A DNA stretch of 64,000 nt from Flammula alnicola (taxonomy: Eukaryota; Basidiomycota; Agaricomycetes; Agaricales; Strophariaceae). Numbering within the stretch: the stretch's first letter is position 1; each line of letters opens with the position of its first letter. Location: NCBI GenBank assembly GCA_015499995.1, contig JADNRV010000086.1, positions 1-64,000 of the forward strand, given 5' to 3'. This document shows positions 1 to 64,000 of this stretch, one piece after another. The position numbers and the translations under genes are program-made. The notes under the pieces are model-generated. The model searched no databases. It had not been told where the DNA came from and worked only from the letters and a program-made list of their open reading frames with translations.

Positions 1-1011
1 CGGCCCAGGTGTTCTTGATCACATAGTCGGCGCCATCGAAGCGAGCCTGCCAGCAAACCGTTCCCCTACCCCGGATATTGTCGCTAATAAACAAAGTCTT
101 GATGATCTCGTATTCCTTGTCGGCGACAGTCACGAATCTCTTTCCTCCAGGTCCATGTCTGATGGTGGGATCGAAGCCGATGGCAGAGGATCGAGAGAGT
201 CAACCCAGCGAGGAGGCGAATCAACACTTCGGCTCTTTTTGAAGGTCAAACTTGACGGAACCAATGACTCCAGCGCGATCGAAGACGTAGACGCGAACTT
301 CGGTTTGACAAAAAGAGACACCGATATGAAATCGGCGTTCGTCCTGAGACGAGAAGACCATATAGGCACCGTTGGTGAGTTGGTTCTCATTATGTTGTTG
401 GTGCTTAATTCGATGTTGGACGTGAGTTCTGCGGTCACCTTGACGGTGGTCCATGAAGGGTCTCTCCCTCTTCAATGAGGTTGAGGTCGGGCTTTCGTGC
501 GGCGGATGGCCCACCGGCAGTGGCTTCGTACGCGTGCTTCTGTACCAGCGTCGTGGCTTGGAAGGTACGTCTGCCTTCGAATTATTTTTGCAGATTTTAT
601 GGATTGCAGTACCGATGCCGTTGAGGAATATCGCTAGCGCCGCCTCCACCATGCCACCTTGGAAGACGCAGTTAGGTCCGGGCACCCCTCCCAGGTTTTG
701 CGTTCGGGGTTCCAACAAAGGTTTCTTTTATTCATAAGCTGGTCCGCCAGCACATCAACACCAAGGGGGAGAACGCTATCTGGGAACAAATGCTCGACTA
801 ATCGAGGTACGTCGAACAGTTGGCTCTTATGCAATTCCTCCTCGAGTGCTGGATCCATGCTGACGTGCGTGAGGAGCTTTTTTGGGTTGGGGTTGCTGGT
901 AAGTTTTCTACTATTAGGTGTGGGCTGGAATTCGAGGTTCGCTCGCTGCTGAGATCGGGCAGGTGTGGCGGGCGCTCCGCTGTTCGTACTATGAGTGGAA
1001 GAATCAGCCAT
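1..1011 (-). pseudogene. Decayed FunK1-type protein kinase copy, N-terminal part, cut by window edge
   Basis: The minus strand encodes the N-terminal region found in the FunK1 gene at 33331-34480, followed by the beginning of its kinase-linked part, which continues past base 1. The ATG at 1011 opens MADSSTHSTNSG..., but the frame is lost near base 690, where one base is missing relative to the paralogue in the stretch after CPDLT. Further single-base losses are visible near 420, 470 and 515. The reading frame therefore changes several times between the N-terminus and the segment HQQHNENQLTNG. Similarity also extends into the upstream flank to about base 1165, so this is a segmental duplicate. 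Known of the family: FunK1 kinases are expanded in Agaricomycetes and of uncertain function. Inference: this copy is non-functional. The part left of the window cannot be judged. Confidence 0.85.
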
Positions 1012-1740
1012 CTTGGAGCAGGAAAGATCGGAATGAGTTAATCCGCTTACATTCAGGCCAAATATACAAGCCGGTGGGCCACTGTGCCACTGTGCCACGG
1101 TTTACGATGGAGGTGAATGGGAAAGGTAGTCAACGTGCCACCATAAAGCGTTGGATATGGGCCATGTCGCGTTACCGTGCCGGACATCACTTTTGGAGGA
1201 ACAATGGAGATTAACATTAGATTAGAATTACATCTCGCTCAGTTAATCATCGACCTTTTCCGGGCGTCTTGTCAATGTACTTGACCCTTTCGTATGAAAT
1301 ATCAAGACTCAGGCCTCAGGCCTGCAAGCTCAAGCTTCAAAGTTACGTCTAGTACCACAAGATCAAAAGGTGATGCACACTCACTGTCCACCGAGGTTAC
1401 CTCCCAAGCCTGAACAGATAGAACCATCTGGAGGTAGGGAACAACCCACAGATCAGTGGGGGGCGCCTACCTTGGGCAAACCTCATTTGACGCGTCCGAA
1501 TCGAGACTCGACTTGCCACTCACTGTATGTAAATGGAGTGGGGTTGATGAGATAATGTGGGTACAACAGTTAAACAAGATGATAATCAATATGTATTAGA
1601 AAGTGTAATTTAGAGAGCTAAGTAACTCGAGGGCATGAAAAAACAGCTAGGAGAGAACGAAACAAACAAAAAAGGAAAAGAAAAGTCGTGGGTATCAAAT
1701 TATCTTGCTAAACGGGTGTGATGGAGTTCGACAAGATCGT
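1012..1740. other. Intergenic, end of duplicated flank then no gene seen
   Basis: Bases 1012-1165 still match the flank of the second FunK1 copy (about 34620-34765), including a GTGCCACTGTGCCACGG run. A short imperfect repeat of CAGGCCT is present near 1312-1322. No convincing open frame or RNA gene is seen. Confidence 0.5.
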
Positions 1741-4700
1741 TCACGCAGCCACTGTTTTCGCGGGTGAATCTTTTTCGTTATCAGGATTACTCTTGCACTT
1801 CTGCTCGTGTCTTCTTAGCGAAGTTGTGAAGAACATGTGGCAGAACTTGCATTCCTTGTCCGCAATGCCCAGATGAGCTCGATAATGATCTATAACCAAT
1901 ATTCAGCAAAGAAGAAAAGTGCATCGAATGGAATTTACTTACTAAGAAGGCCGTTTTTGCGAGTAAAGCCTGCCTTGCAGTAATCGAGTTCGCAGAAGAA
2001 AGCTGCATCAACCTTTCTCCGCGAGGTGCTTGCCCTCAGGCCAGCCATCGAAGATACCTTCGCCTTCGTCGGCTTTTTAAAGAAATTCTTGGAACCCAGG
2101 CCGAGGTTACCACTGAGTGATAAACGATAAATGAACTGCTGTCGGATAATGGAGGGGTCCTGAGAGGTGATTGGACCTCCAGAATCCGCGAGAAGCGACA
2201 TCATGTCATCAACGGTAACCTCATGAGAGCGACTAGATGGTGTTTTATGCGCCATAAATTGAGGCTGAGAGGAGACAGGCGCCGGCTGCGCGTTCCATTG
2301 GTCCCAGGATTGTGGATGTCCATGCAGGTGTTGAGGCCCAGCAATAGGAACGTCCAGAGCTTCTCTATGCGACGTGATGCCTATTTCCTCGTGGGATGAT
2401 GATGCGATTGGCGCGGTTGATTGTATGACAGGACGAATGGCATCCTGAGCTTCGTCAGAAAGGTCCTCGTCGCCGCTGAAATAAACCGAATCTGAGCTAT
2501 CGTCACTATAAATGGAGTGGTTGTCGTCGGCGGATCGTGAATGATGGTGTCGATGTGGGACCTCTATGAAGCTTGGATAACGGTGAGGGGGTTGTTCGAA
2601 AGAACTTTCAGAATGAAAGTCTGTTTCAAGTTGGAGTCGTTGCGGAAGAGACTGAGGCGAGCTCGCGGTTGTGTCCAGCAAGCGATCCTCGGTATTCATG
2701 AAGGCAACAGCAGGAACACGGCGGAGAGCATCTTTCGGTGTCAAAGATGCAACACCTTTAAAAGGTAATGAATATTGTGGCAAGAATTGAGGGACGCAAA
2801 AATCTAAACGAACGCACCGTGTGTTTCGGTGACTTCATGTGTGGTTGTTAAACGTGCTAGAATCTCGTTCGAAGCAGGGAGTGCCAAATCGCCCTAAATA
2901 GACGAGCCTCAGGCGTAAAATCCCATACCGGGGGTAAAGAGTCTCCTCACATGTTCAAGAATAGAGATCCAATCCCAGTCATCGGTGATAGCGAGCCATG
3001 CATTCGGTCTCTGTTTCCATACAAATTTTGGGCAAAAGGTGTTATTCTTGACTAGGAGTTGAGCAAAAGACTGACCGATTGTAAGAGAAAATCGTTTATG
3101 ACGTTTGACGGATGAAATTTCTACTAGATATCATTCACACCCGTGATTATCAGTAAAAATGTGACATTGCGCACCAGAGCCGTGGGCGTATCAGATATCC
3201 TAACGAGGTTTTCGGTGGCGGACGACAGTACAGTATATCCATTGCGAGACATGGGAGTTTTGTGAGAGCCGGAAGACGCTCCACTTCGGGCACTGGAAGA
3301 AGGAGGACCAAGAGTAAAATTGGGACCTGCAGTGTTTTTAGAAGCTGCACCCGATTGGTCAGTGAGGATTGACGACGTCCTGAGTTCATATTCCAACTTC
3401 TCCCATTGGTCTTCCTGGAGCTTAGCGGATAGCGTCCGCACGAATAGAGATTGATTTTCGAACGCATGCATTCCCTGTGATTCATCGCCCATCCACAGTG
3501 CCTCTATTTCCCGACGACCTGGTCCTGATCTGGCCGAGTCTGCGATGCCAGAATAGTCCCACGTGTATATCGTTCCGACTCTGCTGTCTTTGCTAGGTTT
3601 GAACCGCAGCTTCAAAGAGAGGTTTGTCTGCTCTGTGACATTGGCAAACGTTGCCATACCCCAAGCCCGAGATTTGTCGACACCGGTGACAAGACGCAGA
3701 TCTCCATTGTTTACTTCCCGCCCACGGACCCCATTGGCATATTTGTACCAACTGGATACGTTATCGGAAAGGTACCGTTTGAATGCAGCCCGGTTTGCTA
3801 GGTCCTCCGTATATGCACCATGAGGAATGGTCAGTATAGCACCTTCGCAAGCGGATGATTCAAAGGTGATACCGCTGAATGAAAGAGTTGTAGGTTGAAA
3901 TCAGGTGCGATAGATAATATAATGCGAATTGACATACGATGGTCCAACATCACTGATATCTTTTTTAATCGATTCACTTGAAAGATATGCACCCTCACCA
4001 AGGTCCTCGTAAATTTGGATATCGTTCTCGGGTAGTAGGGGAGGATTTAGCGGAGAGAAATCCGCTGGCACTCGATTCCTGTTAATCTCATCATCATGAG
4101 GAAGGCAAACATTGAACAAAAAATCAAAGGCTCCATTCTTAGTTATGATACCAACGTCGCCAATCGAAATACCCTTTCTCCGATATGTGATGGGGAGGGA
4201 ATTGTTCGGCGATGGTATCCACAATGGCGTGCCACGTTCCTTAGCAAATAGATGGCGATAGTAGATATCGAAGCTGTTTTGCACATGTATTGTTGATGGT
4301 ACGGCCTATAAGTTTATTATCAGCGGTTCTGTGGCCTGAAGGAAATATTCATGACATTACTGTAATATTTCTAGCAGGGGTAGAGGCGACATGGAAGCGA
4401 TTGGCAATCTGCTGTGACGAGAGTTGGTTCTGGCCATAACCATTATCACCCAAGTTTATCTGTGGGTAGGCACAGGCATGCGAGGAACGTAGGGTTCCGT
4501 CAGCGTCCGACCACAATGGGAGACCATATCCTCTTACGCACAGTCGTAGATTGCCGTCTAAAATATGAGGTTATTAGCAAATAATGATGCTAATTTGAGA
4601 TCGGTAAGAACATACCCAGGTTGAGTGTGGTAAATACCGGGACTTCGATGACTCGAAGCTGGGTGGAACATCTATTTTATTGGATGTGTTTAGTGAATTT

Positions 4701-5128
4701 TGAAAAAGCGATTCGTGAGTCCCTGGAAGTGGTATTTAAAAGTGAACTCACAACAGGAGCTGATCTTAGGAGGCGGATAGAAAAAGAACTCAATAATCGG
4801 ACGGTGGATGAAGATCGGTGACATACTCCGGAATCCTACTCATGACTGTACTTGTCGCCGCGTGACTTTGGGGTTGACATTGATTAGAACCACTACGAAC
4901 GGCAATATCTGAGGCCATGCGTCTTTTCGGGTTGCTACGATCGGTGGACGGCGAGGGTGTGCCAAACGGATCGATAAATTCTTGTTTGGGCGGTGCGCAA
5001 CTATCGTCTACTCTAGAGAACTTCCGTTTGGCACCCAAACACATCGCACTGGATCCAGATGTAAATGAGCCGATCTCTGAAGGACGACCTGTTTCAAAAT
5101 CTATTTGCCGGGATGGAGGTACCGACAT
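1741..5128 (-). CDS. Agaricomycete-specific multi-exon protein with C-terminal C2H2-type zinc fingers, function unknown
   Basis: Exons readable by splice signals are about 4827-5128, 4616-4670, 4361-4557, 3938-4305, about 3175-3874, short exons between 2810 and 3120, 1943-2755 and 1741-1889. Joined, they give a low-complexity N-terminus, a segment with LRLCVRGYGLPLWSD, then FDIYYRHLF and IGDVGIITKNGAFDFLFNV. These are followed by FESSACEGAILTIPHGA and NGVRGREVNNGDL, then a short HPSNVINDFLL block and AITDDWDWISILEHGDLALP. A long acidic, disordered stretch leads to the end. The C-terminus has one C2H2 finger (C-x4-C-x12-H-x3-H) split by the last intron and a second C2HC-like finger (C-x2-C-x10-H-x3-C). 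From memory of Agaricomycete proteins, the middle blocks form a recurrent uncharacterised family. Nuclear function is only inferred from the fingers. The start at 5128 is the first good ATG; further 5' exons up to 5731 are possible. The junction between the first two exons is the weakest part of the model. Confidence 0.72.
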
Positions 5129-6885
5129 ATCGTCAAGTTCGAGAGACGATAGAGCGTTTCTAGGTGCTAGATATTGGCACGTTCCTTAGTTCTTTATCCA
5201 CAGTATTCATGAAAAGAGCTTACTTTGCGGGGGAAAATAATGGTCGTTCGCGTCGAATGTATGTTGTGGACCAGCCGGTCTGCCCACAGAGATATAATGA
5301 GAGACGGACGGGGTTGGAAGCTCTGGCCGTTCATAATCGTCATATTCGTTGCTTCTGTCTTATAGCCGGTTCAATCGTCGTGATCAGCAAAAGAAATAGT
5401 TGCTACTTAGAATCAGACCCACCAATGGATTTTGTATCTTTCTTCTTGCCCTTTTCCATTCCCTCACCGAGTGTATGGGCAGTCTATCGGAAACGGTAGG
5501 AACTTTGCGGGTGGAAGTAGCAGTGGGGTCTCTCAAGGATGAGCTGGTGGAGCTTTGGGAACGCTGGGTGCTCAGGCAGTGGGCGTTCTGCAGTGAGATG
5601 AAAGCACATGAGGACTGATGGCAGTGCACCGGTGATCGTGGGCGCTCAACGTTATACGCACATTTTGGCACGATGTCGTGAGCATATAAATATTTTGATG
5701 CCAGGTGACGTCCACATCTCAGATTCCCCATTGAAAGACCGTAGTGGGAACTACAGTCTACACTGGGCGAGTGGACTCAGGAGACGAGACGGAAAGGACC
5801 GACGCGTGCCTATTGGAGAGCTAACACAATAGAGTACAGGAAAGAAGGAGAATGAATCCAGAAGAGAGCGAGATTGCCTTATAACTTCAAAGCTCTTATA
5901 ACTTTAAGGGGTGATCGATGATCGAGCTCGTGACCGTGGTCCGTGAAAGGCTGCCGAGCAGCCCACTCGTCCTTCGAATTCTAGCCACGAGTCCTAGTCA
6001 TCTCGCAATGTTGATTTGGAGATTTCTTGTGGTCTCCTGGTCCTCTGATAAGTATATAAAATGCACGAACTGCAGCGTGCGTTACGAATCCCCCTTCCAC
6101 TACTTCTTCGACCTCCTAACTACCGAGGTCTCTGCATTCTTTATTTCAATATCATAAACAAACTCATCCAGGGCATCTCAGGGGATCCAATGACTCCTAT
6201 TCTCTCGTAAAAGTAAATCTTAAGACTTACATGCAAGGTATCGGAGGACAGTCATACTCTCAGCCTTTAAAGTCATAAAGTCTTGAACGATATCATGTGC
6301 TCTCCTTCCTCAACGTACGATGGTGGCACATCAACACACGGCAAGAGATTGTCGACTCCCAAAAGACAAAATCAACGTGGCAGCAAGTCGTCAAGCTTTC
6401 AAGCTGCACTCAGCATGCAAACAAATCACTGGCACGCAAGTCCTCGTTGTTGTAAAGTCTAGATAATCATCACATCCATTCGGCGTTTTGTCATGAACAC
6501 CTCCGATGCGTAGTAATCCACACTGTCTTATTTTTACTTGGTCTGCAGCTCAGAGTCGTCCGGCCTTACCGTTTTACTCTGTAGAATCATCGGGTGGCTC
6601 ATGAATAATTTATATAAGCAGACCATATACAGCACTGAAAGCTCTCTCTTCAATAATTCTCTTCAGGAAACAAGTTGTGCAAATCTACTTCAGGTGAATG
6701 GGTTCAAATACATATGCAGCACAAGAAAGAAAGGAATAAAAAAGCCGATACTAATACAACCCAGACAGGTCTCGAGTCTCGACCGCAGGGTGGGAAGTGC
6801 AAACGGACCCCAATAAAGAAAATACGCCGTCAGACGCCGTCCAAGCCAATGTTGTACCCCCTTCGCAGCTTCTCCACGCTCATGA
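5129..6885. other. Intergenic, divergent from the zinc-finger gene
   Basis: Open frames on the minus strand at 5384-5731 lack recognisable domains; they could hold 5' exons of the zinc-finger gene. A TATA-like AGTATATAAAATG lies at about 6050-6063 on the plus strand, and a TTTATATAAGCAG near 6609, but no supported gene follows either. Nothing else was recognised. Confidence 0.4.
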
Positions 6886-7491
6886 TCACTTCCTCAGCTT
6901 CCAAGCTCCGTCTACGCCCGCTTTCGAGTACTCCTCCGCAACGCTTCCATCAGGCGGCGGATTCCGCTCCCCGAGGCTCCCCTTCCCCGCTTTCGTGCCC
7001 TTCTTATCGACCAGACCCATCCCTCCATACCCTCCCCCTCTCGCGCCCATCTCGCCAGGCGCCGACGCATATCGGATGGCAGAGCTCTCGCCGATGCCGC
7101 CAGGGTGCTGCGGCACCGCGTGTGTCGTAAACCCGTGCGCGAGGAGTTCTGCGCCGGTCGATGAGTATTCAATTCCTTGTGTCTCAGGTCCAGCCGTCGC
7201 GGGGAAGTTCGCATAGGGGGCCGAGGTGGGGTAGGCGCCGGCGGGGACGCGGTAGTGTCGCGACGACGGCTCTGGCTCAGAGACCACATATGTGCGGTAC
7301 CCGCCAGTCGACCTGACGGGCTCGGTCGAGTAGTCATACTGTTTCTCATACTGGGCCGCGATGGTGTCCTTCGCAGGAGGGGTGGTAAGGGGCGACGTGC
7401 CGAGCACAGCGAACGGGGTGTGGAAAGCGCGTGCGGCGAAGGGTTTTTGGGCGGCGCGCAGAGCGAGGGCGGCGTGTTTCGAGAGAGACAT
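6886..7491 (-). CDS. Conserved probable mitochondrial protein of unknown function
   Basis: This is a single exon of 201 codons starting at MSLSKHAALALRAAQK. An in-frame extension upstream of this ATG exists only by using a non-ATG codon, so 7491 is preferred. The first 25 residues are rich in Ala, Arg and Lys, lack acidic residues and end in RAFHTPF, which resembles a mitochondrial presequence. Downstream are GYRTYVVSEPEPSSRHYRVP, AGAYPTSAPYANF, a Gly-rich stretch (GGGYGGMG) and a basic end. No enzyme motif or membrane segment is apparent. I believe similar proteins occur across Agaricomycetes, but I cannot name a function. A TATA-like CTATAAATT is placed about 52-60 bases upstream of the ATG. 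Confidence 0.8.
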   Translation of the reverse strand: MSLSKHAALALRAAQKPFAARAFHTPFAVLGTSPLTTPPAKDTIAAQYEKQYDYSTEPVRSTGGYRTYVVSEPEPSSRHYRVPAGAYPTSAPYANFPATAGPETQGIEYSSTGAELLAHGFTTHAVPQHPGGIGESSAIRYASAPGEMGARGGGYGGMGLVDKKGTKAGKGSLGERNPPPDGSVAEEYSKAGVDGAWKLRK

Positions 7492-7542
7492 GGTGGTGGT
7501 TGTTTGAGACGAGGTTGTATGCAAGTTGTATGGAGTGCAACC

Positions 7543-7551
7543 CAATTTATA
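7543..7551 (-). promoter_or_regulatory. TATA-like box of the 6886-7491 gene
   Basis: On the minus strand the sequence reads CTATAAATT, about 52-60 bases before the ATG at 7491. This position fits a core promoter with a short leader. The assignment is by position and motif only. Confidence 0.45.
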
Positions 7552-8286
7552 GCTCTGTTATATTATACGGTGGGAATCTTGGGGCTACCCCACATTCGCA
7601 TTCCTATTTTGGGACGGTATTTAATCCCGCGACCGGTTCTCCTCCTGAGTCCTGTCGGTTGTCGGATTTTAAACCATTCCCGCCCTCTGACCAATCCCCA
7701 ACTATCAAAATTTCTGTGAATACTCTCACAGCACAAGGAGCCTTGGTTAAAGTTGCTTTAAGTTTTACGCGTCCCAGGAGTTGGCAACCCAGAGTATGAC
7801 GATTCCCAAAACATCGGGGTCATCGTACGACATACGAATATGGCGGTTATGACGGCCGCTTCCCCAAATCAATGCAATAAAATCGTATCATTTTCCTTGG
7901 TTCCCTCAAAATCCATTGAACGCCAAAAGCTCAACCGCTTTGGGCGTTGGTAATATGCTACGGCCCACATCCTTCATCTCGAAGCACAGTGCACAGTGCC
8001 AAGCAATTGCCAAGCCCACCTTGTGAGTCCGTGCGCTTAAATTAGCTCAAGTAGAAAGCCTACAAGCGGCCGCACTTCAAGATACACTTTGAATCCAGAG
8101 AAGGTACTCAAAGACCAAGTTAATGCCGATGAATCTACTCTATTTACAGTACACAGTACTATACCCATTGGTTCTTACGCTATGTTGTACAATCTCTTCT
8201 ACATCTTCCTTCGTTCCCGATAAATGTTGTTGATGAGTAAGTCGAAGACGAGCAGTTATGTTGTTCGTCCAAACCCCAAATCCTTA
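7552..8286. other. Intergenic
   Basis: This stretch holds the upstream region of the 6886-7491 gene and the 3' flank of the PFKFB gene. No open frame with recognisable content was found. Confidence 0.5.
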
Positions 8287-10936
<2,650 letters not shown>

Positions 10937-10980
10937 GACGTTGATATAGCGGGTGGGTTATGTATTCTACTAGCCAGTTT

Positions 10981-11000
10981 ACCCGTGCATTCGCACGGGT
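10981..11000 (-). repeat. Helitron 3'-terminal hairpin
   Basis: ACCCGTGC-ATTC-GCACGGGT forms a perfect 8-bp stem with a 4-base loop. On the minus strand it lies 7 bases before the terminal CTAG. Helitrons carry such a hairpin about 10 bases from the 3' end as a transposition terminator. Confidence 0.9.
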
Positions 11001-11084
11001 CCTTTGATATTAGATGATCCAAAGGCTGTGTATTAATGCTAGCAGATACTGGATTCAGAGTACTGGAGGCTAACTACACATCAA

Positions 11085-14000
11085 CTAATCTATAAGAACT
11101 TCATTATATACAATGTTTGTAGTCAGGGATTCTTCAGCATCGTCCGGAAGAAGGACTCTGATGTTATGAGGGGATGTTGCACGGGAAAGAGCCACATATA
11201 ACTGTCCATGTGCGAAAACTGGAAAGCGGAGATAGAGTCCAACATGTTGTACAGATTGGCCTTGAGATTTGTTGATGGATAGCGCAAATGCCAGACGAAC
11301 AGGAAATTGGCGCCGCTTAAATTGGAAGGAGACTTCAGTTGTGCTTGTGGGGGTCAATGAAATTCGAGGGATAAGTGCTAACTGCCCATCTTTTTCACCG
11401 CCAAGCAGTCGCACCTCGAGAACCCGATTGCCCATTTGCATAATTATCATGCGCGTCCCATTGCACAATCCCTGAGCTGGCAAAAGATTGCGAAGCAATA
11501 TGACAGGGCATCCAATTTTCAGATTCAATTCACCGGGAGGAAGACTGGAAGAGTTGACAGAGCGAAGATATTCAATTGGAATGGGTTCATCGTCTCGAGG
11601 ATCTGCTCCTGGTTCGTGGACGATTTCATCAGCACTGATGTATTGCCGACTACCGCCCGCTATTTGATCCAGAATTTCCTGATTTATTTCACCTACATCG
11701 GTATTTCGAGGTGCGAGGATCATGCGATTAAGGAAGTATTCAGGAGGAGGAGGAGGGGTGGAGTTAATGGCAGGATAAATAGACTCTATCAATGAATCAG
11801 CAGATTCTGCTCGCATGTAGTCCGGAAATCGAACTTTATTTTCGTTGATGAGATTGCGACCATGGCCGACATCCAACAACCATTGTGCAAAGTCTCGAGC
11901 ATCCTGGCTACCATGCGCAAGCCTCATGTTTTGTCGCAAAGAGAGAATCTCGATGTGTTCCCAGAGGGAAGAGCGCTGGATAGTCGCATCGACAATATCA
12001 ACTCGTGATCCTCGCGGAACAATTGGAAGAGTCTGCAAAAAATCTCCACCTAAAATCGCAGTAATTCCACCAAATAGCCTCTTGTCGTCACGAATATCTT
12101 GGAGAGTCCGGTCCAATGCCTCAACAGCATGTCTATGTTGGGCACCAATCTCATCCCAGATGATTGCCTGCGTGGCACGCAGTAAATCTGCACGTTGACT
12201 GTTCTTCGGAATGCTGCAGAATGAATCTTCATGGAGGTTTTCGACAGGGATTTTGAACATAGAGTGGGCCGTTCGTCCACCTTGCAAAAGGAGTGCAGAA
12301 ATTCCGGATGACGACACGCAGAGTACAATGACACCATCACAGCGCAACTTTGCACAGATCACATTGTAGACGAAGGTCTTTCCGGTGCCCCCCGGGCCAT
12401 GTAGGAAAAAAAGCTTGCCCATGTTGTTCGTGACAGAGTTGACAATAGAAGTAAATGCTTTTTGTTGATCTTCATTTAGGCGAGGAAGCGTTGAATCGAG
12501 GTCAGTGCGTAGCATGTTCCTGTCGTAGTTGAGCTGTTCGGCGATTAGAGGATTCATCACCAACTCATTCCAGTCGTTTTGAGGTTTCGGCATCGAAGGC
12601 CAGTCATCGAGGGAGTGTCCTGACTCTCGAAGAACCTTGTCAAGCAGAAATAAGCCGAAGTCGTAGATGTCCTCTTCCGGTGGATTGGTTATGCCCATTG
12701 CACCCAGCTGCCATTCCAGATCATCACAAATGTGGTGACGAAAATCTCGCCAGAGAAGCTCAGGTTGAGAAACGTCAGAAAAGAGCAAGAGGCTGGCAAA
12801 AAGATGTCGAAGCTGAGTTCCAGTCTTGATTTGAGCAGCCTCTTCGAGGCACAGTCTCCATTCGCCATCATCTGCCAGGAGCCCTCGCGCAACGCATGCT
12901 GCATGATATGTTGGTAAAGGTTCATGCTGTCCAGGAATACAACGGAGGTCTTCGAAAGACTCAGCCCCTTTGACGATGGTGAGAAGGGTACGCAGGTAGA
13001 ATTGTTCGCCGGCTGTAGGCTTGATAAAGTACATTCTACCAAGTGAAAATCCTTTCTGCTTCCGTAAATTCCATTGCTTCCCAACGTTGTCCCAGGTGAA
13101 GTACTGAGGAAATTCCTGATAAGTATGCTTGCGTGCTTCAGCTCCCAGGGGCCCCTCATCTGCATTGGCTTCAAAGTAAGCAGTAAGTGTTGTTCGTTCT
13201 TGGGCACCACGTTGGACGACATCTTCAATGTTATCGTTAGGGTTGAACATCACCATATGATGGCCTTCGAGGTGAACTTGAAGACGGACGACGGCAGGAA
13301 CCTGGTCATGCATTTCGAATTGAAAGATGCGCCATGATGCCTCAGGCGGAGAGATATACCGACCGTCGATCCACCGTCTAATCTCGTCACGCTGGTATTC
13401 CAACAACGCACGATCTGGGCCTTTGTGAACATATTTGAAGGGGTACTTGATGCTACCAATCGAGACGGCACATTCAGCGTTTATGTGGCAGTCGAGAAAT
13501 GCACAGGGCCAGGGAGGGAAGGGCACGATCCACCGATTATCCAACCAATGATCGCCAACCTTGTATTTCCGTCCGTCGTTGGGCCTGAAGTAAAGTGGGT
13601 AGCCATTCCGGTCCATGTTCGTGAACTCCTGGAAATTTTTGGGATAGCCTTTGCTGCATTTCCCATCAACCATGCAGGGCGCGTTTAAGTTCAATGCTCC
13701 ACACGGTCCATGAACCATGCATCGCTTGACTGTCTCGAATAAGAGTGGTTGAATATCAGGATCAGGCCAACGCGCCCATATACAGGAATCAACTGCTTCG
13801 GGTGTCAGCAGCTTGTAGGGTCCCTTGAGAAAAATCAGGAGGTGAATGTGAGGCAAGCCTCGCTTCTGGAATTCAATGGTATACACGTAGGCGACAGCCC
13901 TTCCGAAAATGCCGTGCTTGTAAATGTAGTCTATAAGAGTGTCCTTCTTCATCTGAAATACGCGAGCCACCAAATCAGGACGATCATACGCCGTCTGGCC

Positions 14001-16721
14001 AGGAAGAAGCTCGTCGTCGATCTCCTTCCAGCGAGGATTGGTTGTCATTGTGAGGAAGATGTCAACTTTGCGAAAATAACGTGCGATTGCCATGGCATCT
14101 TGAAACCGCTGTGTCATGTGTCGTGGCCCACCAATGTAGGAAGAGGGAAGAATGATACGCTGGCCCAGTTCGTGGAGATCTGCATTGTCGCCGTCATCCA
14201 CCATTGCATCTTCAAGTCCACTAAAATGTGCAGCCCGGATTTGCGGTTGATTGTCTTCCAAGAATCGGAGTCTGCTCTGATCAAGTGAGGCAAACATGTC
14301 GACCATATAGCGCGTAAAAAGTCGTCCACCATGCAGAAGGATATTGAATTCTCCTGGGCGAGAATGGATGCGAAAGGCAACATACCGACAAAGAGTCAGT
14401 CGTCTCGATTCTCGATGCTCATGGGTTGGTTGGGCATTGTTTAAGCCACGCTGATTTCGCTTTTCCTGACGCTGCTGTGCATGATGAAGCCGAGTTCCAC
14501 GTTGCTGAGTACTTTCATGCAAAACCATGTCGGGATGCCATCCGTTTTCACCCCGAGGAAAGAGGAGTGGGTATTGAAGAGGGGCATAGGCGGGATGCAG
14601 GTCGCTGATTTGATATAGTGGTCCTGCACGATTACGAAGTACGATATCGCGAGGTGCTCTGGATTGTGCACCTGGCAAAATCACGGCGACTTCATCTGCA
14701 GTCGGCAAATTGTATCGCCGTTTGTCAAGCCCAGGGGCAACACGGAGACGGACTTCAGCATCTTTAACTGGGCCATCGTAGTCGCGGAGGATTTCATGGG
14801 CATGTTTGAAAATGGGTGCGTACTGGTGGTGTTGAAGGAGCATATTCTGAAGGCCCTGCATGATGTTTCGTGACAGGCTTTGGTTCTGTGCCATGCGTGA
14901 TTCTAGAGCGGCTCGGGGTTCATATATGTATAGTTGAGCATATCGAGGGAGCTTATCGCCAGATGGAACCAATGCGCCGGAATTGTGGCAAAGTTCTCCG
15001 CAAATGCGAAAGACAGGCTGACCTTGCCCTTGGTTGATTGAGTGATCCTCTGTGACGCCCAATGATGTGAAAGCCAGTGCCCGATTATATTTCCAGATAT
15101 CCTCCCGAAAGGATTTTGAATCGCGGTCATCCGAGGTGAAGAAACTATGAAGGGGTTCAGGTGGGGCATCTAACACCGGTAAACGCACACGGCCCTCTGA
15201 ACAACAGGTTCCAAACTTAGGATTATGCTGGCTGCTTGCAGAGAGTCTCTCGGCGAGCCAGTGTAGCGCACTGCAGTCTGGACATGGCACGTCCATACGT
15301 CCAAGATAATGTCGTTTAGTCAGATCTTCGTAAGGCTTCCGTGCAATGCAAAAGAGGTCTTGGCGACGAAAGCGTTGACGACGTGCTCGAGGAGCTGTTT
15401 AGACAGAAGTCAGCTCCGCCAAAAAGGAACCCGGATTATCTTACATACCTGGATTATCTTGTATGATTCGTTGTCCTGCATGGGCAGCCACATGTACTCT
15501 TTCTTCTTCCTCCTCTTCGTGGTCGTTGACAATGGACATCTCTGGTCCAAAATGAGTATAGAGCAGATAAAACGGGCATGTGATACGTACGATCAACATC
15601 CTGGTCTTCCGCTTGTGGGATGCCCTGACGATCGATATTATTTTCCGCTAAAAAGACAGTTTAGAACATTAAGTAACAAATTTTAGTTTGCAGACTTACC
15701 GTTTGCCCGAGCACAATTGGGTTGGTGACTATTGTCGCATCCAACAGGTTCAGAGGGGACACTGTGAGCACCGCATGTAACTGAGAGGAGAATTAGTGCC
15801 GGTAGTCATTAATCACGATGTTGACAACTCACTCTGTTGATTTGTCATCGCCATTGACACGGCAGACACAGGTGCCTGGGCAGCAATTTCTTGAATCAGT
15901 GCTAAAGGGACAGGAATGGCTATCAGAAACCACGCTACAGGAACAATAATCATGTTTGACTTACTTTGTGTTGCGGAGGATGCCTCCTGGGTAGCAGGTG
16001 GTGTCGGCAGCGTAGCAGAGCCTCTACGTAGCCTAGTTGATTGCTGCTGTCTTGCACTTTCGGTGCGAGCATCTTGAACTCTCGCATTGAGCTGAAAGAG
16101 GAAATGAGTAAACATTCAAAAAGAAAAACTAATGAATACACTTACGGTATGCTCGGGAACATTTCTTGTGAGCTGCGAAGCTTGTCGCTCTCGAGCACGC
16201 CGACGTTGCTGGGCTGCAGCTCTGTTATTTGAAGGTAATTGCACCTGCCGCCGAGGTGAAATGAGCTGATGATTCGCTCCGACAGCCATTTGCGTAGAAG
16301 GTGGGCTCGGTAGGCAACAGATAGACGCGAGAGGAATCTAAAGCAAATAAAGATGAGTCTCGAGCTCGTAAGAAAGGATATTAATACACACCCTATTCCC
16401 AAAACCAACCATCTCTAAAGATCCTTCACCTTCAGATGGACTGGGTGCACGGTTTTCGTCCTGAGTATTGCGAGGATGGCGCCTTCTGGGACTGCTTTCA
16501 AGGTCGTTGTTCCGAGTTTCCCGTCCTGAGCGTCGTGAATTCGTCCTTGCCCTCTCGACAGCTCCAGGTTGGGGTGTAGGTGTTTCAGGCCTTGGGGCAG
16601 GAGTTCGACGGCGGCGAGGGTTTTCATGCGTGTTGGCATTCAGTTCCCGAAATGCTTTGCGGGTCTGTCTTTGATGTCGTTGAGGTGTATTGAGTAGCTC
16701 ATCAGGCCTATTCAATGGCAT
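11085..16721 (-). CDS. Helitron Rep/helicase (RepHel) transposase
   Basis: The main exon (11085 to beyond 15296) has no internal stop. Near its start is a zinc-binding CPDC...CC segment (CPDCSALHWLAERL, GTCC). The HUH nuclease motif GLPHIHLLIFL sits near residue 480 of the main exon, followed by the tyrosine region FKYVHKGPDRA and DGRYISPPEASWRIF. A Pif1-like SF1B helicase follows, with Walker A HGPGGTGKTFVYN (about residue 965), IIWDEIG and a C-terminal VALSRATSP. The frame continues upstream of the ATG at 15296 (RHYLGRMDVPCPDC), so that ATG is probably internal. Short 5' exons appear at about 15440-15540, 15597-15650, 15700-15780, 15838-15900, 15963-16092, 16142-16290 and 16390-16721. They encode a disordered Arg/Gln/Pro-rich leader starting MPLNRPDELLNTPQRHQRQ. 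The product nicks and unwinds DNA for rolling-circle-like transposition. The N-terminal exon model is tentative; the catalytic core is certain. Confidence 0.9.
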
Positions 16722-17166
16722 ATGAGTTTCTGTTGGTGGAAAGAAGAGCTGAATACTCACATATATCGTTAGTGGGCAGTGGTGATTATTAGAGTGTTCA
16801 ATTGGCGTCCGCGAGACGACGCGCCACCCTGGTGATCGTGAACCGCGCCGCCGTTGTAAGGGTCGCGATGGTCCGAACATTCCGGAACTTGTAGACCGTC
16901 GCCCGGAAGACGTCTGTTTCATTGATTGTCGGGCTCGACGAACATTGAGTTGTTGAATTGAAAGCAAAAGGGATCTTGCATTTGGAACATCACACAAAAA
17001 GAATATGGAGGGGGAAGATAAGTAAGACTCGATAATCAATCAGCAACGTGTGACATCACTCGTTTTCCCATCCGCCAAGAGCGACGGGCCCAGCTGCAGC
17101 CAATGAGAACGCCCACATATCCCCCGTGGGAAATACCAAGACACCACTTTCAATTGTTATAATAGA

Positions 17167-17808
17167 TGTCTGTGTGGAAGGAAGCCGAAGCGAGTAAGAG
17201 CGATAAAAGATAAGAACAAACGTGTGCATGCAAGTTTAGCTCGTGTCGAGACATGTCTTTGCGGGGATATGTAACAACCAATGACAACCCTATAAAACAC
17301 CTCACAAACACATATCTCTCGAACCATCACATTTCTCCCGGACAGCACTATTAAATTGACTACATAATACACATTGTTTTAAAAAAGACGAGGAAGAAAA
17401 AAAACTTGTACTATGTAAGGAGCGGTCATGAATGGCTCGTTTCGTCAACGGTTGGGAGCTTCCTAAGGTATAGTAACGATCGGGGGTCCTTGTAAGTGGG
17501 CAGGCCGAAGGATCGAATAGCTGTTAGCCGGATATACATATATATGAAGGTGATGATGGAGAGTTGCATGAGCGTGAAAAACAAGAAAAAATGTCGTTCC
17601 AGTTCGAGTGTTGGTGATTGGTGAAATGCAGATTAAAGGGTTGATGGAGTCGTCAAAGGAAAGCAAGGTCTAAACATAACTAAAAAAGAAAAGAAAAAAC
17701 ATGGTTGTTAGCAGGGTTACAAAAGTACGACGGCGTCCAAACGGCTTACCAGGAACCATGAGGAGCGTAGCCGGTACGCTAGCATCCATTTTCCAGAAAG
17801 AGATAACT
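17167..17808. other. Intergenic between Helitron and casein kinase gene
   Basis: This stretch contains the 3' flank of the casein kinase gene. It also probably contains the original PFKFB promoter, now separated from its gene by the Helitron. No open frame of note. Confidence 0.5.
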
Positions 17809-20045
17809 TTATCCACGGCAGCACAACCAGCTGAAAAGCCCCTTCGGTCTTCCATGGCCGCCCTCCTCGTCCTGCTCGCCCACTCGCTGCATCTGCTCGC
17901 GATCATAGATGCCCATATTCCTAACCTGTCCTCCCATGTCCCTCTGTCCAGTCCCAGGAGTCGTCGTGCCCTCGCCCGACCCATTCTTGCCCGCCTGCGC
18001 CTGTCCATACAAAAACGACTCGGAGCCATTCAGGTGCGCGTTGCCATTGGCAAGCATCTGTGGCGTAGGATTCGGCGAGTGCCGCCCATAATTGTTGGTC
18101 GCCGTCGCTGTCCGGTAGCCAGTGGGGCTTGGAGCCGTCGCATAGGGATGCGGCGCTGTAAGCGCGCCACTGCTGATGCCGTTGATGTCCCTGGGCTGTT
18201 GGCTGGCTCGTCTGCTCTGCGGCGCGAGTGGCTGTACACTGCCGCCGACGTCCCTGGATGTGTTGGCACGATCTCCAGTACCTGTCCGACGGCTGCTCTT
18301 CTGATGCACTGGAGCAGGGCTCAGAACGAGTTGGTTGGGTGTGGTCCCGTCTGGAACTTGTCGCGAACGACGACCGCCATGGTCTCGTTCTCGGCGGGTT
18401 TCCCGGTGCGGTGCTGCGGCTGCCGAAGCAGATGTGTGCTATTGGGCTGTTAGCAAAAAAAGAAGAAAGACAATCTGATCGATAAGGACTGACGTTACTG
18501 GCTTCCCAGCCCTTGCCGCCATTGAGAAGCATCCAATCGAACACTCCATCTTCCGGTTCTCCCAAGGTCTTCAGCACCTTCGTGAAAAGTTCTCGCAGGA
18601 AATCGTAGTCGGGAGTTTCCTCGAAACCGAGCTTACGAACGTAGTTCATGTAGATTGTGAACTCCTCTAATTTCAACATTTTGTCAGACAGTGAGGTACA
18701 TATAACTCAATGAAATACGAACCAGGGAAACCTTCGCACAGCTCCGAGATGGGGGTAGTTTGTTTTTTCTCGCCAATCTTCTCATACTTCTGCTTGTTGG
18801 TGGCGGCTCTCAAACCCTGCCATGGAAGACCGCCTCTCAAGAAGTACATGAACACATGTCCGAGAGACTCTAGGTCGTCTCGACGGGACTGCTCACGTCC
18901 CAGATGAGTGTTGATTGACATGTAACGTGCGGTCCCCGACAGCGACTTCCGTTCCCGATAAGGAATATGAACTTTCGTTTTTGGATCGCGATAATGCTTC
19001 GCCATTCCAAAATCTGAAAAGGGAACATGTATTAGGAATGATGCAAACAAAGGCTGTCTGTAGAAGGAAGGATGTCATATACGGACCAATGATGTGCACA
19101 GTGTTGGCATTCTTGTTCCCTGGGACGCCAATCAGGAAGTTATCGGGCTTGATATCCCGGTAAATAAGCGACTTGTCGTGAATCGCCTGGACACGAGTCA
19201 CCTATTCAGGATGAGGTATTAGCATCACAAATGTGTCTTGTTAAATATTCCATAGGCTGGAGAACATCGCATAATCTATGTTCCGAGAAACATGGACAAG
19301 GAAAAGACAGGAGCAACAAACGAACCATCTGCTTGGCGGCCATACAGACTGTCTTGATAGTGAACTTTCGCCCACACATATCGAAGAGGTCCTCCAGGTT
19401 GGGGCCCAAAAGGTCGATGACCAGGATGTTGTGGAGCCCCTCTTGACCAAAATAGTACACTTGCGGTACCCCGGCTATACATCCCCATAGTAAGTGAGGC
19501 GCAGTTTACATACACACAACAAGACAGGAGACGTACGAGTTCCATTCAATGTTCTGTACGAGCGGAACTCATCTCGCAGTTGAGGAGCGTCCGACTTCCG
19601 TGGTTCCTGTTCGTGGCAAAATGAGCGGCGGCCGTGGAGTGGCGAAAAAAAGGGTGCGTACAAATTTTATCGCCACAGGTTGGCTGGTGGTTACTTTGAC
19701 GCCTTTGCAATAGTGTTAGTTCAGAGTTCAATGGATGCATAGAAAGCGAGAATGGAGTTGATAGAGAGTACAGGGCAAGGCAACTTCAAGAAAAGGCGTA
19801 GAGCGCCTTTTGTTCCCCCCCCCCCTGTGGGCACGAGCCGACGAGCACGGAGACATGGGGCCATACTGAACAGGGTGCTATGCAGCACAGAGAAAGAGAA
19901 TATACGGACCTTCAAAGACCACACCAAAGGAACCCTCGCCGATTTTCTTTCCAACCTTGTAATGCCCACCAACGATGCCGTTGTTTGAGGAGACGGAATG
20001 AGAGGGGTGGTTTGAGGAAGAGGCTATGACATGCGGAGTGGACAT
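17809..20045 (-). CDS. Casein kinase I, plasma-membrane Yck1/2 type
   Basis: This multi-exon gene encodes a Ser/Thr kinase of the CK1 family. The N-terminus [20 protein letters not shown] leads into [19 protein letters not shown] (glycine loop), then [16 protein letters not shown] and the catalytic loop [15 protein letters not shown]. It continues with [14 protein letters not shown] (DFG, split by an intron), [20 protein letters not shown] and [21 protein letters not shown] Ser/Pro/Asn-rich tail ends in FSWLCCRG; the paired cysteines fit the palmitoylation anchor of yeast Yck1/Yck2. Known of the family: it acts at the plasma membrane in nutrient signalling, endocytosis and morphogenesis. I chose the ATG at 20045 because it gives the usual fungal N-terminus; an in-frame ATG at 20204 would add 53 Pro-rich residues. 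Several introns of 50-70 bases interrupt the kinase domain. Confidence 0.93.
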
Positions 20046-20204
20046 GGCTTGAAAGGAGGGGCGGGGTAGGAGGATGGAAAAGGGAGGACCTAGCCTTTGA
20101 GGAGGGCTACGGCCAGCGAGAAAAGGTGAAAGGAAATGGGGGGGAATCGGAAGATCCTTGTAAACGGGCGGACTTTGATTTCTTCTCACACCCTGCAGAC
20201 TCAT

Positions 20205-22811
20205 TTTTTCTCTTGTCTTTGAAACAATTCATCCCACGCATGGGCTTGCTTGCTTACATTGCTCTCGGGCTGCGCGCCTCGTTGCAAGCGCTCAATTATC
20301 CCAACTGTTCATTTCCGACCTTGAGCTCCCCCGAGTTACCGCGCCTAAGCATCCTTTTACGGACTATCGTTCCTACAGATCGTCTCTTCGATTTCTCTCG
20401 TTGCCGCCTGTTGGTTGCTTGCAGGTTTCTTCACCTTCCTGGTTCCGGTTGTGAAGCCGTTGAAAAACATTTAATTTTCATTTATATCCACCCCGCATCC
20501 CGAGCTCAACGGTACACCGCCACTTCGATTCCATGGAAATGCAATATCCACCACAAAAAGAGCAGTCTCTCATACTTCTTTCTTTTTATATCGTTTCCAT
20601 GCCTCTTTCTGTGCTTTTGAGAGATAACAGACTGGCCGTTCTCTTCCGCGACACTTTTTTACACAGAAGGAGGTTTTATCTATCCCTTGAACGGACCGGT
20701 CGCGATTCCGGCGGTCGCATAGCTCGCTCAATTTTAATGCTTCATCGCAACAAATCCCCAAGGTTCCTCTTCACGGAACGACTATTGCTGCTACTGAAGG
20801 CACACATGGCCATTTAGGTATGTTTTATCCCAACGTTGAACGGTGGCAGTAACGACAACCACTTCTAGACCTTTCTCTTACAGTTAAAGTTCTAGCACCA
20901 ATGGGTACTTCAAAGTTCACCCACCCGAGTTCGGACTTATATCTGGGGTCGACCGATTATTGTTTGGAATGACGATACCCCCAGAAGATGCACAGTTCTT
21001 CACAGTCAAGGATTCGCTGGTATCCATCCAGTTTACACCATCCTCGAGGCTTTCCTTGAGGACACCACCTTCAAAATTCCTGTCACAAAGTCGATCAAGG
21101 GACACCTGTACTCAACTACAGGGTCTGCTAACCGCCCCCCGTCTCATAAACGTCCTCGCTGGACGGTTTTCATTTTTCAGACGTGCTTTTCCGGCCTCTC
21201 AGGTGCCGTTTCGACGCAGGCTCTTCAAATACGCCGTGGTTCATTTATTGGAAACACTACCAACGGGTTACCTCTTGCACTTGCCGCGAGGCGCTTCATG
21301 ACGCTGCACTAAATCTGTCGTTTGATTGCTCGGTTCCAAGACTCGGCCGGCTCAACATGGAAAGCTTGCAGCCGTAATGCACCTACCCTTTGTTGTAGTG
21401 CATGCTTGCCTTACCCTACCTCCTACTTTGTTCCCTACTGCGATCTCTCAACAAGCCCTTTGAAGAACACTCTGCAGTTCTGCTGTACCTTCGGCAGACT
21501 TATTAAGTCTCGCTTTTGTTCCACGGTGACCCACCTAAGGCGGGTAACCTGATGACCAATGGACCTCTTATTATAGACCGTTCGAGTCTTCCCATATAGG
21601 CCGGTCTATCGTCAACTCGTACGCATCAAGCAACGACATGGTCAATTGACGACTCAATTTAGCACAATTCATCTACCTAGATGATTATTTCCCGTATTGC
21701 AGGGGATCTCAAGAAAGAAAGAAAGCATTATAGGACGGTTTGAATATCCGAACATGGTTTCAGCAGGTCCTCAGAGCGGCCAACTTCATATCCAGATGGT
21801 CGGACATCGGCTTTGCCTTCGTGTTTGCAGGTCCTTGACGTGCTGCATGCAACGCCACGATCTTTTCCGTGCATCATTGCAAAGCAGACTCGCGTCAGCG
21901 TTCCGGTTTCCGTTTGTCCGTGCCTCCTACTTTCCACTATTAATATCGTCATTTGATAGGGGCTCTCGTCGAATATGGTCCATCCTGCCCTTATTTCACG
22001 TTTTAAGGGAATGGAGTCGGGTTTCGAGGCGGTAGGGTACGGTGAATTTCGGATCAGGATTGATGATGTTGTAAGCTACGACGCCAAAAATACAGATCCA
22101 AAATGCCATGTTAGTGACTTTCGCCGTTACGAGGGTCCAAAAGCATGAACCCAATAATCATCGACGTCGAGCCTGAAAACATGACGTTAAATCAGGTGTG
22201 ATGAAAAAGGGGTTGTCGACAAAGGAGACGTATAAGGGCACATTGAGGGCGCATCTTCAAGGGTACTAATAATCTCGACGTAAGGCCCTGTGCAGAGCCA
22301 TCGAACGTTGATCAAGCGTGTGAGGCAGGGCAAGCAGGGACAGCAGATTTAGAGAGTATTATTTAATATAGGTACGACTTGGACGCAATACTTGAGGATG
22401 ACGATACCCATCCATAGTGGTTACAGGAACTCTGTACTCAAGAAAGAATACAAGGGGCCTGAAGTGGAACTTTGGGGACACTACTTTGTGTGATTTGTAA
22501 CCTCATGTGCGAATTATTTATTGCCTTATGTAGTTATTATTTCCTCTTTGAGTTGATATTGATGTGACGGCGGAACAAGTAGAGAATGTCAGCCATGGCC
22601 ATTATCGTGGGATGGATTCTACCACAAGATATAACAAAACGGAGCAATTAGTGGCCAAAGATAGAAAAAATCATGTAAGTACTTTATTCGACAACGACGG
22701 TTGAATGCGGAATCCATCAAATCAAGTATAGTCACTATCAGCCCGCCCACCCGGTATGGGTACGGGAATTTGAAACTGATAAGTATGCTAAAATCACTAC
22801 TCCAAGAACAT
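20205..22811. other. Intergenic, no supported gene
   Basis: The first 600 bases are CT-rich on the plus strand and are the likely upstream/5' UTR region of the casein kinase gene. Short frames at 20960-21301, 21322-21552 and 21697-22035 (plus) have no recognisable domain and are interrupted. On the minus strand near 22010-22250 a short spliced peptide ending DPKFTVPYRLETRLHSLKT can be read, but this is speculative. Confidence 0.35.
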
Positions 22812-23715
22812 TTAGAAAAAGGGAATATAAATTAATGTGAGAAAGCTGACCTTTATCCATATTATCCATGGCCATCCGCTGATCAACAATCGGAAAAACT
22901 TCGCCATTTTGTTCTCTGACCCATTGAGCTCACGACGAACATCCTCGAACTTGCGTTGGAGTTCCTCTAATGGAATCTCCGCGGGGGCGGAAGTAACGGC
23001 CCCAATGATGTTCCAGGCGGAATCGCGTGTATTTTCAGACCGAATCATCGTAACGTTATTGAAAGTGGTCTTTAACTCCCTGTCGAGATTTGCCTGAATT
23101 TTCTGTTGCCGCTGGTCCTGGCTCCATTTCGTGGTCACAAATACGACGCCGAAAGGATGAGATTTCATCACTGGGCTATTTTTTGTCAGCCTAGCCTGGT
23201 TTATTTCATGCAGATAAATGATGCCGGCGAGTTTCGCGTTCGGCCTGAGTCAATTCGCGATCAGAGCAGGAGGCGATATTGTAGATCTACACTCACCCGG
23301 ATTTCTTTTCCAGCCAATCGATAATTATCTCCAATTGCTTATCGTCGCCTGGGGAGTCCGGGTCGTTAAACCCAGGCGTATCGATGAGACGTACATATGC
23401 CCCCCGATTTTTTTGGGTCTTGGACTTTATATACAGAAACTTGAGCGGTGCAGGACTTTAAACCGTGACCAATCTCCGGTTTTGGGTCAGCGTCAGGGCC
23501 AGCCGTGTCAATAAACTGTGCAGAATGTCAATTTTACGCGTCAAAATCAAGATAAGAGATCGCACCGTGCTTTTCCCAGCTCCGATTTCCCCCAGTATCC
23601 TGTGTTAATTGTGAGCGTTCCAGCCAATTGAGTACAAGAAGTAATGGGCAAACATGATGATAGATTCGGGGACAACATTTGCGTCTTTCATTTTTGGGTC
23701 GTCTGTCATAACCAT
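22812..23715 (-). CDS. AIG1/septin-like P-loop GTPase with C-terminal membrane anchor
   Basis: Three or four exons join to give an N-terminus starting near MVMTDDPKMKDANVVPES. The G1 loop is MILGEIGAGKST, split by two introns, followed by FIDTAGPDADPKPEIGHGL. The G3 motif is LIDTPGFNDPDSPGDD, then IYLHEINQARL and a G4-like FVTTKWSQ. The product is about 245 residues. The last 30 residues (FFRLLISGWPWIIWIKVSFLTLIYIPFF) are strongly hydrophobic and could be a tail anchor. This kind of single-domain GTPase is abundant in Agaricomycetes and generally unnamed; relation to plant/animal AIG1-GIMAP proteins is by fold. Its role is unknown. It is transcribed away from the telomerase gene. Confidence 0.8.
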
Positions 23716-24221
23716 CGTTCGCGCCCTTTTCAGCGGTCTGAAAGATATACAGATGGCAGAAGAAGAAGTTCAACGACTTTGGATATCGATGGTGTATATA
23801 GATTGTATCCGAAGCCTAGAGATGAGATCAATGAGATGCAGATAACTATTAAGGTTTTCGCGACGATCTATTAATACGTACCTAACAGGGTGAATCCGAG
23901 TATACGCCATCATGACCTTGACAAACTTGGTGTCTCCAAGATTTAAAATCGAATGTGAAAGTCGCTAGAGCGCTTAAGCACTACTGCATGAGATCGTGGC
24001 CGCAAAAACCTTGCAGAAACCCAACAGAAACCCTGACATCAGACAGTGACTAATTTCATGCCAACAGTCACATCCCGTGATTAACGCTAACGGGGTCGTG
24101 ACTGCAGGGTCTCCGCAATGTTGAAGCCCTCGTAATTTTAGACAATGACCACAACTCATACCTTCAACCCAGAGACGATCTTACTTTCATATGCTTGGCT
24201 CAAACACGGAGAAATATCCAT
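23716..24221. other. Divergent intergenic region between GTPase and TERT
   Basis: About 500 bases separate the two divergent start codons and probably hold both promoters. An ATG at 24146 lies upstream of the TERT start in a different frame and could be a short upstream ORF. Confidence 0.4.
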
Positions 24222-27200
24222 ATGTCGAGTGATCTCTTGCCGCAAGTCGCCTCCGTCATCCTGAAAAAATACTACCCTTGCGTCAAAGCCTTACGAACTT
24301 ACTTGGCTGACCTCCTTGAGTCGCCAGAGAGCAGTTCCAATGCTGCTTACATTTCCCTTTCGCATGAAAACGACTCAGAAACCTATGCCAATCTTCTGGA
24401 CGCGTCTTATGTCGCAGCCAAGGAGCCCAAAGTAAAGGCATTTCGAATTTACCCTCCCATGCTTGATATGCGTGAGGTGAGTTCAAATTCAAGTTGTTGT
24501 GATGGTTCCCTTCGACAAGTGTTAATATTTTACAGATTTTGGATCAAGCGCAAGAACGTCTCTTTAAGTTCAAGCGTCCCCAAAACGTCATCACTTCCGG
24601 CTACCGACTTGTGAGTATAAGTTCGTTGCCTGATGTGTCAATCAAAGACGATGATGGTTTTCACTTTAGGCATCGCGTGCTGGTGACCATGGGAGGACGG
24701 GGATGGCTAGAATTGGAATCACAAATTACTTCATAAACACCATTATCACAGCGTTTCAGGCCCCAGAGTGGGAGACACTGCTTATTCGGTAAGTCTTCCA
24801 TCTTACTACCTTTTTGTGGACATGGTATCAATATATAGTTGTAGAATTGGAGAAGATGCGATGCTCCACCTCCTCACCGAAACGTCGATATTCACCTCTT
24901 TACCAAACGGGTGTTTGTGTCAATTAACGGGAGAGCCTATCATTTATGTTCTGCCAAGTGCTCAGGATATGTGGCGATCCTCAGCGGCGGAAACATCGAG
25001 ACCGAGGGCTGTGACTGGAGAGAAACGCCATCGACAAATCATAGCAGATGAACAAGACGAAAGGCCCAAGAAGCGAAGAAAACTTGATGGGTCTGGCACC
25101 GACAAACCTATCAAGAAGACTCTAATTGGGAAAAGGTATGTAGATATGGAACTGATCACCAACTTTGACTGACTTCATCAGCTATTCACCTGCTGATATA
25201 TCTTTCGTTCGGGCTCGACTATTTTATTCTAAACCAAATTTCATACCCTGCACAAATCATATCGTTGTTGGGCTGCCATTGAAGCGTGAGTGCCCTTAGT
25301 TGGACAATATAGCTTTCATCTTATTTCATTTCATCTTAGATGTGCTAAATCGAGTCAATCCATCTTACCGGTCGAAGGCCGTCGCCAAAGATGATGCTAT
25401 GACAACTCACGACGATCGAAAACTTGCTGAAAATATTCGACAATTATCTAAATATATTTTTGCACGGCAATATGGGCTAAACACTCCTTTTTGCTCCACG
25501 GCGACGAAAAGTTCTTCGTTTGCTCTTGGCGACTATCTTGACAGGGAAACCGAAATCAAGGTCAAAATTTCATCTACTACGCCTTTTCAACTTGCTGAAG
25601 TCGAAGTTTGATCAGACAGCAGGTCCGTGCAAAACTCCAAAAAGGTTGAAGGACATTCTTCCTCATCTTGAAAGGCTTTTACGACGCCACGGAAAATGCG
25701 GCTATCTACCCCTAAGAGATCGGGCCTGCCCCTCGAAGGTGTGTCCATGTCTTCCTGGCTGTGAAATTCGTTATGTCTTACTTTATTTAGATCAAGGATA
25801 TTGGAGTTAAAGACCTGGATAGCAGCGTCATACTTGTAGGTGTTTTTTTTTTATGCCGATAACTTGTCTGCGTACTGAGTATCATATGCAGGAATTGATG
25901 TCCGAGACTTCCGTCCAACTCCGTTCCCAAATTTCACTGGGTACAGGCAATATATCACTTGATTCCACAGGTAATCCTATACCACCCATCGGCCTCACTC
26001 AGGCTCGCAGACACGCGAAAGCCAAACCCCGATTCGTCGAATTCGCCTGCAGCCATGTAGAGGTAGGAAAATTTATGCATTCTATAATGTCTTTCCCGTA
26101 ATCGTCTGCATTGCTCAGGTTTACCGCTACGTCGCACTTGTAACAAATGCTGTTATTCCAAAATCATTCTGGGGTTCAAGGGTCAACCTCAAGCTGGTCC
26201 TCCGACGTGAGTTGCGTTTCCGTTCTTGATTCTGTGACTAACAAGTTTGTAGACGTGAAAGAATTTATTAGCTGTCGACGCTATGAGACACTGAGTCTCC
26301 ATTACATTCTACAAAACTTCAGTACTTCGGCTTGCGATTGGCTGATTCCTCCAGGCCCTGGTGCACGCCATCAAGCCAGGGTCTCGGTATCTGATGCTCT
26401 CAAACGTCGCGAGTTGTTGGAGGATTTTCTATTCTGGTATTTCGACTCGTTTGTTTTACCACTATTGAAGGTGACCTTTGCGACCTTTGAAGATGGTTAA
26501 GGTTAATTGACGACTGCGATTGCATAGACAACATTCTATGTCACAGAATCCTCGGCTTTTCGTAATCAAGTGCTTTACTTCAGGCATGACGACTGGGCGA
26601 CACTCTGTGCTCCTCTCATTGAACGACTAACCTCAGTCACCTTCGAAAAGCTATCCGATGTGAGCTCTGTTACCAATGCGATGAACTTTCTTATTAATTT
26701 GATATGATCAGGCTGAGGCGGCAGAGATCCTCAGACAGCGTAGACTGGGCTTCTCTTTCGTTCGACTACTACCCAAAGATACAGGCGTTCGACCCATTGT
26801 CAACCTGCGCAGGAGAAAAACCATGAACCGTGTACGTATCACGTTACGCAACAATGCTAGCCCCCGTTCTGACAACCTTGATAGGGCTCGTTCACCACCG
26901 AGCAATCCATTAATCAGATCCTTCAAGCTGCATTCAGCATCCTGACATATGAGCGCGTAAGCGTCTCAATCCTTCGTTATCCGATGCGACATTTAATTCT
27001 TTGTGCAGACCAATCAACCCCAACTCCTCGGGGCCTCTACTTTCAGTCCCGACGATATTTACTACAAACTGAAGCGACTCAAAGCTGCCCTTCCACGAGA
27101 TACGAATGGTGCTCTGTGCGTATTTCTTGTCGATATTGAAATCGAAATGCTGATATCAGGCAGGCCTAGACTCTACTTCGTTAAGGTAGACGTACAAGCA

Positions 27201-28995
27201 TGCTTCGACACAATTGACCAAACGAAATTGTTGCAAATTCTGCGACAGCTAATATCAGAGGTGGCATATTTTGCGCCTTTAATGTCAATCATTCTCACTA
27301 ACTACTCATAGGATGTCTATATGATGCAGAAATATGGGCAGGTCAATATGTCTCTCGGTAAAATCAAACGAACTTATGTTAAGAAGGCAGTTCCTGAAGG
27401 TTAGCTGGTTTTGGACATGGCGCCACTTTCTAACGATTGTCTCGTAGACGATCACCCTCATTTTCTTCGCTATGCAGCCGACTTGGCAAATGTGCTTCGA
27501 AACACGATCTTTGTTGACCAGGTTCGTCTAACATTACCGTAGGCTTTCTGTCGCATCTCACTGACATCCTGATAGGTCATCTACCCTTTGTCTAAGAAGC
27601 AGGAAGTACTTGCACTTCTGGAGGAACACATCACGGAGAATATTGTAAAGGTATCGCAAAATCTTGATAATTCGATTCGTTAGCTCGTTGGGCTCACTCC
27701 CTATTTTAGATCGGGCAGAGCTATTATCGACAGACCGTCGGCATACCTCAAGGATCTGTCCTCTCCTCGATCCTTTGCTCTTTCTTCTATGGAGACCTCG
27801 AGAAGAAGTTTTCAAAGTTTATGGATGACCCAAAAGTGTACGCACAATCCTCTACATAATTCTCGTGATACTGAGCACCTTCCGTAGGCCCTCTTACGTC
27901 TCATCGACGATTATCTATTCATAACGACTAGTCGAAAATTGGCGGTTGAGTTCCTGGATATAATGAACAAAGGTTATTGATTTCACCGTCTCCTTCGACG
28001 AACCTTTTTGAACTTGATGTTTACTAGGCCACCCAGAATATGGATGCTTCATTTCACGAGACAAGACGCTCACGAATTTTGACTATGACGACCAAATTCT
28101 CAACGTCGTCAATCCTGGCCAACGATGTAAGTCGGATAATTCTTTTCAAGATGCAATTTTACTATTGTGCAACCAGCTTTCCCTTGGTGCGGATATTCCA
28201 TCAACATGCGAGACCTGTCAGTTACCGTTGATTACACACGATACCATGGGAGTAGTCAGTGATTTCTCTAAACCAGTTGTATGGCTCTGAACCTGGATGA
28301 AATAGGCATAAGGAGCACGTTAACTGTGGATAGAGGTCGACGACCAGGCGCAACTTTCAGTTATAAATTACTGCAGTAAGTCAACAGATATGGAATAATA
28401 TTCTATTCTGACACATGAGCATTTAGATTGGCGAAAGCAAAAAGCCATGCCATCTTCTCCGACAGGGAACTGAACACGGAGCATGTCGTCTATCTCAATA
28501 TATACCAGAACTTCCTCTTGACAGCGATGAAGATGCATGAGTACATTCGTGACTGGGGTGTCAACGGAAAGCGATCCGAAATACCGCCTTCCTGCGCAGT
28601 AAGTTCCACATTGTAACCTGCATTGTTTTACTGATCTTTATTTGATAGATGTCATTGAGAGAACTATCATGTACAATTATACGACTGTGCGTGCCCAAGC
28701 GCGGCGGAAAAGAGCCCAGAAAAATGAAGGATCCTCAGAAATTCACAGGGAGGCTGTGGTATGGTATGGTGCTGCGGCCATTTATACATCTCGATCATGC
28801 AATGCTAATCGTAAAATACACAGGCTCGGTAATCATGCATTCCATCACATCTTGAGCCGGAAAGCACACCAGTACAAGCCTTTGCTGATATGGCTCAAAT
28901 TTGAAATGCGGCGCATGAAATCTCGCCTGTATTATCGGCGCTTCAAGAGCCTTGTGAAAGATGCCCAGGCAGTGTTTGCTCAGATTGCTAGCTAA
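24222..28995 (+). CDS. TERT: Telomerase reverse transcriptase, catalytic subunit
   Basis: About twenty short introns split this gene. It starts MSSDLLPQVASVILKKYYPC. The N-terminal half contains a nuclear-signal-like RPKKRRKLDG, the RNA-binding part with KYIFARQYGLNTPF (CP-like motif) and FVEFACSHVE. The reverse transcriptase domain follows in order: motif 1/2 FVRLLPKDTGVRPIVNLRR, motif A FVKVDVQACFDTI, motif B' QTVGIPQGSVLSSILCS and motif C LLRLIDDYLFIT. The three catalytic aspartates (one in A, two in C) are present. A C-terminal extension follows (from about 28430) and ends RFKSLVKDAQAVFAQIAS. The enzyme adds telomeric repeats using an RNA template in the nucleus. Start choice: first ATG in frame with the conserved N-terminus. 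Order of motifs and frame continuity across introns suggest a functional gene. Exact exon ends need transcript data. Confidence 0.95.
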
Positions 28996-29239
28996 GTAGC
29001 TGAGTAACTACAGCTGTAGACCGAGGACATGTAACCGGTAGGAAGAAGCAAATAAGATCGTGATTAGATATATTTGTCAGGTTTTCGAGGAGATGATTCG
29101 AAGCACGTGGAGGCTTCCGGCATGACGATGACCGAGAAACGATGCGTGGGGAACGTTGACGATGTCGGGACCGACTCTGTGGTCGACGACAGCACTGGTT
29201 TGCTGAACCTTTTAACATCTGATACGGAAGATAAGTCAA

Positions 29240-30127
29240 ATGCTACACACGATCACGCCTCTTCATCCCGTGCGATTGCTCAGCAACTTCCGGAATTGCA
29301 TAAGTATTCGGTCAGCCCACAACGGTTTCCGCACGTTCGCTCTTGTTTCTGCACATTCAAATTCTGCTCGTCGCTCCGCATACTATTCAACCATGTCCGA
29401 GTCTGGGTTCTACTCTTTGAAGGCCGAGCTTCCCGGCAGCAAGGTCTACGACTTCGCCGACCTCAAGGGAAAGACGGTGCTGATCGTGAACGTTGCTTCG
29501 AAATGGTGCATGTCATGTTCTGCCATCCCTAACGAAGCACTTGCTGATCCTTCTCTTCTTCACCTTCAGTGGCTTCACACCGCAATACAAAGGTGCTCAA
29601 TGAGCGCTAATGGGCGTACGAGTCGACACATTAACCGATTTCTGCTTAGGTCTCCAAGCTTTGTATGAGAAGTACAAAGATCAAGGTCTTGAGATCCTCG
29701 GATTCCCGTGCAACCAGGTGCGTCCTCCTCACTGCTATGGGCACATCCAAGCTTCAGAACTGACTCTTGCCAACCTCACCCCAGTTCGGCGGCCAAGAGC
29801 CCGAAGACGACAAAGGCATCGCCGAATTCTGCACGCTCAACCATGGCGTCACCTTTCCCCTGATGAAGAAATCCGATGTCAACGGGGACGACACCAACGA
29901 GGTGTACAAATGGCTGAAGAACGAGAAGTCTGGACTGTTGGGGCTTACGCGCATCAAGGTGCGTTTCAAATCTTTCCATACTCGGTGAGATTGTGTACTG
30001 ACAATGATCGGAATGATAGTGGAACTTTGAGAAGTTCCTTGTGGATAAGAACGGCAACGTCGTACACCGATGGGCATCCACCACGACACCCCAGGCTATT
30101 GACGCTGAAGTCGCCAAGGTCCTCTGA
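29240..30127 (+). CDS. Thiol peroxidase of the glutathione peroxidase family (GPx/Hyr1-like)
   Basis: Exons join through clear introns to give [15 protein letters not shown], with the peroxidatic residue being cysteine rather than selenocysteine. Then come [40 protein letters not shown] and [18 protein letters not shown]. The cysteine in FCTLNHG corresponds to the resolving Cys of yeast Orp1/Gpx3, so reduction by thioredoxin is likely (family knowledge). There are two possible starts. 29240 adds a 51-residue Arg/Ser-rich leader with the look of a mitochondrial presequence ([26 protein letters not shown]). 29393 gives the compact cytosolic form beginning [12 protein letters not shown]. Both may be used. 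The gene lies 245 bases downstream of TERT on the same strand. Confidence 0.93.
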
Positions 30128-30409
30128 CTGCGCGCCGATGAAGCCAAGCTGTGATGCGTAAAGCTTATTATGCAGATGAGTCATGAATAGGTTGATGCTT
30201 GTAATTATAAATATGAATCGTGTATGGATAGATACATATCTAACTGATGGAGCTTATGTGGTCTTACTTATGGTATAAATATGAATATGATGGATTCAAA
30301 TCAAATTGACGGAAATCCAGCTACTTAATATGCAAGTACAAGCACAGTATACAAAGAAAATCCTATAGTCCAGATTGATTAAAATACAGGCGTTGTTTCC
30401 TGGCAAACC

Positions 30410-31773
30410 TTAACGGATGAAGGGTATCCAGAATCCGAGGATAGTCAACCACCAGCAGCGGTATAAGGTACCCCATCCCTCTTCCTTCACGATCCTCTGG
30501 AAGCAATCAACAAAGCCCAGATAAGGCTGCTGTTCGGTAGTCAAGCTAATTGTAAATAAAACGAGGATTAGAAGTGTGCACCGCAGTCAAGAAACAAAAG
30601 AAACGACGCACTGAAGATAAGAAGGCGGGGCAATAACAGCAGCATCCGCCGACAACTTCTCCATATCCCTCTCTTCCGCCGGCTCCGCGCGGGGTGGGCC
30701 ATGCACAGGCTGCATAGCCAAACGCGTAACGATCACATCCACAGGCGTAAACAGCAAAACGCACACCGCGAGCAAGGAGAAATGCGCCGCCAGCCTAACC
30801 CAAAACATCCAATTCGGATGATTGATGAAATTGTACCAGTCCTCGCCCGAGGGGACGTCGAACGGCACTCCGAGCCTTTGGAGGTTATATTTGCTCAGAG
30901 GCTGGTAAACGAACATGTCGAAGACGATGCCGAAGAGTAAGGGCATGATAAGCCCTGAGTATTGGAAGAACCGGAATGGGTGTCCACGCTCGTACTCTGT
31001 GAAGATGAGGCGATACATCGCTTTTGGCTCGGCTAGCCTGAATTTGTGAGGGTTCACGATGATCCTTTGATAACAAAAATTGAGCATGGATAGTCAGCTG
31101 ATGTGCTGTGTAAGTTGAGAATGCATGGGAGAGAAAAGTACCTGTAGGTCGCGACTAGATACGGGATATAGACTAGGTTGTAGGGCAGAATGGTGTACTG
31201 GTCGTGGAGGTACGTGACTGGTGCAGGCGATACATAGAAGCGGGCGAACAGGAGACTAAGAAATAGCGCTGGGACTGCAAAGACGGGTCATGAGTAATGG
31301 AAACTTGTCTGGAAACTGGACACGTACAAAATCCTTTAAAGATGCCCTCGAATTGCTACGAAAGAAAGTGAGCCCAGTGAAGAATGAAGACCAGACATAA
31401 ATCCTACCTCAGTTCTCCAAACACTTTTGAACACGCCGAAGAATGTCGGTGGACCGGTAAGAGCAGGAACGGTACTTGCACTAGCATCGTTGACACTACC
31501 AACCACAACATTCTGGTCTGGCAACGAGGTATTCGAATTTATCTTGACATCCAGACCAGCTTCGCGATCTGGCTGAGGACCAGCGTCCTTTTTATCAGAA
31601 CCAGATGCAGTGGATGCTGGGGTTACAGGAGTCACATTGACAGGTAGGATAGGTTGTTGCGAATAGGTCGTCTGAGTCTCAACCTTAGGCCGAGGGTAAT
31701 AAGTCGCTCTGTATCTGACTATTGTCCCGTTCACGGGAATAGGCAGTAGGAGCAGCAAAAATGAAATGATCAT
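30410..31773 (-). CDS. Mitochondrial-carrier-like membrane protein
   Basis: Exons on the minus strand give an N-terminal hydrophobic segment (MIISFLLLLLPIPVNG) followed by TIVRYRATYYPRP, a common fungal carrier-like block. A Ser/Thr-rich loop follows, then FFGVFKSVWRTE, FARFYVSPAPVTYLHDQ and YRLIFTEYERGHP. Further hydrophobic stretches include FRFFQYSGLIMPLLFGIVFD and AHFSLLAVCVLLFTPVDVIV; the latter resembles the PxDxxxTR carrier signature. The C-terminus reads PYLGFVDCFQRIVKEEGW and LTILGFWIPFIR. This looks like a divergent member of the mitochondrial carrier superfamily with three repeats, known in basidiomycetes; the substrate is unknown. The start at 31773 is the only ATG near the hydrophobic segment, but an upstream exon cannot be excluded. 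The gene is convergent with the peroxidase gene (282 bases apart). Confidence 0.75.
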
Positions 31774-32255
31774 CGTAAAATAAAGCAAATAGAATAAGGA
31801 GAGGAAGGGTTCAGACCGAGAAGAGAGACGATAGTGGTAGTGAACGAGAAAAAGAGCAAATCATATTTTGCGACAACCGGGGTGCATGGCCTTGTAACAA
31901 TTCCCGCGGTGCCGGCTTGAGTCTAAGGGTCTTTCATTCGCACGCTCTATTAATCAAGAACACGCGCAGAATTTTCGTCTGGACCATTGAAGCTACAAAG
32001 TTGAAACGTTGAAGCCCTCACTATAGGCCTAAGGCTGCTACTTATAGGCCTCACTTTCAAAATCTCTGGAAGCACTTTCGACAAACACAGGGGGCTTATG
32101 TTGGCTTGTGTTGGCCGCTGTAGGCCCAGCTCCAGCCCAAGTAAACTGGGTGAAATGGTGTCAATGTGTTGACAATTTCTTACTTGGTGCGTCCCTGAGT
32201 CTCCCTTCAAGTTTCCATAGGACATTTCAAGTTGATACAGGTTATAATCACTAGT
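31774..32255. other. Intergenic
   Basis: Upstream region of the carrier gene and 3' flank of the FunK1 gene. It contains two copies of TATAGGCCT about 30 bases apart near 32025-32055. No gene seen. Confidence 0.4.
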
Positions 32256-34480
32256 TTACAAGTTACAAGATGGAGCACACGTTAAGCCCGAAGTAGCGAG
32301 GCCTCGAAATTGGAGTCGCGCCTTCCTTCGGGTCGTCATACCGTGAATGTTTGTAGGTATCGGTTTCGTCCATCTCGAGCGTTTTTCAATCTTAGGCGCC
32401 CTCTTTCGACGCTTCGCTGGGGGCTCCAGCGGTAGCTCTTCGGCCTCCTCTTCAATGACTTCCAACGTGCGTTCGTAGGATTTGAGCTTCCTCTTCTTGC
32501 TTCCTGTCAGCCCATATCCCTCCTTATCGTGGTCGGGTGTCCAGTCTTCTGTATCAGGAAGGGCTTTGCGTGTCTCTTCAAGGATGTCGATCATATCCTG
32601 GTGCTTGATTTCTTCATCTGTCTCCGTGAACATCTTTTTTCGCAATCTCTCGACGCAAGGCTTCAGGTCGTTGAAGTAGGGTGCAAACAAACTCAGGACA
32701 GAGTCGTCGAAGATTTCTTCGTCGGACCTCATATCCTTCCTTTTGCAGCGTCCAACTTTCACGAAGGTTTTGCCAGCGATCCACGTCTTGATATCTGTTC
32801 GCATAATGTCGAAGTTCTGCCTCTCAGCGTTGTTAGGCCCTGCGTAATCCCAGCAGATCCAGAGCAACACATAGAAGAACGACTCCAAGTCATGACGGGG
32901 CTTCTGTTCCTCGCCATCGGGTAGTCCCATTAGCACTTCAAGGGCCATGAACGGCAGTGTTCCCTGAAAGATGAGGTAAGTAGTTATTTCAAAGGCGACG
33001 GATATATTTTCTTACGGCTCGGTGACCAATAGTAGCGGGGTTAGAGACCCGGCCATCTTCCCTCATAACGATCGCACAATCGAGATCAATGAGGATCCCT
33101 TTTCGCATCTGACTACTCTCTCCGGCGTCCGTGCTGTGAGGTTGGATAGAAGACGCGTGTGTATCCCCTTCGTCTGTAGGATTTGGCTGCGCCTCTGGTA
33201 AAGTGGGTCGATACATCATTATGTTGTTCATGCTGATATCTCGATGTAGAATCTTCTTTTCTTCTACCAGTCGCCGATGGGCTGTTTAAAGGTGAGATAG
33301 CTAGACGAACACGACAGTAACTCAGCTCACCTTCAATCGCATCGATCAGCACCGAAACCAGTTCTTTCTTCGTCGAGAAATAAGGCAATCCCTCGGCGAG
33401 CGGAGTGCTGACTATCCGGCGATGGGCTTGAATCACCAGATCCGCGTGCAAATCTCTGTCGTGGTAATTCTCAGCGTCAATCACTTCCCGGATATTGGCC
33501 GTCGTATCATCTCTGTCATTAACCTGCACAATCTCCTCTGCAACTATATGTGCAATCCCCTCTACGTCACCAGCCATTTTCATTATTTCTGGTTCGGTAA
33601 GTTCTTTGAAAACATTGGCCCAGGTGTCCTTGATGACATAGTCGGTGCCATCGAAGCGAGCATGCCAGCAAACGGTGCCCCTACCCCGGATATTGTCGCT
33701 AATAAACAAAGTCTTGATGATCTCGTATTCCTTGTCGGCGACAGTCACGAATCTCTTTCCTCCCAGTCCATGTCTGATGGTGGGATCGAAGCCGATGGCA
33801 GAGGGATCGGAGAGAGTCAAACCAGCAAGGAGGCGAATCAGCATCTTCGGCTCTTTTTGAAAGTCAAACTTGACGGAACCAACGACTCCAGCGCGATCGA
33901 AGACGTAGACGCGAACTTCGGTTTGACAAAAAGAGACTCCGATATGAAATCGGCGTTCGTCCTGAGACGAGAAGACCATACAGGCACCGTTGGTAAGTTG
34001 GTTCTCATTATGTTGTTGGTGCTTAATTTCGATGTTGGACGTGAGTTCTGCGGTCACCTTAATGGTGGTCCATGAAGGGGTCTCCCCCACTTCAATGAGG
34101 ATGAGGTCGGGCTTTCGTGCGGCGGATGGCCCACCGGGCAATGGCTTGGTACTCGTGCTCATGTCCCAGCGTCGTCGCTTGGAAGGTACCTTTGCATTCG
34201 AATTCTTTTTGGAAATTTCATGGATCGCAGTACCGATGGCGTTGAGGAATACCGCCAGATTAGTCTCCACGTAGCCATCTTGGGAAGGGTCAGTTAGGTC
34301 CGGGCACCCCGCCCAGGTTTCGCGTTTGGGGTTCCAATAAAAGCTTCTTTCATTCACAAGCTGTTCCGCCAGCTCGTCAACGGCAAGAGGGAGAACGCTA
34401 TCTGGGAACAAATGCTCGATTAATCGAGGTACGTTGAACAGTTGACTCTCGTGTAATTCCTCCTTAAGCGCTGGATCCAT
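32256..34480 (-). CDS. FunK1-type protein kinase
   Basis: The three exons are 33331-34480, 33016-33281 and 32256-32963, with clean GT...AG introns. The N-terminal 400 residues are the FunK1-specific region (MDPALKEELHESQLFNVPRL, DERRFHIGVSFCQTEVRVYV, GTVCWHARFDGTDYVIKDTW). The kinase core has the catalytic loop KILHRDISMNNIMMY and LIDLDCAIVMRE, where DLD replaces the canonical DFG, as is usual in FunK1. An activation/APE-like part follows (GTLPFMALEVLMG). The tail holds basic runs (SKKRKLKSYER, PPAKRRKRAP) that look like nuclear signals. Family role is unclear, possibly development and multicellularity in mushrooms. Compared with the copy at 1-1011, a deletion near 34620 removes the upstream ATG and the frame before 34480 differs. 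Translation must therefore start at the internal ATG at 34480, shortening the N-terminus by about 50 residues. Confidence 0.88.
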
Positions 34481-35677
34481 GCGGACCTGCGTGAGGAGCG
34501 TTTTTGGGTTTGGGTTACTGGTAAGACTTCCACTGTGAGGCGTGAGTTGATTCGGGCTTTGCTCGCTGCTGCGATCGGGTAGGTGTGGCGGGTGCTCCGC
34601 TGTTTGTACTATGAGTGGAAGGATTTATAGCAGGAAAAATCAGAGTCAGTCAGTCTGCTTACCATCAGGGGAAACAAATAAGCTGATGGGCCACTGTGGC
34701 ACTGTGGCACGGTTTACGATGAAGGCGAATAGGAGCGTGCCACCGTAAAGCCTTGGATATTTAGATTATAATTATCGCACATGTATACTGCTCTCGTGTC
34801 TTCGTGTTCTGGTTCCCTGGTAGTCTGCGGCTATGTCCAACGTTGCAATCATATGCACATATGAATCATCCCTTACAAGATTTTGGAGGTCTTTTCTGCC
34901 AAGCTTAGAGTCAGTGTTACTTGAAGAAAGCCACTCGCAATCTACTACTTCTTTTGCCTGGCCGACGTGACGGTTGGATGGCAGTTACCTTGAATATCGA
35001 CCAATCCATAATTCAGAAAATTTGTTGTGGACAATTGCTTCTCAGTGCTCTTCGTCACCCTTCGTCAGACTCTGGAAGTTGTAAGCACCAAACACGTGCA
35101 CCATACGAGTAAGTAGATGAAGAATCGTGAGGTCTAAATTCAGCGAGCAAATAATATTACGTATCCGCAAGTCTGCGGGGGAGCTCGCTTCGCCATCCGA
35201 ATCGCCCGACACATGCAAATAAGGCCTTTCTGTAGGCCTCTGAATACGAGAGAAAGACCGGAATCCCCCAACTTTTTTGAACATATGTATACAATACATG
35301 AAAAACTATCCAATCCCATAAGCTCAAAGGACGAGGGGCAATAACAATTGAGATATGACGCACGCAACATGGGCTGAAAACGAGCTCATTCTTGCAACCA
35401 GGTTTGGCTTTGTTTGTTCGACGGTTCCACCCCTAGAGAAAGAATGCTCGCTTCGCTCGCAACAATCGTAAAACAGATTGCTCGCTGCAAGTTGCTGCGC
35501 TCGCAATTAATTGAAAACGTGACCACCAGATGTCTCCACCATCATCGATTCATCCAACATCCTCATTGTTTAGGTGCTTTATCACTGCCATCAGCCTTCA
35601 GGAGCGCAGCACAACACGTTGCTGGCGTATCTTATAAAAACCACGTTACCCAAGATTCAACGTGAGATCTCGCTACA
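34481..35677. other. Intergenic; first part duplicated with left end of window
   Basis: 34481-34765 matches bases 860-1165 and is the old N-terminal coding region plus flank of the FunK1 duplicate. The rest is the upstream region of the 35678 gene. A small palindrome-like GCTCGCTTCGCTCGC occurs near 35448. No gene seen. Confidence 0.45.
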
Positions 35678-37234
35678 ATGACACAACATCCAGCAACGCG
35701 CTCGCGCACAAGAACAGCCTTCTCGACGATGGGATTCAATCGCGAAGGCGAGGACTATCTCTCAGGAAGGGAGACGCCAGATAGACAAGAAACCGATGAT
35801 GACGACGACTGGGTAGACTATGAAGAGGAAGAGGTGCCGAGAAGCTCAGAGAAGGCCCCCGCGCGTCCCACCAGTCCTGATAATACTACTTTCCGGACAT
35901 CACCACGCAAACGAGGAACAAGGAAACCAATTTACATTGTAAACGGGTCCAGAAAACAGACTACAACCCAATTCTCCCAGAAACCCGTTCCAAATGAAAA
36001 CTCTGCCCAAATTCGAGAAGCCGTGGTCAAGGGTATATGGGATGGCACAACGTTTGCCAGCCGATATGCGCTTGACGTCTCGAGTACCGCCATTCACATG
36101 CTCCGCTGGCCGATTTCAATGTTTCTCTTCTTCTGGCTTTTGACCTTCATGCTTGGGTACATTTCCAACACACTCCGCCATGCTGTTCAGCCGCTGTGCA
36201 TCATCCCCGGCTTCTCCAGTTCATCAATATGTCGACCTTGGGACTCAAATCCAGTTCCTTCAGGTAATCTAACACCTAAATGGGCCGACTACTCGAAGTT
36301 GGTGGACGTTCAAAGCCAGTCGTTCGAACAACTATTGGAGGGATCGGCTGGAGGATCGGCCTTGTCGCTGGAAGTCAAGAAGGCAGAGATGGCGACGACA
36401 GATCTCGTAGCCCGCATTCGGGTTAGCGATTTGAAGGCCAAAGATACCCTGGCGACATCATTGACTGAGTTTGTTGGAGATGCGAAGAAAACGGGACGGA
36501 GTTTGCAGAAGTTGACTTCAAAAGTAGGCGGGGCAGTTGACAAGTTCGTGTTTCCATTATATCTTTCCGACAACGTTCTTACACTATCTTCTAGCATTAT
36601 GGCCGTGAATGACTACGCTCTTCAGTCTATTGAAAGTGCACGCGCGACAGAACCTTCTGCATGGTCCCTCACTGGCCTCTTGCCCTGGAAATCCCCGAGA
36701 AAAAGCGTGAATGAAGTCGTCACGCAAACGTTTGACGAAGCAATGAACGTCCTTTCGGTCAACATGGAGCGCTTGATTCTCGAAGCCGAGGATAACCTCC
36801 ATAACCTTAACGAACTCGAGGAGCGACTCGCGACCTTGCAGGAAATCCTCGCGCGCGAAGATTCATCCATCTCCTCTGCCAAATCCGACCTCCTCGAAGA
36901 TCTCTGGACCAAATTCGGGGGGAATCGAAAGTCATTGCGCAACTTTGACCACCACCTGACGCTTTTGAAGGGATTGGGCACGTACAGGAAACAAGCCCTT
37001 GTCCATGTCGTTGCTGCTTTGCAGACTTTGCATGCCATGAGCGAAGATATGGAGGACATGCGAGAACGCGTCGCGGCACCCGACCTTATCGGATTGAATG
37101 TTCCTGCTGAAGTGCATATGAAGAGTATTCGGATGGGGTTGGACAGATTGCGGGAAGGGAGAATCAAGGCGAAGAAGCTGCAGGAAGACGCAGTTAGGAG
37201 AGTGATATCGATAGATGGGTCTGAAGACGATTGA
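35678..37234 (+). CDS. Single-exon membrane and coiled-coil protein, function unknown
   Basis: This is an uninterrupted 518-codon frame, unusual among the intron-rich neighbours. Residues 1-110 are hydrophilic, with an acidic patch (DDDDDWVDYEEEEVP) and basic stretches. One strong membrane segment lies near residues 145-165 (WPISMFLFFWLLTFMLGYI). After it comes a mainly helical region with heptad-like sequence (NMERLILEAEDNLHNLNELE, ERLATLQEILARED), ending in a short acidic tail. The ATG at 35678 is the first of the frame; a second, MGFNREGEDYLS, lies 17 codons on. The architecture suggests an ER or nuclear-envelope protein with a coiled-coil lumenal or cytosolic arm, but that is inference. 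I recognise no named family. Confidence 0.85.
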   Translation: MTQHPATRSRTRTAFSTMGFNREGEDYLSGRETPDRQETDDDDDWVDYEEEEVPRSSEKAPARPTSPDNTTFRTSPRKRGTRKPIYIVNGSRKQTTTQFSQKPVPNENSAQIREAVVKGIWDGTTFASRYALDVSSTAIHMLRWPISMFLFFWLLTFMLGYISNTLRHAVQPLCIIPGFSSSSICRPWDSNPVPSGNLTPKWADYSKLVDVQSQSFEQLLEGSAGGSALSLEVKKAEMATTDLVARIRVSDLKAKDTLATSLTEFVGDAKKTGRSLQKLTSKVGGAVDKFVFPLYLSDNVLTLSSSIMAVNDYALQSIESARATEPSAWSLTGLLPWKSPRKSVNEVVTQTFDEAMNVLSVNMERLILEAEDNLHNLNELEERLATLQEILAREDSSISSAKSDLLEDLWTKFGGNRKSLRNFDHHLTLLKGLGTYRKQALVHVVAALQTLHAMSEDMEDMRERVAAPDLIGLNVPAEVHMKSIRMGLDRLREGRIKAKKLQEDAVRRVISIDGSEDD

Positions 37235-37386
37235 TTGTTAGGCTTTCGCTCTGTAGCTTATATGTATTTTTTTCGTTTGTATTTTTATATGGCTATTTCG
37301 CGAGCAAGGGCGTGAATTAGCACCAACACTGTTTTGTTGTAATATATTATAACCACGTACATCTTCCCAAGAACATTATACCTTCC

Positions 37387-37998
37387 TCATGTCGCGTCTG
37401 AGGGCACAGTGGGCACCGGCGCTGGCGGCTGCTCGTTTGGTTTCCGCAAGAGATCATCCAAGAGAGCTGCGACCTTTTGTTTCGCGTCCTCTCTTTCTTC
37501 CTGGACAATCTTGAGTTCTGCGTCTCGACGATGGGCAATTTGAGCTTCATCAGATAGAAGCAGGAGCAGTTTCATAGAGTGCGTTATCGACAGCAAGGAG
37601 TTCGCGGCTCGAATCTACCACCCATCAGATTGGAGAAGTATTGGCAAGAGACGAGATCGGCACCATGGATTCTGCCCGCGACTCGGCTTGGAAGGATTCC
37701 TGCGCGACACGAAATTTATCCTTGTCTGCAATCTGAGCATGCAAGAGGTTAATAGACTGTCTTAGTAAAGAAGATGGTGTGGTGTGCTCACGGATGCTAG
37801 ACTGACGAGGTCAACCATACCATCGACAAGGATTTCGACTTCCATGTCTACCTTCTTATTCCATTCTTCTTCGATCGCGTCGAGGTATTCGGCAGAGTTC
37901 TGGTCCACAAGGGATTGAGAACCAGTTCCTCGTTGTAGAAGATTCGCTGTAGGAAGAGCAGAAGGTCGGGAAACGTCAGTTTGTGGAACCTCTGACAT
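37387..37998 (-). CDS. MED22: Mediator of RNA polymerase II transcription subunit 22
   Basis: Three exons give a protein of about 150 residues. It includes SAEYLDAIEEEWNKKVDMEV, DGMVDLVSLASIADKDKFRV, AQESFQAESRAESM and a helical block RAANSLLSITHSMKLLLLLS. These match the Surf5/Med22 family. The subunit belongs to the Mediator head module and links activators to RNA polymerase II. Length is typical of fungal Med22. The start MSEVPQTDVSRPSA is the first ATG. The gene is convergent with the 35678 gene, only 152 bases between stop codons. Confidence 0.88.
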
Positions 37999-38249
37999 GG
38001 TGTGTGTTAGGCTAGAGCGACGTTGAATTGAACGGCAACCGCGAGAGTTTGTCTATCGTGGTCACGTGCAGCTCCTTTCATCCCCTCTCCGATTCGAATT
38101 CCATATACTTACAATGACAGTAAGTATTCCTTCTGTATCTTCTTTGAAATGTCAGCTGAAATGTGAATGCCACTACTTATATCTGCACTTACGTTTAGTC
38201 ACTCATAACCACTCAGGCTGACAATGCTTCTACGCTTGAAGGAAGTTCG
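37999..38249. promoter_or_regulatory. Upstream region of MED22
   Basis: A 250-base stretch holds the MED22 promoter side and the front of the F-box pseudogene. No specific motif was identified. Confidence 0.3.
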
Positions 38250-39660
38250 ATGCGCCAATTTTCAAGCTGGACCAATCTCTGCTCTGGCATATTTTCTCCA
38301 CCGTTGCTGATATGGTCCAACCTCGGGAATCACACATTAGCACCTCCTTCAAAGACATTCACAGCAGCTCCCAAGTACGTCGATGTTGGCGGAGCCTTAT
38401 TCTGCGATCGCCATCCTTGTGGAGCCGGCTGATCAACCTCACATATCTCCAGCAAGTGCGAGATATTTGGAGAAACGAAGTCCTTAGGAAACCCGGAACG
38501 TTAACTGCTCTGCATAACTGGGTCAGTCTACCACGAAGAAATATTTTTTACCATCCTGGAAGATCATTGGGAAAGAATACGGAAGATCCAAGTCGAGGTG
38601 AGGGATGTACGCTTGCTCGTGAAGGATGATGATAGGCGGAAGGTGCTACAACGATCAGCGCTCAACCTGAAACTTTTTCGCCTTGTTTTCGGAAATACTC
38701 ATACCATCCCAACTACAAGGACCATAGTATTCACTAGTTGAGCTCCCGCTTCGACCGCCATGGTTTTCGTGGATCTGCGTGTTACATTTGTCAGGCTTCT
38801 TTTCAGTCATTGCTGGAGTGGCTGAACCTACCCGACGGATTTACAGATGCTTCGGATTTATCGCAACGGCGTCCCCTACCGAGGGTCAATCTTCGTCGAC
38901 TCTCAAGGATTCATATTCAAACTTGCCTCCCGACATGTATAGAATTTTTGGGACACGTGGATCCGGCCGTTTGGACATGCATACCTTCCGCCGCGTCGAC
39001 CCCGTGTCGACAGTTTTTGGACCATATTTTCTGGAACTCATGAATCGCTTTGTTTCGCGATATGCAATCCATCACTTCAGCAACCACTACGTTACGAAGA
39101 TATCCTTGGAAGTAGACGCGAAGAGGTTGACTTTCCGAGACGTTACCCGTCCCTATTTAAGCCCCTTTATCATTGACGATAGGATCCACATGCTATTTCC
39201 CCGTGTCGTCAGTTGCTTCAGCTCTGGCACACTCACCAATGTGAAAGGCGCACGTATCATATTCTCAGACTTTGACAATTTCCCGGCCCCAGAGCCCTAC
39301 TTCATTGCCTTCACCGATTCGCTTCTTAGCACAATAACATATTTGCGAACAAGGGTACAAACTCTCGAGTACCTCCGCCAAAAGTCTTCAGGCCCCGAAG
39401 TCGACTTTCCTTTCCCCGCTTTGCATACCATCGGCATTCAAGTTTTCCACGACGATGTGGACCTCTCTAACCCTGCGTCTATCATAGCACCATTCCCGGC
39501 ATGGAGAAACAATATGGGGCTCCCATTAAAGTCTTGGGAATGATCATAATAGGAATATTTGATCGTGTGGGCATTCACGATTTTTGGAACCTATTGCGCC
39601 GGGAATGAAGGTGATTTGGCACTCCCACAAAATTGTAACAGAGTATGTGTGCAGAAGCGG
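38250..39660 (+). pseudogene. F-box domain gene remnant
   Basis: An F-box-like start can be read in one frame (ISTSFKDIHSSSQVRRCWRS, SPSLWSRLINLTYLQQVRDI). It breaks near 38518, and the sequence continues one frame over (YHEEIFFTILEDHWERIRKI, DDRRKVLQRSALNLKLF) to a stop near 38735. A later open stretch (38779-39543) carries HTVTKIS-like blocks such as HYVTKISLEVDAKRLTF and ALHTIGIQVFHDDVDLSNPA. Beyond its stop, other frames still give IKVLGMIIIGIFDRVG and PGMKVIWHSHK, the normal end of these proteins. At least three frame changes show decay. Known of the family: large, rapidly evolving F-box sets occur in Agaricomycetes, acting as SCF ubiquitin-ligase adaptors when intact. Confidence 0.75.
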
Positions 39661-40884
39661 GGAGCCCGAGAAGCATGCATTTCGATGGTTTATATATTTT
39701 AGATCTCCTGCGAATAAAATTAAAGCCCTAAATGGCATTGTTTGTCGACCAACAATTTCTTCGTTTGTGAAGCTTTGGAGTATAAAGTGCAACTATAAAA
39801 TGTCAGGTAGATGGACAATGCTGCTGTAGGTCTTGGAACTTGAAGTGTACTAGTAGTGCACGACAGGCATGAGTGACCTTTTCCTTTGTATATATAATAC
39901 ACCTCCCTCAAGATCGGACTGGGATCGCGAGCGATGTGCTTGAGAGGTGGCGATTGTATGTATTTAAACCTTTTCCATTTTTTAATTGCTACCGTCACCA
40001 ATTGACTCCGAGGGCGCCTAACTGTCCCGAAGTAAACTGTTTGACTGTCAAGTTCAGGTTTATCAAATAGATATACCGAGGATGAAACAAAGAATGGAAA
40101 CAAAGGAAAAGCTGTGGTGAGGCAGGGACTTTTCGACACTCATAGCTCTGGACAGGCGCCTAACCGATGATGCAACATTATTGTCAATATCTACCCATTT
40201 CCTTGGAGTCATGTATCTCATTGAATAAACTGAAACCCGTTCGACCCAGCGATGCTGCAATCCGTTCCAGGTTTAGTTCCCGCCAGAACGGTGGATCTGA
40301 TGTGAGAATTGGTGGGCCGTGCGTTGCCGTCGTGTCTAATTAGCCTTATGTGCTGAGGGCAATGACCTCATGGGTGGATAACAATTGACTAATGTATGGC
40401 ATGTTATCATCTGATCGTACATATGCAAACCATGAGGCTTGCTTGCGCTTTGATTAAAAATATCTCACCGGACACGATGTTTGCAGTCAAGAATTCGAAT
40501 AACGATTTATCAAGCGAACCTTCTATGCTTCCTTCAAATTCTTGAGGGCTTTGAGCGGCTTCGAATTAGCCTCGAAACGGACGCGTCTCGGCGGGTCATG
40601 GGCTACTGTTACTAAGACTCGACACGCTTTGAAAATATTCAAGGAGGGAGAACTATGTAAGTACCGTCGAATTTTCAATTTTGGATTCGGGTAAACTCAG
40701 AGGAGTATGGTCGACCTCGTTACTCGCGATCGTAAGACAAAGTCTAAGCATACACGATCGATCATCCGTCACGGTCACCCTCGGTGACACCCCTATTTAA
40801 ATGCACTGAACCGTTTTCTGACGTTTTCATCCCCCTTTCTTCCTTCCACCAACATCTTTTCCACCTCGCCGTACCATACTCAAA
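39661..40884. other. Intergenic; from 40141 the first duplicated unit
   Basis: 39661-40140 shows nothing recognisable. 40141-40884 is the upstream part of the first duplicated unit and aligns with 42917-43425. It ends in a TATA-like TATTTAAA. Confidence 0.5.
40794..40801 (+). promoter_or_regulatory. TATA-like box of small-protein gene A
   Basis: TATTTAAA followed by ATGCACT lies about 84-91 bases upstream of the ATG at 40885. The same box is kept in copy B at 43336. Confidence 0.5.
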
Positions 40885-41296
40885 ATGACTGACAACAAGA
40901 GCTCTTCCTCGTCCTCTGATTACACCTATACCGGCAGCGGTACCAACAGTCAGGTCAGTCTCTTTCATCTCTTTCACCATTTTGTCTCCGTCTCCGAGTC
41001 TCGTCGCCAGAGGCCCCAAGCGTAGTTACGTTCAGACCAAAGCTCAACGTTAGACTTTGACTTTAGGGCAACCACTACTGCAGCCGCGAAGGAAGTGATG
41101 GTGGAAAGGGATATCACTATTCCAATACGTGCGTTTAGCCCATATCCGCGTCGAAATACCCTCACTAACTGCATACCCCTCCAGCGATGGAAGCTACTAC
41201 TATGCGAACACCAACGGTTCCACCTACCACGACAATGGTAGTGGAAAGTCGACCTATACCTCTCCAAGCGGCTATACGAAGACCAGTGGCAAGTAG
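40885..41296 (+). CDS. Tiny Ser/Tyr/Gly-rich protein, copy A
   Basis: The gene has three exons: 40885-40953, then one from 41067, then one ending at 41296. The protein of about 80 residues reads MTDNKSSSSSSDYTYTGSGT, NSQGNHYCSREGSDGGKGYH, YSNTDGSYYYANTNGSTYHD and NGSGKSTYTSPSGYTKTSGK. It has no signal peptide or membrane segment and a single cysteine. Composition is dominated by Ser, Gly, Tyr, Thr and Asn. I recall similar unnamed short proteins in Agaricomycetes, but no function is known. Such composition fits an intrinsically disordered, possibly aggregating or phase-separating protein (inference). Frame and splice sites are conserved with copy B, which supports the gene being real. Confidence 0.8.
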
Positions 41297-42553
41297 ATTG
41301 GCAAGGAAATGTGAGTCCACAGCAGTGGTTATCCGAATGGTGATTGAAGTTGTCTTCTCTGATGAACAGATGCTATGCTCTTGTCACAGCATCTCCAATA
41401 AATAGGTTGCTCTGTATTTGTAGTATCAAGGCGTAATCCGAGTATTTTTAGTCTTGACCTTGAAATATGGGGACTTGACGAAGGTCCAAGCCACCTCGCC
41501 GTTATTGCTTGTAATATCGCCGTACGAGATCTGAAGCGAGTTCGTCAATAAGGCTCACGCAACCCTCCTCTTTAGTATTTACAGACTCAATACTCAAGGC
41601 AAGGAAATCATTTCTTTATCCTATAAGAATTAAGATTAGATCGGGCGCCAATCGGCACTGTCGCAAATCGAAAGCTGATTAACCTTATTTGGATATTATA
41701 GAGATCTCACAAAATGCTCGACCCATGACAGCGGGCATCTAAGTATTGCACATATCAGCTTGATACTCTCGAGCTCGAGTCACTTGCCAGCATTTCATTG
41801 TTTAAAGAACATTTACATTCAGGAAAACATACGGGGTGGTTAGGGAAACATTGTTGTACCAGTGCAAGACAAGAGATATGCTTGCGACAACTCAAATTTC
41901 GTCGGGATCGTCGTACTACTGTACAACGATATCGGTCAGACTATAGCAAGTCGATATATCTATGTTTTCCATTGCAGAAAACCAATGGATGTCTTCAACC
42001 TTGACCCAAAAAGCCAGCTCTAGATCTAGTAGTGAGTACTATCCGCTCTATGGTTGTTTACTGAAGTACGACTACAACGGGTGGGCATTTGCATATATAT
42101 ATTTCGTGGTACTTGCGGTGACTCTTCTTCCTCACTATCCTTATTATGACATGTTCATTCCTGTTCGAAAGTGGAGGCTCCTACCACAGGAGCCCAGATA
42201 GCTTGCCGGTCAACGTTCGAGTATTGGGGAATGCTGCCTTCTGTGATTTGCCATGATATCATATGGCCTCAAGCAGCAATTCAGTAGCAACGATCAGGCT
42301 CGATCAGGCGTCCTAGCCTTACATAGGAGTACTTACCGATGAATTATCAATTTATATCTTCAAACAACTTTACAAAAGCTGTCGGAAACAGTCGGTTTTC
42401 GCGATAATTACCCACGATATTTCTGTCTCTCATCAAATTCTACCATCAGCGACACCCCCACCATCCACCCATTCACCAAAGCACATACAATATTTTAATC
42501 TGCCTATCTAATCTACTATTTAGCTGAGCACCTGCCAGATCTCACTGTCACAA
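41297..42553. other. Intergenic in the cluster, possible decayed family member
   Basis: After the end of unit A, a plus-strand stretch near 41995-42110 reads QKASSRSSSEYY and YDYNG in short open pieces, reminiscent of the family but without intact splice structure. From 42421 the sequence matches the upstream region of gene D (44181 on), with CATCAAATTCTA and CCATTCACCAAA shared. Confidence 0.4.
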
Positions 42554-42865
42554 TGGGCGCCAGTAGCCAATGTACTCATCCAGCCCCTCGCCCATGACTA
42601 CAGGGCAATCATTGGCGTATACGCCACCTTGGAGATAATGGCTCACCTGGATATCATTATTCAAATGTGTATGTACGGCTTGTTCGTAAGGCAAAGCGTT
42701 TTCGTTGTAAGGCAAGGTGTTCTCACTGACGGTGGTGACGGGGCCCCTTCCAACGACAGTAGTTATTACTACAATAATGCTAACAGACCTACCTACTACA
42801 AGAATGGAAAAGGATACTCCAGATACGCCTCTCCAAGTGGCCACACCAAGACCACTGGGAAGTAG
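42554..42865 (+). pseudogene. Ser/Tyr-rich protein, copy C, probably degenerate
   Basis: The sequence starts MGASSQ, then an intron-like gap, then GNHWRIRHLGDNGSPGYHYS. It ends with NDSSYYYNNANRPTYYKNGK and GYSRYASPSGHTKTTGK. The block order matches copies A and B. The donor after SSQ is altered (CAATGTACTC in place of CAGGTCAGT), and the first intron would be only about 35 bases. The second junction also lacks a clear acceptor. It could be a divergent gene with unusual splicing, but decay is more likely. Confidence 0.55.
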
Positions 42866-43335
42866 ACATGGAAGGTGAGAGCTTGCAATCTAGTTGGCTC
42901 GTTTGAAGGATGACAACATAGCTTTGGACAGGCGCCTAACCGATGATCTCAATATTATCTACCCATTTACTTGGAGTCATGTATATTATTGAAGAAACTG
43001 AAATCCATTCGACCCAAGAATGCTGCAATCTGTTCCAGGTTTAGTTCCCACCAAAAGGGTGGATCTGACGTGAGAGTTGGTGGGCCATGTGTTACCCTCG
43101 TGTCTAATTAGCATTATGTGCTAAGGAAAGCGAGGCCCTCATGGCTGGATAACAATTGACTAATGGATGGCATGTTATCATCTGATCACGCATATGCAAA
43201 TGAGGAGGCTTTTTTGTGCTTTTATCTAAAATATCTCACCGGACATGATGTTTGCAGTCAAGAATTCGAATAACGATTTGTCAAGCGATTGCCAAGCGAA
43301 GCTTCTAAGCATACACGATCCGTCACAACCACCCC

Positions 43336-43343
43336 TATTTAAA
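43336..43343 (+). promoter_or_regulatory. TATA-like box of small-protein gene B
   Basis: TATTTAAA followed by ATGCACTC lies about 83-90 bases before the ATG at 43426, the same arrangement as copy A. Confidence 0.5.
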
Positions 43344-43425
43344 TGCACTCAACCGTTTCTTAAGTGTTCATCCCCCTTTGTTCCTTCCACCAATATCTCT
43401 TCCACCTCCCCATACCATACTCAAA

Positions 43426-43841
43426 ATGACTGACAGCAAGAGCTCTTCCTCGTCCTCTGATTATACCGTCACAGGCAGCGGTACCAACAGTCAGGTCAGT
43501 CTCTTGCATCTCTTTCACCATTTTGCCTCTGTCTCCGAATCTCGTCGCCAGAGGCCCCAAGCGTAGTTACGTTCAGACCAAAGCTCAACATTAGACTTTG
43601 ACTGTAGGGCAACCACTACTGCAGCCGCGAAGGAAGTGATGGTGGAAAGGGATATCATTATTCCAATAAGTACGTGCGTTTAGCCCATATCCGCGTCGAA
43701 ATGCCCTCACTAACTGCATGCCCCTCCAGCGATGGCGGCTACTTCTATAAGAACCCCGACGGTTCCACCTACCACGACAATGGCAATGGGAAGTCCACCT
43801 ATACCTCTCCGAGCGGCTATACGAAGACCAGTGGAAAGTAG
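43426..43841 (+). CDS. Tiny Ser/Tyr/Gly-rich protein, copy B
   Basis: The gene has three exons: 43426-43494, then one from 43608, then one ending at 43841. The protein reads MTDSKSSSSSSDYTVTGSGT, NSQGNHYCSREGSDGGKGYH, YSNNDGGYFYKNPDGSTYHD and NGNGKSTYTSPSGYTKTSGK. It differs from copy A by a few substitutions that keep the composition and aromatic pattern (YYYANTNG versus YFYKNPDG). Both introns stay in the same phase. Function is unknown; see copy A for the reasoning. Confidence 0.8.
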
Positions 43842-44244
43842 ATTGGCAAGGAAATGTGAGTCCACGGCTGTGGTTGTCCGAATGGTGATTGAAGCTGTCT
43901 TCTCTGATGGACAGATGCTCTGCTCTTGCCACAGCGTCTCCAATAGTCATCAAGGCATAATCTGAGTACATTTTGGATGTTTTAGCCTTGACCTTGAAAT
44001 ATGGATTATTTTTTTGTCCCTATACTTAAGATTAGATCGGGCGCCAATCGGCACCTTGCATGCAGCAAATCGAAAGCTGATTAACTTTATTTGGATATTA
44101 TGGAGATCTCACTTGAAAATGCTCTTCAGCGGCAACGATCAGGCGCTTATTTATTTAACATATAATTGACCCTTACATATTCCGTCTCTCATCAAATTCT
44201 AAGCTCCAGCGACGCCCCCACCATCCGTCCATTCACCAAAACAC
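43842..44244. other. Intergenic between copies B and D
   Basis: The first part is the 3' flank of unit B. From about 44181 the sequence matches the upstream flank of copy C (42421 on), showing that a two-gene block was duplicated. Confidence 0.5.
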
Positions 44245-44985
44245 ATGCAACATATATACACGTCCAACGGACATGTTCAAGTTAAGCACGAGCCCGTTAA
44301 GGCTAAGGTTGAGGTGGAGAGCGGGGCGCGGGCCAAGTTCGCTAACCTTGGACCGTCTATCAAGACTGGTCAGAATGTTATGGTACGTGGCTTCCCTTTT
44401 GCAGACCTGTACCCAAGGTTCCTTGCGAAGGAGAGCAAAGGCAGAGGGACCGGGACTCTCATGATTTCCCCCTGAATATTAGGGCCGCGCTTACTGCCGA
44501 CACGCATATAAGAGCGACGCTCCATCTGACTACACCCATCTCGCATATTCGAGGGACGACGACAGGCCTTACCACTATCATAACGGGTGCGTCCTATTCT
44601 TACCACACCGTCTTTTCCTCGATCAGAATCTAATATTTGCGTGTCCATTCTGTCTTTCTCTTTCTGATTCTACGATATATTTACATATAGAAGTAGCATA
44701 TACTTCTGGAACCCCGACAAATCGTCCTACTACTACGACATGCAAGCTCGTTATTCGTGCTATATCTCCCCGCAGGGAGAGCTCAAGAAGACCCTGAACC
44801 CGGATCTCGAAGGTGAGCAGCCAAATTTCTCTCACGTGTGTTGTATGTCGATCGCGACTGATATCGATGGTATCTCTCTCTCGAAGCTGAAAGGGCGCTG
44901 TACTGCTTCCCGTGCGACTTCTTGGACCCGGACCCGGAGCTAGAATACAGCGCTAGCGCTAACGTTCGTCCCCATCCCCATCTTT
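44245..44985 (+). CDS. Diverged relative of the Ser/Tyr-rich small proteins, copy D
   Basis: Spliced pieces read MQHIYTSNGHVQVKHEPVKA, then GRAYCRHAYKSDAPSDYTHL and YSRDDDRPYHYHNG. These are followed by SSIYFWNPDKSSYYYDMQAR and SPQGELKKTLNPDLE. The order (short leader, GxxYC exon, HYHNG at the second junction, Y-x-NPD-x-S-YYY exon) mirrors copies A and B. The N-terminus is charged, unlike the Ser run of A and B. The final exon is uncertain: one frame ends at 44943, another continues with LYCFPCDFLDPDPELEY to about 44985. The extent given covers both. It may be a functional divergent paralogue. Confidence 0.5.
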
Positions 44986-47617
44986 AACTGTGATCCCTGA
45001 TCCGTGGGTTATGTCGCTCGCCTTCAAGTTCGAATTCCAAGAGCTGGTCGTTTTCTCTAATGCATCTCCGAGTCCGAGTCGTACCTATTAATTAACTCGG
45101 CGCATCCTTGGATCCCGGACGAAGATACATGTATTCCCTCATGCGACTCGGAAACCCTTCATATAACCGCCCAATCCCTCCATCATGATTTCTCGTTTTT
45201 CGTGCTGGAACCGTAGTGAATAGCGCGGTGACTATTAGGGTTACGCGTATGTAGTAGTTTCCATATCCTTTAGCGGACCAGCATGTCCCAATTATTCAAA
45301 TCACATATCTGCCTGCTCCTCCGGCCTTCACGATTCGGGTCTTCATGGACCCCATACATAACAACCACGAACTTCATTCTTCGTATGTGGAACCTATACG
45401 AACAGGGAATGCGAGTAGGACGTAGGGTCTCTTTTCTTTTTAAGATGGCGACGCCTGTCATGTTCAGAGCGCGGGGCCTTTGCATCGTAGGAGCTTGATA
45501 GAGACTCAGATTAATTCTCTGTGGAGAGGAGGGAGTAAAGTACCTGTGTGGAGGTGATTTATTCGCTTCGGAAGTATGAATCTCTTGGTACGCGCGCATT
45601 TCCACGTCTCAACCAATATGGTAAACATGAACCGGCTAATTCTACACGTTGATAGGTTTCATCGGGGGTGTCCCTGGCGTACTTCCTGTCCATGCCGCTG
45701 TTGATACTAGACCATCGGATGGTATGGGAGATACCTCAACAGACAGCCTACATATAAATATAAATATCCCTCCACGCCCCTCCTTCCATTATGCCCCGGC
45801 GGTGTTCACCGAAACGATGACGGTCAGATACATACTTTGTATTGGTCAAATGCCCTTCGAATTCAACAAGCGTTCAAGTTTTCCCATGACCTCCCGCAGC
45901 CTCCAGCGACTATGTCATCCTTCCCTTATTTGTACCGTGCAATGCATATCTCATCAACCAGAATCGACCAGCCACTGCGCGTTCCTTCCTTCCTTCCATA
46001 CGGGGGTACGAACGCCCACTCGAGCTCACACGTGTGCCGAAATCGATATCGCACGGTGCATGCGCACGGTGAGATAAGTGGGGTCCGTGGGTGAGATATG
46101 TATATAGTCGATAATAGATTGCATTCAGAAGCTGTGATGCATCCATCAGGCAATCATAAGTCCAGAGATAGGCAGCGAGCGATGGCGATTCCGGAAAAGG
46201 AAACCTGAAAGAGAATAATTCACTGTGCACCGCAGATAAAATTTGGAAGGACGGTCCCGTGGTAAGTACGAGGTGGTATGATACACGACGTCGATATACA
46301 TAGGCTTGGGGCGATGCAAGGGCGACTTCCGATGACACCTTTGCGCCCACCCCGGACCCGATCCCGATCAGGTGGTGTGTTTGTGTGTTGTGAAATAGCC
46401 CAGAGATGCATACGTTCCTGGGCTCTGGTCTTGGAATATTAATGGAATGGGGAGCTAGCGCGAAGAAGCTTGCACCTCCTCCGATTTCTGCGGGGAGAAG
46501 CAGTGGAGGATCCAGGTGTGTGTACGCACGAAGGCGGAGGGAGCTTGGATCCAGACAAACGCGTGCGGATGCGTAACAACGTCTCGGGCCCTGCGCGGTC
46601 ATCGAGGCGCGCACCGAGGGCAGGGCCGCAGGAATATGTAAGCGACTTGGAGGATGAAGCGATGAAGCCCGGACGCAGCGCAGGGCTGTCGGCTGTTCGC
46701 GATGTATGTACTTACCGTGGCGCCGGTTATAATTGGCCGGTATAATCTGAGCTCCAAATCTGACTGGAGAACGGTAGGCTAATTTTGAGCCAATCTACTG
46801 TATGCGACCCTCCTTATCGATGGTGTTGCTGTCAATGATTGGCATGCAGATGGATGGACGAAAATAACGGCGTGCGTACCCAGGTTGACATCTCCTCGGA
46901 TCTCGAGTAGGTTACCTATTCTGAGAGACCTATGACCGAGACATACAAAAGTCTTTGGGTGCCGTTTAGTGGGTTTTTTGTCACTGGGAAAAGCGGAACG
47001 AAGATGAGGAGGTGGGGATTGTGTGGAATCTTGAAAAGTAAAGGGCGAGACCATCATACATCTGGGAATGATCTTGATGCAGATGACCCTGATCAGGCAC
47101 TGTTGTCAACTTGCTATTCCACGTGGGAGACGGGGGGTTTGGTAAAGGGCTGCGATGGCGGTGAAAGGTGAGTGAAGAGAGAGAGAGGAGGAGGCGAGGA
47201 GGATGCTGGAGGTAGGAGAGGATGATCTAGTTTTTTAGAATCTCGGGTATGAAGCGCATCTTTTGTTATGTAAAGCGAGATTCGATGGGGATCACCGATG
47301 ATGAGAACATGCGGCTTTGGCAAGGAATGACCCGATGTGTTGAATTCATACTCCGCCTTTGCAAGATCCAGTCGCCAGCTTTCTGCTCTCTCCCCATCAC
47401 TCCTCCTCCTCTGGAATCCATATCGGCGCTCGTCACTGTGCCCATTGACCTCCAGAGTTTTGTTCAGATCACTCTCAGCGCTCGTCCCGCAGTCCAGAGT
47501 GTGTATCTGAGCGACCAAGATCCGTCGACATCGGGAGATAGAATTGACAGACTCAGATTCAAAAACAAGGTCCTCTTCTGATCTCAATCTCTCGTCAGGC
47601 CGATCCACTCGTCTCCC
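44986..47617. other. Long upstream region of the GATA-factor gene
   Basis: About 2.6 kb without a supported gene. Open frames on both strands (the longest is 45910-46614 on the minus strand) overlap each other and show no domains. A long regulatory leader is common for fungal developmental regulators, but no specific sites were proven here. Confidence 0.45.
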
Positions 47618-50600
47618 ATGACTTCCACACACCATCACCACAACAAATATTCTCTTCCCCCTCAAAATTCTCAGTCTGACTTTCGTCTCCCCTCCTTGAA
47701 AGACCTCAACTTTCAGTATGCCTCCCCTCAGAACGGAACACGACCTCCACCACAGCAAAGTCCAACTTCCGACCCGCCGCCGCCCCAACAGCCAGACCAC
47801 TCTCGTCATGTATCATCCGCATGGGGCCGCTCAATCCAGAATTCGTCATCATCCACCGCCTCTCTCCCGCATCAACAGCACACCCCGCCATTGTCCGCCG
47901 GTGTCCACGAAATGTCCGCACCTAAAGTAGAATATCCCTCAAAGCACGAAAACGGAGGTTATGTCCATCCTGGCATGCCGCTCTCCGCCCAGGTCACCCC
48001 CGTCCCAGGTTCCGTCAGCATCGGCACCCTGCGCAATGACGACCCACCACCGCACTCTCCCAACCAGACAAAACGCCCTCGGGCAACCATGGGTGCATCT
48101 CGTGATGTCCGCACGTCTCATGTAAATTCTTAACTTTAATTTTTTTCGCCTGGCCGAATTTTATTAATGGCGCATTGCAGCAGCCATCCTACGCACCGCC
48201 TCAGTATGCCTCTTACCCTCCGGCATCCCAGCAGCCCCCAGCCACGAACCCCTATCACCAAATGTCTTCGGTCTTACCAGGTCCCCCGAGCCATCAAGCT
48301 CAGCCGGCCCCTCCGCCACCAACCCACGAGCAAATGCACCAACAACCCATACCTGTCGCTACTCATCCCAGCTATCCGCCATATCAGTACATGCAAACGC
48401 GTGCCCCACCGGTGATGCAGCATCAGCAGCAGCACCAACCCCATCCCTCAAATGCGTACCCGTCACCCGGTCCGCCGCCTTCCGCCCCTCCGCCGCAAGG
48501 CCCCTGGGCCCAAGCACATGCCCACCCACCACCTCCGCCCCCGCACAACACGCGCACCATCACCAACCGCCTCCCCCTCAGCCGCCGCAGCCGCCGCCCC
48601 AACAGCACGTCCACCCATCGCAGCTGCACCACCAACCGCCACCACCGCAGCCGGCGCCCATGCCGACCAACCCTCTTCCGCCTGCTTATATGGTCCAGCA
48701 GCACCACCTACAGCCTCCGCCGCCTGCGCCTAACCCGCAACACGCGCCTCAACAACAGCAGCAGCAGCAGCAGCAGCATCCACAGCAGTACCAGCAACAG
48801 CAGCAGCAGCAGCAACAGCAGCACTCTCAGCAAATGCCCTTCGCGCGCACGACGGCTATCGTCCCGACCAATATCGATGCGTTGCCTGCACCACAAGCGT
48901 ATGCGCCCAGCGAGCCGGAGCGAATACCGTCTGTGCGGAATGATACTATCGCCGAGGTAAGAATAGTTTTGACGTTTGCGGTTTTGGATGGATGGATAGC
49001 TTATAAGCACCCGCAACTTGCACCGCCATATAGATCAACACCCATTGCTCCATTTTGTACAACTTTGCCAGCCGATACGGTGCGTAATTTTTCTTTTTTG
49101 CTTTCCGTTCTATGCCGCCTTTCCCCTTTTTTCCCCTTTCCCCTTTGTTCCCTTTCCCCGTTTTTCTTTCCCCTTTTTTTTTGTTCTTGTTTTTGCGGTG
49201 TGCCCGGATCAAGCAAAACTAAACCCGTACTCATCGTCTCCTTTATAAAAAATCGCCCCACCCAGCCCAAATGCAACACAACAACATCCCACACGCCCAC
49301 CCGAGCCAGCAAGAACTGGAAGAGATGTCGCAGCGCGCGCAGGCGGTCGTGCGGCTCTTGGAGGACCTTAGGCGGATGACGATGAACAATCCTGGTGGTG
49401 GTGGGGAGCAGGGGCGGGTTGGTGCTGGTGCAGGGGAGGTCAATGGGATTAATGGAAGTGGTGGTAATGGCGCGGGCACAGCGGCAGCAGCAGGGGCGCA
49501 AGGGGTGATGCAGGTGTCGACGCCTGACGACCCGCGCCCGCCGAAGAGGCCCTGGGAGGATATATCGCAGGATGAGGGTGGGAATGGTGGTGGGAGCGCG
49601 AATAGTTCGTTCGAGGTTCGTTTCTCCTCCTCCTCCTCCTCCTCCTCCTCCTCTCGTTGTTTCTCCTTTTCTTGGTGGAGAAACGTACTTGGAATTAATT
49701 GTCTTTTCTTATTTTAACCCATATTCCATGTTTATTTTTAACTTCTTCGCGTTAGCAGCAATATCCCGCGACCGAGAGCAAGCCCCAGTCGACGGCGGAG
49801 CAGGATATGGAGCTTATCCGCACGAAGCGCGCGACGAGCTCGGCGGGGACGAACGGGCCCGCTGGGCAGCCGAAGAGTAAATATAGGAAGCGAAGTGTGA
49901 GTCCTTGCTGCCTTTTTTTCCCTCCTCCTTGCCGTTTCCTCGAGCCTTGCCTTTTCCTCGAGCTTCACCTTGCTCGCCCCCGATCAACATGTGCTCGAAC
50001 CATATCCCGTTTTCGTGGCTGAACTCAATCCGCGTTTTTTGTTCGAACAGCGGGCGACGCCCCCGGGCAAGTGCCATTCGTGCAACATTAGGGAGACGCC
50101 CGAGTGGCGGCGCGGTCCGGATGGGGCGAGGACGTTGTGTAATGCTTGTGGATTGCGTATGTCCTTTCTCTTCCCTTTCTCTCTTTGGATTTTTTGGTTT
50201 GTCTAACGCTAGTTTGTGATACCCGACGTAGACTACGCGAAACTCATGCGGAAGCGGGATAAGAGCGCGAACGGGGAGGCGCCGCACATCGACCTCGAGA
50301 CCCTGCGCGCGTCCGCCCGCGCCGCGGACATCGCGGATAAGGCGACGCGCTCGACGAAGCCCTCGTCGTCGTCGTCGCGCAGTGGTGGTGGTGGTGGTGG
50401 TGGTGGTGCGCACCAGCACCAACAGCAGCAGCAGCAGTCGGAGCCGCCGTCGCCGATGGACGTGAAGCAGCAGATCCCACAACACCACCAGGGCTCGTTC
50501 CAGCTCGTCAATATGATGGCGCCCCCACCCCCGCAGGCGTCTCAAGCTCAGGATTCGCAAGCCATGGCGGTCGATGGTGGGCATAATAATAATGGCGGCG

Positions 50601-50833
50601 GTGGTGGTGGTGGGGGTGGCTCGAGGGGTGGTGTGGCTCCGCCCCCACCGCCGATACATGCGCATCAGGGTCCGGGGGGTGGTGGTGGTATGCCCCCGCT
50701 TGCGCCGCCGCCGTGGGCGACTTCTGCACAGGCGAGTGCGCCGCCGACGCAGAGGGTGTATCAGGATCATTTGCAGCACCAGTCGTTCATGCGGAGCTCG
50801 CAGCAGCAGCAGCAGCATGCGCCTTCGCGGTGA
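47618..50833 (+). CDS. GATA-type zinc-finger transcription factor, NsdD/SUB-1-like
   Basis: The gene has about seven exons. The N-terminal half is Pro/Gln/Ser-rich, with a polyglutamine region near 48750-48835. The block [20 protein letters not shown] follows, then [20 protein letters not shown], a conserved region of NsdD-type factors. The single DNA-binding finger is [20 protein letters not shown] followed by [18 protein letters not shown] (C-x2-C-x18-C-x2-C). It is split by the intron after ACGL and bounded by basic residues. A low-complexity Gly/His/Gln/Pro tail ends at 50833. In ascomycetes NsdD and SUB-1 govern sexual development and light responses; a role in fruiting is plausible here. 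One problem: between about 48500 and 48560 the frame must shift by one base in a run of C to stay open. That suggests a sequence error or a true frameshift. Confidence 0.9.
48745..48836 (+). repeat. CAG/CAA polyglutamine tract in the GATA factor
   Basis: Two runs of CAG/CAA codons, separated by HPQQY-like residues, encode about 25 glutamines. Such tracts vary in length between strains. Confidence 0.9.
49627..49655 (+). repeat. TCC trinucleotide microsatellite in an intron
   Basis: About nine tandem TCC units lie just after the donor site of a GATA-factor intron, ending at CTCTCG. Confidence 0.85.
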
Positions 50834-52403
50834 TGTGTGGTTTATTTTTTTTTTGCTTAGATTGCTTGGCGTCTTGCATATTACTTTTGCATGACTCCTT
50901 GTCGCTTCTTCTTTTCACCTCTTGGATTCTGGTGAATATATACATAACATACTCGTACGTATTGTATTTAGTAGCCCTCTGTATAAGCGTGTTCTACTAA
51001 ATACCTTCCTCATCCTCATCCTCGTCTTCTTATCCATTCATTCATTCATTCATTCGTTGTTCTGAATTCATCGTCAGCTGCATTTGTATGTACTTTGTTG
51101 TGTCTGTCTGTCCCTCCATCCATTTTATCCATTTATTTGATCCGTCGCTTTATTCATTGTCCGGGTTATACTCTACTACCTTAGTACCTAGTACTACTAC
51201 ATTTCGTTCTTCCAGTGCATCGCTATTTCATTACGTAGCTAATGGTGCCGCCACGCGTTTTTAATAAATTCCTTCTGGCCAGTACGTTCGTTACGTAGGG
51301 GTTACGTATTATACCGTATGTAAAACGTTCGTTAGGCGCTTCAGTTATGTACGTATTCAACTCCATTTGCAACCTTTTATGATCATCGATCTCAGCTCTT
51401 CGTTGCCCCGACCGGTGATTAACTCATTTTGTCGATTGTCGATTGTTGGTCGATTGTCTTGTTCTCATTTTTCCGTCCCCGCCCTCCGTTATCCTTCCGT
51501 CATCATCTCGTGATGATTCATCTGCCAGATGATCTACATATATCTATTATCTGAGTCTCTCTCCGGGGTAGATATCGTATACAGGATCCGATCATCGTTA
51601 TGTAAGTACGTCGGCTACTTACTGCATATGGAAAGATCACCTTGAACGAGATGACTTTCCATGTGTGTCCATAGATCCATGCTGATCACTTGTGATCACT
51701 AAAACAAACAATCGATACATCATGAGGACATCCCGTTAAGGTATATATGTAAGTACATACGTGAGGATGTCATACAGGCGACACTGCATGAAATGTAATA
51801 ACACTGCACCTGCATTCAACAAACCCGGCCCTCGGGCTCGGATAAGCAAATAGACACGTCAGTGATAAGAGATTCTTAGGGAAGCCACCCCTTTAAAGCC
51901 CAGATTGGATACCTTCTTTGCATGCATGCCGTTTCCAGAGATTCGGAATCGAATAGAATCGTTGTGTGGGTATCGATGTTGTATACTTATTTAACTGTTG
52001 CCGTACGTTGGGCATTTGAGTACTTACAACGGTGCTATGTGCTCCCCGTCCATTCTCCATCGGGCATTTCTCTATATTATTAGAAGGAGGTCCGAGGACA
52101 TAGAAATGGAGTGTGTCTCGGATGCAGGTTAGTCGCGTGTATGTAAATAGATGTCAGTATGCAGACAAGAGGAGAAGACAGGGCTGGCGAAGACTGGGGA
52201 CTTGGACACCGCTAGCACAGATTGCAGATCGAGGTGGGGCTTTTCATTTCTCGTACGTACTGCATACAATGATACATAGAACATAGCAGTACATACACGC
52301 ATAAATTAATCAGTTATCATTTTCACCACCAGGCGAAACCGTTCGACAGAGTCGCCGTGACAGCGCTTACGATTTTCAATGCACGCAAGCAGAGTTCAAT
52401 CGA
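50834..52403. other. Intergenic, no gene seen
   Basis: 3' flanks of two convergent genes. It contains a short ATTC tandem repeat (51034-51056) and scattered GTACGTA-type motifs. No coding or RNA feature was recognised. Confidence 0.5.
51034..51056. repeat. ATTC tetranucleotide microsatellite
   Basis: About five tandem CATT units, followed by CGTTG. Confidence 0.85.
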
Positions 52404-54085
52404 TTAATCGTTGTAGCGTGGTGTCTTGGCTTTCGGCTTCGTGTCCACCTCCACCTTGATGCCTTGCTGCTTCCAGATCTCCAGTTGTCTGTCTTTGGCT
52501 TGTTTTCCAGTCTGGCGCTCGTAGTCCTCAACCGAGGTAGGCCTCTCGCCGTGAGGTGTGGCGCGCAGGGCGTGGCGAGTGGCTGGCCAGAAATCGAACG
52601 TCGCGGAGTGGGCAGCGACCTATGTTGTGCGAGGAGCGGAGGTGGCCGTTAGTAAGGGTTAGTACGTAGTTGGAAACGCTGACTTACCCGGTTGTCCCAG
52701 ATAGCGATGTCATTGACCTCCCACTTGAAGCGAACCTGATAGTCAGGATTCTCGCTGATTTGGCGGAAAAGGAAATTCAGGATGGTATCCGATTCAGCTT
52801 TGGGCACGCCAATGATTCGGCGAGTGAAGCCTTTAAAAAGATGATCGTACGTCAGGTTGAGCGAGAGACATTCATAAAACGGAAGACACATACCAGGGTT
52901 GACGTAAACGCTCTTCCAGCCAGTTGCAGGGTGGACGCGGACTAGAGGGTGGATGCTCTCGATTTCTTGTCGGCGAACGGGGAGGCCTGCCGCCCTGTTC
53001 CCGTCTGCTTGTGCAACGCCGCTGTGGACGGCTGTCAGGCCCTCCAAGTAGATTTGCAGCCCTGGGCTCAAAGAGGAATACAAGGCGTAGCTGAATAGAT
53101 AACCCTCGTCAGCAATAAAATCACAACCCTCAAGTCTGAAATCCATACCCTGAACTCCAGAGGGTATCACCGCCGACCTTGGGGCCGGAGATGACTTTCA
53201 GGGAAGTGGTGCTGGGAGGTTGAAGTTCGTAGGAGACCTGGTAGTGCGGGTTAAGCCGGCTGTATAAAATATGACCGAAGAAATACACAACGTACATCAG
53301 AGTGCCATAGCTCGAGCTTCGAGAAAGCAGTGGGATCGGGTCGGCGGGTGGCGTCATTGTAGACGACTACAACATAATCAGTTGGTGGAAAGAAGTAATC
53401 GAAGTATTGATCAACGTACCGTGAACCTCTTCAAGACCATTTCGGGTAATAGGAGTGGTTGCGTGTTTATGGAGAGGACCAAAGTGGCGTGCAAGATCAA
53501 GTTGCTGATGAATGTCAATTTCCTGGTTGCGAAGGACTGAAAACAGTTTGAATAAGCAACAACTTTTGTGTGAGAGAAAAATGGCAACTCACAGACGACA
53601 CCCCTTTCTGCGACAAGCAGCGCCCTAATAGCACAGTTGAATAAACAAAGTTCAGGAAGCGACGTAGGGCTGACAGAAACTCACAGCTCGTCCTTCTGGG
53701 CATCGGTAAGTTGCCTCAAATCAATTCCCTCAATCTCCGTTCCAATCACTGGGGTCAAATCTTTGACCTTAGTGGCAGCTGAGAGCAGATTGGCTTTCGA
53801 TGGGTCGGCGAACAGCCCACGTTCGACGACTTCCTGCTCTTTCAAGGGTTCCCAAGAAACGTTCGGGAAGGAGGGCTGCAGTGAGAGAGGTAATCAATAA
53901 ATTAGAACGATACTTGGTTATGATCCAAGACAACTGACCTTGAACTCTGCATATTTGTATGAATCGTCCCCGTCGTCTCCGCTGGGAGGCGAGTAGAATG
54001 GATTAAAGACTTGCTGACTAGTGGCTTTCAAAGTAGCCGCGGTCGTGGTCTCTTGCTGTCTTTCCGAAGTTGCGACGGGTGCCAT
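52404..54085 (-). CDS. TauD/TfdA-family Fe(II)/2-oxoglutarate-dependent dioxygenase
   Basis: About nine exons give a protein of roughly 380 residues. The iron ligands are visible: WHSDVSYELQPPS (HxD, split by an intron) and VAAHSATFDFW (distal His). The 2-oxoglutarate-binding Arg is in FWPATRHALRATPHGERP. Other family blocks are TPVIGTEIEGIDLRQLTDAQ, ERGVVC, GGDTLWSS and HPLVRVHPATGWKSVYVNPG. The enzyme couples oxidation of a small substrate to decarboxylation of 2-oxoglutarate. Fungal relatives act on taurine or alkyl sulfonates, or on other side chains; the true substrate is not evident. The start MAPVATSERQQ is the first ATG, and the C-terminus is basic (KPKTPRYND). The gene looks intact. 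No neighbour suggests a pathway. Confidence 0.92.
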
Positions 54086-54982
54086 AGTTGGGAAGTTTGG
54101 TGGGAAGTTTGGTCAAAACCTTCAATCCAATCGCTTATAAGTAGTCTCCCAAACGCCATTATCGTACGCTCATGGGAATAGAATCTTGGCGTTGCGTAGG
54201 ATTGACGCGAGGACTCGCCAAGGGACCTCGAAATGGCGCGATCGGTAACGTGACTGAAGGTCGATAGACCAATTGCACGATTATGGCAAAGAAATGGTGT
54301 ATACTTTCCATGGATTTGCACCTGTTCAACGCCCTGGAAATTTTTATAGACCAATATTAGCACAGCAGACGCAATACAGAACAAAATCTCACCTTTTCGT
54401 GCTCATGGCATGACACGGGCCGTGGGAACAGCATCTAGTGATTTAGACTGTGACGATCAGAATGCTACGGACATCGAGCTAGCCAGAGCCCGAACCAGCC
54501 TCCAGACCGTCTAGAGCACGCAGAGCTTAACAAAATAGAGGGTAGCATGAAGGCGCCTGTGTAGGGTGGACTGGGTTTTGCCGTACAAATGGTCATATAA
54601 GCAATCGCCAGCTTCATTCATACAAAATCAGGTTATAATTTATAATTTCGCAAGCCTTTAAAATGAAACATACCGTAGAGCGTGCGTTCCTTCAAGCTTC
54701 AAGCCCCAGTATTTGTGGGACTGAAGATCGAATAATACTGAATGCTCGAGCCCACTATCCGCCCTCGCGATAGTCATACAGTTGTTTCGGTCTTCAACGT
54801 GAAGGAAGGTCCACGGAAAAGGATGCAACCAAACTAGAGAGTAGCATTAGAGAGTAGCATTATTGTCGTTCGAGGGGTACAATGAGCCACGTCGAAGTCG
54901 AGTGGTACAGAGGTGTTGAGTAAAACGGAGATTGGGTCCGGCAAACTCCGATCAAGTGACCGCTTCAAGAAAATTATTGAAC
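54086..54982. other. Intergenic upstream of the dioxygenase
   Basis: Probable promoter region. The sequence GAGAGTAGCATTA is repeated in tandem near 54837-54862. No gene seen. Confidence 0.4.
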
Positions 54983-55413
54983 GAGTAGACTAGGGTTGGG
55001 TAAATAATTGTTTTTTACTTACCAGCGAATTATTTACCGGTAAGTTACCGGTAAGTTACTGGTAAGTTACCACTCCGATGGAGCTGGGATTTCGGCTGGT
55101 AAGTTACCTAGGTCACGTGTTTGTGGCCAAGTGTAGTCTGGTGAAGGGGAGAATGAGAGGTTGGCATAATACAAGGTTCACAACAACGGTTTTAAAGCTG
55201 TAAAATAGTCTTTGGCATTATTATTTTCATTTTTACCGGCCAGTATTAAGTCAATCAACAGCAAGTACAAAAAACGAAAAATTGACCACGTGACTGGTAA
55301 CTTACGGTAACTTACCAGTAACTTACCACCCCTCTGAGGGAAGAAAAAATTTGAGTGGTAACTTACTGGTAACTTACCGCCTTCTGAATTACTTACCCAA
55401 CCCTAGAGTAGAC
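54983..55413. repeat. 8-bp target-site duplication pair GAGTAGAC
   Basis: Identical GAGTAGAC at 54983-54990 and 55406-55413 brackets the hAT-like element exactly. The perfect match suggests a recent insertion. Confidence 0.85.
54991..55405. mobile_element. hAT-like non-autonomous DNA element (MITE), 415 bp
   Basis: The element is bounded by inverted termini TAGGGTTGGGTAA and TTACCCAACCCTA. It is flanked by a perfect 8-bp direct repeat GAGTAGAC (54983-54990 and 55406-55413). An 8-bp target duplication and TAGGG-type ends are hallmarks of the hAT superfamily. Inside, the motif GGTAAGTTAC occurs about four times in the left arm (55036-55110). Its reverse complement occurs about five times in the right arm (55295-55380). 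This is typical of the subterminal repeats bound by hAT transposases. There is no coding capacity, so it must have been moved by a transposase elsewhere. Confidence 0.85.
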
Positions 55414-56780
55414 TGAGCGATTTTCAGCCATGATGCATGATGCATGATACTTAAGTGAAGATTCCATGAAGAAAATTTGACCGACGTCGGCATCGACAAA
55501 TGTACGTCGAACAAGAGTGAATTGGCCAGTAAGATGCTGAGCCACCACAAAGATGCTTCGTTATTTCGTTATCATGAGACACTTAGTACTCCCAGCCACC
55601 TCGAAACTGCCAGCTCCAACTCGACTTTGAGAGAGAGATTTTGGGTATGGAACAGTGATTAGAATAAAAGGATGTAAAGTAGGGTAGATGAGAATATAAA
55701 GCAGACATATTTTTTTTGCGGTATGGAGAAGCTTTGGACGCGTCCCAGACACGTATCATGTAATCCATTAATTGGTTTTTGGCTGCCTGACAACTCTTGC
55801 AGCTTTTCTCCTCCCTGCCTCGCATTCGACTCTGATGAACACGTTAAATGGTTTGTCTAGTGTCGTTCCAGGGGATGGTTGGTTTTTTATCTTTAATTCC
55901 AAATTTTCAATTTAATTCCGAGTCCCCACCCTCGAATTTCCAAAAAAACAACGGCCGCACCAGCAGAATTGAGTTTTAACCCGATCTAGACATTAATCTT
56001 ATTTAAACGAGACGTATTGCGCTCAGAAAGATGTTTTTCCATGAAATATCAGATTTTGGCCGGGACAAACTAGCGCAAATATCTCACCACCCAAAGCGGC
56101 GGTGCGCCACATCTTTTAAAATTGACATCATCATTATTCAATCAGATTCTGATTCTTTAGGTCAAAAAGGTCACATTTGAGTTATTAAATGGCCGCTGTG
56201 GCGCATCATTTGTGATGGACATAGTGAAATAATTATTCAACCCTAAAGCTACGAGTCGAGGCCTAATATAGTAGCCAAGCCTACGTGTTTTGGCCGAGGA
56301 GGGGTATGGGTTATGGGTTATTGCGGACCTACGGGTTATAGTGTGCAAATCCCCATCCACCGAGTCGGTGGACCAGAAAAGCTTTGGGATTTAAGGGTTT
56401 AACGCTTAATGGTTATCTAAGGCATGGTTTATGGGAGCAGTGTCGACTGTATCACATCTGCACCTGTCGACGATCCATGGCGGCAGAACTGATCTATCTT
56501 CTTTTTTTTAAGGTGCTACACGTTCCGTCTCTTCAGCATCTCAAGTTTCACACCACATCTTTCCCATCATGGACCGTGTCTTGCTATCCCGATCTCCGAC
56601 CAGAAGCATTTCCATTCTTCGAGTATGAAGCCGCCATGAAAGGTGTGGATCAGCGGTGGAAGTTTGGTAGTAGGCGCTACGCCGCTACGCCGCTATGAAG
56701 TTCCGATTGTGCATATCATGCCGATTGTGATGTAGAGCCTCAGGCTTCAATCGTACGATATACACATTTTGAGCATCCTG
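55414..56780. other. Intergenic, no supported gene
   Basis: AT-rich, with short frames only (for example 56384-56698, plus) and no domains. A palindromic CATGATGCATGATGCATGAT lies just right of the hAT-like element at 55428-55447. From about 56700 the sequence begins to resemble the promoter of the downstream secreted-protein gene and its copy at 59527. Confidence 0.4.
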
Positions 56781-56786
56781 GAATGG

Positions 56787-56794
56787 TATAAATA
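56787..56794 (+). promoter_or_regulatory. TATA box of secreted-protein gene 1
   Basis: TATAAATA in the context AATGGTATAAATACAGCTG. It is conserved in the paralogue at 59544 and lies about 60 bases before the first 5' UTR intron. Confidence 0.7.
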
Positions 56795-57050
56795 CAGCTG
56801 TTTTCTTATCCAGAGCTGCAGGAGTCCCACCCAACCCAACAGAGTTGTAAGTCTCTCTTAATTATCCCTCGTGAATTACAACGAATGCTAATTCGTCATC
56901 CCGCCATATAGCTACTACAACCCATTCAACCTGCACCAGCACCTCTGAAACATCTTGAAGTAAACCCTGTTATAAGTAAGTCTATTGCAGTAATATCTTT
57001 CCATGCATCCTTTGGTCCTGTTTAATCTCACGTCGTCTCTTCACTTAGCT

Positions 57051-57398
57051 ATGAAATTCGTCCCACTCACCACCCTCGTGGCTCTTGCCATGTCTATGGC
57101 TACCTGCGCCGCCTATAGCGTCAGTGCTTATCAGGGTGCCTTGTGCAACACAGGAGTCCCGAATCAGCCTACCCTCACCGTCGTGGGCTCCATGACCTCC
57201 ACACCTGCAACGAAATCCTGCGTCCAGATTCCGTTCCAGGGAAATTCTATCAGTGTCGCTGGATGTGCCCTCGGCGGAACTGTGACCGTATACGGGGATC
57301 GCAACTGCCTTCTTGCATCGAGTTCTGCGATACAAGCATCTGGAGTCCTCTGCCTGCAGAATACTTCGTTCAACTCATTCGCGATCACTGGGTGTTAG
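57051..57398 (+). CDS. Small secreted cysteine-rich protein, copy 1
   Basis: A protein of 115 residues with a clear signal peptide (MKFVPLTTLVALAMSMATCA, cut near AYS). The mature part contains six cysteines (LCN, SCV, GCA, NCL, LCL and a terminal GC) in a Gly/Thr/Ser-rich chain (VVGSMTSTPATKSCVQIPFQ, SVAGCALGGTVTVYGDRNC). The frame is open upstream to 57003, but a 5' UTR intron (56976-57048, GTAAGT...CTTAG) ends two bases before this ATG, so 57051 is the start. A further UTR intron spans 56847-56911. Small secreted proteins of this type are common in Agaricomycetes as cell-surface, defence or effector-like proteins; the role here is unknown. It is 75-80% identical by eye to copy 2. Confidence 0.85.
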   Translation: MKFVPLTTLVALAMSMATCAAYSVSAYQGALCNTGVPNQPTLTVVGSMTSTPATKSCVQIPFQGNSISVAGCALGGTVTVYGDRNCLLASSSAIQASGVLCLQNTSFNSFAITGC

Positions 57399-58074
57399 GC
57401 GTCGCGCGAGAAGGTCACAGAGATCTGGAAGTTGGAACCTTTTGCTCGTGTTTGTTTGTAAGTACTTGAATGAGCAGAGAAATCCTTTTGTACCTCGAGA
57501 AGTTGCATCGCAGTTTTGCTTAGTATTGCAACAATTGGCGAGATAGTATTATGTGAAGGCGTCAAGAGTCCGAAATAGGTCATGACGTAAGCATCCGAGA
57601 CTAACTGTCCCAATTAGGCGGGTCTGTTCTTTTTTTTAATTTTTTTTATATCAATTGATTATCGTGCAACAAGTAATCTAGTACTAAGACGCACGGGTAT
57701 GCCTGTGGGCATACCGATCTACTATGTACAATAATATGCATGGTCTGCGAGCTGGATAAGAACAGTATCTTCGGTGTAGTATAATTATTGTATAGCTGGA
57801 ATGTTTCGGAGTAGGAAAAGTGGGTGGTATATGGGCGCCGTACTGGCTGGGACTTGTACTAGGAGGCGGGTCTGTTCAAGAGTATCCCAAAATGGATCGT
57901 TAAAAGAGACTGGCACGAGACTATCGTCGATGCCGACTTCTCTGAGCGTCGTCGTCTACTTACAACGGAAATCGGCCCCAGTTCAACCGCACTCGCATCT
58001 GTAAGTACGACCACAGCCATCATATCGGAACTTCTAACACCAACGTTATCCCCAAAGACAAACGGCACCGTCAA
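57399..58074. other. Intergenic, possibly more gene debris
   Basis: A T-rich run lies near 57631-57648. Short frames after 57800 have no recognisable content but could belong to the decayed AP-3 beta segment that follows. Confidence 0.35.
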
Positions 58075-58570
58075 AAAACGCGACGCGACTCAGGAAGACG
58101 ACCTCCATCAAGTTTTTTCAGCACACGCGCGATCTCGCGATCACCCACGGGACGGGGTATCACCTTCTTCAAGGCCTTCTCGTCCACCAACACTACTTAT
58201 GATATGCCACCCAACCTAACCACCTCCACCCACCGACCTCAAGGTCAACTCAAAATGCCATAATCCATCCGCATACTTCGAGATACTCCCAATTTGTCAA
58301 CAACGTCGCCTCCCAAAGCGTCTAGATCTGCAAGCTCCGGGCTCGAGCGCATGTACCTCCTGCGCTACATCGAGCATGAATCCAATCTGTCCCTGCTCCC
58401 AATCAACACCTTCCAGAAGGACGTGGCCGACGCGAACCCTCTGGTCAGAGCCAGCGCACAGGAGACTGCGGGTGCTGACCGGCATCAAGGTGCCGAAGAT
58501 TGAGTGTGTAGTGGTGCTTGGGGTATGTACAGAAGGCAGCAACGCTGGCTGTTATGGGTGAGTCGCTGGG
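58075..58570 (+). pseudogene. Fragment of AP-3 complex beta-adaptin gene, first piece
   Basis: The sequence matches the start of the real gene at 63758, with CAGCACACGCGCGATCTCGC corresponding to the HTRDLAI coding region. Further on, one frame reads MYLLRYIEHESNLSLLPINT followed by FQKDVADANPLVRA, and another frame reads LRVLTGIKVPKIE. These are conserved beta-adaptin blocks (LLRYAEHEPDLALLSINTFQ type). Frames change several times and stops occur, so it cannot encode the subunit. Confidence 0.75.
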
Positions 58571-58706
58571 AGATCCCATTTTTTTTTGCGATTTGTTGCT
58601 TGTACCTCAAGGGCTCAAGTCCTGTACATCCTACATAACTAACCCCACTTTCTTCTTCTCCCTTCATCCTCGCCGTCCATTCACCCCATACATCTGTCAT
58701 CGACAG

Positions 58707-58890
58707 ATGCTCTCTGAAAACGCGCCACGGCTCGGGAATGAGGCTGCGCATGCAAGCTCGGAGCACATGCACGACCGGGTCAGGGGCGGGTATCTATATG
58801 CCGTGGATTCAGAAGATAAGAAGCCACAGAGGCACATATCTGGAGACAGCTCGATTCGGGGCAGTAATGGAGGAGTTGGATGTGACGGAT
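58707..58890 (+). pseudogene. Fragment of AP-3 complex beta-adaptin gene, second piece
   Basis: CTCTCTGAAAACGCG, the counterparts of the HTRDLAI coding region, and GACAGCTCGATTC match 63781-63967 in order. Many substitutions and small deletions destroy the frame. It repeats the same N-terminal part as the first piece, so two separate duplications occurred. Confidence 0.75.
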
Positions 58891-59526
58891 TTTCTTTTCC
58901 TCGTGTTTTTTTTAGGCTGGACATCTGGTTGGTTTGTCCTGTCAAATCTTTTTTGTTCGGAAGCAGGTTACAAGTATAGTTTGGTATGTCAAGTCCTAAA
59001 GCACAAGCATTCCCAATATCGTTCTAACGCCTCTCTCTCAGTGTGTTCTTAAAGCCAAGATAGATTTAACTTATTATACTCACTCAATTCCCTTTGGCAA
59101 ATACCACTTACGACGTCCTTGCGTCGCATAAGCGATGCACGACTGTCAGGATACGCATTCAACGAGGGGAACCACTGCGCTCGGACTGTCCTAGCCAACT
59201 CGCAGGCATCCTTGACTATGGACGCTAGTTGTGCACCCGGCCTTCCATTGAGATGTCGTGATTATGCACAGAAGATCCCAAATTTTAGGACACGCAGTTT
59301 CAAAGGTCGTTTACTAGTGAATTTAACGACGATCGAGGTCTTTCTAGCATCATTAACGCTATGGCACTGTGGTTCTGGTCAACCACTAATCGGTGACATT
59401 TCTTCTCAAACGTTTTCATTCAAAAGTTGGCAAGAGTTCGAGGATCTAAGTCGACAAGCGTAAAATAGGTTAATTCACGGTAGACGGGATTTTTGGCATC
59501 ACCTCGGTCCTCAATACACATTTTGA
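58891..59526. other. Intergenic, no supported gene
   Basis: One 114-codon frame (59119-59463, plus) has no domain, no signal peptide and no paralogue, and is probably chance. The promoter homology of secreted-protein copy 2 begins about 59510. Confidence 0.4.
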
Positions 59527-59543
59527 GCGTACTGGAATGGTGG

Positions 59544-59551
59544 TATAAATA
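59544..59551 (+). promoter_or_regulatory. TATA box of secreted-protein gene 2
   Basis: TATAAATA in GGTGGTATAAATACAGTTG, the same position relative to the 5' UTR introns as in copy 1. Confidence 0.7.
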
Positions 59552-59809
59552 CAGTTGTTTTCTTGCACAGAGCTGCAGGGGTCCCATTCAAGCCAACGGA
59601 GTTGTAAGTCTCTCTTAATTATCCCTCTTGATTTACAACGAACGCTAATTCATCCACCATATAGCCTACTACAACCCATTCAACCTGCACCAGCACCTCT
59701 GAAACAATACACTTTGAAAGAAACCCTGTTGCAAGTAAGTCTGTTGCACTAATGTCGTTCCATGCATCCTTTGGTCCTTTGTGATCTCACGTCATCTCTT
59801 CACTTAGCT

Positions 59810-60157
59810 ATGAAATTCCTTTCGCTCACCGCCCTCGTGGCTCTCGCCATGCCTATCGCTACCTGCGCCGCCTATAGCGTCGGTGCTTATCAGGGTACTT
59901 TATGCAACCTACAAGTCCCGAATCAGCCTAGCCTCACCGTCGTGGGCTCCATGACCTCCACCCCTCAATCGAAATACTGCGTCCAGATTCCGTTCCAGGG
60001 AGGTTCTATCAGTGTCGCTGGATGTGCCCAAGGCGGAACTGTGACCGCATACAAGGATAGCAACTGCGTTACTGCAGCGAATTCCGCAATAACCGCCTCA
60101 GGAATCCTGTGCCAGACGTCTACTTCCTTCAAGTCGTTCGCGATCACTGGGTGCTAG
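59810..60157 (+). CDS. Small secreted cysteine-rich protein, copy 2
   Basis: A 115-residue protein parallel to copy 1, with signal peptide MKFLSLTALVALAMPIATCA. The mature chain keeps six cysteines at identical spacing (LCN, YCV, GCA, NCV, LCQ, terminal GC). The chain includes VPNQPSLTVVGSMTSTPQSK and GCAQGGTVTAYKDSNCVTAA. The promoter, two 5' UTR introns and the 3' flank are also similar to copy 1. Differences lie mainly between cysteines, as expected for diversifying secreted proteins. Function is unknown. Confidence 0.85.
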   Translation: MKFLSLTALVALAMPIATCAAYSVGAYQGTLCNLQVPNQPSLTVVGSMTSTPQSKYCVQIPFQGGSISVAGCAQGGTVTAYKDSNCVTAANSAITASGILCQTSTSFKSFAITGC

Positions 60158-60346
60158 GTGACTCGGCGAGAAATTCACAGCTGATCCGGAAGTTGGAACC
60201 TTTTGCTAGTTATTGTTCTGAATATGTCATTGAAGAGAATAGTTTGTAAGTACTTTGAGGAGTTGAATATTGCGAAGTCGCAGTGTTGCCTGGCATTGCA
60301 AAAATTGAGGAGATATTACTTCATGAAACGAATGAGGATATCACTA

Positions 60347-60660
60347 GCTGCGTCGCCTACAGCGTCATTGCTTATAGTGGAATTGGGCGTAACGATGCCT
60401 TTCCGAACATCTCAAGCCTCGCCGTTGTGGGTTTCAACATGAGCGCCACCTTGGAACGCAATCCTGCGTCCAGATTCCGTTCCAAGGAAATTCTATCAGT
60501 GTTTCTGGGTGTGGCGGGGGCGGAATGTGACCGCGTTCGTAGATAGAAACTGCGTTACCGCATCGAAGCCTGGGATACAAGCACCAGGAGATTTTTGCGA
60601 CTTGACTACTCCCTTGCAGTCGTTCACGATCAAGGGGTGTTATGCGTCGCGAGGGAAGTT
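60347..60660 (+). pseudogene. Secreted cysteine-rich protein, broken copy 3
   Basis: Beginning with SCVAYSVIAYSG, the sequence follows the mature part of copies 1 and 2 (SSLAVVGFNMSATLE, then CCGTTCCAAGGAAATTCTAT) but shifts frame near 60460 and again near 60520. The last part reads DRNCVTASKPGIQAPGDFC and QSFTIKGC in another frame. The signal peptide is missing. It lies directly behind copy 2, indicating tandem duplication then decay. Confidence 0.8.
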
Positions 60661-61032
60661 CGCAGAGATCGAGAAGAAATTGGGGCTTGAGCTAATGTTT
60701 TTTGTTCATAGGTACTTCAAGAATAAGTCCTCGGCACCTTTTGTCAAAGTCCGAATGGCAATCTGGATATCCTCTACTAGTAATACTTGTAACCATTCCA
60801 AGCATCGTCCTACACCTCCCTTGCTACCACGTATCATCACTTCCCCGACTACTGGATATACTAAGTGAGGATTCGGATGCTACTGCAGCACGGAGGCCTG
60901 CCAGAATACGTTTTAAACGATAACGCGAGACAGTGGTTGATGCATATGTCGTATTGGATCGTACACTGTCCGCATCGGATGTTATGAACTGCTCTGAACG
61001 AGGGCCAGAGTATATCTGCATAAAAATACATG
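60661..61032. other. Intergenic
   Basis: 3' flank between the broken secreted-protein copy and the convergent GTPase gene. Nothing recognised. Confidence 0.4.
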
Positions 61033-62416
61033 TCAGCAATTACAGTACGGAGAGAAAGAGCGGCGGGCTATATATGGGGGACTCACAGCAACGCGTCCGT
61101 CTCTAAAATTGGACGCCCTCTCCGATGAAAAGGCATGGTAAGTCTCACTGCTTGTTCCACTACTAATTGATTCTGACGAAGACGTCCGGCTGCTCTCCAT
61201 CGAGGGGGTTAATATCGGCACACCGCGATCGCAGCTGATATCCTGGATGCCAACGTTGTGTCCGATTGAGGAAGTTCGTCGAGATAAAGTCAAATGATGA
61301 GCGACGACGGATGGGTCAGACGGGAGCATCCGCGGATTGAGAATGGGCTGCTCAGAAGGATAGAATGGGTTTGGTGCAATGGGAGTGATGGGTGGTGTCA
61401 GCTCTCTATCCAAGTCCGAGTCATGCCGGCTGCGCGATCGACCTCGTTTAGCGCCCGTCCCCCCTACCGCTACAGTCCCACGCACGCTCGTCGAACGAGC
61501 AGGAATCTGCTCATCGCATTGACCATCGTTGTACTGCAACGGTACCGCAGAGGGGACCGACTCTGAGCTGCCAGCGTCTGAGGGCGGTGATGCATTGGGC
61601 CATAAGGGAGGGGTGTCTGAATGGGCATCACAGACGAAAAGTCCTGAAAAGTCCGGAATATGAGACTCAGTCGGTGCGTTCAAAACCTGGCTACTATGAA
61701 GCGTGCTCAGGAAGGCTCGGAACACTGCTACATCAACCAGCTGCTTTTTTTTCAACACAGTCTCGATGATATCCCAAGCAGATTTCTCCGAATTTGTGAA
61801 CGCCATTTCGGGCGTTGGATTAGTATTGGTCTTGGTAATAGCCACAGTTACAACTTGAAGAGATTCTTCAATTTTCGGACTCGACATCAACTCATCCAAC
61901 ATGGGGAACATTCGTTGACGAGGGTCGATTAAATATAGGACTCCGACACGAGCCTGTCTATGAAACCTTCGCAATGCTCAACGAAAGTGGAGATACCGAA
62001 GTACGTATATTTGATTCACTCACTTTTTCATGTAGTTTGAAATGCGTTTTATTCTTTCACTGTCGGCATCGCGTGTGTCGTTGAATCCTGGAGAGTCCAC
62101 AAGAATGATAGAGGAAGAATTGCTTGAGTCTCTAGGATTAAAGCAGGTAGTATGCTTGGGCACTATGGTGACCGAGTGTAGTCCTCCGCCCTCTTTCATT
62201 ATGCCCGTGCCTGCGGCGACGTTGATGAACTGCGACAGGAAAGATATTACGATTATGCGAAGTACTGAGAACGGAACAAGGAGATATCTCACATGGCTTT
62301 TCCCTACCCCGATTTGACCCATAATGCTACGAATTCCAGCAGCATCAAACTGATGTATAGCAACAAAAGCGTACATCAACTCACAGAATCAGGACATCTG
62401 AGTTTGCCTTTGCCAT
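61033..62416 (-). CDS. P-loop GTPase with long disordered Ser-rich tail
   Basis: Exons join to give MAKANSDVLILIMGQIGVGK with G1 GQIGVGKSH, then FINVAAGTGIMKEGGGLHSV. G3 is ILVDSPGFNDTRDADSERIK, followed by ARVGVLYLIDPRQRMFPMLD and VVTVAITKTN, where a normal G4 (TKxD or TTxW) should be. An Asn replaces the expected specificity residue, so nucleotide binding may be altered. From about residue 190 the protein becomes a 200-residue Ser/Pro/Arg-rich tail (TSSSESISSGTSSETYHAFS) ending in FSPYCNC. It belongs to the same Agaricomycete AIG1-like group as the gene at 22812-23715 but has no membrane anchor. The ATG at 62416 is preferred because it gives the hydrophobic strand directly before G1. Confidence 0.75.
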
Positions 62417-62631
62417 ATAAGCGAGTGAAGAGGAAAAGTTGGAGTCTTTTGAACTTTTGATAAGGGAGTGACGATGGATGCAAGCAGTTAAGTATCAATT
62501 GAACGGTGACTGGTAGGCATTTTGGAGATTGGGCATGTTGATCAAGTTGTGAAACGCCTCCACAACATGCGGTAAGTACTACCCACTCCTTTTCCACGTT
62601 TTCTGTCAACAAAAGGGGACCAAACTAGCTA

Positions 62632-63112
62632 AGGTATGGCTCATGCACGATCCTCAAACGTCACGTGACAAAGAGTGACATCTGCGATATTTCTACCAAA
62701 AAACTAATGGCCATCGCAATAAGGACAAATTAATAAATCTGGCTGCAGGGCGACCTCCGAAATGGTAATATCTAGGACGTACTGGGAAGGGATTTTTTGA
62801 TTTCGACCATAAGAAGAGGCCATTAATAAAATACACTCATTTTATGCGTATTTTCCACTTGTATATGTGTTCTCCCTTCAATATCTGTGCCTGCAATGCC
62901 TTAAAGGCTTTGGGTGTACTCAGAAACCTTGGGAATATGGGCTACCCCAAACACAGAAAAGACTACAAGTGCGAAACATGCAAAGAGGCTACCAACAACA
63001 CATTTAATACATTAATTCCCGTCGAACGCGCGCGTGAAGTGCTTTGCTGCTCTGCTGAGTCACAGAGATGTCACCTCACGTGACGTTTGAGGATCGTGCA
63101 TGAGCCATACCT
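62632..63112. mobile_element. Terminal-inverted-repeat element, 481 bp, Tc1/mariner-like
   Basis: Perfect 37-bp inverted repeats, starting AGGTATGGCTCATGCACGAT, occupy 62632-62668 and 63076-63112. A further TGACATCT pairs just inside each arm. A TA flanks both ends (62630-62631 and 63113-63114), fitting the TA target duplication of the Tc1/mariner superfamily. A two-base duplication is weak proof on its own. The interior has no coding capacity. The element lies about 215 bases upstream of the GTPase start, in its promoter region. Perfect arms imply little decay. Confidence 0.8.
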
Positions 63113-63114
63113 TA

Positions 63115-63757
63115 CTATTCAATACTCATCAAAACACGTGTATGAAACTGCTAGCGAAACATACAACACTCGTTTTTCATGAATAATGTCTGCAAGGAGT
63201 TCACTCGACGTCTAGTCGACCCTTAATCTACAAGGATTTCTCCAAATGACATGGCATATCATCGCCGAAAGATTCAGTGCCAACCAATCTTGGAGACACC
63301 AAGTTTGTCAGGGTCATAGTAGCGGTGCATATCATAGCTCCCCTGTCGTCCGTTCCACCATCATGGGTGTTGACGTGCATCCTGCGTGCATCAGTGCATA
63401 TGCTTGCCACTGCGTGCTTGGTGCGTGCGCCTAAGGGCGCGCCCGAATATCACTGGCAGTCTACCGCCAGGTTCCATTCACATGCCTCTCAGATGTTGAA
63501 CTTTAATACGCCAGAAAATCGAAGAGAGTATTTTGTGAAGGTCAAAAACCAAAGTTACCGGGGCCCGACAGAGCAGATCATGACGTAATCACATATTTCC
63601 CCTTTCCACACCACCCAACCAACAACGCGCACTGGCAGAGCCCTCTTCGTTTATGTCAATCCCAACACACATCGGCCCCCAATCGCACTCACAATCACAA
63701 TCGAATTTTTAACTACAAGGCCAACACCAGCAACACCCACGACCCCAGAAACTCACG
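63115..63757. promoter_or_regulatory. Upstream region of the AP-3 beta gene
   Basis: Non-coding stretch before the AP-3 beta start. The last 150 bases are CA-rich (CAATCGCACTCACAATCACA), typical of a fungal 5' leader. No other feature was recognised. Confidence 0.4.
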
Positions 63758-64000
63758 ATGTCGGGCCAGCAATACCTCAATGCCCTCTCTGAAAACGCGA
63801 CGCGGCTCGGCATGCGGTTGCAAGAGACCTTCTCAGAGCACACGCGCGACCTCGCGATCACCCGTGGGTCGGGGGCAGGGTACCTCGATGCCGGTGGGGG
63901 TGCAGGTGGATCTGGGGGTGGTGTGAGCGATGAGAAGACACGGGCGAATATCAGGCGACAGCTCGATTCAGGGAACGATAGGGAGAAGCTGGATGCGATG
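63758..64000 (+). CDS. AP-3 complex subunit beta, N-terminal part (continues past window)
   Basis: The open frame starts MSGQQYLNALSENATRLGMR, continues LQETFSEHTRDLAITRGSG, a Gly-rich loop, and DEKTRANIRRQLDSGNDREK followed by LDAM at the edge. This matches the N-terminus of fungal AP-3 beta-adaptin (Apl6). The subunit belongs to the AP-3 coat that carries cargo from the Golgi or endosome to the vacuole. Only about 81 residues are visible. Two decayed pieces of the same gene lie 5 kb to the left. Confidence 0.82.
   Translation, partial: MSGQQYLNALSENATRLGMRLQETFSEHTRDLAITRGSGAGYLDAGGGAGGSGGGVSDEKTRANIRRQLDSGNDREKLDAM

Follow-up and report, generated by a model that had tools for sequence, protein, structure and literature searches.

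The window analysed here is a 64,000-nucleotide stretch of the genome of Flammula alnicola, a wood-decay agaric of the Strophariaceae; it lies on a contig of 229,476 bp (C845), and the genes and the element described below between positions 8287 and 20045 are all read from its minus strand. At 8287..10936 lies a PFKFB gene whose 17 coding exons specify 532 amino acids, with the coding sequence and splice sites intact. The spliced product is identical to the published gene model P0001, which carries the domains PF01591 and PF00300, a kinase and a phosphatase in one chain, and which matches PFKFB2 in the PDB over residues 91-520 (4.5e-127). The gene is predicted to encode a bifunctional 6-phosphofructo-2-kinase/fructose-2,6-bisphosphatase. 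A longer reading of 551 amino acids was discarded because it includes a 57-nt intron, and the 532-residue model follows P0001. The ATG is at 10936, where P0001 also begins. The N-terminal start is much alike in the related proteins P0002, P0005 and P0020, while the other relatives that were read differ or are shorter; the start codon appears to be well, if not uniformly, supported. Among the matches listed in a protein search, PFKFB exons were found on C845 and on a second contig, C269, and the remaining hit, on C212, is a distant relative that aligns at 44% and 42% across short segments.

The upstream neighbour of PFKFB is a co-oriented casein kinase 1 gene (YCK-like), which extends over approximately 17809..20045 and was identified from its translations, one exon region matching casein kinase-1 in the PDB at 4.4e-56. 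Reading of its frame places the stop codon at 17809-17811. The native DNA between the two genes is in two pieces: a 33-bp remnant of the native leader next to the ATG (10937..10969), and a stretch at 17167..17808 made up of the 3′ side of casein kinase and the PFKFB promoter with a probable start-site region, the position of which is inferred. As the two genes are co-oriented, the native intergenic DNA, 675 bp in total (642 + 33), must hold both the 3′ UTR of casein kinase and the promoter of PFKFB. A first-pass annotation of the window had assigned 17167-17808 as a whole to the native PFKFB promoter; that this stretch is cut off from PFKFB by a complete Helitron stands, but it has to accommodate the casein kinase 3′ UTR as well. 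The placement of the Helitron in that annotation, 33 bases before the PFKFB ATG and with the casein kinase 3′ side beyond it, agrees with P0001 and with the reading frames.

The intervening element is a complete Helitron of autonomous type, 6,197 bp in length, at 10970..17166, with its 5′ end at 17166 and its 3′ end at 10970. Its limits are set by an empty allele on C269 (junction 16738|16739) together with two sister copies (C90:418379-424575 and C445:597493-603660), and they reproduce to the base the coordinates first proposed for an apparently complete Helitron. On the minus strand the element starts with TCTATTATAAC and ends with ACCCGTGC-GAAT-GCACGGGT-AAACTGG-CTAG. From the sequence and the empty allele, the 5′ terminal TC (17165..17166) is preceded by a host A and the 3′ terminal CTAG (10970..10973) is followed by a host T. 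The TC...CTAG ends are common to the window, C90 and C445 copies and agree with the 5′ TC and 3′ CTRR of Helitron1. A subterminal hairpin with a stem of 8 bp and a loop of 4 nt lies at 10981..11000, 7 nt before the CTAG, and its stem ends 11 nt from the terminus of the element, which matches the canonical Helitron1 position of about 10-12 nt. When the terminal 60 nt containing this hairpin were folded as DNA the z-score was -5.66, and an equally good fold was obtained in none of 200 shuffles.

The core of the element is an ORF at 11085..15296 that encodes a RepHel protein of 1,403 amino acids, combining Rep and a PIF1 helicase, without internal stops. Its Pfam matches above cut-off are to Helitron_like_N (PF14214, 1.9e-59), PIF1 (PF05970, 9.9e-73) and Pif1_2B_dom (8e-16), and the strings GLPHIHLLIF, KYPFKYVHKG and GPGGTGKT at residues 480, 617 and 967 are what we take to be the HUH, two-Tyr and Walker A motifs. 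The closest relative is P0121, which is likewise 1,403 amino acids long and is 88% identical across the full length. A probable N-terminal RepHel exon lies at 16434..16703, where residues 2-90 of P0124 match by tblastn at 51%. The sequence at 10970-17166 is a complete canonical Helitron (Helitron1): the 5′-TC, the 3′ hairpin with CTAG, the A/T flanks and the uninterrupted RepHel recorded in the first-pass annotation are all present, and there is no target duplication.

The empty allele was found by nucleotide searches of the F. alnicola assembly, which comprises 74.4 Mb in 861 contigs and includes C269 (50,765 bp). The PFKFB side of the insertion (query 8200-10969) matched two places, the window itself and C269:16739-19508. 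The other side (query 17167-20500) matched at full length in two of the 11 places listed, the window and C269:13387-16738; the remaining nine matches, on C35 and C52, were short, at 70-80%, and confined to the casein-kinase part. The two matches on C269 abut, such that C269 reads ...TATTCTA|TGTCTG... where the window holds 6,197 bp between the A and the T, an A|T insertion that involves neither duplication nor footprint. The empty AT site, which had been put forward as something to look for in other strains, is thus present within the same assembly, and its presence rules out a fixed or old insertion. The two PFKFB alleles retain all GT/AG sites and encode an identical protein of 532 amino acids (P0001). 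Their coding sequences differ by one synonymous change (exon 2, window position 10718), and the whole 2,770-bp stretch differs at six positions.

Collinearity continues beyond the junction: window 1-27739 aligns with C269:1-28113 at 94-98%, broken by indels and by a single further mobile insertion, as expected for the two haplotypes of a dikaryon. The collinear flanks extend for 8.3 kb on one side at 97.8% and for 6.6 kb on the other at 96.2%, with 92 mismatches in 8,355 columns and 159 in 6,702 columns respectively (about 1-2.4%). On these alignments the insertion is derived and heterozygous, with one of the two F. alnicola haplotypes carrying the Helitron, and we infer that the two haplotypes sit in the two nuclei of the dikaryon. 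A paralogue in place of an allele is ruled out by this synteny. More broadly, the pair could be a product of assembly or paralogy and the heterozygous insertion not real, given that the 861 contigs include redundant pieces and that C90 contains near-identical inverted arms. We consider this highly improbable, since the junctions coincide exactly with both ends of the Helitron, one substitution is unique to the window copy, the PFKFB nucleotide query matched two places only and the flanks are collinear across many kilobases.

The further mobile insertion is carried by the other haplotype, at C269:3937-10079, where the window is empty at 23807-23814. It is 6.1 kb long and is bounded by terminal inverted repeats of 15 bp (TAGGGACTATCATGG) and, apparently, by a target duplication of 8 bp; one of its ORFs has a weak match to phage integrase (tyrosine recombinase), below the Pfam cut-off. 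Elsewhere in the window, the region 32392-34734 contains a fungal-type protein kinase ORF (PF17667) at 33113-34480 and has two diverged counterparts (85%) on C269, at 26985-29346 and 36886-38169.

The Helitron belongs to a small set of closely similar copies. Its 5′ terminal 267 bases were matched in full at four of the 20 places listed, the other 16 sharing the outermost 76-81 bases at 78-99%, and a pattern of its 3′ end, for which up to three mismatches were allowed, was found at three places, each of them perfect. The copy at C90:418379-424575 differs from that in the window by 4 mismatches in 6,197 bp, while the copy at C445:597493-603660 is 98.6% identical, with 57 mismatches and 29 gap columns. 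A further copy on C583 is cut off at the contig end and was counted as the C90 locus because it shares the C90 flank. In a three-way comparison the private substitutions numbered 1 in the window copy, 3 in C90 and 56 in C445. A counterpart without the Helitron is present for two of the three loci, that of the window and that of C90 (at C90:468511, with flanks 99.94-99.96% identical). The C445 copy lies within another repeat, for which 25 matches were listed, including the two flanks of C445; in the eight repeat copies that were read, the same A|T junction is continuous in all. The C445 copy is older, and relative to the other two it has deletions of 11, 10 and 8 bp, the last of which alters the C-terminal end of RepHel.

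With 4 differences in 6,197 bp between Helitron copies, set against 92 in 8,355 and 159 in 6,702 between the flanking haplotypes, these counts place the insertion in the window so that it is much younger than the haplotype split. The near-identity of copies and the two loci with an element-free counterpart also suggest, indirectly, that the Helitron has been recently active, though gene conversion between copies could make it seem younger than its true age. Related Helitrons at about 85% identity occur at C756:232001-236023 and C312:18002-22507, and they match up to base 6188 but not over the last 9 bases. Directly abutting the CTAG of the C90 copy, from C90:424576 on, is a tiny Helitron-like element, 137 bp in all, that begins with the outermost 81 bp of the autonomous Helitron, with one mismatch, and ends in GGCTAG|T. 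At places that have the Helitron 5′ end and no autonomous body, six of the nine fetched have this kind of ending at 134-143 bp, and these short elements apparently form a non-autonomous family. The regions 412-427 kb and 466-470 kb of C90 are inverted arms that are 99.94-99.96% identical, with the autonomous Helitron in one only; either they arose very recently by inverted duplication, or the assembly has joined two haplotypes here.

How the insertion affects PFKFB depends on where it falls relative to the promoter. In fungal promoters a pyrimidine tract is suggestive of a transcription start. The leader of the empty allele is 80% pyrimidine at -40 to -80 (17174-17213 in the window), its first upstream ATG is at -96 and an ATTGG lies near -149 (17282), while the native intergenic DNA holds a single TATAWAW, a long way off at 17544. 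From this base composition, transcription of PFKFB most likely starts upstream of -33, and the Helitron would therefore lie inside the 5′ UTR. The first-pass annotation had the element displacing the promoter. The gene has indeed been separated from its native upstream DNA, but the pyrimidine tract points to an insertion downstream of the start, in which case promoter and start site are probably intact and disconnected from the coding sequence.

Our preferred reading, to which we give a probability of roughly 0.65, is that a young Helitron sits in the 5′ UTR of one haplotype, that the occupied PFKFB allele is silent or strongly reduced, and that the empty allele supplies the enzyme. The sequence shows that an intact canonical Helitron, recently active, has inserted at an AT site 33 bp from the start codon and is co-oriented with PFKFB; the native promoter, itself intact, would now fire into the 5′ end of the element. 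Any RNA that reached PFKFB from this promoter would carry kilobases of foreign leader, and any RNA that started upstream of the 3′ hairpin would carry the hairpin and a short upstream ORF, which begins at an ATG at -54 inside the hairpin. From -100 to +20 the RNA folding energy, calculated without a shuffle control, changes from -12.3 kcal/mol in the empty allele to -32.7 kcal/mol in the occupied one. With a foreign leader, a hairpin and an upstream ORF, the occupied allele would probably give little or no expression, and PFKFB would be provided by the empty allele. The earlier proposal that the Helitron now has to drive PFKFB does not follow for the organism, which keeps an uninterrupted allele on C269.

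An indirect sign of a silent or weak allele may be found in the protein set, where P0001 is placed on one contig (C269) although the occupied allele encodes the same protein, whereas P0241, encoded by the adjacent gene at 6886-7491, is placed on two, the longest being C845. Gene calling or the filtering of haplotypes may instead account for this contrast. The P0001 cluster also represents two sequences, and the second might be a gene model for the occupied allele.

The 3′ end of the Helitron could alternatively have replaced the promoter, driving the occupied PFKFB under different regulation, perhaps from a TATATAA at 11104..11110. This motif lies at a suitable distance, 174 bp, before the ATG, is the sole TATAWAW in 10937-11400 on this strand and has three CCAAT upstream of it (11259, 11310 and 11325, minus strand), and the Helitron and PFKFB point in the same direction. 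On this strand the window contains 23 TATAWAW and 65 CCAAT, for which about 0.17 and 0.47 are expected per 464 bp. Among 1,271 overlapping stretches of 464 bp, 171 contain TATAWAW and six contain TATAWAW with at least three CCAAT, a combination that was chosen post hoc and for which some of the six may be the Helitron 3′ end itself. These motifs led us to weight promoter replacement slightly up and silencing slightly down. All of them fall within the RepHel coding sequence, however, and a transcript that began before the hairpin would carry both the hairpin and the ATG at -54, and we regard replacement of the promoter as unlikely.

It is also conceivable that the insertion has little effect and that the occupied PFKFB is still made, either because transcription starts within the 33 bp that remain or because the Helitron is removed from the transcript. 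The 33 bp of native leader are kept and the CTAG could in principle act as a splice acceptor, but a motif scan of the 33 bp recognised no promoter motif, and an intron of 6.2 kb would be far beyond the short introns of a gene that fits 17 exons into 2.65 kb. We judge this outcome to be decidedly improbable, and splicing of the Helitron as a 6-kb 5′ UTR intron in particular was rejected as implausible given how very short the PFKFB introns are. An extension of the preferred reading, the silent or reduced allele, builds on the probable position of the Helitron 5′ end just downstream of the native start and on the shared direction of RepHel. The PFKFB promoter may now transcribe RepHel and tie Helitron activity to carbon state, with the occupied nucleus null for PFKFB and kept only thanks to the second nucleus; we think this quite unlikely.

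Both the type of Helitron and the proposed effect are of known kinds, and allele pairs of this type, one with a Helitron, are published for Pleurotus. In Pleurotus ostreatus the basidiomycete Helitrons HELPO1 and HELPO2 have RepHel in a common ORF (Castanera 2014, PMC4289320). They are alike in build to the window Helitron, with 5′ T[C/G], 3′ CT[A/T]G, a subterminal hairpin and insertion at AT; as a difference, a non-systematic look recognised no captured gene in the window Helitron. In the P. ostreatus haplotypes PC15 and PC9, 21 genes with a transposable element within 1 kb are reported as inactive and as active in the element-free allele, the families involved being Gypsy, Copia_5 and the Helitron HELPO1 (Castanera 2016, PMC4905642). 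In the same study, roughly half of those genes that have an element on their upstream or downstream side are reported as not repressed, which counts against silencing of the occupied PFKFB. Expression was measured for those alleles, whereas the PFKFB pair is known from sequence alone; both of its alleles lie in one assembly, and the Helitron is only 33 bp away from the start codon of a gene of core metabolism.

A Helitron close to a start codon is also described for the Brassica napus BnSP11-1 promoter, 108 bp before the ATG and with a reported loss of function (PMC5030654); the plant element is non-autonomous and function was tested by experiment. Helraiser (PMC4778049) shares the 5′ TC, the CTAG 3′ end, the A|T target, the hairpin and head-to-tail junctions, but is a reconstructed bat element assayed in cells, while the window Helitron is natural and fungal and is characterised here as DNA. 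Titles and the openings of abstracts yielded no publication on this Helitron/PFKFB insertion, which leaves its absence from the literature unproven.

At this locus a single organism provides two matched alleles that encode one and the same PFKFB protein, with and without a young Helitron of autonomous type 33 bp before the ATG. The pair makes it possible to test the effect of a Helitron on a gene of a core pathway, the sheltering of a damaged allele in a dikaryon and the continued movement of the Helitron family. As a heterozygous pair at a core regulator of glycolysis, it would be a good test case and a natural experiment.
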